Below are positions 1-64,000 of a DNA stretch of 64,000 nucleotides, in pieces (positions within the stretch are counted from its first letter, which is position 1; each line of letters starts with the position of its first letter). Both the position numbers and the translations under genes were made by a program. The notes beneath the pieces are model-generated. The model had not been told where the DNA came from. It did no database searches and worked only from the letters and a program-made list of their open reading frames with translations. Source of the DNA: Siphonodentalium dalli (lineage: Eukaryota; Mollusca; Scaphopoda; Gadilida; Siphonodentaliidae); assembly GCA_032622095.1 (NCBI GenBank), contig CP136069.1:153253043-153317042 (forward strand), read 5' to 3'.

Positions 1-660
1 CTCAGGTACAAGAGGAATCCTAGCCCGAGTATCTCCTGCACATATATAATCATGGCTGGAGTAATAATAGCAATAACACTCATTGATTCGAAACAGACAT
101 CGCGTTATTAGCGTCGTTTTGGCTTTGACCGGATTATACCGGCATTTGGGAAAACGTGATATCGGACAAAAATATCCGTCAAGGAATATATATTATGGTC
201 CCCGTGTGTTCGCCAATGACTCTTCTAGACGATACATGTATAAAATCGCGCCAAAGTGCCAATATTTTCCCACAGAAACAAACGAAAGGTGGTGAAATGT
301 CTGAAAAATAGCAATTTGTCACATTTCGGCGGCCATCTTGGCCGCCATATTGGATTTTTGTGTCGGATTTTTGGCTAATTTGTAAGGGTTGTATATTACC
401 TTAACGAATCGAACGGAAAACAAGATCGCATTTGACATCATCTTTACTATAACGGCGATCAAAAAGACCTGGTGCATATAAAAAAAATGGCCGCCATGAT
501 GGATGCCATCTTGTCTGGAGTCTCTGCGGCTACTTTTTTTTCTTGTTAACATGTGAAAAAAATTAGAGGAGACCTTAAGGAAGAAAATTAGTGGGGTGAA
601 GTTAAGTCCTGGGGGGGGGGGGGTGCAGAGGTCTACCAATATCTCCTGGACTATCAGCTT
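1..660 (-). repeat. Dispersed repeat with G13 tract, inverted relative to the window end
   Basis: 209-649 matches 63648-64000 in reverse complement, sharing the block ending in ATATCTCCTGG, the motif AAGTTAAGTCCT and the edge CGCCAATGACTC. The left copy carries a G13 tract at 611-623 and about 85 extra bases. A third fragment is at 18592-18735. It contains ATGGCCGCC motifs like the foldback arms. No coding domain was seen in any frame. Confidence 0.75.
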
Positions 661-1735
661 CAAGCAAATCGACCGTACCACCAGCTGGTACCACTCCATA
701 GAAATCATCGTCTGAACTACGCTCAATTGTAAATATTTACTTCTCAAATCGGGACGCAACTATTGGTGAGTCAGGTGAACGAAAACGATTTCACCTACGA
801 TAATCACTGCACTTAATTAATATATAAGAATGACGGTGTGTGTTGCCAATTTAGATATAATATTTGTAAAAAATACTACTTTGAGCAAGATTATTCTCCA
901 TTTCTATTTGATTACACTATACCGGAGTGTTTCACATCACTTTGAGGTCTGCCCACGAATACAATCAGTGAATAATTGTACGAGTTGGTGCGCATCGTTA
1001 GAATCGACGAACACTTTTTCAGAACATAAGTCTCTCTTTGTCTCTGTTGGTTTGCCATGCGCACTGCGAATTGTTTGCGTTCGGTAGGGGGAATTCAAAA
1101 CAACTATTTTCGGAAATTTTCGGAAAAAGTAACTTTTGGCCGTTTCATGACTTTGAACCGGAATAAATTATGAAATCATGATGATTCTAAGACTGCATAC
1201 TGTTTTCAGTAAAGTGTACACTACTATAGAGCATGGGTATTGAATTTTCTAAAATCCGAAATAGTGACATATTAGAAACGGAAAAAGTTTTCGTAGTTAC
1301 TAATACCACCGAGTTCGCGAGCGTTTAAGTTTGTTGCAAGCTAGGCCGTATATAAATTCATGCTAGATCAACAATTTTCATGAAACAATCTTTAGCAACT
1401 TTGGGGGTCATGTGTCCATATTACCCATGTAACGTAACATAAATGTAAACAATTCAACACCGATACATATAGTAGCCAGTGAGTGTGAACAACGGACGAA
1501 TGTGTACCTGTAGCACTTCATACGATGACTGCGAGTGGTGTGATATAATATAGGGAGGTGACGACGTCAGGGTGGGCACTCTCAGCCTCAAATTTATGAT
1601 TCACGATTTTTTTTTCTGTCAGTCTTTCTGAGTTCGTAATTCAGTCAATAAATCGACACCGCATTTATTCGGCCACTGTAAACTCACAACATAGTCAACT
1701 ACAATACAACTTAAAGGTACGGCCGGCGTTCGTTG
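661..1735. other. No recognisable feature
   Basis: AT-rich DNA with short open frames only (longest 85 residues at 830-1087, no family resemblance). No repeats, RNA genes or splice-supported exons were recognised. It could hold the untranslated first exon of REC114, but nothing marks it. Confidence 0.4.
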
Positions 1736-1739
1736 CAGA

Positions 1740-2060
1740 AATATTCACATTTGTTCAAATCGCCATCAACAGAAGGAATATTAAAACATATATAGCTTTG
1801 TTCATATGCCAAACATTATCAGCGCGTAAATAGTATATTGTCGTCGAGACGTACGATGGTGTACATAAACAAGAGCCTGCTCGTGTTGCAGAAGTTTTGC
1901 TTCTGTTTACATAACACAGTGCAATTCTATTGGTTAATCACACACAAATGATATAAACGCTCTTTATTATTTCCATATCAGGAAAACAGTAACAAATAAC
2001 GATCTAAACAAAAGCCAGGTTCTGTAACGTGTTTTGCTTTTGTTTACACAAAGGAAAAAC
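1740..2060 (+). repeat. Dispersed repeat (copies near 31980 and 55700)
   Basis: Shares ordered blocks with 31980-32130 and 55700-56290: ACCGCCATAAACAGAA-like, GAATATTAAAA, then a GTCAAGATCGTACG-like block and TAGTAAACAA. The copies are well diverged and no coding is visible. Confidence 0.6.
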
Positions 2061-2317
2061 ATTTGACAATAACAAACTGTTTATGCCATATTTCTGATTG
2101 GTATAAGAACAAGGTTTGTCTATATTTTACTATTATTTCTGTTTATGGCAGTATGGCGGTTTTTGACGGAGGTGAATATTTAAACAGCATACCTACCGCC
2201 AACGCCGCCCGTATCTTTAAGAAGAGTCAGAATGTATATAATTCATGTCTATAGACTACCATCTATGATATTGTACATATCGTTTGTATATACACACTCA
2301 TATACAATCCCTTTACT

Positions 2318-2690
2318 GATCGGTCCCCATCCCATCAAGATACAACAACAACAACATTTCTTCAGAATACGCTTTAGTTATCAGAATTTTAACAAAACAA
2401 TGCTAATCACTGTCAACTATTGTATAAAATTTCCCAAAACTTGTTATTTATCAACATTTTGTTCAACAATATATGGCCGAATTATCACTAAAGTATCACG
2501 AAATTTGACCGTATTACCACTTGATTTTAGAGTTATTTATCTTCATCCGCAATTGTGTCCGAGATCCTCCGTTTGACCACGTGTTTCTGGGCCACATATT
2601 ATTACACATCTCGAGAAATAACAAACTTCAACAATCGATATCTGATCACTCTGAGCTTTGATGGGTTTGTCACATTACCAGTACCAAAGA
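2318..2690 (+). mobile_element. Truncated TTAA-type MITE (same family as 14743-15219)
   Basis: Contains the family blocks CAAGATACAACAACAAC, CAAAACTTGTTATTTATC, TCTGGGCCACATATTATTAC and CTGAGCTTTGATGGG in order. Both termini are missing or degenerate. Close copies are at 41113-41515 and 56822-57229. Confidence 0.7.
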
Positions 2691-2890
2691 GCCCTTTGTC
2701 GGCGTTCTGCATGAATGAAAAGCAAATGGATTTTTAGCTTTCAATCTTCGGAAAAGCCTTATATAACTGCTTGGTTATGTCCATAGGTTATATCGTTGAA
2801 CATGCATGAATGGCGAGGAATCTCTCCCTGAATCTAAAAGGCCGTCGTCATAAAACACGCATAATGTACGTATTCTGTCAGACCGATTAG

Positions 2891-4063
2891 TACTGTGGCT
2901 GGTTTGGGACATGGGAATTTTTTTTTTAATTTCGTGGTCACGAAATAACTAATTCGTGGCCACGAAATAACTAATTCTGAAGATATTGGAAAAGTACCAA
3001 TTTTTCGTGCCAAAATGATGTTTTAGAAACAATGCGTATGTATACGATCGCAGAGAAGCTACTATAAACCCCTTAAGGCGTGGGACCCGGGCTCTATTGG
3101 GATATGAACGTCCGATATAAACTAGCACAGAGAGAACGGGGAAACACGGGTTAGGTGGCTCTAAGACAAACTGAATATTCATTAGTTTTTACCACACGTG
3201 GTCGAATGGGAATGACATTTCTCTCGGCCTATTGACCGATTTAAGTCTAATAAGGGGTTTTGTAGGGTGGCCCCAAAACAAACTTATAAATATTCACCCC
3301 TTTCAACCATACCCGATCCAAAATGGCCGCCGCTCAGAAGGGGTCAAATAGGGTACACATTATTTCTCGGCCACTTGACCGATATAGATAAAATAAAGGG
3401 TGCTGTACGGTGGCTCGCATAGCAAGCTAATGTTTCACACCTTCAGGCCACCTCGAGCGAAAATGATAACTGATCAGATGGGTCCATATATTAGGTCGAA
3501 TAAAGTGTGTTGTAGGGTGACCCATGAGATAAACTAAATATTCACCCTCTGCGATCCAAAATGGCCGCCCCAGATGGGTTCAAATATGCATGGCACCTAT
3601 AGATACAATTTCTCGGCCCCTTAACCGTTTGATGTGGTATAATGGGTGTGGTAGTGTGGCCCCTAAGATATACTGAATGTCGCGGATGCCCTATGTGACC
3701 ACACCCTCTGGACGGCGGCAACTTTGGATCGGGTTGGTGAAAGGGGTGATTACTTAATTTGTTTTACGGGCCACCCTGCAACACCCTTTATCTCATATCG
3801 CCGTGGCTCATGCCAAGATGGAGGACAACTACAACCAGATCATCTCTACCCGCTTCCATAACAATGGGACTGACGATCGTATATCACGATTAGTTATTTC
3901 GTGGTCACGAATTAGTTATAGTATTTCGTGGCCACGAATTAGTTATTTCGTGGTCACGAATTAGTTATTTCGTGGCCACGAATTAGTTATTTCGTGGCCA
4001 CGAATTAGTATTTCGTGGCCACGAAATAAAAAAAAATTCCCATGTCCTAAACTAGCCACCGTA
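2891..4063. mobile_element. TIR element with 6-bp target duplication and subterminal CGTGGCCACG repeats
   Basis: Ends read TACTGTGGCTGGTTTGGGAC and, inverted, TACGGTGGCTAGTTTAGGAC, so the TIRs are imperfect over about 40 bases. GATTAG flanks both sides (2885-2890 and 4064-4069). Next to the right TIR (3888-4026) are about six copies of a 21-base unit TTAGTTATTTCGTGGCCACG. Two copies lie by the left TIR. The interior has diverged tandem units of about 120 bases (TGTAGGGTGGCCC, then ATTCACCCCTTT) and no transposase, so it is non-autonomous. Confidence 0.8.
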
Positions 4064-4288
4064 GATTAGACATACTTTATACCACGTTTATTTTCATCAA
4101 TTTACTGTCGCGAGGAAATGGTTCAGAGGAAGATAGAACAAGACAACAGGAATTTTTGCTCACTACAACATGTAGGGCTGATAATAGACATTCCACTCTT
4201 CTTTGCGAATGTGCATTAAACTCCTTAAATATAGCCCGTTTCCTCTATTGGCCGCTCACCTATAATGGCAATGACATATATATAGTAC

Positions 4289-5775
4289 TAGCAGATTAGC
4301 CCGCCACTGGCGGGATTGGTCCCATGGCTTTGGTCGATCCATTAATTTTTCTTTTTCAAGGTAACCCCGTACAGACACGCCGACAGCATGCTATCATTTG
4401 CGAGTACCCGTTTGAAGGTCAAGGTGATTTTGGGTGGACAAAATAACCGGACAAATATATTTTCCGTCCCGAGTTGACCATATATAACAAATTTCACATC
4501 GATGTCACCGCTGACTACCGAGATATCGCCCAAGGTCATTTGTGGGTACCCGCCCAAGGTCATTTGTGGGTACCCGTTTCAAGGTCAAGGTCACCTCGGG
4601 CGGACAAACTCTCGGCGATGACGTCAATAACGGTATGATTACGGTCAAACTCAAAAATAACCAAATTATGCTAGCCACCCCTTCTGATGAAAATTACAAT
4701 GTATTTTACATCTCTCGACACACACATAAAAATCACACTACACAACATCAGGCTTGTATGATGTAGGCGAAGTAATTCTAAAATTTCGGCAAGTATTTAC
4801 TGCAAATACAAGAGGTACGATTTAGTGCAGGTACGTTATTTACGTGATGCATCGAAAACGGAAACATAAGACGATCGATGGAATCAACTCAAAAGTATTG
4901 TTCCCGGGCAATACAAAATATCTTATGACTTCCATTAAATCTCTCCTCATAGTCCACACCCTGGGGCATAACTGGAAAGTGAAGACATAATTTTAGAAGT
5001 CCTCACAAGGGATGAATTGACGCCGAATCGAGTGATTTCGAGTGACAAAAATGACGATGTCGCTATCTCGAACCCGGTGGTCCTAGAATACGATTTTTCA
5101 TGGGGAAATGGACAGACTCCACGCTTTAATTGTATTAGGCAATTATCGAGGAGACATAAACGCATTTATTAACAATTTCGTCAGCCTTGGGAAGATTCGT
5201 AGAAGCGAGTTCTATGCAATGGAAATGCATGCATATTTCCGATGTAACGGCACCGGAGATACGAACGCTCTTTAATCATTAACTCATTAACCCACCAATC
5301 CCCATTGCGGTGGCAGTTGCAGGGTGAAGAAGTGTTCGCACGGGCTCGCGAATGGTCCGATGACCATTCCCGTGGCTTTTTACCCTTAGATAGGAAGTTT
5401 GGGCTCAATCGTTGGAGCCGTTTTCGAGTCTATAAAGGAGGCCCCCACCCCACCCCCTGGAATACGGAATACCACTTAACACGTACAGAGGGTGGAATAC
5501 GGAATACCAGTTAACAGCCATATGGAATTTTACGGATAAATTGTGACAAAAATCGTATTTATATTATTATTATGATCATTTTTTGGAAGGTGTCGAAGGT
5601 CGGCGTACGAATACCGGTATTTTTGGAATACCGAATACCTCATAACAGAGGGCCGGAATACGGCGTACCTCATAACAGGGCATGGAATACGGCGTACGAA
5701 AAAGGGGGTGGGGCCTCATAAAGGATATACACACATATATACATATATATATACGGAAGTCTCAAAATATATGGT
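4289..5775 (-). mobile_element. Helitron-like non-autonomous element, copy 1
   Basis: Read on the minus strand the element ends in a GC hairpin (CCCGCC agt GGCGGG) about ten bases before CTAG followed by T, as Helitron 3' ends do. The other end has TTTTGAGACTTCCGTATATA. The interior shares with 7228-8297 the blocks TTTGGGCTCAATCG and TTCGAGTCTATAAAGGA. A GGAATACGGAATACC-type short repeat occupies about 5455-5700. No Rep/helicase is encoded. Confidence 0.6.
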
Positions 5776-6166
5776 ATAGATATGCCTATATACGGTACCT
5801 GCTAAAGGTGTTAATACTTCATTACCCCACTACCATTTCTGTACACGCCTGATTCCGGGTGTTTTGGAGCTGTTCGTTCCCATTTAAAGCCGGATTCCAG
5901 GGGAGTGGGGGTGGTATATATACGTAACCTCATATAAAGGCCTATAACTATGGCTAGTATAGTCCGACAGGCTTAATTGTTAACCATCAGCTATAGGCTA
6001 CATTTATTGGGGGCAAAAGTTTTCCACTTTGGTGCTATATAAAACTTTATTGCCTCGAATGCCATTAGGTCCTATATATATAGATAATATAATGTGATTA
6101 ATGTCAGCTATACTTTTAATTGTTTTAATTTTTTAATATGAAATCATCCGTCCTTTCAGATCGCAG

Positions 6167-6265
6167 ATGGATCCACAGAACTCTATGACATGGCGACTCT
6201 CTAGGTATGCCAGATGCTCGAACAATTCGACAGCCAATGCAACTGTAGCTGTTGATAACTGGGAG
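6167..6265 (+). CDS. REC114: REC114 coding exon 1
   Basis: Encodes 33 residues beginning MDPQNSMTW and containing the RYARC block. The exon appears to begin at 6160, after a tcctttcag acceptor, so seven bases of 5' UTR precede the ATG. The donor is GAG|gtaatg. The intron after it (6266-8484, 2219 bases) carries a Helitron-like element at 7228-8297. Confidence 0.88.
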
Positions 6266-9200
6266 GTAATGTGTCCACGGTCCACCAGTACGCTAATTTC
6301 ACACACTGGAAAATTATTGAAACTCTAAACGTTCTGCAATTTTTTTAAAATAACTGCTATATTTACTGGAAATGTTTTGTGTATGTATTAAAGAATTAGT
6401 ATGTGAATAGCTTGTGACCTTTGGGAAAGTTTCCTGCACTGAAAAATTCGTTGACTAAAATGTCTACCCAACAAGATGTTGTTGAGCGAATTGTATTCAT
6501 CGGTTGAATAACGAATACTCAATAATGACAAGTCAGGATATCTGTTTCGGATATGAATGAATACATTCTAAGAACAATAACTCTATTTACAACAATGTGC
6601 ACGCAACTAACGATAGTCATTTCAAGATGTTTAAGGGTCAGACGCACATTTTGCCAACATTTCCCAGTATTTAAAAATAGATTTTCTCAAAATCTGTCTG
6701 GAATTTCTTTGTGAAATTTGGTACAAGCTATTATTGTGACACAACAAGAACCATCGACCCATTGGATAATATAACCTCATTTACTTTACTTTTATAGCAA
6801 TACAAATCTTTAAAATTTCAATGTTTGAAGTGATTTGAGGTACCAAGAACTTCTGTAAAATATTTTTTTTTTCAAAAGTGCAGTTGATGTATCCATCATA
6901 TCATATCTCAAGATCATGAGAGGAGACGAATTTATCATTGATTCGTGAATTTAATGATTATTTTCATTTAGAAAGGCAACTACCCATAAATAATTTTCTA
7001 TGTTTGAGTATTTTCATATCATGCCATGTTGATCAATGAGAAATTGAGCTGAGACGAGTTCTGGGTCACGGTTTCAAAACCCAAGTTAAAGCTGACCACC
7101 ATATCTCTTAACACTGTGGCATAATTCCAATTGATTGCTCCCTGCTTTAGTGGACCACACTGCATATCAACATTTGTTTTCATTGGACTGAAATATTTGT
7201 GACTGCTTTATTCTCCATTATAGTATACTAGCAGTTTAACCCGCCACTGGCGGCGATCGTCAGAAATATGACAATTTTTTATTTTTTTAATTAATTTTTT
7301 TAATTAATTTTTTTATTAAATTTTTTGTTTTTCAATAAGTTAATTGTGCCTTTTAATTTTTTAATTTAAATTTTTTTTTTCAATTTTACCCGATTTTTTT
7401 TTTTTTTTAAATTTAATTTTTGGTTTTTCAATTTTACCCGATTTGACCTTGAATTGATCATTTTCAAGGTCAATGTCAGGTCGGGGTCACAATTTAACCC
7501 GTCCATGAAACTTCCGGTAGGTAGCAAGTTTGAGCTCAATCGGTTCGAGTCTATAAAGGACACACACACACATAGATATATGACACTTCCCGTAAGTAGC
7601 AAGTTTGAGCTCAATCGGCATTCCCTGGAATTTCCCAGAAGATATTCATGGGGAGGTCAAGTGACCAATTTTGAAATATGCTGGTCGCATTCGTCTGTAG
7701 GTCTGAGGAATTCTCGGCTAGATATTGTTACCGACGTGACATATTTAAATTAATCCCGCCGTTCACCCCCATTACCAACGCGACGTAATTTTGGTACCAT
7801 GTGTTGCGTTCTAAAAATAGGTCGATTGCAGTGGATTCGTAGATGACGAAATATGAGTGCGACAGAGAATATTGTTTGAACGAAAGCATTTGAATTAATA
7901 CGTCACAAGACTCGCCTTGATGCTGGCTAATAGATATTTGTCCCTGCTATGTGTTGGGAATGTCGTCACACAACACGCTCATGTCTGGATACAGTCTTGC
8001 ACGCACACGCCCAGACCCAGACGTAAGAATCACATTACACACATACGCTCTTTATCAATGACACTGCGGATAGGAACGCTCTTTAACTATCAACGCTATT
8101 AAATCCGAAGTGCCGTTTTTGTGACTGAGATTGGAGAACGGGTGCTGCGAGCTTCTCCAAAACGCCGCGGCGACAATTCCCGTTGATTTTTAACCTTAGA
8201 TGGGAAGTTTGAGCCCAATCGGTGCAGGCGTTTTCGATTCTATAAAGTACACACATACACACACATATATTTATATACGGAGTTCTCAAAATATATAGGA
8301 GATGGGGGTATGATGCTATATTATGCAATTACAAATCTAACTCACCGTTATGATATATATCTGTATTGCCTCCTATTCGAAGTCGAAACGACACCTCACA
8401 TGTTTTTCATTGCACATGGCAACAAGGTTGTATATGTGGTCGTCCTTCCGATTCGAATCAGCCTCCAAATTTTTTTTTCTTCAGAATTATGACAGCAAGT
8501 TCACCCCGCTGACTCTAGTGATTACGACTGGTCTACAACAGCTGATGATTTCCCAAGGTAAAACAGTACTGGTGAGTTTACCCTTAATATTCAATGTCAT
8601 GGGTGTCTTAAAACATATCCTGCTCGCCGATTGGGTCAGTTGCCTATCAGGCCATGCTTTTCATACCCCAATAACACACAACATAAAACGAACCGGAATA
8701 ACGTAACCAAAAAAACGCAGGAATTGGTCGATAATTCGTTGGTGGAAGCCAGGTTAATATTGGGCTTACATGGTACTGCGTTTAATAATCCCCAAATTTA
8801 GGACTGACATCAGCGAAATCAAAAAGCTATATATATGTATGCATATAGATAATTGATATATTTGCGTGACTGTTTTGTTGGGTAATTCGGTGGCTGTACA
8901 TGTATACATGCGGCTCTTTGGACGTTTTGGCACATTTGGTGGCACAGGTTCAAAGTTCACAGTTGCACCCCGGACATACACAGTAATTGATATGACTGAT
9001 GGATACACCCTCCACACGAAGGCTATAGCGCGAGGAGGCTACAGTGTCATTTACATTTTCATAACTTTTCAGGAAAGTCACAACTTATCGAGTGCTCGGG
9101 TATGCATGAGAGGTGTCGCCAAAGAGGACAATTTGTGTATAATACAAAAGATATCGGTATGTATCAACACATATATCATTATATGATAGAGTTACTGTGC

Positions 9201-12200
9201 CGTATGTCTGATCCCCGGTATGGAACGATTTTCAGGCTTGGTCTGATGTGAGGGACATCTCAATTCCGATCGTAACATGGCCATTTCGCATAAAATGTTA
9301 ATTGTTGAATTTTGTTCAAGCATAACATATACGAAGCAATTAACATATCATTCCGAGGCTGTGCTTCATACATTCTGATAAACTTAACATATATGAACAT
9401 TATATCATGACCGAAATTTGTCAGTTAATGTAATTTCCATTCTGTCAGTCTTATTCCTAGTCGTGAAGCCAAGATATATAGAAACTTGAATGGTGGGTTC
9501 AAACCGCTGGTTCGATAAATGTCTTTTCTGTCATCATTGTGACCACGGAGTAAATCAATGTTCAGGTTTTATATCATTGTCGGGAACTTGAATTCAATAC
9601 CTGTAATTTTCAAAATGACCTTCTATAATGTTTACATGTTTCTTAATACACCACGTCGTCATGATTGTGTCTAACATATATGTTAAGATGCATCTTAACC
9701 TATATTTTAGACATGTGACGATGTGGTGTAATTAAGAAACATGTACATATTGTAGAAGGCCATTTTGAAAACTTACCGGACACCGGTATTAAATTCCAGT
9801 TCCCGACAATGATACCAAGCCTAAACATTGCATGGAGGTTTGTCCTAATTGAAAATTTGAAGGCAATACAGTTGTCCTTCATTTCATGTAATAAATGTTG
9901 CTAGCCAGACTAATAGAGTTATTCATCTTTGAATGTTCATTCTACTAGAACGAGCAACAAAAATCACGAACAAGAAATGACAATCACAGAAAACTACGTC
10001 TTTTTTGATAGCAATGGTGTGCATAGAAACATATGTTCATGCATACGCGATACCTGAATACAATACTTACCATAGCTATATTTATACATGTTTAACTCAG
10101 GATGAGAAACCAGTTTTGCCAGCCTGGTTTGTCCTAATTAAATTGGGTGCGTCGAAATACCAAGCTGAACCAAGCAGAACCAAGCTGGGAGAAATAAGGC
10201 GGAACATGACATTTAAAGCATGTTTTGTGCTGTATAATTAAGAAATAAAACAAAATAATGCAACATTGTGCAGGTCATAACGACGAAAACCGCTAATTTT
10301 GATTTTTTTTTTGGTTCTCTCCTGATTGAGTCGATTCTCTCCCATTTGATCGGTTCTAAACGGGTAATACCATGGCTAATATTTGGCAGGATACATGGTT
10401 CAAACTGACTATGTCGTGAAATTCCAAAGATAAACACAACAATTAATTTGAAACAACAATTAATTTGAAATTTGCACCATTTGTCATCAATTTCGATGAA
10501 TTGCACTGTCTTCCTATGTTTATTCAATAACATGTGTTACGTCTATATATATCAAAATTCACAAAGTCGCCAGCTAATTTGAAAATAACGCGTGTTGCAG
10601 GCTCAACATTACCATGATTCAATAGCCGATTAACTATAGTGAAATTTCATAGCGCTGTACTTCGGAAAGAGTGAGCGTAGATGGGATATATAGAGTCATC
10701 TGTCTTTTATTTAACTTCTATTGTATATTTTGGAACTTCTGTCTGTGTGTATGTATGTATGTGTTATAGACTCGAAAACTGCTCGACCGATCCGACTCAA
10801 ATTGGTATGTATGCCTATTTTGATCCCGGTAAACAATATGGGCGGGTCCAATTTCATGTGCGACCATGTCCTTGACCTTTACCTCGCTCATATACGTTCA
10901 TATAGGCGTTTCTGGACCTCGGCCGATCAGATTCAAATTTGGTATGTAGGCGTACTCTGATACCGGAAACAATATGGGCTGGTCCAATTTCACGTGCGAC
11001 CCTGTTCTTGACCTTGACCTCGCTCATATACGCTCATATAGGCATATTTCTGGACCTCGACCGATCCGACTCAAATTTGGTATGTAGGCCTACTTTGATC
11101 TCAGGAACAATACTTAACTCCCTTCTATATATAAGTACTATATTTAAAGACCTGACTCTCCTCTACCATATTCCGGATATTAGATTTTGTAAATCGTGTA
11201 TATGTTCTTGTAGCAAACAGACGCAAGGAAATTCCGTTTGAAATTTGAGAGGAATTCCAATCTGTCCAGTGAAGACGTTTGCCGTGATTGCACAGAGACC
11301 CTAGCCAAATATATGCCAATCAAGACCCTTCCGACGACCACGGGCGCCGCATCGTCACAGGACATTAAGGTATACCTGTATATATTTACAATTAAGTAAA
11401 TTGCGAGTTACATATGCTTGTGTCATCAATGCCATCAGTATTCATTCAACGAAATCCATGGAATTTCTTATTTGCTAAATTGCCATTCGTAATTATGTCT
11501 AGCCAATGACGGATTCTCTCTGACTTGTTTTTTCCAAGCTGTATTAAAGGCATAATCCTGTAGTTTTCATGTTGTCAATTTTTTCTCGCTTGCCCAAAAA
11601 GCAAATAAAAAACCATGACTCAGCGGAAACACTTATTATTTTCAGACATCACAACCAGATTCCAAACAGTTGAGCGGGGATCTTGGGCTTTCAGACATTG
11701 CCAAGGTAAATAAATATATGTTATATATCATACTAGAGCGAGTCGTATCGTGGCATGATTACAAAACTCTCACCCAAGTGGCACAACTGAGAACAAAAAA
11801 GTATCAGTAACACAGTTTAACGGCTATCAAGGCCAAGTTGTGTATTGATTTATCGGATGCCAAATTAGCAAATAAAAATATAATAGTACTTATTTTTCTC
11901 CAGTATAAATGGGACGATATTAACAGAGTTCGAGACTCAATTTCCATTATGAGCAATTGAATTAATAATGACAAACAATAAACTTGTCTTATCAGAATGA
12001 AAGAGAAATGATACTTATGTTAGTAATTCTGTATATGTATCTCGTTAAAACGAAATGGAAATACAACGGAGACTCAATTCTCATTACGAGCAATTTATTT
12101 AATATTTTTTTAAATATGTCTTTTCAAAATTAACGAGATATGAAATTTCTGTTAAAGGCTCTCTTAATTTCAGAATGCCCAGATCACATTATGCACAAAA

Positions 12201-13076
12201 ATTCCATATTATATACCATTTGGAAGAGGAACAAAAAATATATATATTCCACCAGAAGACGGAACCAAGTGATAGATATTCTCAGATTCACCCAAAAAAT
12301 TCCCAAGAATGACTCACAAATAAGAGATAGAGTTATCCCCCTCCATTGAGAATAATAAACTGGCAGTACATACCATATCAAGATTAAGCACAGTACACAC
12401 ATCGGTAGCTTGACGAAAACAACATGTTCGCATTTTATTCGACCGGATAAGTTGATAATACAATGTTCTGGAGCTTCCTCTTTTAAATGGTACATGATGT
12501 GGAATATGTTGTATATAATGCGATCTGGTGATTCGAAAATTAAGTGGATCTTTAATAGTAATTCTGTGAATGAATCTCTTTCAAACGAAATGGATATACA
12601 GTGCTGGCGATATCGACATCAATCAATCAATCGGCACATGCAGCCAAAGAATCAAAATTACTTATGTGGCGTGAACGTTCTCATGTGGCTGAATGTCGTG
12701 ATATTTTTACCACATTCCTAGCATCGGATAGTGGGTCTGTATTGAGCCACCATTTTCTTGAATTGCTTTATTCTCTGATCCAATTAAATAACATGAATGG
12801 ATATTGAGAAAACGAAATTATATACAAAAGATGGACAGAATAACGAAAAGTATTTATGTACAAAATATACAGTGACCTCCCAAACGTCTTCATCGTCACC
12901 ACCATGATGATGATGATGATGATGACGACGACGACGATGATGATGGTGATGTTGAAGATGATGATGATGATGATGATGATGACGACGATGATGATGATGA
13001 TGATGATGGTGATGTTGAAGATGATGATCATCATCATGATTATCATTATCATCATCGTGTGTCGTTGTCGTCGTCC

Positions 13077-13108
<32 letters not shown>

Positions 13109-13503
13109 GTCGTCATCACCAACAGCATCGTCGTCGTCATTATCATTGAAACATCATCATCATCATCATCGTCGACATCGACATAATCAGTAGCATTACA
13201 TCATCATCGTCATCATTAACTTCATCATCATAATCATCATCATCATCGTCGTCGTTCTCATCGTTAACATATATAATGGTCGTCTAATTATAATAGTTAT
13301 AAACTAATTATAATCCGCAGATACTTAGCGGAGATTCACGCGACAGACTACCCCTGGCGTACAAACAGAGTGACGATTCTCCCCCAGAGGAACTAGGGAC
13401 GATCATAAGGCTGTGTTTAACAGACCCAACATTCCCAGCGTTCGTTAGCCAAGTTGAGCTCGAGTTGAAGGATGTCATTACGTCAGACTGTCAGGCCACA
13501 TGA
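6167..13503 (+). CDS. REC114: REC114, meiotic recombination protein (six coding exons)
   Basis: Spliced CDS: 6167-6265, 8485-8571, 9073-9156, 11214-11369, 11646-11705, 13321-13503 (stop TGA). Every intron is GT-AG and phase 0, and the product is 222 residues (human REC114 is about 266). REC114 partners MEI4 and, in mammals, TOPOVIBL, ANKRD31 and IHO1 on meiotic chromosome axes to promote SPO11 double-strand breaks. Seen here: WRLSRYARC at residues 9-17 (human WPLQRYARC); a PH-like core at about 34-125 with strands such as PLTLVIT (41-47), SQGKTVL (56-62), ARKFRLKF (94-101) and a CRDCTETLAKYM helix (113-124); a variable linker; and a C-terminal module at 185-215 (EELGTIIRLCL, then FPAFV at 200-204, then VELELKDV). 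In the family the C-terminal module binds MEI4. The start is chosen because exon 1 holds an ATG just after a 3' splice site and the RYARC block follows at the expected distance. An untranslated first exon upstream is inferred but not located. Confidence 0.93.
7228..8297 (-). mobile_element. Helitron-like non-autonomous element, copy 2, in REC114 intron 1
   Basis: Same organisation as 4289-5775: minus-strand hairpin CGCCAGTGGCG and CTAG at one end, TTGAGAACTCCGTATATA at the other, and TTTGAGCTCAATCGG plus TTCGAGTCTATAAAGGA inside. A poly(T)-rich 7270-7440 segment is present. It lies wholly within the first REC114 coding intron. Confidence 0.6.
8485..8571 (+). CDS. REC114: REC114 coding exon 2
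   Basis: 29 residues (34-62), the first strands of the PH-like domain. The acceptor is strong (tttttttcttcag) and the donor is CTG|gtgagt. An alternative donor at 8558 (AAG|gtaaaa) would drop the GKTVL residues that align with human FQGQTLL and would shift the frame of exon 3, so the 8571 donor is preferred. Confidence 0.9.
9073..9156 (+). CDS. REC114: REC114 coding exon 3
   Basis: 28 residues (63-90) beginning ESHNLSS, aligned by position with human EGFSLIG and the following strands. The acceptor is cataacttttcag and the donor TCG|gtatgt. A closer donor at 9100 (CGG|gtatgc) would lose the strand encoded by LCIIQKI and is disfavoured. This is the least conserved exon. Confidence 0.85.
9557..9830. 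mobile_element. Palindromic MITE in REC114 intron 3
   Basis: Two arms of about 130 bases meet near 9690. CAATGTTCAGGTTTTATATC pairs with the reverse complement of GATACCAAGCCTAAACATTG, and further blocks (ATTGTCGGGAACT, AAACATGT.., CACCACG/CACCACA) match along the arms. It is a foldback without coding. Confidence 0.75.
10722..11110 (+). repeat. Helitron-type tandem repeat fragment in REC114 intron 3
   Basis: GACTCGAAAACTGCTCGACC, then CCGACTCAAATTGGTATGTA, repeat about three times at a period of about 120-130 bases, each with CGTGCGACC and CTCATATACG blocks. It ends just before the exon 4 acceptor region. Confidence 0.6.
11214..11369 (+). CDS. REC114: REC114 coding exon 4
   Basis: 52 residues (91-142): the last PH strand (RKFRLKF, human RLFRVQF), the helix DVCRDCTETLAKYM (human EHCCSCVQKLAQYI) and the start of the linker. 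The acceptor is tatgttcttgtag. A second AG seven bases downstream (aaacag at 11215-11220) would break the phase-0 join with exon 3. The donor is AAG|gtatac. Confidence 0.92.
11646..11705 (+). CDS. REC114: REC114 coding exon 5
   Basis: 20 residues (143-162) of polar linker (TSQPDSKQLS...), with acceptor ttattattttcag and donor AAG|gtaaat. The length is divisible by three, so skipping would keep the frame. Confidence 0.85.
12904..13260. repeat. REC114: Self-complementary GAT/ATC trinucleotide microsatellite in REC114 intron 5
   Basis: Runs of GAT and GAC triplets (12904-13030) switch near 13027 to runs of ATC and GTC triplets (13031-13260). The two halves are complementary, so single strands can fold into a long hairpin. 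The poly-Met, poly-His and poly-Ile open frames across it are artefacts of the triplets. Confidence 0.95.
13321..13503 (+). CDS. REC114: REC114 coding exon 6 (C-terminal MEI4-binding module)
   Basis: 60 residues plus TGA. Contains EELGTIIRLCL, then FPAFVSQVELELKDV, the best conserved stretch with vertebrate REC114 (EELGPFLRLCL, then FPAFVEEVEKELKKL). The acceptor (taatccgcag) has a weak pyrimidine tract and sits shortly after a long GAT/ATC microsatellite. Confidence 0.94.
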   Translation: MLSGDSRDRLPLAYKQSDDSPPEELGTIIRLCLTDPTFPAFVSQVELELKDVITSDCQAT

Positions 13504-13509
13504 AGCTCA

Positions 13510-14742
13510 ACATCACAAGGAAACTAGCTGACAAACCAGAATACAACTACAATCATGTAACTCACACCTATTGCAGAAAATAAACTTAAGTCCGATTGCG
13601 CCCAAATGTTTACTATATCCTGCCCCACATCTTAGAATACGACACACACAATTTCAGTGTCACCCAGCATTTTGACGGCCAATCCCCCAGTAACTGAATA
13701 AATTCTAGCATTATGTAGAATGCTATTTTAAGGTACGTTCGCACATTGACAATTTAATTTGTTTGTAAATTTTGGATGCAATTTGTCGTAGATGGCTGTA
13801 GTGTGCATGCTATATGATACGAACGACACACTGATTATATATGTGATATGAACGACAAACTAATTATGTGATATGAACGACACATTACTTATGTGATATG
13901 AACGACACATTACTTATGAAATATACATGCCCAACAGATGAACCGAATTTCAAGCTTGGTCTGATGTTGTGGGGCATTTCTATGTGCGATTCCGATCGAT
14001 ACTTTGATGGGAAATGGGAGTTTGATCAAGCTCACCGAGACACGCACATTTCGAGCAATGGACACTCATACTGAGTCAGTGCATACATAAATCTGATATT
14101 CATAATTCATAAAGATATTGTGCAACTGACCGAAATTAGCCTCGAAGTCAAGCCTTAGTTATACGTGTGCCTGTCATTTGCAGAACGGGGTATAGTGGGC
14201 TAGCATCACTAAATTCAACCACTGCATGGGGACCTCATTCTGCTTAGGCCTCATCTTCTCTGGAAAGTTTCTTTTTTTATCAAATTTCTGTCTTCACATA
14301 GATTCTAATTGTTTTCAGTTTAGTTTCTCTATATCTCCAAATTGGTAGACGACACAGTGCACATTCGAGGTTCTCAATGCGTGTATACATAACAACAGGC
14401 ATAATTTGGGAACTTCAATCTGAGTCCTATGTCTCCCATAGCAGATGATGCCACGCAGAATGAGGTCCCAAGAGGGTGAATTTTGTGATGCTAGCCCGCT
14501 GTGGGGGATAGGCCAAATTGTTAGGCCAAAGTATTCTCTTATGTATGCGAGGCTCTCGTGGGAGACTCGCACGTATAAGAGAATATTGGCACAGGGTTTT
14601 TGCAAAAAAGTTAGGAGCTCCAGTCACTTTTGGATTATACATTTTGGTATTACAGAATATGTTACTTCGGTTGTTTGATCGCTTACTTGAGCGATGAAAT
14701 ACAAACAGTTATTGTTAGAGTGATTCTTGCCAGGTATATACT
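13510..14742. other. REC114 3' flank and diverged dispersed repeat
   Basis: Short tandem GATATGAACGACAC units lie at 13815-13910. 13930-14185 shares AAGCTTGGTCTGATGT and GATTCCGATCG with 9225-9290 and more weakly with 44090-44290, a possible SINE-like family. 14515-14605 holds a hairpin built on TATTCTCTTATGTATGCGAG. No gene is supported. Confidence 0.5.
13579..13584 (+). terminator. REC114: Poly(A) signal AATAAA of REC114
   Basis: AATAAA 75 bases after the TGA. A second AATAAA lies at 13697-13702. Either could serve as the 3' end signal. Confidence 0.6.
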
Positions 14743-15219
14743 TTAAAGGTACTCAACCCGTAAAGAGGGTCCCCATCTCAACAGATTCCAACAACAACAA
14801 TCCGATCGGAGGGTCCTATATTACTATTTCTTTGGCTTTGGGGGTAAAAAATATTTGATTCGAGTCGAGGAACCCATCAAACAAAGCTCAGAGTTATTAG
14901 ATATTGATTTTTGAAATTTGTTATAAACTCGAGATCAGTACTACTAACTGCCGTAATCTGCTCTGGATGTGTTCTCCAAATCTATTCAAACAGACAAGGA
15001 TGGATAACTCTAAAATCAAGTGGTAATTTTAACGCAATTTTTACTGAGTTCTGGGCCAGATAGTATTCCCGATAATGAAAAATAATAGATTTCTAAAATC
15101 GATATCTAACAAATCTGAGCTTTGATGGGTGACTTCCTCGACTCGAATCAAATATTTTTGATCCCCGAAGCCATTGAAATAGTAATTGAGAGGAGTTTTA
15201 TCGGGTTGAGTACCTTTAA
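14743..15219. mobile_element. MITE with TTAA target duplication (piggyBac-like ends)
   Basis: TTAA flanks both sides of inverted ends AGGTACTCAACCCG and CGGGTTGAGTACCT. Subterminal inverted blocks include AAATATTTGATTCGAGTCGA and GAGGAACCCATCAAA. The length (about 470 bases) and lack of coding make it non-autonomous. Family copies are at 2318, 41113 and 56822. Confidence 0.85.
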
Positions 15220-15459
15220 GCAAAACAGAGTTTTGTGTGCCTGCCATTTGCAGAATGAGGTGCAAATTTAAATTTTCCAAAAACCAGGCAATTTGTGCGA
15301 GTCTACTGTCGGTACTATTAATAGTTCTTACGCAACACAATATACATTTATAAAAATGATATAAATATATACTCAAATATTGAATTAACACGAATGCCGA
15401 TTTGAAAACATACATATGGACAAGAATATAAGTTCATAAATATTTATAGCCTATATGTG

Positions 15460-15570
15460 ACCCGGGATTTTTTTCACCCTGTGCCAATGCATTCTCTTAT
15501 ATATGCGAGTCGACTATAGGTCGCCCCGCATATATAAGAGAATGCATTGGCATAAAAAAAATTCGTTAGA
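15460..15570. repeat. Hairpin repeat with perfect 22-base stems
   Basis: GCCAATGCATTCTCTTATAT and its inverted partner are separated by about 30 bases that themselves partly pair (GCGAGTCGACTATAGGTCG). It is one half of the element at 55747-56179. Further copies lie at 14515-14605 and in both ends of the 55.7-kb element. Confidence 0.8.
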
Positions 15571-15769
15571 TATCTCGATTTTTGTCGTTATGTTTTAGCA
15601 TAGGAATTGGGGAAAGAAACTTATGATCATATACTAATAGCCTGTATCGAAGGCTAATATTTGTTATCATTTGTTTTTACTATAGACTAATGCTGATATC
15701 ATGCATTATACAAGCATTGTGCATGTTTTGAGTATGGAATGAGCATCGTGCAATGATTCCAAAATAGAA

Positions 15770-17248
15770 TTACCCCAATCGCCTTCCGAGTCTGTTCCAG
15801 AACGTGCTGTATTTAGAGTTGCACAGAGGATATACAATGGACGGATCGAGCTCGCGCAGTTCTCGAATTTCTCCAGGTACGTTTCGCAGACTAGATAACT
15901 CTAGTAAAACGATGACGTCACGGCACTCGTAAATGCCAAACATTCTTGCCATATTAAATTCGAAAAGACACCATTCATCAGAAACGTAATTTTCGCTGAG
16001 AACAACCAGTGTTCTTTTGCTGTTATTGACTGCATAGATAAGTCCCGCCTCAGCACTCCACCCTGCTGGCAAATCTCTATCGGACACACACAGCTTGTAC
16101 CCATGCCCAACTTCCAGATTATTTGTCAATTCAGACAGAATGCTACGATCACCATCAGCACAAGAAACATAAGCATCGAAGTTGAAGTCTTTTAGTTGTT
16201 TGCGTGACCTCACTTTCATATATCCACCATAGCGACCATATTTATATTTTGTGAGATTGTATATATATCTGAATCGCCACCGGTACCGATAAACAAGACC
16301 AGACGCTGCAGCACATACGAACAAAATTATGCCTGAACCGGAAATTAATATTATTAGTATGTAATTCGCAGAACACTTATCTTTCAGTTTACTGACCATG
16401 AAAGCTAGAGCTGCGAAATCGCGATTCGATCCCCAGAATGTGCACGTTATTTTCTCAGCCTCATCAATTTGAACGTCAGTGCTTAGCAACCAATACAGGA
16501 AACGTTGTGTGTCACAGTCGCATCGAAAAGAATTATTCAATAACAAAAGATTTAGTTGTAGTCCATAGCCGCCCAAAAGATCCATTGATCCCTGTGATAG
16601 GGATTCAATTTCGTTCCAGCTCAGGTCTATGAAATCTACGTCCAGTGAGTGTTTCAGATCAACCAGGAAGTCTGTGAGGTGATTTCCTCTAAGAATTATC
16701 GTTCTTAGTTTCGTATTTTTCCTGAAAATATTAGCTGGGGAACGAATATTGTTATATGATAGGTCAACAACCTCGATATTGTTCATATGTTGCAGCAGGG
16801 GCTGGTGGGCGACTGGCAACGATCTTCCGATAAGATTGTTGCTGAGATTGAGATGAATCAAATTGTCTAAGTTCTGCAGCCTTATGTCTAGCACATCCAG
16901 ATTGTTTTGACTAAGATCTAGATGGCTGACACTTTCGAGAGATTGGAGCGCAATATGCAACAATTTATTCCGCTGGGCGGTCAACACTCTGATGTTTGGG
17001 TAACGGCTGAAAGAGGATTCATCAAGTTGGCTGATTTCGTTGTCAGATATGTCTAATTTAATGGTGTTAGTTGGCAGATCGTCGGGTACACGAGTCAAAT
17101 GTCTTCCGCTGCAATCCACATCAAACCCACCAATAGCTTCCACCTGGTTACACTTTTTGTTAGGTGGGTAGATTTGCCCGTTTGAGACTGCAATGTACTT
17201 CATTGATAGGGTAACGAATAAAGTGATGAACATTCTCCTGGAAAGCAT
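15770..17248 (-). CDS. Toll-like receptor, short single-cysteine-cluster type (LRR-TM-TIR)
   Basis: 492 residues read from one exon. In order: a signal peptide (about 1-24); an LRRNT-like cysteine pair (C33, C46); about seven LRRs (about 62-240) with LxLSxNxL cores such as HLDLSQNNL and HLNLSNNLI; an LRRCT (C243, C245, C269, C292); a membrane span (about 296-320); a basic juxtamembrane stretch; and a cytoplasmic TIR (354-492). TIR box 1 is FDAYVSC (357-363), box 2 is LCVSDRDLPAG (386-396) and box 3 is FW (483-484). TLRs sense microbial ligands or Spaetzle-like ligands and signal through MyD88-type TIR adaptors. The ectodomain is short next to vertebrate TLRs (usually 19-25 LRRs) but such compact receptors occur in lophotrochozoans. 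The upstream in-frame Met at 17299 is rejected because a splice acceptor lies between it and Met 17248. The receptor is the only clear coding sequence on this strand and converges with REC114. Confidence 0.95.
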   Translation of the reverse strand: MLSRRMFITLFVTLSMKYIAVSNGQIYPPNKKCNQVEAIGGFDVDCSGRHLTRVPDDLPTNTIKLDISDNEISQLDESSFSRYPNIRVLTAQRNKLLHIALQSLESVSHLDLSQNNLDVLDIRLQNLDNLIHLNLSNNLIGRSLPVAHQPLLQHMNNIEVVDLSYNNIRSPANIFRKNTKLRTIILRGNHLTDFLVDLKHSLDVDFIDLSWNEIESLSQGSMDLLGGYGLQLNLLLLNNSFRCDCDTQRFLYWLLSTDVQIDEAEKITCTFWGSNRDFAALAFMVSKLKDKCSANYILIILISGSGIILFVCAAASGLVYRYRWRFRYIYNLTKYKYGRYGGYMKVRSRKQLKDFNFDAYVSCADGDRSILSELTNNLEVGHGYKLCVSDRDLPAGWSAEAGLIYAVNNSKRTLVVLSENYVSDEWCLFEFNMARMFGIYECRDVIVLLELSSLRNVPGEIRELRELDPSIVYPLCNSKYSTFWNRLGRRLG

Positions 17249-17263
17249 GTTACAACCTCGGCT

Positions 17264-17281
17264 TCTGAAAAGAAACAGATT
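17264..17281 (-). promoter_or_regulatory. 3' splice site in the Toll-like receptor 5' UTR
   Basis: Read on the minus strand, a pyrimidine tract and AG (ctgtttcttttcag) precede AAGCCGAGG, and the ATG at 17248 follows 15 bases later. This implies an untranslated first exon at higher coordinates and decides the start codon. The upstream exon was not found. Confidence 0.7.
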
Positions 17282-17649
17282 GCGCAAGATGTGCTTCAAA
17301 CATTCTCAACAACTCGGCCATTTCCGCATCGCTCGGAAATAGAAACCACATTCGCTCAATGCTACAAACGGCCCAATCGTCACCCTCGTCGAATCGGCTA
17401 TTCGTCGGAAAGTACCGAGGAGTCCGGTTGTACATATACATGTAACAGATGTGAATGGAGCCGAATTTATTCACTACATTGCTGAAGCAAACTTGATCGC
17501 TTATTAAATAGTGATAAATAGTAATAATTACTTAGTTCAACTAAGTTTAACAGTCAACAGACGTATTTTCCGGTAATATGCACATGATCAATCACGCGAT
17601 TGAAATAGTTCCGCAGATATAGAGTCTATTCGTGGGAGAGGTTATTTCG

Positions 17650-18340
17650 ATGCGAAAACGGAAATGGCCGAGCAGGTGAGATTCGTGCTTCAATATGACA
17701 TATATATATATATAATGTTATAATTCTGTCGCAAGGATTGAATACACTATGTGTGTCGTAAAGAAGAATAGTACCACTAATTACCGTCTAGCATGGGTGG
17801 TTGTTATATGCGGTTATGGAATAATTGTGGAGTTATCATATAAAATCGTGTGAATAACATTAAAGCGACTTACAACCACCAAGCTTGATTTTAAACCTAG
17901 CCTAATAATTTATTCCTTTAGTTTTAATATATGTCTCGTTGCGGGTGTTAAGATATATCGACACATAAATTTACATAGACTACTCATATACATACTAATA
18001 TTCGCCCCAAAAAAGTAGTTGCTCCTTTCATATATATTATGGAACAATAAAGAGCATGTTTTTTTTAAATATAATTTTCCTATTTAGTTTGTGCTTGTTA
18101 GCAGTCGGGCATAGTATCTCTTGATTTCATTTACTAACAAAGAAATATTCCCAACAACTTTATTTTTGAGAAATATTGCGGTAAACTTGTTGGTTAATGA
18201 TACGTGTTATACATCATAGATCGTCTTTATATATATACTCAGTCGTTAGCCACCACTTCGCGATATATATGTTCTTTGACCAGTTGATCGTTTTTAACTT
18301 TGCGGGTAACATTTTAATTCGATTAGGATTTCTAACTACG
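17650..18340. other. No supported gene
   Basis: Contains an isolated ATGGCCGAGCAG|gtgaga at 17664-17681 that resembles a tiny first coding exon, but no continuing exon was found. The rest is AT-rich with a TA run near 17700. Confidence 0.3.
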
Positions 18341-18347
18341 TTGGTAC

Positions 18348-18860
18348 TAGATCATTGCATGAATCTCTACTCTGACAAACGCCCGTAGAGATCAAGAATA
18401 TATTAGTGAAAAACGTCATATTTTCATATTCCGGCGGCCATCTTAGGTGGGGATTTTCAAATTTGCCCTATAAAAGTGGCGGTATGTCTTAGCTTCACGA
18501 AAATATATACATTTGTCTAAATTTTACCAGACTTTCCTGCTATAATTTGCATCAGACTGACTTTGGGCCTAGTCTGAAAAACGGCGGCCATTATGGACAA
18601 CATCTTGTCTGGAGTCTACACGGCCTCTTTTTTTTTAAATTGCTTAAAAGTTGAAGGACATAATAAGGAACAAAATGAGTATGGTAAAGTAAAGTCCCAG
18701 TGGGGTGTGCAAGGGTACCCCTATTAGCTACCGGACTAAAGATTCCCTGACAAAACTTCAAACAGTTCCAAGGTTTTGTACTAGTGTAATATGATCTATA
18801 CGGGCGTTAGGCACGGTCAAGATTCAAGGCATGATCTACGTTGGTACGTGTATATCATAT
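18348..18860. repeat. Broken palindromic repeat enclosing a G-tract-family fragment
   Basis: 18348-18400 (AATCTCTACTCTGAC, AACGCCCGTAGAGATC) and 18735-18850 (TTCCAAGGTTTTGTACTAG, GGGCGTTAG) are the two inverted halves of the repeat seen intact at 19690-19925. Between them 18592-18735 matches the window-start repeat. Confidence 0.65.
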
Positions 18861-18979
18861 CACAAGGCAGGAATTAATTTTCACACAGGGTGCTTTGCAA
18901 ATGAATTACGAAAAATTAGAATTGACCAATAAAAATAATACTGCAAGAATTTGAAAAAGGAAAGCAATACCTCGAGGTC

Positions 18980-19100
18980 CAGAAATGAACATCCAAACAA
19001 AACAAGATATTTGTATATGTATACTGTGGAACTTATCACAGAAATAAACATCCAAACAAAACAAGATATTTGTATATGTATACTGTGGAACTTATCACAT
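18980..19100 (+). repeat. 59-bp direct tandem duplication
   Basis: The unit containing ACATCCAAACAAAACAAG and ATACTGTGGAACTTATCACA occurs at about 18989 and 19048, with only one or two differences. Confidence 0.9.
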
Positions 19101-19679
19101 GCGCAGATGCTTGCACTGCTGTCGGTCCAATTTGAAATAAATACAATTTAATTTTTACACAACAGTACTGGCTGTCGGGACTCGATAGCATGACGATGAG
19201 TCACTGGCTACTAACTACTGGGAATTCCACAATAGGCTGCATCAGGTCTATTTCTGGGAAACTCAGCATATAATATAATACTACATTCTACGTTCTACAT
19301 TCAATTTGAATAGCTTATACATCTGATCGACGAAGTGCATTACAATAAAAGCTCACACACCTCGCTCTATACGGCTGAGCAGCATGGGACGGAGGTCACA
19401 CGCAGTGTTCCAGGACGGTACGAACACAAGCACCGGAAAGTATGCCTTGAAACTTAATTAAATGGTGAATGAAGAAGTGTACTTCACTGTAGGTGGAAGG
19501 TCCTAACTCGAAATTTCACAAATTAAGTGACTTTGTGAGCGATTTTGCTTTGCGTCGCTTGCAATTATTGAATTTCTCCTGGGTAATTAATTCAATGTTT
19601 ATTGCGATATCGGCTCAGTGAAGTACATTATCAAGGAACAGATTATAACTTAGAAATATATTCCCAGCGTTATTTTTCG

Positions 19680-19925
19680 ACTTTATAAGGTCAAAACTTC
19701 AAAAAGTTCCAAGGTTTTGTACTGGTGGAATATGATATCTACGGGCCTTAGCCTGGATAGAGTTTCATGGCATGATCTAGTAGACTGGATGAAATGAAAT
19801 TTCGAATTCAGATCGCCTTTACGAAGACGTATAATGGACGTTAGATCATGCCACGAATCTCTACTCTGGCTAACGCCCGCAGAGATTATATTCCACCAGT
19901 ACAAAACCTGGAAACTTTTTGATAT
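19680..19925. mobile_element. Palindromic MITE forming the outer tip of palindrome A
   Basis: AGTTCCAAGGTTTTGTACTG pairs with the inverted CAGTACAAAACCTGGAAACT. Inner blocks ATGATATCTACGGGC and CATGGCATGATCTA also pair. A similar right half is found at 26130-26151 plus 31611-31669, split by element E. Confidence 0.75.
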
Positions 19926-21817
19926 TCTGACCCCTTCTGACAGGGAACTTTATAACATTGAACAAACAATTAAGGCAGGGAATATTTCTTTGTTTATATT
20001 TGTTAATCGATAATCTACTTCAAAGTATGGGGTGGTTCCAGCTCGAAATTGCATGCATTTTTGCGACATTAATATGAACCGATATCGCAAAACTGCTGCT
20101 GAACCCCAAAAAGTGACAAAAATCACTTCTATTTACACTTCCGCGTACATCGATGAATTTTGGTTTGATGATACTTCTAAGTGTACTCATTAAGAAAACA
20201 CAACTTAAGAAAGGGATTTTCCTGGGGTTTTCAGATAAGAAAGGGGGTCCCATGCTGAACCCCAAAACGTGATTTTTCACTTTTTTTTTACACTTTCGCG
20301 TACATCCATAATATTTGGTCTCAAAGTACTTTGATATATACTAATTATAAAAACACAAATTAAGAAGCAACTTTTCCTGGGGTTTTAAGATAAGAAGGGC
20401 GTCATCGGGTCACCCCTCAAAACGTAAAAAATTACTTTTATTTACATGATTGCAATCGTCCAACGTGTGTATATGTGCGTACACCCCTGGAACGTTGCAC
20501 TATTACAACCAATACATCCCTAAATCGATACGATCAACTTAAGAAATATATATTCATGTCGTTTTCTGATAAGAACGAGACTTGTTACCCCCCCCCCCCC
20601 CCCCCCCCCACAACCCGATCCATTTTCTAGAACTATAAGAGAGCCAGTTTTATGAAAATTATAGCGGGAAAATCTAGTAAAATGTATACAAATGTATATA
20701 TTTGCGTGAAGCTAAGACATAATGACACTTTTTTGGGCCAAAATTGAAACTCACCATCCAAGATGGCCGCCAAAATGGCTGCCGGAAGTTGAAAATATGA
20801 CATTTTTTCACAAATATCTTCTAGATCCATTCATGCTGTTTGGAACTGATTGAGTAATGCAACTTTATTTTGTGTTTTTTATATTAACTGATCATTGGAG
20901 CAATTAAATATGCAATTATTGGGGTCCTAACCCCTTCCGATCCCTCAAAAATTCGATTTTACAGAACGCAGTACAAAATTTTACAAAAAAATCACAATTG
21001 GGATTCTAGTCACATTTCAACAAGAAATGAAAAGAACATTGTAATGTAAGTGAGGCATATCATTACCTATGAATATTCCAAATCTGTGGAACCATAAATC
21101 TTACGTTGGCTCAAAATGGCTGCGAAAATGGCCGCTAAAATATGGAAAATGGTAAATATTGCCCCAGGGTGTCCTGCAGTCGCTTACAAGTTGTGGTTGA
21201 TGTACACAATTGGCTAATCTGTTTTCTATACATTGCATACTAACATGTCTGATGCACCATGGATCATTTTTACTATTGTCACCACTGACATTTACCAGAA
21301 ATATTGGACATAAATATCGGCAAGAATTCACTTTTCGGGGTTCGACCATTTGTTCAAGTAAAATGTAACTATCTTTGGATTGAAAGGTGTTTATTGTTTT
21401 GGTCTATCTTAAATGTGTCACACTACGGTGTTTATAGACTAAATTGCTCAAGATGGCTTCCAAAATGGCAACCAAATTTGTAAAAAGTTAAAAGTCAACA
21501 TATCCCGAACATTATTCTCTGCGTTATCCGAAAAAAGTGGCAAATTGTGACTCACTTGGTTATTGTACGTGTTAGTTACAATGTAATTAACTGACAACTA
21601 TGTTCTATTATGTTTGTCCCAGTTCCGTATGGGGCATGACAAATTCATTTTAAAGTTGCAGTATGGAATTTTGCGGAGAACCATATTATTGAAAGGAAAT
21701 GGGCAGAACTTTGAGACTGAACTGAGATGAACCATTATATGTGGGTATTCTGGCCCATTATGATAAAAAGTTATCAACTGGATACAGGGTGGAAGCCAAT
21801 ATGGTAGCCAGGGAGTT

Positions 21818-22429
21818 ATGACCATAGATGAGGATAATAGGTATACAGGGAGTTATTGTATGGTCATGAATGGTGTGTGGGTATATAGGGAGTGCCCTGT
21901 TGGTAACGGTGGGGCGTATATTTATATATGTTGTGGATGTGTTATCATTGGTGGTGTGTGGGGAGTAGATTTATTATCATGGATGGCGTGTATGAGTATG
22001 GCAAGTATGGAACTTATGAGTGGTCGTATGTGCGGATATTGGTTTATCTGGAAGGGCTCATCATTGGTGATGTGCATATGTAAACCTGAATTTACTCCAT
22101 GGTCATGGTTATGGCGAATAGGTATACATGTAGTGGCTGTATGGTACATGTGAGGTGAATATGTATACATTGAGTGACTGTATGATCGTGAATGTAGTGA
22201 ATATGTATACATAGAGTGACTATATGGTCGGGTGTAGGTGTTCATGCATGGTGACTCGTGGCTGTATCGTCATTTGTGGTATGTACGGGTATAACCAAGT
22301 ATGGCTGTATGATCAGGTGTACTAGTACATGTACGTGTATAAAGTGGGTGACTATGTTGTCATTTGTGTGGTGTTTATGTACATGTGGAGTGACTGGGGT
22401 AATGGGTGGGTTGTACATGTGTACTTTGA
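21818..22429 (-). repeat. 42-bp satellite array, left half of A
   Basis: About 15 diverged units in the GT-rich orientation. The unit carries GTATAC and, inverted, TAGTCACTCCATGTATAC. Reading frames stay open because 42 is divisible by three. Confidence 0.85.
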
Positions 22430-22510
22430 GTGGCTATCGCTTTCCACAATAACTCAAGGATATGTTAATCAATAGACAGGTCATGTCATATCGTGGAAAG
22501 CGATAGCCAC
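22430..22510. repeat. Boundary inverted repeat at the centre of A
   Basis: An 18-base sequence (GTGGCTATCGCTTTCCAC, 22430-22447) is repeated inverted at 22493-22510 across a 45-base spacer. The spacer contains AACTCAAGGATATGTTAA, which also occurs next to single copies of the boundary at 51895-51930 and 63150-63200. Confidence 0.9.
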
Positions 22511-24184
22511 ACATTAACACACAGCCATTACATATATACATAAACACCACAGACATAACAATATAGTTACCCACTGTCTACATGTACACCTGACCCATGA
22601 CCACGGATGACCATACAGCCTCGCGTCACAATGCAGGCACACCGGGTATACTCCTAAACATGACCCATAACCATATAGTCACTCCATGTATACCCATTCA
22701 TCTCACCATTTGCCATAAGGTCATCCCCTGTATACATATTCTCCAAACGCATGGTCAAATGGACAATCAATATATACATCAACACCACAACAATGACCAT
22801 AAAGTCATTCCGGTATACATATGCACATCACCAATGGCCATATAGCCACTCGCTTCATAAACATACCCTCACCCATGTTACCTGGTATACTCATTCACCT
22901 GACCTATGGCCATATAGTCACCCCGTGTGTACCTAATCAAAACATTCATACACGATCATGGTCAATCTTTGTATTCATATTCACCCCAACAGTGGCCATG
23001 TCAATCAATCCCTGTATTCCTATTTGTCACACCATAGCCGAATAGCCACTCACGATATACTAATACACCCAGCCATGTCAGTATAGTCACTCCATGTATG
23101 CATATGCACCTCATCCATGGCTATATAGCCACTCGCTATATACACATATCCCTCGCCCATGACAATAAAGCAACACGTATGTGTACTGGTTATAACCTAC
23201 ACATGACGATACCGACACGAGTCACCAAACAGGAACACCAGGTACATGTATACTAATACGCCTGTCACCCATGTATATATGTTCATTACATTTATGATCA
23301 TACAGTCACTACTTGTATACCTACATGTACTCATCTCACCATTAACCATACAGTCACTACATGTATACCTATTCGACACACATAGTCATATAACCACTTG
23401 ATATACGTAGGCAGCCCATCATAGACCATAGATTCACTCCAGGTATACATGTAACGCTCACTAATGGCCATTCAGCCCTTCCAGATATACAAAAAACCCG
23501 CACATACGACCACTCAAACAATCCATACTTGCATATACACCTCACACATGACAATTCAGCAATTCACTGTATAATCATACACGCCATCCATGATAATACA
23601 GCTAAGACCTATACACCCACCAATGATAATACACCCACGATATATATAAATATACATCCCACCCGTTACCACAAGGACACTCACTATGTACCCACACGCT
23701 CGATAATGTCCACCAGCTTACTCCAGGTATTCATATTCAATCATGACCGTACAGTCATTCCATGTATACCTTACCCATTACACATTACCCGTAACCATAA
23801 AATCACTACCTATTTATCCACACACCCCATCCATGATCATACAGACAACACATGTACATCCCACACACGACCTTACAGTCACTCCATATATACATAATCA
23901 ACACATAGATGACCATGTATATATATCCATACACCACACCAATGACCACACAGGCACACCGGATGCACCCGTACTGGATATACACCATACAGTCACTCCA
24001 TGCATACCGATTCACCTCACACCTGACCATGACCTCTCCCTGTATACCTAGATGCATCTTACCATGGACAACCCACTTATAACCATATAGTCACTCATTG
24101 TATACCTACTCACATCAGTCATGACATACAATAACTCCATGTATACCTATTCACCTCACATATGATCACAGAGTAACTCCCTGG
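22511..24184 (+). repeat. 42-bp satellite array, right half of A
   Basis: About 40 diverged units in the CA-rich orientation, for example two successive TGTATAC landmarks 42 bases apart. Open frames of up to 122 residues here are repeats of a 14-residue pattern like HPTHDHTVTPCIPI, and the opposite strand is equally open. Confidence 0.88.
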
Positions 24185-26689
24185 CTACGATCTTGGCATC
24201 CACACTGTATCCTGTAGACATTTTTTTATCATAATGGACCAGAATAGCCAAAGATTATGGTCCATCTCAGTTCTGTCTCAAAGTTCTGCCCATTTCCTTT
24301 CAATAAATATGGCCAAAATAACAAAAAGAGGTTCTCGGCAAATTACATACTTTAAAATGAATTTGTCATGCCCCATACGGAACTGGGACAACTGGGAATA
24401 GAACATGTAGTTGTCAGTTAATTAACTAACACGTATAATAACCAAGTGAGTCACAATTTGCTATCTTTTCGGATAATGCAGAGAATGTTCGGGATATATG
24501 TAAAAAATTAGCATTTTACAAATTTGGTTGCCATTTTGGAAGCCATCTTGAGCTTTGAGAAATTTGGTCTATAAACACCGTAGTGTGACACATTTAAGAT
24601 AGACCAAAACAATAAACACCTTTCAATCCAAAGATAGTTATATTTTACCTGAAAAAATGGTTCAAACCTGAAAACTGAATTTTTGCCAATATTTATGTCA
24701 AGTTTTTTAGAGAAAAGTCCAATATTTTTGACCATGTCAGTGGTGAAAATAGAACAATTAACCATGGTGCATCAGACATGTTAGCATTCAATGTATAGAA
24801 TGCAGAATGGCCAATTTTATACATCAACACAACTTGTAAGCGATTGCAGGACACGCTGGTGTAATATTTACCATTTTCCATATTTTGGCGGCCATATTGG
24901 CAGCCATTTTGAGCCAAAGTAAGAATTTTGGTTCCAGTGATTTGAATATGCATAGGTAATGATATGCCTCACTCACATTACAAAGTTCTGTTCATATCTT
25001 GTTGAAATATGACTAGAATCCCAATTGTGATTTTTTTTGGTGAAATTTTATACGGCATTCTGTACAATCAATTATTTGAGGGATTGGATGGGGTTAGGAC
25101 CCCAATAATTGTATATTTAATTGCTCCAATGATCAGTTAATATAAAAAACACAAAATAAAGTTGCATTACTCAACCAGTTCCAAACAGCATGAATTGATC
25201 TAGAAGATATTTGTGAAAAAATGTAGCCATTTTGGTGGCCATCTTGGATGGTGAGTTTCAATTTTGGCCCAAAAAGGTGTCATTATGTCTTAGCTTCACG
25301 AAGATATATACATTTGTGTACATTTTATTAGATTTTCCCGCTATAATATTTTCATAAAACTGGCTCACTTATAGTTCTAGAAAATGGATCGGGTTGTGGG
25401 GGGGGGGGGGGGGGGGGGGGTAACAAGTCTCGTTCTTATCAGAAACGACATGAATATATATTTCTTAAGTTGATCGTATCGATTTAGGGATGTATTGGTT
25501 GTAATAGTGCAACGTACAAGGGATGTACGCACATACACACACGTTGGACAAATGCAATCATGTAAATAAAGTGATTTTTTACGTTTTGAGGGGTGACCGA
25601 TGACCCCCTTCTTATCTTAAAACCCCAGGAAAAGTTGCTTCTTAAGTTGTGTTTTTATAATTAGTATATATCAAAGTACTTTGAGACAAAAAATTATGGA
25701 TGTACGCGAAAGTGTAAAAAAAAGGGAAAAATCACGTTTTGGGGTTCAGCATGGGACCCCCTTTCTTATCTGAAAACCCCAGGAAAATCCCTTTCTTAAG
25801 TTGTGTTTTCTTAATGAGTACACTTAGGAGTATCATCAAACCAAAATTCATCGATGTACGCGGAAGTGTAAATAGAAGTGATTTTTGGCACTTTTTGGGG
25901 TTCAGCAGCCCCTAAACCCCAGGAATGCGCAACTTAAGAAATCGGTTTTTCAGAATGTTCCATTATTGGTACCAACTTTAGGGGTCAAACCTTTTGTACG
26001 CAAAAGTGTAAATGGAACATATGCGGGCTCCCTAACTAATACTGATGAATAAACCACAAAGCAACATGTATTAACAAATAATTATGTTCCCCGCATTATT
26101 TTTCGACTTTATAAGGTTCCCTGTCAAAACTTCGAGTTGAACTGGTGGAATTTATGGGAGGCCAAATTCACATTTATTAATAATTGCGCTTCAGTACAAT
26201 TCAATTGCGCTTCAGCGCAATTAATTATATATATAACCAGGTGTCCTCAAAATCTTAGTCAAACCCACTAGATTGATTGATACGTCTCTTTATTACATGC
26301 TCCTACCCTTATTCCATTCAATAAACCCATTCTATAAATTCTGATATTAAACGTTCGTTTTGATAACAAGAAATAGTGCCAGGTAACCTTTGACACCCGG
26401 TTTGTCGTCTGTTTAATTTACATAAGCTATGTCTCAAAATACTATGGCTTCCAATATTTTTCCAACAACCAATAATGAATGAAGAGTTGGAAAAGTTCTG
26501 TCATTAAATATACGCCTTAAAATACGCCAAAGAGTCTTTATTTATCTGGGACTATTTCTTTACGTGGACAAACAACGCATACTTACGTGAAACGTCATCG
26601 CATGCCTTATAGAAGCAGATGTTAGTTTATCGTCCCATTTGTTGATTTATTACGCCACCTAGTGTGGTGTTACTAGCATTTGTTTTTTT

Positions 26690-27185
26690 TATATCGCATG
26701 GAGTACAGGGCGAATGTATTCTTGGAGATTGTTTGTACCTTACTCAATCGTACCGATATAATCACGTAGATGCCGAAATTGTAAAGTTAACGCCAGCGGT
26801 GTATAATACGTTTATGAAAATATGATAAATCCTATCGATAGAGTCAGGACAGGCTCAAATTGTAAACTTAAAGTCACCGGTGTAATAATATGTTGTTGAA
26901 AATATAAATAATCTGATAGCCTGAAAATATTGTATAACCTATTGGGAGCCCATAATAAATGGGAATAACCTATTGGGAGCCCCTGCTGTATTTTATGGAG
27001 ATTGTTTGTACCTTACTGAATCGTACCGATATAATCACGTAGATGCCGAAGTTGTAAAGTTAACGCCACTGGTGTATAATATGTTTATGATAAATCGTAT
27101 CGATAGAGTGAGGACAGGCTCAAATTGTAAACTTAAAGTCGAAAATATAAATAATCTGATAGCCTGAAAACATTGTATAACCTGT
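26690..27185 (+). repeat. Direct duplication inside element E
   Basis: The block with GAGATTGTTTGTACCTTACT, CGTACCGATATAATCACGTA and GACAGGCTCAAATTGTAAAC occurs at about 26725-26930 and 26995-27175, with some substitutions and a 20-40-base deletion in the second copy. Confidence 0.85.
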
Positions 27186-27599
27186 TGGAGCCCCTGGTGT
27201 AGTGAACTGAATTATGGGTAATTTTAATTGGAGTGCGCATGTCTGTTTTTTTTGTAGTAACGGCCATCTTTTATTTTCTGCATGCGCAGTCTATATGCGT
27301 TCTTTTGGGGAAATTCGCTATTTTGGTTAAGTGAAAACAATGGTATGAGTTCAATGTTTGTTTGTATATAAGAAAGTATATTGAATTTTGGAGGCCGACA
27401 ATTGTATCTATTTGAAGATTAAAAGTTGCTTGTGTGTATTTAGCTGTGCATGGTTCGTTAATTAGGCCAGCCTATTGTCATATTAGAACGTCTCCAATAA
27501 CATACAACCTCTCTGCAGTTAACATTGTGAATTTGGCAACAGTCCAAGCAGGCCCTCTAATGGAGCACTGTGAATTTGGCAACAGTCCAAGACACGTGG

Positions 27600-27763
27600 G
27601 GTATATATAAAATACACACGTAGTGTTTCTGAATACCAAATTTACACCACGAGTGGGATTGATGGTTTACCACACGAGCTTTAGCGAGTGTGGTAAATCA
27701 TCAATCCCACGAGTGGTGTAAATTTGGTATTCAGAAACACTACGTGTGTATTTTGTTTATACC
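27600..27763. mobile_element. Near-perfect palindromic MITE
   Basis: Arms of about 70 bases: AAAATACACACGTAGTGTTT pairs with AAACACTACGTGTGTATTTT, and CCACGAGTGGGATTGATGG pairs with the opposite arm. The short central loop is near CGAGCTTTAGCGAG. Confidence 0.9.
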
Positions 27764-29283
27764 ATGACCGGTACAGGAGCAACAACTGCTATGAAATCGA
27801 AATAAACCCACTTAAATTAAGATGATTCTGTCGCACCATTCACAATCATCCCCGTTGTGTTCCCCACACTTGGCCGTACATCGACGTACACTATCACAGC
27901 TGATCAGGCGTATTGATACATTGAATTAGGTCAACATTCAATTGTACGAATATGGTATCATTGTAGCCAATTCACAATAAACTGTAATCATGATGAAACC
28001 GCCATAAATAAACAACATGAATATATATATGGGAATACGAATTTAATGAATATAAATATAACACATTGCGGGAACTTTTTTTTCTCCGCCGTACAGTGAA
28101 CAGGAAACCACGAAAGTCATTTTGAAATCCACCGTTTGTTGTTCGAGTTTTTTACGTCTATTTCTTGAAATATATGTTCAATTTGTTGATCTGGATGTGA
28201 TTTCCACGGAATAACTGTTCGTTTTTATCGCATTAGTGAGTATAATATTCAATTGAATCGAAAGTATCAAATTGTTTTCATCGCGAGGCGCTACATTTTA
28301 AAAATAGAGTGATTTTGATCGAGGTCATGGAAGGTTAATGAAAGGTCAACTCGGATGTAGTTCTACTATGGGTATAAACTTTAACCATTGAAATGCCATT
28401 AAAACGTGTTACCCACAGTAGAAACGTGTTACCCGCGGTCGGACTCCTGTTCACACACAGTAGGGTGTACAGCACAAATATATTATATAGCATGTTTGTA
28501 CACAGTACAATAGGGAGTCATGGTATAAAATAACTGAACACCTGTGGCCAACTTGATCTCCAGAATGTTTTTAAGTGGAAGGGACAGTGTAGTGGGGTGG
28601 GGGTGGAAGTTAGATTTTGAGTGTGTATGATTCACAACTTTTGTAAAAAAAAGTTAATGCACATGTAGTTGGAAATTTCATACATTATTACACTACAACA
28701 TAAAGGTTAAAATACATGGTTACCATTGCCTGGTATCCCAACTAGTAATTATTGTCCCCATTATGATGGGGACGGGGATCGAATGATGGAGGTATTTTGA
28801 GGGGGTGGGAGTCACAACTGTTATAAAGAATTTTAACAGTTGGAAATTTCATACATGATTACACTAACTTTTTGTCCCCATTTATTTTACTGCTGTCTTG
28901 TTTGTTACTGTATTCCTGATATGGAAATAATAAAGAGCATTTATTACGCCACCTGTGGTGTATCTAGCTGCTGAGATTTTGATATTGCGTGGTGGACAGG
29001 GCGAATGCATTGTGGGGCTTTTATTTATAGAGTTGGAAATTCCGTTTATTTAAAAGTCGGAACTACGCGACCAGTAGGCCAAGTCCAGTAAAACGGTTCG
29101 TTATAGGTGCTGGTTGTTATTGTTATTTTAACGGAATTCTGAGTTGGTCATTCGCGAAACCAATATATTTTATATTCTATAATTAAAACCGTGGGTATAT
29201 AATATATGATCCTCTTTATGGATATTGTAGGAAGGTAAATTTAGCTAAAGCGGTGGGATATCTTGCAAGACAACACATTTCGG

Positions 29284-29998
29284 TTTGCGCTATAACTGCT
29301 CAATGTTTTAAGGTGTTACACAACGTCTGTTAAAAAGAGTTCTATCGGGAATATTCACACTATTTTTTTCAGAGAACATGCATAGAGTAAACATAGTCCT
29401 ATCGGACTATCGTAAAGTAGTTCCGTTTAATTCGGGATTAATTAACCCTCAGACTGCCGAAACTGCCGACAATAAATTCGCTTGTTCGTGTCCGCCGAAA
29501 ATCAAACTTGCCTGTTTAGAGGTCCCATTTTCGTGGCTAATGGTGATAGAATCACAATTTTTCAGTCAAATTCATGGATAAATTACATTACACTTAATCG
29601 GCTTATGTCCGCGGCCATAAACCTGCGTTTTGATAACAATTTATTTGAGACAAACTGTTGCGCGGGTATCAGTCGGCGCTTATCGGTTGAAGTTATTATG
29701 ATCGTGCAGCCTGCGCGTGCAACAAGTGTTCAAATACAACAGAAGAAAAAAAATACTATGTCAAATAAATAACGTCATCAATGGACAGACAAGTTTCATT
29801 TCCGCGGGACACGAAAAAGCGAATTTAATGTCGTCAGTTTCGGCAGTCTGAGGGGTTTAATTAATCTCCTTTACGATATCCCGATAGGACTATATTTACA
29901 CTATGTTCTCTGAAAAAAAATGGTGTGAATATTCCCGATAGAACTATTTTTATCAGACGTTTTTTAACACATTAAAACATTGAGCAGTTAGCGCAATT
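29284..29998. mobile_element. TIR element with about 200-base arms
   Basis: Arms 29284-29495 and 29803-29998 pair through GCTATAACTGCTCAATGTTT, GAGTTCTATCGGGAATATTC and CAGACTGCCGAAACTG. The 300-base centre has short frames without family resemblance. Confidence 0.85.
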
Positions 29999-30564
29999 TT
30001 CTGGAATTTCGGACTATTTCGTCTATAAAAATACGATGAGCAACTGAAAATGTTTTTCAACATTCTGGAAGGGGTAGATGTCCAGGTATATATGTTTAAA
30101 ATTTCACGCATAAACTATGACAGATAACAAAGTTATAATTAGTTTTATAGGCCCACCATAAATCCCCTATAATAAACGCATGCCCCCGTAAGCACATGGC
30201 TTTGCTGTGGATGCTTTCGTTCCCAGCATGCATCATTCTCGCTATCTGTAAAATGTCTATGAACAATGGCTGTGCCACGCACTCTTAGCTTTGATCCGCA
30301 TTTAGAAGCATTCTGGTGTGGCGAATGAGAAACCTGCAGTAATTTATAAGCCGTAGTTCATTGTAATAATTTGAAGAATTACTTTTATCACATAATTTGC
30401 CCATAAAAGCAGTTTCATAATTATCGATAAGAGACACGTTTAATATCAGCGCGTGCGATGACGTCACATCGTTCTTCAAATGACTTGCGATCGCTGCAAT
30501 TTATTATCGTTGTTTTCGATGGATATTTCGCATTGCTTCGCGTTTATTTGATCATGTGATAAAA

Positions 30565-30711
30565 AGTATCTCACACTCGTCCTATTTTATACGTAATTTA
30601 TCAACCTCGTCCACTAACTTCTATTTGAGCCTCGGTAAACCTCGGCTCAAATCGAATTTAGTGAACTCGGTTGATAAATTCCGTATAAAATAGAAACTCA
30701 TGTGAGATCCT
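30565..30711. mobile_element. Palindromic MITE, CTCTATAT-end family, copy 1
   Basis: AGTATCTCACACTCGTCC pairs with the inverted arm ending GTGAGATCCTCTATATC. Arms of about 65 bases surround a TTTGAGCCTCGGT core. Related to 30875-31027 and 38614-38774. Confidence 0.85.
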
Positions 30712-30874
30712 CTATATCTTAACGGAATTCTGAGGCGGTCCATTCATGTAACCAATATATTTTATATTATGATTTATATTTATGGCTAATAATACGATCT
30801 TGGTGGCGTTACCATTTCTGACTATGGTTTTCTTGTTATGTATGTTTTGTAGAGTTTTTGGATCATGTAATAAA

Positions 30875-31027
30875 TAGAATCTACAACTCGTCCCCAGTTT
30901 ATAGCGGAATTTACAAAACTCGTCCGGTAAATTAGGTCTTGACCTCGCCAAAGGCTCGGTCCAAACCTAATTTACTGGACTCGTTTTGTAAATTTCGCTA
31001 TAAACTGGGGACTCGCTGTTGATCCTA
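30875..31027. mobile_element. Palindromic MITE, CTCTATAT-end family, copy 2
   Basis: CAACTCGTCCCCAGTTTATA pairs with TATAAACTGGGGACTCG, with arms of about 70 bases. It shares with copy 1 the upstream context GATCATGTRATAAA and the downstream GATCCT.TATAT. Confidence 0.85.
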
Positions 31028-31339
31028 TATATGTAAAACTCAATTGTCATCTTTTATTTTTGCGAACTAATGTGCTCATGTTCACGTTATAACGTATGAA
31101 GTTTACGCAGTTGTAAATAAATAAATAGTTCTTTATTGGTGGGACGGATTAAACGCGATAAACAAAATGACAATCGCTCCGATCCGACAAGGTGAGCTAC
31201 TACTTATATTCCGTGTGTAAGAATCATGTTTTGTGATGCTATTTGGGTATATAATTTATGAGAATATGTGTAACGCTTTGCACAAGAGTATCCTCTATTC
31301 CCATCATATATCTATAATATGCAGAGGGTTTCACATTAC

Positions 31340-31372
31340 TTTAACCTGGGCAACGCCGGGTAACCCTACTAG
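31340..31372 (+). mobile_element. Helitron-like 3' end
   Basis: A GC hairpin (CCTGGG caacg CCGGGT) is followed about nine bases later by CTAG and T, the layout of a Helitron 3' terminus. The 5' end was not delimited. Confidence 0.45.
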
Positions 31373-32149
31373 TTAATGAATAAATCCAATAGAAAATAAT
31401 TGCGCTTCAGCGCAATTGATGGCGCAATTATTTTCCCATATATGGGAACCCCCAGTTAATTAATGGAATAACCTATCTATTCAGGGGTGTAAGCTTGTAA
31501 CAATAATTGCGCTTCAGCGCAATTGATATGAATCAAGCTGGATTGCGCTTCAGCGCAATTGAATTGCGCTTCAGCGCAATTATTAATAAATGTGAATTTG
31601 GCCTCCCATAGGAATATGATCTCTACGGGCGTTAGCCAGAGTAGAGATTCATGCCATGATCTAACTGGATATTTTTCTATCGAAAAGTCAAGTTTATTCA
31701 GTTCCCGGCTTTTACACGCATGACTATATAATAGACATTTCAGTCAATTTAATTTCATTCATTTAATTATATATACCACATGTTTTTATATTTACATTTT
31801 TGCCATACAAATTGAAACTTTCTAAATATAGTAAACATGTTTCGAGTGTTATCGAAATTTCTCCCCCTCCAGAAATTTGAGGTACGAGAGCTGTTAGAAC
31901 ATCTATATAGTTACATTCATCAATTGAAAACGACCATGACTTGAACAAGTGGATTGCCTTCGCAATCTATATTGCTGTTAAAATATTCACATACGATAAA
32001 ACCGCCATAAACAGAAAAGAATATTAAAATATCGACATATTTTGTTCTTAAACGAATCATATACATCGCGTAAATATAATATTATTGTCAAGATCGTACG
32101 CCGTGTTAGTAAACAAAAGCTAAATTATGTTACATTACAGTACACAAAG

Positions 32150-32335
32150 AGTGTGTGGTAAGCAAAACACTCAATACCGGGGAGACCTTACTAACTGGTT
32201 AAAACTCCCAACATGTTGATTACAACTACCGTTCGCTAATCCTCGCCACTCAAGATTTCGGTGTTGAATGGATCACAGTGAATCACTCTCCCCCAAAGCA
32301 TCGCCACTGTGTTGTGTATTTTGCTTATCGCACAC
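32150..32335. mobile_element. MITE with GTGTG..ATAAGCAAAACAC ends
   Basis: GTGTGTGGTAAGCAAAACAC at the left pairs with GTGTATTTTGCTTATCGCAC at the right. A second copy at 56310-56522 has the same ends and the internal CAAGATTTCGGTGTTGAATG. It lies inside the dispersed repeat of 31980-32130. Confidence 0.7.
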
Positions 32336-32349
32336 TATTTACGTGCTGT

Positions 32350-33850
32350 ATATAAACTCTCGGATCACATAAAGTGTGCTTTGTGGATAATACTGCATTT
32401 ATACTAGCGTTATACTATACTATTAGTATATTCTTGGTGAATTTTTCTTAATTTGGTAACTTTTATTTCTAATTTATAACCTACAACGAAGGCCATCCGT
32501 GCCTTTGAGCGCTCTTTGACAGTTAAGGTGCATACACTGAGTATATATTAATAACATAACTCACGTGACTTTTTGCGTTCTGATTGGTTGCACACGCTAT
32601 AATATTTTCCGATAGTATACCCTAGTAGGATTACTACTCATCTATACTATTCTTTTTCTAATAAAACCTTGTGTTATGTCAGGGGAGCCCCACCGCCGTT
32701 TATTTTGAAACAATTTGATATCTTATTTGTTCCGAAATAATTTGTGGGTTTCTATAACATTCTGACCAAAGTTGCCAGTCGGATGTGCGTGGAATACACC
32801 AGTCCATACATCCTGGAAAATCCTTCGACTGACAACTTTGGTCAGAATGTTAGAGCAAACAAAAGTGAACTTTGGACATAAATGAGGTATCAACTTGTTT
32901 GGAAAATAGTATAGCATCTGCTCGTAGCTGTCAAAATAATATGTAATATGTAATATCTTAGTTTATTACATTTTCCCTCGATTCTAGTCGCGTTTTAGAT
33001 CGCATCAGCAATTTTGAATGCGTGATACTCATCAACTCGAAACCACGTGATTCCCCACCGTGATGACTTTGGCTCAATACTTGTAGACTGGATGGAATGA
33101 AACTTTCGATGTCGGGTTCCGATCGCCTTTTCCCAGACTTATGGACCTTACACGACCCCTAATGTTTGGTTTTCATAATCTCTGATCAATTCTGGGCTGC
33201 AATTAGGTGTGTTCGAAATTCGAATCAAGGAATTGCATGTCCGGTTCACGATTCTTTCACAGTTACGGGCTTGTTTGATGTATCAATTGCGGCTTTATTG
33301 ATTTTCGGAATGATAACTCTAACTGTTATGGCATGTTTTAGCAATGCAATTTAAACAAGTCATCAACGGGCGTATTAATAATGCCACGCGTCGGGTTTGT
33401 CCTTGTCTGACAATATGTCATCGCACAATACCACGCAAACGAACCGTTTGTACGACCGATATAAAGTACATTCATCAACGAAATTGCGTGCATCGTCAGG
33501 AAGTTAATTCCGTTGGCAAAGATAATCATTGGCAGTATATAGCCTCAGACAGCTACCTTAGTAACACAAACCATCAACGAGAAAGTCACAAGATAAGCAG
33601 CTTACTATAAAACACGGAACATGACAGATAGAAGGTCCCCAAAGAATTGCTAAATCCTATTGCTCATTGATGCGCGATGGAATGGCACCAGAAGTAATTG
33701 CGTGCAGTGTACTGCATGACGTCTGAAAGTTGAATATCGATTGCTTCTATAAATGGGTCACATCTCTGGAGACAACGTGAAGAAAGCCGTGACGGAACAC
33801 GTATTTCATTGCTTTTCATAGTGTATTGGAATGAATCCATGCATATACGG
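32350..33850. other. No recognised gene
   Basis: AT-rich DNA. A frame at 33166-33354 ends in a hydrophobic stretch (AALLIFGMITLTVMACF) that could be a membrane segment, but there is no splice or homology support. An inverted pair near 32760 and 32830 (ATTCTGACCAAAGTTG) forms a small foldback. An E-box and CCAAT pair is at 32562-32587. Confidence 0.4.
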
Positions 33851-33853
33851 ATT

Positions 33854-33910
33854 AAGTGGACATAACTTGTATGTAAAACCCTTCGGGTTTTACACAAGTT
33901 ATGTCCACTT
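33854..33910. repeat. Short perfect hairpin
   Basis: AAGTGGACATAACTTG pairs with CAAGTTATGTCCACTT. The loop is formed by AAAACCC ttc GGGTTTT. It is 57 bases in all. Confidence 0.9.
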
Positions 33911-33914
33911 ACCT

Positions 33915-36900
33915 CACCGTTACATCTCCATAAAAACAGTCCACATGACAGTTAATCCTAATATTTATATACATTTAGCGAAAAAGCCACTTTGTAAATA
34001 TAATTAAATCGAAAAGTGTATCGTGACAAGATCAGCCCAAAATACCCAATAGCACCCTTGGCAAAAGTTAATAGGAACAATTTCTCTTCATGTTGAAACC
34101 CGATGATGTATTAAGTCAATCCTGCGCGAGTCAAAATGCGCCCAAAGCATTACGCATTCGTCTTTCCAAACCTAATGACGTATCGATGGTGTTATTAGCT
34201 TGGTGTTATTAGGCTTTGCGCATTCACCGAGAAATAACTGCAACTAGCCACGTGGGCGCCGACCAATCAGAATGCTGGATTTAGTGATGACAACACTTAG
34301 TGTGTAAATATACTCCAATAACCCACATGTGTATACGGTTGTCGATGTTATCTATGACTACACGTATACGATGGCAATTACTATGATATGATGAGGTCAC
34401 TGGTAGGTTAAACTTCATCTATACCACTCCCTTTACCAATTGTATAGCTTAAGACAAAAACTAAATACTCCAAACTATATGGGCAAAAGTGTAAATCTTA
34501 CAGGGAGATCCCATTGGCGATGGTTTAAGTTATTCAAGGGTTCGCCCCCACACACACATGCATTAAGCGTTTATATACAGGTATAACTGATATTACGCAC
34601 TCATAGGGTATATACTGCCAGGCTGTTCTGGCGATGTCATATGAGCTATGGGGCTATCTCGCAGAACAAAACATTTCAGGTATAATTTGCAGATGTAATT
34701 TAATTTCGGTAAATATACAATAAAATGTTTTATCAGCATACGCCAAATAGTACGACAAATAAAAAAACGGAACGTCGGTAAACAGGTAACGGAAACAACT
34801 TATATAAGAAAGGATTAATCAACAATGTCTGACGTTGCATATATGATGTATACCGTATAATAATATGCAATAATCAACTAGTAACATATATAATAAATGT
34901 AGTGTATTTGCACTGTATTTTTAGATATTTTCTGTTTGTACATTCGTTACTTTATGTTTAACGAATACGGTTTATTTAAAAAAAAAATGGGAGCTATGGG
35001 GTAATTTTGATCAATATCGTACTCGCTATATTGCGTACCGGTTAGACTTTTTGCAGGATGTATGTATTCGCGGATGTCTCATTATTGCATTATGTAACTT
35101 TAATGACCGCGTTAATTGCTTTCGATATAATTTAGGTCTGAACAATGGCGGGCCACTCTTGAGGATTTTATTACGTGAACACAATGCCCACTATAATAGC
35201 TAACATTGCTGATGGAGTATGTCTCAATTGAAATGTAGACTATTTGTTCGTATTGCGATGTATCGGGGTGTATTTAATCATATTAGTAGATTGTAGGACC
35301 GCATTTAGAGGCTACCTGGTGTGGTGAAACAAACCTTTAGTGATAATCCGTATATGTTGTAATCATTTGAAGGATTAGTTTCTTTAAGGGTGGATACACA
35401 CATGCATGTAATGTCTGTATGTAAAATACATGTATTTGACATGGTCACACCAATCATTGATAGCATTAATCGCCTGTCCGCGATCGTTCCATTTCAACAG
35501 GCGAGATCAGTGAGTAGTTATAAGCCAAAATCAAACTAACTGTTATCAAGAGATTTCAGGCCAGTCATAAACATGTCTTTTTTCATGGGTGTCGAAATGA
35601 ATAAATCCTGTCTGATATCTGTTGCTGTTTTTCACGAGTTTTAGTTCATTTCGAAAAGTGGATTTGAGTCTGTAGATTTTATACTTGATTTGTTTCTCGT
35701 CATTTCTTGGAAACAGGGTCATCCAAAATAAAAATAAATGTGTAGACTTTTGAAGCTCTTTTAGGACGATTGTGATACATGAGTGTTTAATGCCCCACAC
35801 ACTGACTCCCAATTTAATCTCGTCCAGCAAAACCCGAACGGCTCTAGATCTCTGGATCCACATTTTGGAAGTGCTATATTAATACACATGGCAATCAACT
35901 AACTCATACATGGTGAATTCCTTGTTAAGTGATTTAGCCTAATCGGACAACGCCGAATCGAGCCAGGATAAGGATATTTGTTTCTCGTCTATGCATGGCC
36001 TCAGCTCAAATTTTAACAATCCGATGGTGCTCTCATGCCTTGAAAATTTAAGGCATTGGAAAATTAAGACAGACAATACCAGTTTGTTGAGATTGCTCGG
36101 ATAATTTGAGGGCGAGCTCATGTGATAACTTTCAATTGGGATTTCCTTGCATATATCCATTACAGCGCCAAAAACATTAATGCAGGTACAGCGTTGAAAG
36201 ACAAAAGAGTCACCCCCCCCCCCCATTTTAACCCAGAATTTACAGAGCAGTACAATTTGTACAAATGTATATGTTTCTCAGGCCAAAGGATGAACAAGTT
36301 CCTAACTGTCACCATTTTAGCCTGTACAGGCTTGAATTATCACATTTTGGACCATAATCCATGATTGGGGGAGGGGGTTGGTTCTCGAAAGTTTCGAATA
36401 ACTAAGGGATTTAGTTGAATGTATCGGCCGGGATTATCTGGGCAAGAATGTACAACATAATGTTTTACTTAAATATTCCATAGTTGTAAATTGTGCGTAT
36501 ATAACACAAGAGAGGAAATTTGACGTAGTTGTGGACTCGTAGCTAGACAACCCTGTTCCCGAATGAAGACATACATGCAGCAACACCACCTTCTGTATAC
36601 CTTCAAATTTAAAGCTGTACTAATATGTTCATAATTATATGAATAGCATCAATTGCTGCATATGAGATTAATCACTCGTAGCAAACAGGCACGACAGATA
36701 TGACTGTCAACTACAATATTTACAAATCAGGAGTGGCTTCGTGGCTCCAGGGGGGGGGGGTATAGGACTCATGTTGCTGCATGCCCCCCTCCGGTCGATG
36801 AAATATGTAATGGTCAGTCCGGTAGCTTCTGGTATAATATAGCACCCATGTTGGGGATCATAGCCCCTGCATTGTGGAAATCCTGGGACCATCACTGGTA

Positions 36901-37500
36901 TACAATCAAGAGAAGACTGACAATGATTTAAACAGAACGTCCAACATTTGGGTTATCGCGCGAACAATTATTTTAAGCGGCCTGACGACTTCGTCCAGTC
37001 AACGACTCTCTACACGTTCAGAGCTTTACTCACTGTGGTCAAACATATAGCCGCACTGATTGGGTTGTCAGCAGACACATATTACATGGTCTGTATGATC
37101 CATGTAAAACGCCAAATACACGATATTTACAGAGATTACATGCATGTGTGTATCCACCCTAACGGAATTCTGATGTGGTGCATTCATGAAACCAATATAT
37201 TCTATATTATGTATATGCCTAATAATATGACATTGAGTGCGTTACCATTTCTGACTATGGTTTCCTTGTACGGATAGCGCTGCATGATCTCATGGAACCG
37301 GACGTAATTATAACGACTCGTACTACAATGGGAAGCGTCTAGCCTGTCGATTATTACGGGAGATTTCTCAGCGTTCATATCATGTAATTATGATTTCACG
37401 GTGACTGGACTGTCGGACATGGCTGTGGCCAAGCTGCCTGCAGCTCCATCAACGCTCACGCTACGAATTACCGTCAGCATTATTTGAATCAGGGTTAATG
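33915..37500. other. Unidentified sequence, no supported gene
   Basis: Contains C12 (36213-36224) and G11 (36750-36760) tracts and a TAACGGAATTCTGATGTGG block at 37160 shared with 29130, 30720 and 58650. A 105-residue minus frame (35546-35863) shows no recognisable family, and no exon could be supported. Confidence 0.4.
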
Positions 37501-37510
37501 GACTGCTACT

Positions 37511-37573
37511 GGACATTCGTAAACAATATATGGTCGAGGGCGTAGCCCGAGACCATTTGGTTTATGAATGTCC
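37511..37573. repeat. Short hairpin
   Basis: GGACATTCGTAAACAATATA pairs imperfectly with the inverted ..TTTATGAATGTCC. The stem continues through TGGTC/GACCA around GGGCGTAGCCC. Confidence 0.8.
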
Positions 37574-37823
37574 TGTCGCGAGACCTAAAACACAGGCTGA
37601 AATGTATACCGATGAATGCAACATATAAGAAGGTTTTAGGTTTTATGTATATAGGGCCTATACAAAATAGTCCTCGACTCAGAACAAAACCACGCCCATT
37701 GACACGAATCGTGTGAGTTATGGTTGCACGTGGGCTGCATGTCGTGATGACAATAAGCTAGATCACTGGGTCGCGGCCGTATTGGATTCTAGCTGCGTTC
37801 CATAGTTTCAGAGATTCTTCCAA

Positions 37824-37968
37824 CCCCGGTTCCGTGGTTTTAGTGCTACTGGTACAAGTTTTGGAGTAGAATTTCCATATATGGAGCTTTTTAATTATTC
37901 ATGACTTCCATATATGGACTGCTACTCCAAAACTTAAACCTGTAGCACTAAAACCAAGAAACCGGACC
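37824..37968. mobile_element. Palindromic MITE
   Basis: CCGGTTCCGTGGTTTTAGTG pairs with CACTAAAACCAAGAAACCGG, and the inner TCCATATATGGA occurs on both arms. Arms are about 60 bases. Confidence 0.85.
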
Positions 37969-38466
37969 TTCGTGGATTCAATGTGGCTGCGAGTTAGTGC
38001 CAGGGCGTATAGTGTATAGGCATGATACAGCTGCCCGGTACAGCATTGAACAAAATGTAGATATAAGACATTTTGGAAAAGTTTGGTTAGCATTATTTTT
38101 GGGTAATTAATCAATTCTGGCAACTAAAGCGTCTTTTGAAGAAATGTTGTTGTTGTTGTTGTTGGAATCTGATGCTATCGGATTGCATGTGTACCCTTAA
38201 GAGCATCTATTTTTCAAATTATGAGAATCCCGAAAGATGGTGGCCACTGGTGAAAGATCAACCGAAACTTACAGATCGTCGTGTTTTTCTTGTTTGACAT
38301 CCGTTTGGTAACTTAAAGTCCAGATGCTTCAAACTTCAACTTTTCGCTTTTTGGTTTCATATTTGTTTCGTAGCAAAAGACGATTATTAACCGATTTCCA
38401 TAGAATTACAGAACATTTTATATGTTTGCAATTTAACTGCCCATTGAGGTGTTATTGCAATAACAT

Positions 38467-38774
38467 TTTTTATTATATACTTGCCCATGAATTATAAGGT
38501 TTTGGCAGTGAGATATAAGTGATATCCCACTAGTGAGTGATATCAGCTTGAAATTTCTGATATATTGACATTCATTGGGGGGCCATAGGCAAGTAACTAA
38601 AGTATATAATAAACAGAATATCCACACTTTTTCCGTGGATATGGGTTAAATCTCATTCGTGATGACAAAACATTTGAATTTCCACTCCTGGATAAAGCCA
38701 CTCGTGGAAATTCAATGTTTTGTCATCACTCATGAGATATAACCCATATCCACTGAACAAGTGTGGATATCCTC
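38467..38774. mobile_element. Two adjacent palindromes (CTCTATAT-end MITE, copy 3, plus a weaker one)
   Basis: 38614-38774: AATATCCACACT pairs with AGTGTGGATAT, and GATGACAAAACATTTGAAT with its inverse. The right end TATCCTCTATATA matches copies 1 and 2. 38467-38613: TTATTATATACTTGCC pairs with the inverted AAGTATATAATAA region around a GATATCCCACTAGTGAG core. Confidence 0.8.
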
Positions 38775-39890
38775 TATATATCTTGTATTTCAAATTTACC
38801 AACTCCATTGGCTCCAATACAACACCTTTGAAAATCCATGATCAAAAACCGAGATTTGAAAGCATCTGCTTTTACTAACTTCTTGGAAATGAAAGCGTAT
38901 ATGATTTTTCGGCGGTCTACTTGGCGTTAATACATCGGCCATTCTCTGGTTAATTTGATCAAATCCATCAATTCTAAGTCGAATGTGGACATCTGTTCTC
39001 AGAAAGATTCAAAATTAATTGTAACCGACGAAAGGCTTTACTAAAAAAGGTAAGAAAGCGTTATATTATGTACGTGATGGGCACTGATGACATTGGTCAG
39101 ACCAGCATATGGCTAGGGAATTAACTCTACCTTGCAGTTTCGGATGTGACTATAAATTGTGCTTGTGGTGGTGTCAAGGACGTGTCAAAAGAAAGCCCTT
39201 CGAACAGCACGCATTCTTGAACCGGAAGATCCCCCCCCCCCCCACTGATAGCTATGTCTCTCCAAAAAATCCGACAGAAAGTCGAATAACAACAAATTTC
39301 ACACTTAATACTTTTTGGAAAATGAAACCACAAGATCAATTTCAACCTATATCTGGTCGGAAATTTCAAAACGATGCTATATATAATATGGACGACGAAT
39401 AAGGACTGTGCGGTTGTGGGGTGGGGCGGGGGAACGTTAGCTAGCGGAGCGCGTTATAATAAGCCACTACGGAAATCTCATATAGCTTCTGACACTCGGA
39501 TGGTTAAATCTTCGAATTCCAGATCGTGTTCGCCAGGGGGCGCATATTTATCGACACTGAACAACTTAAATCAATGGATAATAGCGCATCATGAGAATAA
39601 ACGCAATTACCTTGCAAAACACCGCTTCCCAAATTACAAAATATTCATTTTCTTCTCGTCTAGGAGTCAATACGACCTTATTTGTTAAGTTCATTACGAT
39701 ATTTGTCTGCTTTTCCGGTCTAGCGCTGTGATATTTCTCGCTTGGCAAATTTAGGGATGAATAATACATGAGTGATACGACTTATATATGTGAGTCTACT
39801 AATACATGTTGACTTAAATGAGTTCCACCAATACAATAACATTCATATGAAACAAAACAGACATGTACTGTATAAACCAATGATATTATG

Positions 39891-40080
39891 TGGGGATGCC
39901 CGGTGGCTCAGTCGGTATAATACATAGCGAATTATATTCCATCATAAACCGGGATGGTGAAGCCGGAGCGCGTACGATATACACCCCTGGTTAAGTGGGC
40001 CTGCTAATTTGTTATGATGCCTGTGGGTCCTATCTGCTGAATAGTTATGATGCTGGTAGGGAAAACTGATGCTGTTAAGA
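39891..40080 (+). repeat. Possible tRNA-derived SINE head
   Basis: GGTGGCTCAGTCGGTATAAT matches a polymerase III A box (TGGCTCAGTCGG, 39903-39914). A convincing B box (GGTTCGANTCC) is missing, so it would be a decayed copy and not a functional tRNA gene. Confidence 0.35.
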
Positions 40081-40658
40081 AAATGTACCGTTATTTTTTT
40101 CTTTCTTAAGTTGTCATTTTCACGGCCTTTGGCTAATCTGAACGAATTGAGTATAAGCTAGTGTGTTTATAATGCATTCAAAAACAAATATATTTAAATA
40201 AATTTATTATACAATGTTGTGTACAGTATGTGTTTTTCTTGTACGAGTCCAGGTTGTGGTGAAAAGTCATATTGGACGAGACACGCAGTGTATAATGATA
40301 TTTTTATTATCAATTTGTATGTTTATCCAAATTTTGGGAATAATACTTTTGTGGTTATTTTTGGTATTTGTCGGCATTTAATTCTCTATAAAAGCCTGTA
40401 TTTGATCAACATAAAGCATGATTTGGAATAGTAAACACGGAAGTGAAAAAAAACTCAACTCGGAAGTGAAACTCTGCTCAATCCACCAGTGTTGCGCGCG
40501 CATCACAATTTCACCGATTCATTTCGCAATAGAGTTAATTCGTGACGTCACGGAGTCCCAATAAAAAAGTCATTTTGAACACTCGGGAGTCCAATGTGTT
40601 TTCCCCCCCCGGATTATTACGTGACGGCTTTTGCCCAATCAGAAAAAGTGTTATGCAG

Positions 40659-40967
40659 TTAAGGGATGGATAATAATATGAAATATTTAAATAATGCTGG
40701 AAACCGACCATAATAAAAAATAGCTATTCCTGTCATTTTGCAAACACATATAGAAGCAGCCATGATTAAAGTACAGTTTAGTGAATCCCCAGTAAAATTA
40801 ACCATATGCGTGCTGGCTGCTCCACCAACAAAACTGACAATGTCAACTTCAACAAAGCAAATTATTTTGGCAAAGACCCCTATCGTCAATAATAACAACT
40901 CCATATCCTCACATAAATCACCATCCCTCATACAATGTATATAGTAATTTGAAAGACTTGAGGCCAC
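40659..40967 (-). other. Unassigned open frame
   Basis: A 102-residue frame with several hydrophobic stretches on the minus strand, and an equally open antisense frame. No family recognised and no splice context. Kept only as a landmark in a gene-free stretch, it is probably non-coding. Confidence 0.15.
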
Positions 40968-41112
40968 TGAACCGCATTGATCAGTAGTCGTTTAAGGCTC
41001 TATTGATACCGTTCAGATTCAAAGGGACATAATTCATACCTCAGAATTAGGAATATATGACTTAGGTGACAAGTTTTTCAAAAGAACAAAACAAATGTCC
41101 TAAAAAAAAAAT

Positions 41113-41515
41113 TAAAGGTACTAAATCCGATCAGACGGCCCCCATATCATCAAGTTACACCAACAACAACATCTCTTCAAAATTCGCTTTTGTTATCAGA
41201 ATCGATTAATTACAACAAAATAATGCTAACCGCGGTCAACTATGGTATAATATTTTCCAAAACGTATCAACATGTTGTTCAAAGAAATAAAGCCGTATTA
41301 TCACTTGCCAATCACGAAATTTGGCCTCGTTAAATTACCATTTGATTTTAGAGTTATCCATCTTCATCCGCAATTTTGTCCGAGAAATCGGTTTCACTAC
41401 TCGTTTCTGGGCCACAACTAATTACACATTTCGAGAAATAACAAATTTCAAAAATCGATATCTGATCACTCTGAGCTTTGGTGGGTGGATTCCTCGACTC
41501 GAATCAAATATTTTT
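41113..41515 (+). mobile_element. TTAA-type MITE, right end missing
   Basis: TTAA then AGGTACTAAATCCGATC at the left, with the family interior (TCTGGGCCACAACTAATTAC, CTGAGCTTTGGTGGG, TCGACTCGAATCAAATATTT). It breaks off near 41515. Confidence 0.75.
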
Positions 41516-41949
41516 CAATGGTTTACATGTTCAAATAAATTCACTTTGGTAGAGAACATGGATTTACTTTTGAAAATCAGGAAGTGTTTTTTTTAAGACC
41601 ATCAATGTTGAAAGTATTAATCTGTGCGCTACCTTTACGGTTTAAACATGTTATGCTCGTAGGTATCCAGTATTAAATTTTCAAATAATTGCTGATTGTA
41701 GTGCAATTCGCGATTGCGCGCACGACATTTAAAAACAAATACATTTATGGGAAAATCGAAGGTCGATTTAAAAAATATAGGCCACATTATACCGTATACA
41801 TAATGACTTATTTCGAGAACTGATGCAATATAGCCAACCATATGTTGGACGCCGGCTTGGATAACAAAGATTCCCCAAAGCGGATTTTGGATGTTATTCT
41901 TGAGGCTTTTTCTGCGTCGAATGACAGTAAATTTAGCTTGTATCTCGGT

Positions 41950-41972
41950 GGGGGGGGGGGGGGGGGGGGGGG
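41950..41972 (+). repeat. Poly(G) tract, 23 bases
   Basis: An uninterrupted G23 in otherwise single-copy-like DNA. It is one of about eleven poly(G)/poly(C) tracts of 11 bases or more in the window. Confidence 0.98.
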
Positions 41973-42329
41973 CAAAACAATATTTGCAGTAAGGTATGCC
42001 GGGGGTGCATGGGTGGTTCAAGAGGCAAAAATAAAACGAATGTTTTCCCCTCACTAACTCACATATATTTGATAATACATTGGCACAGTGTTTTCACAAA
42101 ATTTTAGGAATTTGCTCCAGTCAAGGGTTAATTTTTTACTAAACACCCATTGACGAGTAGTTAACTTATTATATGTTTAGATAATAAGTTCAACAAACGC
42201 CCATAATACTGCACCATGTTTTTTTTTAATTAGTACATGCACCTAGATATATTTCTCCAACAATAGAAATGAATCTTTCTACACACTTGATTTCTCTCTC
42301 TGTTTATTCTGTCCGTCTGTCGTCGGCCA

Positions 42330-45300
42330 GGCAAATATGGACATAGGTGTCGCCTGGAGAGGGAATTTATGAGACCTACATTTTTGGTTAGCGTAAATAC
42401 TAAATTTTCGGAATCCGTATGTTGGATTTGTCAGATAGGCGGACTTTTTTCTCAACGCGTGGTTTTCTTGAGGCACCCGATGAAATAATCGGTCATTTTT
42501 TAAATAAAGCTGACATTTTTGACCGAGTATTTTCACACATTTTGAGAAGAAATATTGTCCAATATTGATACCTGAGAGTGGGGCGATAACCAGAGCATGG
42601 TAATACATGTAACTATTGAATCTAGGAACTGCAGTCATGACGTCATGTGACGTCAAATAATATTTTGGGCGTGACAAATATGACGATTCACGCAAAGCGT
42701 TGTCTTTCGTTTCTTTTAAATCGTAAAGTAAGACGGGTATGCCGCATTGTTTTATACCATGGGAAACTACTGCCAATTGGCTATATTTATATATATAATT
42801 TATCGCTTCAGGCCGCATTATTTTTTATCAGAGGCAGAAAAATTAACCCTCCCCTAAAGGTAAGATGCGCCATTCTGTGGTATAAGGCACACATAACTCA
42901 CGGTTACATGTCAATAGGCTTAATTAACACAACGGCCGTTGATATTCTGCTAAAGAATGTAATAATATATAAATTTCTGTCTGCAATCTCGAACATTAAA
43001 GTAGAAACAAATATATAATGTACCCCCAAACCCGAAAGTTTAATAAATTTTAGAATTTTTCCAAAAAAGTGATATAAAACGCATTTTTTTTATTTTCTGG
43101 AAGGCAAAACAAGAACAGAATTGTAAGGGTGGAGATAATTGGTGTATACGGCAATTTGATTCCGCTTTGGATTAAAAAATGACATACTAACCCAAAATGG
43201 CTGCCAATATGGCAGCCGCAATATAGGTGGAAATTGGGAAATATGTAAGAACGCACATTTACTTGTTTAAATGGATTAACTAACAAATCGGTCGTTGATG
43301 AACTGCTAATCTCTAGTTTAAGGTATATATCCCAATCTACAAACTCGAACAATAAAGTGAAAATATTACACAATGCACCTCCTGGCACATTTAAAAATAA
43401 TAAAATTTAGGTATTTTTCTCCAAAAATAACCTAAAACCATTTTTTGTCATCTTCTCGGAAGCCATAACGCGCAGAATGTAGCGTAGTGGAGACGTTTGG
43501 TGTGTACGATAATTCAATGTCGTTTTTAGATTACAAAATGGCTTACTAACCCCAAGATGGCTGCCAATACGGTGGTCAGAATAAATGGTGAAATATGTCA
43601 TGTTATACTTTTATCGCCGTCATTGCCGCCATCTAATATGTCTCACACAACCCAAAGTATTATATTCATTGTATCATGTTACTCCGGGACATCATGATGC
43701 GCAATTCTATTTAAAATATCTACCAGAATGGTGCCCATTATTGACGAATCTTGCATTCATGAGTATTCGTGCTCAATTAATCCGTGTCCCTTGAAATAGG
43801 TGGCCATTTGAGCGAGGTATTTACAGATGAACAGGATTGTTTAAAACAGAGAACCGAGTAACAGTAATACATTGAATGCGTGATTGTTATTTATGCCAGT
43901 CACCTTTGACACAATCAATATGAAATTACATAAACCCGAAAATAGAAGGTCAATCTTTCTCAATGAATATTAATCCAAGTGCTACCGGATATGATGGTAC
44001 ATAACTACATATGAGGTGGATATGCCGTGGATACCATTATCGAAGTCTGGGCTAGACGAGGTTGATGTGGGTTCACACCCGACTTGATTGGGCGATAATT
44101 GGGACAGATATTAAAGCTAGATGTGAGATAAGGAACATCTCATTGTGCCATCCGATAAATACATGACCACTGCGATAATAAATGATAATTTGTTCACACT
44201 CACTGATTGACACTGAAGCAATCACATTTGAAGCAATGATTTTGATTCTGAGTCAGTGCCTCGATTAATCTGTTATATATACAATGTACAATTGCTGTAC
44301 AACCGCTTCGATCCACCGAAGACGGTCGTGATAACACAGAGTGAATTTTCCAGACCATAAATAACCATCGCCGCTTTCATTGACTATTGTCCAATAACGC
44401 AGAGAAGATGAGATTCAGAAAACGATAGCGCTCGTTGTACAAAATTAGTTCAGATTTTGCATCTTCCGAAAAAATATCTGATCAGTGATAAACATAAGAA
44501 TAGTCATGTCCAGAATGAGAATCCCTCCTGTATGCCTAACTTAATTATGCAGTTTCTGTTGAACATGATCGCCATGAAGGACTGCTTATTTGCAATATAT
44601 GAACGCGATAACCTTCAGAAATATCAAATGTTATTTCCAATTTGGTGGAAAAGTAAACTTGTCTACGTTATGTTACATCTGAACGTGTCATATTCAGACC
44701 AGGAGGCCTGTTGCTGCTGCGGCTGCGTAAAACCCATGTCATTATGTATCAATCGGGCTGTATTCAATATTCGTATTTACAGGCAACACCGGTGGAAAAC
44801 AATATGGCGAATAATTCCTCGTCCGCATATCGTCCCGATTGTATAAAGACATATGCATGTATTCATCACACGCTGTTCGGTAAATACTAAACTACAAGTT
44901 CCTTATTTCGCTCAGCACATTCGGAGTTGTTATGGATGAGTCATCGTAGTTCAGATTCTGGTCTGCACATAAGTTGTTGCTATATATCATTTTTGAGATG
45001 CAGCGACAAATTACACCAAGACTCGTGATCCCATTTTGTTTTATCCATTTGTACATCAAACACTACCACAATATAATATCAGGATACGCACTACACACGA
45101 TCCTCTCACGTCGCACATAGGGGGATAACTATAGATCCATTTGAATTTAACTGCAACACATCTGACTTTAGATATGACGGGCGGGTGGAATTATAATGCT
45201 TTAATCATGAACGGCCATAATCAAAATATGGTATGTTTTCAGACATCCGACCTGCTGGCATCAGCAGGTCTCTAACCGCATTATCTTTGGACTTATCTAG

Positions 45301-48300
45301 AAAATTATTATACGCTTCCTGGTATCAACCTGTGTATGGCATGTATAACAATAATTGCAATTGTCGTCCTTTTCATTTTGGTGTCATATAGAGCTAAAAC
45401 TTTCACTGGGATACCAAAAGTCCAAATGCATCAATCTACATGATAAAACTCCATGCCAATACTCCGATCTATACGCTGTTTTCTGAATGCACAGCCTTCC
45501 AGAAGTAAACCTAACTACTCATCAGCGTAGACAGATATGGATAATATGACTGTCCATCTAGCATGGGATAAGTGTCCATATTTGGGGTATCTCGTCTTAC
45601 AAGCAATTGTTCAGTCACTTCTGGAAATCATGAGTGCACACAGGGTGACACGAGACTCCAATACTATATTATACAGAGTAACATACAATCGAAATATATA
45701 GGGACATATTTTGACAGTTTTATGTGATTTACCACATCGCTGGTATTTTCCATGTTGGAAATGTCGCTTAGAGCCTTGACGGCGAGTCTATTGCGTGATG
45801 ATGAAACTGAACGATGTGACGGTTTGATAATTTGCTGGATATATCCTCTTGCGGACTGGGCAGCAATTGCTATTGGTCAATGAGATCCATTTATTCTTAC
45901 CTTTAGAACGGTATACAATACATGAGACCCAATTTATCAGTAGCTCCGTTCTTGTAACCACGCCTAGTTGATGGAGGGTAAATAACGATTCGTATCAACA
46001 TAGTCATTTAATGAGATATATATCCGAATTGGTTAATTGGTTAATTCTTGTTATTCGCGGTCGAATTTTGTTACAAATAGCCATAGAGATTGCCAAGTAT
46101 GCTTAAATGTCGTGTTATATTTAATATAACCTACATAATTCCCTTATTCTTACTTGACAAATCTTACTTCAGCACGAATGAATGCAATATTTGTCGATCC
46201 TCTCACTCGTGTGTATCAATCTGGTTGTCATTTTAATAGAACTGGCCACTGTTATGTCCTAGTAATGCAACATGATATGAATATAATATGACTATTGGTT
46301 GTATAAGACATTGCATTGCGATGGTGATGTTAATAGCGACATGACAGATTTTACAATTTCCATCCATATACCGGGCACCGTATTGGCAGCCATCTTGGGG
46401 TTAATATGCCATGTAGTAACCGCCGACGGCATGACATTATCGTACATACAAATTATATCCACCCACGCTACATTATTGTCTTTATGCATTTCGCGAAGAT
46501 GACAAAAATAGGTTTTCGATTAGTTTTAATTGGACTAAACTAATAAATATTTAATAAAAATTGGGGCCAGGAGTTGCTTTGTGTACCGGTTTCACTTAAC
46601 TGTTCTACTCGATGGATCGGGATATATGTACTACATAAAACTGTAGCAGTTTATCAACGGCCGTTGTGTTAGTTAAGCCATTTTGGTAAGTAATCGTGCG
46701 TTCTTACAACTTTCGCAATTCCCACCTATATACCGGCCACCATATTGGCAGCCATCTTGGGTTATTAGGCCAGTTTTTAAACCAAGACAGGACGAAATTA
46801 CCGTATACACTAATTATCTCCACCCTTAATATATTATTTTCATTTTTGCCTCCCGGCAGAAGACAACATGAATTTTAGATTATCTTTTTTGGGAAAAAAA
46901 TCTAAAATTTGTTAATATTTTTAGTCAGGATGTACAAAATGTAATATTTTTACTTTAATGCTCAACTTTGTCGATAGAAACTTATATATTAGACATTACC
47001 TTAGCAGTCCATCAACGGCGGTTGTGTTAATTTCGCAATTTGACAGATAATCGTGCGTTATGTGTGCCTTACACCACAGATTGATGCCTCTCAGCTTTAG
47101 GGGGGGGGGGGGTTGATTTTTCTGCCTTTGATAAAAAATAATGCGACCAACAGCGATAAGTGATATATTAGAACGTAGCTAATTGGCAGTAGTTTCCTAT
47201 GGTATAAAATAAATGGGCATAACCATCTCACTTCTGATTTTATAAGAAACTAAAGACAACGCTTTGCGTGAATCGTCATATTCTTCTCACTCTAAACTTT
47301 ATTTGACGTCACATGACGTCATGACTGTCATTCCGAGATTCAATGATTACATGTATTACCTTAATATGTTTATCGCCCCATTCACAGGTATCAACATTGG
47401 GTGAATATATCTTCTCAAAAGGTGTGAATATACTCTGTCAAATATGTCGGCTTTATTTAAAAAAGTACCGATTTTATCACCAGGTGCCTCAATAAAACCA
47501 CGCGGTGCCAAAAAAGTCCGCCTATCTGACAAAGCCAACATACTGATTCCGAAAGTTAAGCGTTCATGCTAATCAAAAATGTAGGTCTCATAAATTCCCT
47601 CTCCAGGCGACACGTATGTCCTCTCACGTCGCACATAGGGGGATAACTATAGATCCATTTGAATTTAACTGCAACACATCTGACTTTAGATATGACGGGC
47701 GGGTGGAATTATAATGCTTTAATCATGAACGGCCATAATCAAAATATGGTATGTTTTCAGACATCCGACCTGCTGGCATCAGCAGGTCTCTAACCGCATT
47801 ATCTTTGGACTTATCTAGAAAATTATTATACGCTTCCTGGTATCAACCTGTGTATGGCATGTATAACAATAATTGCAATTGTCGTCCTTTTCATTTTGGT
47901 GTCATATAGAGCTAAAACTTTCATTGGGATACCAAAAGTCCAAATGCATCAATCTACATGATAAAAACTCCATGCCAATACTCCGATCTATACGCTGTTT
48001 TCTGAATGCACAGCCTTCCAGAAGTAAACCTAACTACTCATCAGCGTAGACAGATATGGATAATATGACTGTCCCATCTAGCATGGGATAAGTGTCCATA
48101 TTTGGGGTATCTCGTCTTACAAGCAATTGTTCAGTCACTTCTGGAAATCATGAGTGCACACAGGGTGACACGAGACTCCAATACTATATTATACAGAGTA
48201 ACATACAATCGAAATATATAGGGACATATTTTGACAGTTTTATGTGATTTACCACATCGCTGGTATTTTCCATGTTGGAAATGTCGCTTAGAGCCTTGAC

Positions 48301-49634
48301 GACGAGTCTATTGCGTGATGATGAAACTGAACGATGTGACGGTTTGATAATTTGCTGGATATATCCTCTTGCGGACTGGGCAGCAATTGCTATTGGTCAA
48401 TGAGATCCATTTATTCTTACCTTTAGAACGGTATACAATACATGAGACCCAATTTATCAGTAGCTCCGTTCTTGTAACCACGCCTAGTTGATGGAGGGTA
48501 AATAACGATTCGTATCAACATAGTCATTTAATGAGATATATATCCGAATTGGTTAATTGGTTAATTCTTGTTATTCGCGGTCGAATTTTGTTACAAATAG
48601 CCATAGAGATTGCCAAGTATGCTTAAATGTCGTGTTATATTTAATATAACCTACATAATTCCCTTATTCTTACTTGACAAATCTTACTTCAGCACGAATG
48701 AATGCAATATTTGTCGATCCTTCCCACCTATATACCGGCCACCATATTGGCAGCCATCTTGGGTTATTAGGCCAGTTTTTAAACCAAGACAGGACGAAAT
48801 TACCGTATACACTAATTATCTCCACCCTTAATATATTATTTTCATTTTTGCCTCCCGGCAGAAGACAACATGAATTTTAGATTATCTTTTTTGGGAAAAA
48901 ATCTCAAATTTGTTAATATTTTTAGTCAGGATGTACAAAATGTAATATTTTTACTTTAATGCTCAACTTTGTCGATAGAAACTTATATATTAGACATTAC
49001 CTTAGCAGTCCATCAACGGCGGTTGTGTTAATTTCGCAATTTGACAGATAATCGTGCGTTATGTGTGCCTTACACCACAGATTGATGCCTCTCAGCTATA
49101 GGGGGGGGGGGGGGGGTTGATTTTTCTGCCTTTGATAAAAAATAATGCGACCAACAGCGATAAGTGATATATTAGAACGTAGCTAATTGGCAGTAGTTTC
49201 CTATGGTATAAAATAAATGGGCATAACCATCTCACTTCTGATTTTATAAGAAACTAAAGACAACGCTTTGCGTGAATCGTCATATTCTTCTCACTCTAAA
49301 CTTTATTTGACGTCACATGACGTCATGACTGTCATTCCGAGATTCAATGATTACATGTATTACCTTAATATGTTTATCGCCCCATTCACAGGTATCAACA
49401 TTGGGTGAATATATCTTCTCAAAAGGTGTGAATATACTCTGTCAAATATGTCGGCTTTATTTAAAAAAGTACCGATTTTATCACCAGGTGCCTCAATAAA
49501 ACCACGCGGTGCCAAAAAAGTCCGCCTATCTGACAAAGCCAACATACTGATTCCGAAAGTTAAGCGTTCATGCTAATCAAAAATGTAGGTCTCATAAATT
49601 CCCTCTCCAGGCGACACCTATGTCCATATTTGCC
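42330..49634. mobile_element. Foldback element D with 1.3-kb arms and internal tandem duplication
   Basis: The ends GGCAAATATGGACATAGGTG and its inverse delimit it. The left arm 42330-43603 pairs with the right arm 46339-47618 and again with the second right arm ending at 49634. Each arm contains two related monomers of about 400 bases (CCAAGATGGCTGCCAATA, GGTGGAGATAATTGGTGTAT). The unpaired centre (about 43604-46338) contains a 129-residue frame (44457-44846) without recognisable family. The flanks (42278-42325, 49640-50060) are the two sides of a repeat seen uninterrupted at 57880-58270, so D is an insertion. Confidence 0.82.
45101..49618 (+). repeat. Recent tandem duplication inside element D
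   Basis: 45101-47618 is repeated from 47619, offset 2518 bases, with only scattered single-base differences. The second copy lacks the segment matching 46201-46718 (518 bases, about one arm monomer). The junction uses a shared TCC. Homopolymer G13 at 47100 is G16 at 49101 in the second copy. Confidence 0.95.
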
Positions 49635-49639
49635 TAGAC

Positions 49640-50060
49640 TATCTGGTTATATTTCCTGAGCATCCATCCAGATGAATAATAAACCATTCCAATGAAAAGT
49701 TTCAGTTTCAAATTATTATGAATATCAATCCTTTTGTACTTGTATTATCTGTTTGTATGACTATCGTAAGCATATATTTTCTGAACATCTCTCCATGCAG
49801 ATGAATAATAATAAACTAGACCAATGTAAAATTTTATAACTGAATGGGAGAATCAATTTAGTGAGGAAAGCGCGAATGCTTAGATCATCGTGGCATACTC
49901 GGGAAGGCAGGTGTTATTTTACTCGAATCGTCAAGGGATCTGTGCTACACCAGGATCAATAAGAACTGTGTGATATCCAAGTGAGTTCCTCCTCCCACGT
50001 GGTTCACTGTCATCGTGGCTGCCATCACGCCCGGTGTAGTTACTGAAGGATAGTAAACAC
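49640..50060 (+). repeat. Dispersed repeat, right part (host of element D)
   Basis: CATCCATCCAGATGAATAAT, then ATAAACCATTCCAATG, GGCATACTCGGGAA and GCAGGTGTTATTTT occur in the same order at 57945-58160. The left part of this copy lies before element D. Confidence 0.8.
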
Positions 50061-51894
50061 ATATCCGGTGTATAGACCTTGAGCTACCATATGGTCACCC
50101 CCCCCCCCCCTGTGCGGATTTTAGCCGACTATGTTTTTCCGATAGAGGGATGTATTTTACACATTTGTTTGCTTGTCTGCCACTCGGGCGTGGGGGCTTT
50201 TTCATTTTATAGCGATTTTTATAAAACTACTGTGATTTTTTGCGATAAAATCCTTATTGGGGGTAGGGGAAACATTTCTCTCAAAATTAATACTAAAACT
50301 GTATGTATCTTCTCAAACTCAGTTTCATTCGAACTGAATATAACAAGTGTCTGCGTAGATAGCGCCACATGGGCACCTGACTCGATATTGTTCTTAAAGT
50401 GACACCGATGATATGATTTTTCGTTTATTTTGAAGATATATCTGAAAAAGTACAGTGTGTGAACTTACGCATGCATAACGTGATTAAACTATGAACAATA
50501 CCGATGTTTTCATTATTTTCCACGAGAACATAGACCAGGGCAGTTTTCTATAACATTCCACGAGCACATGGATGCATATAGGTAGTCAATGTTCACATGT
50601 ATCGAGGCCATTGAATCCAAGATGGCCGCCAAAATTGAATATCTGACTTGATAAATTTGAATTCGCAATCACTCCGGCAGTTTATGAGATATTAAGTCGT
50701 GCGATATGTTATTCTATTGATAGTTGAGTAGTCCTTATTGAGAGGTATAAATAAATTTCATATATTAAAAATGGCCGCCAAAATGGCCACCGGAAGTAGA
50801 AAATATGACTATTTTTCACTCATATCTTCTTGATCAGTTTCTGCTGTTTGGAACTGGTTGAGGATTGTGACCTTATTTTTTATAGTTTTATATTAACTAA
50901 TCACTGGGGTAATGAAAAAAGCAATTATTGGGGTCCTAGCCCCCTCCATTCCCTCAAAAGTTTGATTTTACAGAATGCGGTATAAAATTTCACCAAAAGA
51001 TCACTATTGGGTTTCTGTTCAAATTTCAACAAAGAATGAGCACAACTCTGGAATGTAAGTGGGGAATACCATTATACATGGATACTCCAATTCATAGGAA
51101 CAAAAGTTGTTACTTTGGATCAAAATGGCCACCAAAATGGCCGCCAAAATATGGAAAATGGTAGATATTGCCCCAGTGTGTCCTGGAATCGCTTACAATT
51201 TGTGGTTGATGAATGAAATTGGCTATTCTGCCTTCTATACATTGAATACTAACATTGTTACTAACTATTGTAACAAAGACATTACCAGAAATATTTCACT
51301 CTCACAAACGTGACATAAATATCGGCAAAAAATCTCTTCTCATGTTTGAACTATTTGTTTGCAAGTAAACTGTAACTATATTTGGCATGAGAGGTGTTTA
51401 TTGTTTTTATCTATCTTAAATGTGACACAATAAGCTGTTTAATGACCAAATTACTCAAGGTGGCTTCCAAAATGGCAACTAAATTGGGTAAAAAGTTGAT
51501 TTTCACATATATCCGGAACATAATTATCTGCTGTTCCGAAAAGGTAGCAAAGTGTGACTAACTTTGTTATTATACACGTTAGTTAATCGACTGACAACTA
51601 CATTTTATATTCTGGTTGGCACTGTACATTATGAGGCACGATCATTTAATTTTAAAATGTGCAGTGTACAATTGTGCCGAAAACGTCTTTTGGGATTCTG
51701 GCCAAGTTTTTGAAAATAAATGGGCAGAACTTTGAAACGGAACTGAGAGGGACCATCCGACCATAATATGTGTCTACTCTTGCCCATTAGCATATACATT
51801 TATCAACCATTGTCAGGAACATCGTTTAACATTTCCTCCATCGTGCATACACGCCACCAAGGAGGACTCTCTGGTGTGATCTCTATATCAAGTA

Positions 51895-51930
51895 ACATAT
51901 CATTGAGTTATTGTGGAAAGCGATAGCCAC
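51895..51930 (-). repeat. Satellite boundary motif in B
   Basis: AACATATCATTGAGTTATTG followed by GTGGAAAGCGATAGCCAC, the same boundary found doubled at 22430-22510 and singly at 63150-63200. It separates the left arm from the array. Confidence 0.85.
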
Positions 51931-53795
51931 CCAAGGTACACATGTACAACCCACCAGGGCCATACAGTCACTCCAAATACAAATAAACAACACACATATT
52001 ACAATATAGTCGCTCGCTTTATAAACATACACCTCACCCATGCATAACCACACAGCCATACTTGTGTATATCCCTGCACACCACACATGACCATACATCT
52101 GTCAATAACAATATTTGTTAATGCATGCACACCAGGTATACCTCCTACAACTGACCAATGACCGTATCGTCACTATATGTATACATATTCACCACATTCA
52201 TGATCACACAGTCAATCATTGTATACATATTGACCTCACCATTGGCCATAAAGTCAATCCATGTGTACCTATGTTCCACACTCATGGGCGAATAGCCACT
52301 CAAGGTATACATATACACCCCACCCATGGCCATTGCATCGCTCCATGTATACATATGCAGCTCACCAATGGTCATATAACCCCACTTGCGTATACCCATA
52401 CACCCCACACAGTCATAGGTCAACATACATGCATACATGTACACCATGTAAACTGTTACACCTGACCCATGACCATATAGCCACTCACTGTATTCACCAC
52501 ATTCATACAGTCACTACAGGTACACATATTCACATCACCATTGGTCATACGGTCAATCCCTGCATATCTACTCGCCACGCCAATTGCGAAATAGCCACTC
52601 AAGATAAGCATATACACCCCACGCATAACCATAGAGTGACTCCAGGTATACATATGCACCTCAGCAATGGTCATATAGTCACACGTGCTATACATATATA
52701 CCCCTCGTCCAATGACCATACAACCACTTGGCGTATACCCGTACACATAACATATGACAATGAGTCACCATACATGCACACCAGGTTTTCTCCTACACCT
52801 GACCCATTTCACTCCATGTATACATATTCACCACACTGGTGATCACACGGTCACTCCTTGTACACCTATTCATTTCATTAATTGCCACACAGTCACTCCC
52901 TGTATACCTATTCACCATACCCATGGTCATATAGCCACTCGATATATACATATGCAACACAAACATGCACATATAGTCACTCCATGTGTACATATACACA
53001 TCACCAATGACAATAAAGTCCTTCCAGGTGTACCAATACTTCTCACACATGATCAATTATACATTCCAGACTTTTATATACACCCCACACATGACAATTC
53101 AGTCACTCGCTGTGTACTCATACACGCCATCCATGATCATACAGTTACTCCCTGTATACCTATACATCCACCGATGACAATATACATCCACGACATATAT
53201 AAATATACATCCCACCCATTACCACCACGGCACTCCCTATATACCTACACGCTCGCCAAAGACCACCCATATACACAGGCATGTATATTCATGACCGTGC
53301 TGTCAGTCCATGTACACCTATACACATTACACATATTCTTCCAACCACTCCCTATTTATCCATATACCCCACCCATGATCACTTAGACACCAGATGTATA
53401 CATGGTCACCCACATGTGGCAATACAGCCACCAAATATACACCTATACATCCCACCATGACCATAGTCACTCCATATATACATAAACAACACATATATGA
53501 CATTGTAGCTACTCCCGTTATATCCGCACCCAATATCATTGTCCGTACAGCCACATCGTGTTACCCGTACATCCACACATAAACATACAACCATACAGTC
53601 ACTCCATGTAAACATATTCAGCTCATACATTACCATACGGCCACTACTTGTATACATATACATCTCACAATGGACATCCCACTCACGATCATATAGACAT
53701 TCCATGTATATCTGTTCACATCATTCATGATCATAAAATAACTCCATGTATACCTATTCACCTCACCTATGACCATCCAGTAACTCACGGGCTAC
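51931..53795 (+). repeat. 42-bp satellite array in B
   Basis: About 44 diverged units, CA-rich orientation. Frames of 193 and 210 residues on this strand and about 100 residues on the other are translations of the unit (CIHIHPTHDHTVTP-like, 14 residues). Confidence 0.9.
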
Positions 53796-55746
53796 CATAT
53801 TGACCTCCCTCTTGTATCGAGGTGATCAATTTTATCCTAATGAGTCAAAATAGCCAGAATAGTCACCACAGATTATGGTTCATCTTATTTCCGTTTCAAA
53901 GATTCAAAGTGGCCAGAATCCCAAACGAGGTTTTCGGCAAAGTTCCATAAGCAACTTTAAAATGAATTTGTCATGCCCCATAAGGAACCGGGACAGCCAA
54001 TAATATTTAGTTGTCAGTTGATTACCTAACATGCATAATAACCAAGAAAGTTACAATTTGCTAACTTTTCGGAACAGCAGACAATAATGTTCCGGATATA
54101 TGTGAACAATGAACTTTTTACCCAAGTTGGTTGCCATTTTGGAAGTAATCTTGAGTAATTTGCTCTATAATGACCTTAGTGTGAAACATTTACATTAGAC
54201 CAAAACGATAAACACCGTTCATATCAAAGTTAGTTACAGTTTACTTTTAATAAAAATGATCAAAACATGAAAAGTTAATTTTTGCCGATATTTATGTCAA
54301 GTGTGTGAGAGTAAAATCCAATATTTCTGGTAATGTCAGTGGTTACAATACTAAAACTTAACCAAGGTGAATCAGACATGTTAGTTTTCAATGGATATAA
54401 GGCAGAATAGTCAATTTACTTCATCAACCACAGATTGTAAGCGATTGCAGTGAACGCTGGGGCAATATATATATACAATATTTACAATTTTCCATATTTT
54501 GGCGGCCATATTGATCCAAAGTAATAATTTTGGTTCCAATGACTTGGAATATTCACGGGTAATGGTAAGTCTCACTTACATAACACAGTTCTGTTCATTA
54601 CTTGTTGAAATGTGACGAGAATCCCAATTGTGATTTTTTTGTGAAAATTTTATACCGCTTCCTGTAAAGTCAAATTTTGAGGGATCGGAAGGGCCTAGGA
54701 CCCAAAGAATTTCTTATTTCATTGCCCCAATGATCAGTTAATATAAACAATGCAAAATAAAGTCACAATTCTCAATCAGTTCTAAACAGCAGAAACTGAT
54801 ATAGAAGATATTAGTGAAAAAGTGTCACATTTTCCACTTCCGGTGGCCATTTTGGCGACCATTTTAAATATATGAAATTTATTCCTACAAATAAATATGG
54901 AGTACTCAATTATCAATAGAATGGCATATCGCACGACGTAATACCTCATAAACTTCCTGATTAATTGCGAATTGAAATTTACCTGGTTATATATTCAACG
55001 TTGGCGGCCATCTTGGATTCAAAGACCGATAACTCTATAAAGCCCCCATCGCCAGATGGCAAACAACGGAAAATTGAAGGACTGATATAGTTCTACAAAG
55101 ATATCATAACCACCAAAAATCCGCATAGGGGGGGGGGGAGGGGGGTCTACATGCAGCTCAAGCTCTAGTAAGGCTACGTTTATATACTGGCAAGATTGCA
55201 CGTCATTTTTTGCAGGCATTTTCTCATAGAAACATGTATATAAAATGCATCTTTACCAAAGCTAACGACGTGAGAAGTAAACTTTCGATAGTTCCACATG
55301 TAACGGTGCTGCTAACACATTGCCTGAAAATACTTGTATGATTGATTCTTGCATGCTATTTACAGGCAAATTTCCATAGCGTCGCTACTAGATGAACTAC
55401 GTTGTTTTTACTTCTCATGTAGTTACATGTACATTTAATGAGCATTTTTGCATTCGGTTCATGACACATTGACGCTTTCTATACCGAAATGCCTGTAAGA
55501 GAATGCCTGGCAAATTGGCGACTGTATGAAAGTACCCTAAATGTGCGGTGTAAAAGTATTTCGTGTATTTATATCGACCAATTTCGATTCCAGGGCGGAA
55601 TGTAGCAACACCGAGTTAATATAGGTTTAATTTGAGATTCATGAATATGAGACACTTTTATTTTAAAGATACGGATGGCCTTCGCTGTGTGTATTTCTGT
55701 TAGAGAAGTCACATCCGTTAAAACCGCCAAAAACAGAAAGAATATG

Positions 55747-56179
55747 TAACCCGCCATATCAAATCCAGTCGTAAGTCGGGATTTTTTTTACCCTTTGCCA
55801 ATGCATCCATAGGTCGCCTCGCATATATAAGAGAATGCATTGGCCTAACAATTTTTTACAATTTTAATATTTTTTTCTTGTATTCTTTAACAATTTTATA
55901 ATTTCACCCATACAGAGCCCCAGACTAACATGATCAGACGACACTCTTCTATATGCTTCTATATATGTGTGGGGCTCCCTGCAGGGTAATGGATGTTTTT
56001 TATTTTATGTCCTAAAAATTGTAAGAAACATTTATTTAAAACAAATGATAAAAAATTGTTAGGCCAATGCATTCTCTTATATATGCGAGGCGACCTATGG
56101 TCGACTCGCATATATAAGAGAATGCATTGGCACAGGGTAAAACAATCCCGACTTACGACTGGAATTGATATGGCGGGTC
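55747..56179. mobile_element. MITE with hairpin-bearing terminal repeats
   Basis: The ends GTAACCCGCCATATCAAAT and, inverted, GTGACCCGCCATATCAATT extend to about 110-base TIRs, each containing the smaller hairpin GCCAATGCATTCTCTTATAT. ATAT lies on both flanks. It interrupts the dispersed repeat that is continuous at 31990-32040. The interior is AT-rich and non-coding. Confidence 0.85.
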
Positions 56180-56309
56180 ACATATTAAAATATAGACAAC
56201 TTTAGTTCTTATACCAATCATAAATATCGCATTAATAGCATGTTATTGTCAAGATCGTATGCCTTGTTAGTAAACAACAGCCATATTATGATACAGTATA
56301 GTGAGTACA

Positions 56310-56522
56310 GAGCGTGCGATACGCAACACACTCAACACCGGGGAGACACACTATATATAAGTGAACTTTGGTTAAAATTGACACCACCTTATTTACAACA
56401 TACTGATATAGCGCTCGCTACTCATTGCAACTCAAGATTTCGGTGTTGAATGGGTCATCGCGAATCACTTTCCAATAACAAAAAATCGCCACGGTGTTGA
56501 GTGTTTTGCTTATCGCACACTC
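56310..56522. mobile_element. MITE with GTGTG..ATAAGCAAAACAC ends, copy 2
   Basis: GCGTGCGATACGCAACACAC pairs with GTGTTTTGCTTATCGCACAC. The internal CAAGATTTCGGTGTTGAATG is shared with 32150-32335. Confidence 0.75.
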
Positions 56523-56821
56523 TCTACGTGCTGTATATTAACAAATTCTCCGAAAACTACTATCGTAATAATTTCAACCTATATTTGGATTTAAATTTCC
56601 ATGTGTGGCTGTGTCAATCATGGAATGTCCAACGGTTGAACATGTTTTACCAAAGTTTACCCCCTATCGCCACCCATCTCGTTAAAGTGACTCATACGCT
56701 TCAGTTCTCAAACTAAACCAGTACTTTCGCACTTTTGTCACGTTCCCGTTTCAAAAATAGGTTGATGAATACAGGAAACACTATATATATAGACTTCCTA
56801 TACCCTGAACAGACTTATAAA

Positions 56822-57229
56822 AGTCGTACACATTAATGCTACTCAATCCGACCAGACGGTCCCCGTATATATCATCGAGATACAACAACATTTCTTCAAA
56901 ATACGTTTTAATTATCAGAATCGATTTATTGCAACAAAATAATGCGAACCACTCAACTATGGTATCAAATCTCCCAAAACTTGTTATTTATCAACATTTT
57001 GTCCAACAAAATATGGCCGTATTATCACTAAAGTATCACGAAATTTGACCGCGTGTTTCTGGGCCACATATTATTACACATCTCGAGAAATAACAAACTT
57101 CAAAAATCTATATTTGATCACTCTGAGCTTTGATGAGTGGGTTCCTCGGATCGTATCAAATATTGTTTACCCTCGAAGCCAAAGAAATAGTAATATAAGG
57201 GCGTCTGATCGGATTGAGTACCTTTAATT
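56822..57229 (+). mobile_element. TTAA-type MITE, nearly complete
   Basis: TTAATGCTACTCAATCCGAC at the left and CGGATTGAGTACCTTTAA at the right, with the family interior. TTAA at both flanks. Confidence 0.85.
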
Positions 57230-57239
57230 AATCTGTTAC

Positions 57240-57875
57240 TAAATTCCGAACAGAAGCGATTACGCGGTATACCGATAGACCCTCTATGAATATTCATTGT
57301 AATGGTAATTGAAGCATATCTGGCTATATATGTCTCGTCTAGTGATATGAGGCGAAATCCTCACTTATCCCCCAGTGGAGATCACAGTCATGACATGTGC
57401 AATATTGTCTGGATTTTGGCCGGCAAATCCAAATGACGGATTGAATCATGCCATGATGTCTTTGCTGGTTTTCATTGAGATAACCAACGAACTTGGTCTA
57501 AATGAAATCAATAGGCCTAAACCGCATAGGAATTCGGAATTTGTGAAGTAGCCAATTTTAGTTTCATCTCATTGGTCCATTGCCTATTCCGCGCTTTGGT
57601 AATCATCACACAGTTGCTAACCGGAATTCAAGTGATAAAATCGAAAAACAATGTCCGCTGATCCGATGTCGCCTGACCATATAGAACAAAATTATATGAC
57701 GTAATTCACCGGCATGGTATGTATAGAAAAACAGCCGGCCGTGCGTGTGGTTGCTATTATCTGAATATTTCACAAAAATGAATATGAATCCTTGGTTTAA
57801 ACATATTTTATTAACAAATATGCGAAAGGGATCGAGGCATAAGTTTTAAAACAAATGAGAAAGACTCACTCCCAC
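57240..57875. other. No recognised feature
   Basis: AT-rich sequence without long frames, repeats or RNA-like structures that I could identify. Confidence 0.4.
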
Positions 57876-57879
57876 ATCC

Positions 57880-58270
57880 TTCTGCACTTGTGTATTCTCT
57901 ATTTGTCAGTTTGTCGTCTGCTGTCTGGTTACAGTTCCTGAACATCCATCCAGATGAATAATAAACCATTCCAATGTAAACTCTTATAACTGAATGGGTT
58001 AATTCATTTAGCAAATAAAGCGTTAATGCTTATAGCCTTGTGGCATACTCGGGAAAGCAGGTGTTATTTTGTTGGACATGTCAAGGGATCTGTGATATCA
58101 GAATCGATAAGAACACTGTAATATCCGAGTGACCACGTCCTCCCATGTGGTTCAGTTGTGACCATGGCTACCCTCACGCTTGTCGGACTCACGATTGACA
58201 TATAGAATGATTGGGTCATCTAATATAGTACTGTAAAGTAGCCGAAGACATCTTTCCGGTGTGGCAGTTA
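57880..58270 (+). repeat. Dispersed repeat, uninterrupted copy
   Basis: Holds the target of element D: GTCAGTTTGTCGTCTGCTGT runs directly into CTGGTTACAG and CATCCATCCAGATGAATAAT, whereas at 42.3-49.6 kb the two parts are 7.3 kb apart. Confidence 0.75.
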
Positions 58271-58689
58271 ATTTCGCGCTCCACGTGTATACTAATGTAG
58301 ATATTCGTGTTTCGCCTGGGCGCTGGGGGTTTTATTTATAGAAATGGGAATTTGTTGGACTTATTTAAAAGTCGAACTGCGACCCGGAGGCCGAGTCCGG
58401 TAAAAGGTGTAGTTGGGAATTTCAATTTCGTTTATTGTCCTTTACATTATTATGTCAATAATGTTGATTTTTGGTTTGTGACAAGCTATGTCAATTACAA
58501 ATAAAAGATATGAAAAGATAATTTGTAAGTCTTATATTTCAACTTTTATAGACATTTTTCGTTCTGCAGCCCACTGTTGGTTGTGGTTGGAGACGGCCGA
58601 GTCGGCCGCCGGTTCGTTATTTAGGTGCCGGTTGTTATTGTTATTTTAACGGAATTCTGAGTTGGTCATTCGCGAAACCAATATATTTT

Positions 58690-59540
58690 ATCTATATCTA
58701 TATTTGCGAATGTCTGTCTGTCTGTCTGTCTGTCTGTGTTCTATAGAAATTCACAGGGGACAATCTAGATGGCACCAAATGGGTCTACTAGGGGTAACTT
58801 TTTACGAGAAAGATAATGATGAGGGTTAGGATTTTCTAAAGTGGCGCCGTTGTTGTCAGGGGCAGAAAAGGGGTAGGGGCAGAATTATTTTGTCGCCGAT
58901 TGCCACGAAACTTATATATAATCATCCCCATGATATAAGGAATCTGATGGTGTGGTTTAAATATGTCAAGAGTGGCGCCGTTCGAGTCAGGGATGCACGG
59001 AAGGGAGAGGGGCACCAAAATTGATAAACTAAGTTTAGCGCCGAGGGACGATCTAGATGGCACCAAACTGTCTACTATGGGTAACTCTTTACGAGAAAGA
59101 TAATGGTGTGGGTTATAATTTTCTAAAGTGACGCCGTTGTCAGGGGCAGAAAAGGGGGAGGGGTAGAAAAAATGTTTGCCGCCGATTGACATTCCCATGA
59201 TATGAGGAATTCTAATGGTATTGTTTAAATATGTCAAACGTGGCGCCGTTCGTGTCAGGGGTGCACGGAAGGGGAGAGGGGCTCCAACATTGAAAAAACT
59301 AATTTTAGCGCCGATTTCCACCATATTGATATATATTCTTCTCCATGATACAAGGAATCTAATTGTTCGATTTAAAGACTCCAAATTGCTGTCGTTGGAT
59401 GAAAGATTGTGGGAGGGGCACTCAATTTGATAAGAATGGGTTTAGTCGCCGATTGCCACCACACTTATACAATGTCATCCCCATGGTATGAGGTGTCTAA
59501 TGGTGTGGCTTAAATCTGTCAAAAGTGGCGTTATAGTTTG
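58690..59540 (+). repeat. Tandem repeat with TCTG microsatellite head
   Basis: A (TCTG)n run at 58714-58736 is followed by several diverged units of about 150 bases carrying GGCGCCGTT, CCGATTGCCAC, ATCCCCATGATA and GGAATCTGATGGTGTG-like blocks. The 182-residue minus frame across it is a repeat artefact. Confidence 0.75.
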
Positions 59541-60885
59541 GTCGAATAAAGGTTTGTCCTAGAATAAATTTGAACTAAATTGGTTTGTATACCATTTTGA
59601 AGAGAAATATATCCTCTATAACATATCCAAAATCCGCTAAAATCCGCTTTGAGCAATTTTTTGTAATTCAAGATGGCGTCCAAGATGGCTGCCATTTCCG
59701 TTAAATCAGTTCTACGCAATTATAGTGAGAAAATCTTGTCATATGTATAGTCTGGTATACATTTCTGTGAAGCTAAGACATACCCCCACCGTTGTATTCC
59801 AAAATTGGATCGCCCCGTCATAAATGGCCGCCAAAATGGCGGCCGGAAGTGGAATTTTTTACGCTTTTTACTAATATCTTTAAGATAAGTTTCTACTGCT
59901 TGGAACTGGTTGAGAATTTTGACTTTATTTTGTATTTAACATCTTAACTGACCATTGGAGCAAAGAAATATGCTATTCATGGGCTCCCAACCCCTTCCGA
60001 TCGCTAATCAATTCGATTTTACAGAACGCGGTATAACATAGCACAAAATATCACCATTGGGATTCTAGTCATATTTCATCAAGAAATTGGAAGAGCTGTG
60101 CAATGTAAGTTATGCTTTCAACTTTTTATGGATATTCCAACTCAATGTTACAAAAATCGTCACTTTGGATCAAAATGGCTTCCAAAATGGCGGCCAAAAT
60201 ATGGAAAATTCTCAATATTGTCCCAGTGTGCCATGCAACTGCTTATAAGTTGTTGTTGATGCACACAGTTGACTATTCTGTCTTATATACATTGAACACC
60301 AACATTTATGATGCACCTTCGTTAATTGTTTCCATTGAAACCACTAAAATCACCAGAATTATTCATTTTTTTCTGTCACAAACTTTTCATCAAAATCGGC
60401 GAAAAATCACTGTTCAGGTTTGAAACATTTTTTAAAGTAAAATGGAAATTTCTTTGGTATCAGCGATGTTTATTATTTTGATATGTTCTAACTGTGTCAC
60501 ATTGATGTGTTTTAGACAATATTGCTCACGATGGCTTGCAAAATGCATGGCAACCAAATTTGGTAAAATGTTGATTTGTCACATATATTCCGAACATTAT
60601 TCACTGCTGTTCCGAAAAGGTAGCAGATTGTGACTCACTTGGTTATCAAAAATGCTACTTAGTCAACTAAATGTGATATTCTGGTTGTCCCAGAACCTTA
60701 ATAGGCATGGAAGTTCATTTAAGGGGTGCAGTATGGATTTTGCCGAAAATTTCTTTTGGAATTCTGTCCATGTTTTTTTTAACTGGAATGGGCAGAAAGT
60801 TGAAACGGAACTGAGACGGATCATAGTACTCTGGCCCATTGTAATCAACATTGATCAACTTAATAGATTGTGTATGTCTGTTGAA

Positions 60886-63149
60886 TGTATGGCTATAGGT
60901 GAGGTGAGTATGTATACGGGGAGTTATTGTATTCATGAATGATATGAATAGTTGTACAATGTATGACTATATGGTCATGTATGGGGTGCCACGTTGAGTT
61001 GTATATGTATATAAGGAGTAGATTATGGTCACGACCGTCATGTGTGAGGTGAACATGTATGCAGGGAGTTGTTGTCTGGCCATTGGAGTGGTGTATGTGT
61101 ATAGCGAGATTAGCTACATTGTCTATCTTTCTGTTGTGTATGTATATATGGAGTGACTGTGGTCGTGGGTGGGATGTACAGGTGTACATTGGGTGGCTGT
61201 ATTGTCATGGGTGGGTGTATATGTATACACGCGTTTTCTGTATGATAATGGATGGGGTGTACGGATAAATATGGAGTGGTTGTATGGTTATGGGCAATGT
61301 GTATATGTGTACATGGAATGACTGCAGGGTCAATGTTGTTGAAGTGTATATGCATACCTGGAGTACAGTTCGGTGGTCACTGGCGGGCTTGTGTATATAG
61401 ATAGTGACATCATGGTCATGGGTGGGATGTTTATCTGTTGTGACTGTATTGTCACTGCTGTGTAGCGGTATACAGTGAATAGCTGAATGCTCATGGATGT
61501 GGTGTGTAAGAATACAGCGAGTGGCTGAATTATCATGGTTGAGCTATAGTTTTGCAAGTCTGAAGTGTACGAATGGCCGTGTGTGGGGTATAGGCATATA
61601 TAGAAGGACTGTATGGTAATTGATAAGGTATACATACACCTGGAGTGACTATGGTCATAGGTTAACCAATACAGACAACCAACCAATACAGGTAAATATA
61701 GGCTAACAAATATATGTAAGTGGGTATCTGCCAAGGTGTCACATTTGTCCGCGTCAACGAAAATCACACCTAGCCCTCCAAAAGGACAATAACAAGTCAG
61801 AATGGAGCACTGGCTGACGGACCATAATGCCTTTCCGTTTGTCAGTATAAGCATAGTGAAATAAATAATGGCTTATATCCTATCCTATTCCCCACACAAT
61901 GATAGTGGTACATAAATGTATGGATGTCAAAAGAAAGGGGATGATGTCTGTTAGGCATACTACAGAATATTCTAGGCTACATATATCATTACCAAGGTCC
62001 CTTATTTCTCGCAGACAAATTGATCCCGGTTCTAATGACATGAATGTTGATTTGGAAGCTGGGTCCTGGAGCAGTTTAATGGAATTTTGAAAATAGTTTT
62101 GGAACGTACCCCACAAAAACAAGATTTTATTTTATGCCAAACGTAGAGTTTAGACATTTTTGGAAATTACTCCCAATGAGTTTAAAAGATGCCAAAATGT
62201 TTGGATAAGATCAACACCAGTTGCAGATCGCTGACTATGTCCCATACTAAGCAAATGTCACTTTACGTTTCGACTCATTACATGAAAGACGCGAGCCCTT
62301 GTATATCTTGCATGGCTATATTGCCATGATGTGGCCAATATGTATATATGGAGTGCCAGTGTGGCAAAATTAATGGTGGGTGAATTGGTATACAGGGAGT
62401 GACTGTATGATCACGAGTGTGGTTTATGAGTATACAGCGAGAGGCTGAATTGTCATGGTGATGTCTATATGCACATTTGGAGTGTATGAATGGCCGTGTG
62501 TGCGGTGCGGGACATTGGTATATCTAGAAGGACTGTAACGCCATTGGTGAGGTTTATATGTATACTATATATACATGTAATGACTCTATAGTTTTGGATT
62601 GGGTGTATATGTATATTTTGAGTGGATATATGACAATGGGTGTCGCAAATATATATGCAGGGGGTGACTTTATGACCCCTGGTGAGGCAAATATGTATAC
62701 AAGAAGTAATGTACAAAATGAATGTTCATGAATGTGGCGATAATATATATCGAGAGAGACTATATTGTCATCGTTTGGATGTATATCTTGAGTGCCTATA
62801 TGGCCATGCATGTGGCAAATATATACATGTACACGGAGTGACTGTATTACCAATGGTGATGCGAATATGTATACAGGATGTTACTGTATGTTCATGAATG
62901 TAGTGAATAGGTATACATGTCGTGACTATGTGGTCATGGGTGAGGTGTATGAGTATACCTGGTGTGCCTGCATGTTTACTCATGGTTATATGGCCATGTG
63001 TTGGGTGTATGGGCATATCCATGTGTGGCTGTGTAGAAGTAGGTGAGGTGTATGTGTATAAAGCGAGTGACATATGTTCATTTATGTGGCGTTCGTGTAT
63101 ATATGGAGTAACTGCATGGTCATGTGTAAGTTGCACTTGTGTCCCTTTG
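60886..63149 (-). repeat. 42-bp satellite array in C, interrupted
   Basis: TG-rich orientation units at 60886-61660 and 62310-63149. Between them about 650 bases are not satellite. The boundary motif follows at 63150-63200 (AACTCAAGGATATGTTAA-type, here ACTCAAGGATATGTTAAC). Confidence 0.85.
61665..62310. other. Foreign insert within the satellite of C
   Basis: Non-repetitive sequence with balanced composition. A plus-strand frame at 61899-62090 (63 residues, containing RSLISRRQIDPGS and ending SWSSLMEF) reads unlike the satellite around it, and the minus strand is also open (61880-62122). No family recognised. It may be a decayed gene or element fragment. Confidence 0.4.
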
Positions 63150-63644
63150 TGTGACTATCGATTTCCTATCGCTATTACTCAAGGATATGTTAACCGATAA
63201 AGAGATCATATCAGAGTGTCTCTTAATGGCCTTTGGTATGCAATACGAATGAAACGGTTTTCATGAAAATAGTATATAAGTTAATAAATGTTGATACTAA
63301 TGGGCCAGAATAGCCACACAACATGATCCCTCTCAGTTCCGTTTCAACGTTCTGCCCATTTCCGTTCAAAGACAGACAGAATCCCAAAAGAAGTTTTCGG
63401 CAAACATTCATACTGCATCCCTTAAACTGATTTGTCATGCCTCATAATGTACTGGGACAACCAGAATATGACATTTAGTTATCAGTTGATTAAGTAGCAT
63501 CTTTAATAACCAAGTGAGTCACAATGTGCAACCTTTTCGGAACAGCTTGTAATAATTTTCGGAATAAATATGACAAATCAACTTTTTACCATATTTGGTT
63601 GCCATTTTGCAAGCCATCTTGAGTAATTTTGTCTAAACCACCTA

Positions 63645-64000
63645 GTCCAGGAGATATTGGTCGACCTCTGCACCCCCCAGGACTTAACTTCACCCCACTA
63701 ATTTTCTTCCTTAATGTCTCCTCTAATTTTTTTCACTTGTTAACAAGAAAAAAAAAGTGGCCGCAGAGACTACAGACAAGATGGCGTCCATCATGGCGGT
63801 CATTTTTTTTAAAATGCACCAGGTCTCTTTGATCGCCATTATAGTAAAGATAATAGCACATGCGGTCTTGTTTTCCGCTCGATAATGTGAAGATATGCTA
63901 TTTTTCTGACATGTTACCTCCTTTCGTTTGTCTCTGTGGGAAAATGTTAGATTTTTTGCGCCATGTTATACATTTATCATATTGAGGAGTCATTGGCGAA
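63645..64000 (+). repeat. Dispersed repeat of the window-start family, continues past the window
   Basis: Reverse complement of 209-649: CCAGGAGATATTGG, AGGACTTAACTTCACCCC, CAAGATGGCGTCCATCATGG. The poly(G) tract of the left copy is only C6 here. Confidence 0.8.

What the first reader, a model, noticed from the sequence alone, without database searches (positions are those of the whole stretch)
19838..31669. Giant palindrome with opposed satellite arrays at its centre
About 6.4 kb (without the 5.46-kb insertion) is arranged as arm, array, boundary, inverted boundary, inverted array, inverted arm. The arrays differ in length (about 15 and 40 units) while the arms match closely. This is not the layout of a simple MITE or of a known autonomous transposon, and no mobility gene was found.
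Basis: partly seen in the sequence, partly recalled or inferred. Interest (0 to 1): 0.75.

Follow-up and report, generated by a model that had tools for sequence, protein, structure and literature searches.

The report
Palindromic non-coding DNA transposon family
The giant palindrome is one damaged copy of a common jumping DNA element that carries no gene of its own; two sister families in the same window share its middle but carry different ends, and of the three only this one has become a full palindrome.

Summary
The palindrome is real but its limits were misdrawn. It is a copy of a dispersed non-coding DNA transposon, family A, at 20095-26038 (intact copies about 6.06 kb). Intact copies end in TAGTT[A/G]GGGAGCCC... 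and its complement, with 3-bp target duplications in 11 of 15 end pairs. The genome holds 606 plus 325 exact 24-mer termini. The window copy lacks its left 130 bp. I found no coding copy; a transposase acting in trans is inferred and was not identified.

Two sister families in the window, B (50073-55167) and C (from 59534), share the arm core and the 42-bp array but have different outer ends, also beginning TAG. Their arrays run one way; only A has opposed arrays, with two boundary motifs head to head. A therefore looks like a palindromic dimer of one half-element. Its outer kilobase is nearly identical on both sides (1-3% different), its inner arms are not (11-17%), so ends and core have separate histories. 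Class: foldback-like non-autonomous TIR transposon, superfamily unresolved.

The parts
20095..26038 (.). Family A element, window copy, left-truncated by 130 bp
   Evidence: Alignment to other copies starts at 20095 and the shared right terminus ends at 26038
20095..21819 (+). Left (short-array side) arm, terminus missing
   Evidence: Inverted match to the right arm; limits of arm and array approximate
20098..20443 (+). Subterminal tandem repeat, period about 155 bp, 2.2 copies, 73% matches
   Evidence: Tandem Repeats Finder
21820..22437 (-). Short array of 42-bp units, inverted
   Evidence: 11 minus units, 0 plus
22430..22447 (-). Boundary motif, inverted
   Evidence: GTGGCTATCGCTTTCCAC
22493..22510 (+). 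Boundary motif, forward
   Evidence: GTGGAAAGCGATAGCCAC; both motifs 63 bp apart in 17 of the 20 loci
22512..24170 (+). Long array of 42-bp units
   Evidence: 32 plus units, 0 minus
24171..26038 (-). Right (long-array side) arm, ending in the intact terminus GGGCTCCCTAACTA (26025-26038)
50073..55167 (+). Family B sister element: inverted arms, one-way array, TAGACCTTGAGC / GCTCAAGCTCTA ends, GTA on both sides
   Evidence: boundary motif at 51913
59534..63646 (-). Family C sister element, right end not reached: inverted arms, one-way array, starts TAGTTTGGTCG
   Evidence: degenerate boundary motif at 63151

Best explanation
Family A is a non-autonomous DNA transposon of foldback-like build. Its ends (TAG...CTA, inverted, followed by subterminal repeats) are recognised by a transposase made elsewhere in the genome, which inserts the whole 6.06-kb unit and leaves a 3-bp target duplication. 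Shown: discrete ends, target duplications, dispersed near-identical copies, no coding found, core-less derivatives. Inferred: the transposase, its recognition of the subterminal repeats, and excision. Origin, partly shown: the layout of families B and C is arm, boundary, one-way 42-bp array, junction, inverted arm. In A one half (boundary, array, junction, arm) stands twice, head to head at the boundary, most simply by copying that half in inverted orientation during repair. The outer kilobase of both arms became nearly identical at about the time of the last spread, by conversion or by gain of new ends.
For: Ends and 3-bp duplications: 11 of 15 end pairs (chance probability below 1e-11). Copies: 8 of 20 fetched loci align in one piece of at least 5.7 kb at 95.7-97.4%; 606 and 325 exact 24-mer termini with 0 in the reversed-pattern controls. 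No coding. Core-less derivatives: L033-L035 and a 1.17-kb pair. B and C one-way arrays, A opposed; one boundary motif in B and a degenerate one in C, two in A. The arm-array junction sequence stands at both arms in A. Step in arm divergence near column 1000 of the arm alignment: 1.0-3.2% outside, 11-17% inside, against 1.2-4.3% between copies.
Against: No transposase linked to the ends; 4 of 15 end pairs lack a 3-bp duplication (L034 and L035 match at 2 and 4 bp, L037 at none, the second C2 element at 1 bp). The copying model predicts that both A arms are nearest to the junction-side arm of B; the distances do not decide it (A short side 0.190 to junction-side and 0.207 to boundary-side arm; A long side 0.196 and 0.194). 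Family C's duplication was not tested and B's only in the window copy.
Confidence: 0.75

Rival explanations
1. Family A is an internal-deletion or replacement derivative of an autonomous element with the same ends, whose transposase gene stands or stood between the arms.
For: The usual origin of non-autonomous elements (general knowledge). The genome holds CACTA-type matches (78) and PIF/Harbinger-type matches (150 scored of 910 candidates), both families that can give 3-bp duplications (passages).
Against: No coding copy among those read; the sister families share the same non-coding middle; 0 of 26 listed CACTA- or Harbinger-type matches on contig 1 lie within 31 kb of an exact A terminus. 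Most copies were not read.
Confidence: 0.3
2. The opposed arrays arose by a plain inversion of the left end of the array inside a B-like element, without copying a half.
For: Only one strand switch is needed; the short array has the unit of the long one.
Against: In A both arm-array junctions are of the type that B has only on one side, and two boundary motifs are present instead of one; a plain inversion would not add copies.
Confidence: 0.15
3. The structure is not a transposon but a segmental palindrome or an assembly artefact.
For: Long palindromes are prone to misassembly (general knowledge).
Against: The same layout with the same unequal arrays recurs at many places with different flanks and target duplications.
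Confidence: 0.02

Closest known systems
Tetris / DAIBAM foldback elements, Drosophila virilis group (PMC4079207, passages seen)
   Same: Long inverted repeats with tandem repeats, non-coding middle, no autonomous copy found
   Different: 8-10-bp target duplications; the tandem units (about 220 bp) lie in the inverted repeats and vary in number and feed satellites; here 3 bp, 42-bp units in the middle, stable number
Galileo, P superfamily (PMC3573991, passages seen)
   Same: Long internally repetitive inverted repeats; two-TIR, extended-TIR and chimeric copies with ends and middle from different subfamilies
   Different: 7-bp target duplications; its nearly complete copies hold transposase sequence; no central opposed array in the passages seen
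Foldback-type Mutator relatives such as Tm1 (PMC3169594, search listing only)
   Same: Foldback architecture
   Different: Mutator-type target duplications of about 9 bp (recalled); 3 bp here
Helentrons carrying satellite-like arrays in oysters (PMC7492417, search listing only)
   Same: Non-autonomous elements that carry short tandem arrays around a genome
   Different: Rolling-circle elements without terminal inverted repeats and target duplications (recalled)

Membership tests
Class II TIR DNA transposon, non-autonomous | Discrete ends that are terminal inverted repeats | tested here: met
Class II TIR DNA transposon, non-autonomous | Target-site duplication of fixed length | tested here: met
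   3 bp in 11 of 15 end pairs
Class II TIR DNA transposon, non-autonomous | No transposase in the element | tested here: met
   Window frames of 90 aa or more are array or arm frames; 0 Pfam matches for 10 of 10 frames given, 6 of them from the arrays; only part of the copies read
Foldback elements (FB, Galileo, Tetris) | Long inverted repeats containing tandem repeats | tested here: met
   Arms of about 2 kb; 155-bp subterminal repeat; array at the inner end of the arms
Foldback elements (FB, Galileo, Tetris) | Target duplications of 7 (Galileo) or 8-10 bp (Tetris, Mutator type) | tested here: not met
   3 bp; comparison lengths from passages
PIF/Harbinger (PHIS) | 3-bp duplication, canonically TWA, and a DDE_Tnp_4 transposase | tested here: inconclusive
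   Length fits; sequences such as CTT, TTG, CAT, CCA do not fit TWA (TWA recalled); transposases present in the genome but none linked to the ends
CACTA/EnSpm | 5'-CAC..GTG-3' termini with 3-bp duplications | tested here: not met
   Termini are TAG...CTA; terminus rule
Zator | 3-bp duplication and a PF07592-type transposase | tested here: inconclusive
   Length fits; no PF07592 match in the genome, but none in the controls either
AcademX | 3-4-bp duplication and an XPG-type nuclease in the autonomous element | tested here: inconclusive
   Length fits. Of 7 XPG_I matches, 5 look like cellular XPG, EXO1 or GEN1-like exons by my own reading; L043 and L047 were not resolved
Helitron/Helentron | No terminal inverted repeats, no target duplication | tested here: not met
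   Both are present; the defining rule is recalled

The most novel reading that the evidence does not exclude
A conserved non-coding core (inner arms plus an ordered 42-bp array) has persisted in at least three families while the outer ends were replaced by different TAG-starting modules. This reverses the usual pattern, in which non-autonomous elements keep the ends and change the middle. The core would then itself be under selection, for example as a phased protein-binding platform (42 bp is four helical turns) or for its folding, and the full palindrome of A would be its latest form.
Probability: 0.25. Interest if true: 0.65.

Novelty: new variant of a known kind. Interest (0 to 1): 0.42.

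Why it matters
Sister families side by side in one genome let one follow how a foldback element turns into a full palindrome and how the ends and the middle of a transposon evolve apart. Each copy is also a potential hairpin and recombination substrate. If the core is really kept while ends are exchanged, the rule that only the ends of non-autonomous elements are conserved would need an exception.

Tried and rejected
Coding arrays. 42 is a multiple of three and open frames of up to 219 aa run through the array. Against the window copy, substitutions showed a three-base period in both arrays. Against a majority sequence this mostly faded in the long array (20.8, 19.7, 16.3% variable sites by phase) but stayed in the short one (14.6, 13.6, 26.2%); every frame of both arrays has stops. 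Ten frames given to Pfam, 6 of them from arrays, matched nothing. Rejected as coding; the short-array signal is unexplained.

Autonomous copy. The 12.3-kb pair on contig 2 is two neighbouring elements. The 10.9-kb pair on contig 1 has a 4.4-kb insert in one arm with no frame of 110 aa or more inside it. The extra sequence in L036 and L037 holds no frame of 120 aa or more. For the other loci only frames of 200 aa or more were listed: those inside A are array frames. Families PF07592, PF00867, PF02992 and PF13359 gave no linked transposase.

Core-less derivatives. L033 (1.95 kb), L034 and L035 (0.68 kb), and a 1.17-kb pair on contig 1 whose middle is of another kind. L034 and L035 have the same junction and the same right flank, so they may be one insertion copied with its surroundings. 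Whether the others moved after losing the core is not shown.

Arm tree to test the copying model: not decisive. Right ends of two further B copies: missed. Naming the organism: not achieved (one search returned no paper).

Full report
What is there. The window lies on contig 9 of a 2.23-Gb genome in 9 contigs; I did not identify the organism. Inverted arms at 20095-21894 and 24092-25909 match at 87.4% over 1864 columns, far above 30 shuffles. Between them lie two arrays of a 42-bp unit in opposite orientation, 11 minus and then 32 plus recognised units, meeting at two 18-bp boundary motifs head to head, 63 bp from start to start.

It is a repeated element with fixed ends. The arm search listed 40 matches out of 6569 first-look candidates; I fetched 20 stretches around listed matches. 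In 8 of 20 the element aligns in one piece of at least 5.7 kb at 95.7-97.4%; the others carry insertions or deletions, are truncated, or were cut by the stretch fetched. In the copies displayed, similarity ends at TAGTT[A/G]GGGAGCCCGCATATGTTC or its complement. Of 15 end pairs that lay whole within fetched stretches (ends with up to two mismatches), 11 have a 3-bp direct duplication; the exceptions are L034, L035, L037 and one of two neighbouring elements on contig 2. The 24-mer occurs 606 times and its G variant 325 times, with 0 for the reversed patterns. On contig 1, whose listing is complete in both calls, 111 ends make 38 pairs and leave 35 unpaired; 23 of 38 pairs measure 5.77-6.19 kb, the extremes being 1.17 and 10.9 kb.

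The window copy. Its right end is intact at 26038 and its left 130 bp are missing.

Sister families. At 50073-55167 lies family B, with ends TAGACCTTGAGC and GCTCAAGCTCTA and GTA on both sides. From 59534 lies family C, starting TAGTTTGGTCG; its right end was not reached. Two further left ends of each fit TAG starts. B and C match A in the inner arms and array at about 70-78%. The first 0.5 kb of B and the first 87 bp of C gave no match to A at E 1e-3, and the window shows no match between the rest of C's outer part and A. Against full unrelatedness, A and C share a 12-base motif near their ends (AAAGGTTTGACC, one mismatch; the only two such places in the window). In B and C the array runs one way (B 36 plus and 0 minus, C 32 minus and 0 plus). 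B has one boundary motif between its arm and the array, and C a degenerate one in the mirrored place. So the opposed arrays are peculiar to A among these three.

History read from divergence. In six oriented full copies, the two arms differ by 1.0-3.2% over the outer 1000 alignment columns, about as much as copies differ from each other (1.2-4.3%); over the next 1000 columns they differ by 11-17%. So the two ends became alike at about the time of the last spread, on an older core. The G-type terminus sits on the short-array side in 5 of 6 copies and the A type on the long-array side in 6 of 6. No G-G pair occurs among 38 (permutation P 0.004). The two halves therefore keep their identity. Array size is stable: of 10 fetched copies examined, 9 have 9-10 units one way and 25-31 the other (L036 and L037 read in reverse), and L022 has 10 and 22.

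How it works. Inverted ends, target duplications, subterminal repeats (20098-20443) and no coding found point to movement in trans by a transposase. A 3-bp duplication does not fit the Galileo (7 bp) or Tetris (8-10 bp) types. TAG termini do not fit CACTA. Harbinger, Zator and AcademX types remain open. The step from a B-like element to A is most simply an inverted copy of one half at the boundary, as by template switching in repair. Two boundary motifs and two like junctions support this; the arm distances do not decide it. Why the outer kilobase is nearly identical, by conversion or by gain of new ends, is also open.

Literature. I saw passages of PMC4079207, PMC3573991, PMC10045372 and PMC12730594, and only listings from the searches. 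In those titles and abstract starts I saw no foldback element with 3-bp duplications and a central opposed array. The library is partial and I did not read those papers, so this is weak evidence about print.

Limits. Unit counts rest on a weight matrix whose cut-off lets in a few chance matches (5 elsewhere in 1-19000 and 27000-50000). Organism, helper transposase and present activity are unknown.

Noticed in passing
window 26153-31610: A 5.46-kb insertion with inverted ends (TATGGGAGGCCAAATTCACATTTATTAATAATTGCGC..., 69-bp arms 91% complementary) and palindromic GCGCTTCAGCGC units; GGAAT stands on both sides, a possible 5-bp duplication; its longest open frame is 98 aa.
   Followed up: partly
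window 46999-47621 and 49000-49625: A 626-bp direct repeat at 99.2% identity, with a third, inverted copy at 42329-42953 (82.8%).
   Followed up: no
L034 and L035: Two 0.68-kb core-less A derivatives with the same junction, both beside the same repeat; the left flank of L034 looks to me like a 5S rRNA-derived sequence (the 5S reading is recalled, not searched).
   Followed up: no
window 21820-22437: The short array shows a three-base period in which sites vary between copies (14.6, 13.6, 26.2% by phase) although no frame is open.
   Followed up: partly
G000 contig 7, about 18.86-23.97 Mb: Twelve CACTA-type transposase matches clustered within about 5 Mb, each with one in-frame TAG, unlike the dispersed open copies elsewhere.
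   Followed up: no
window 61609-62315: Gap in the 42-bp units of family C, probably another insertion.
   Followed up: no
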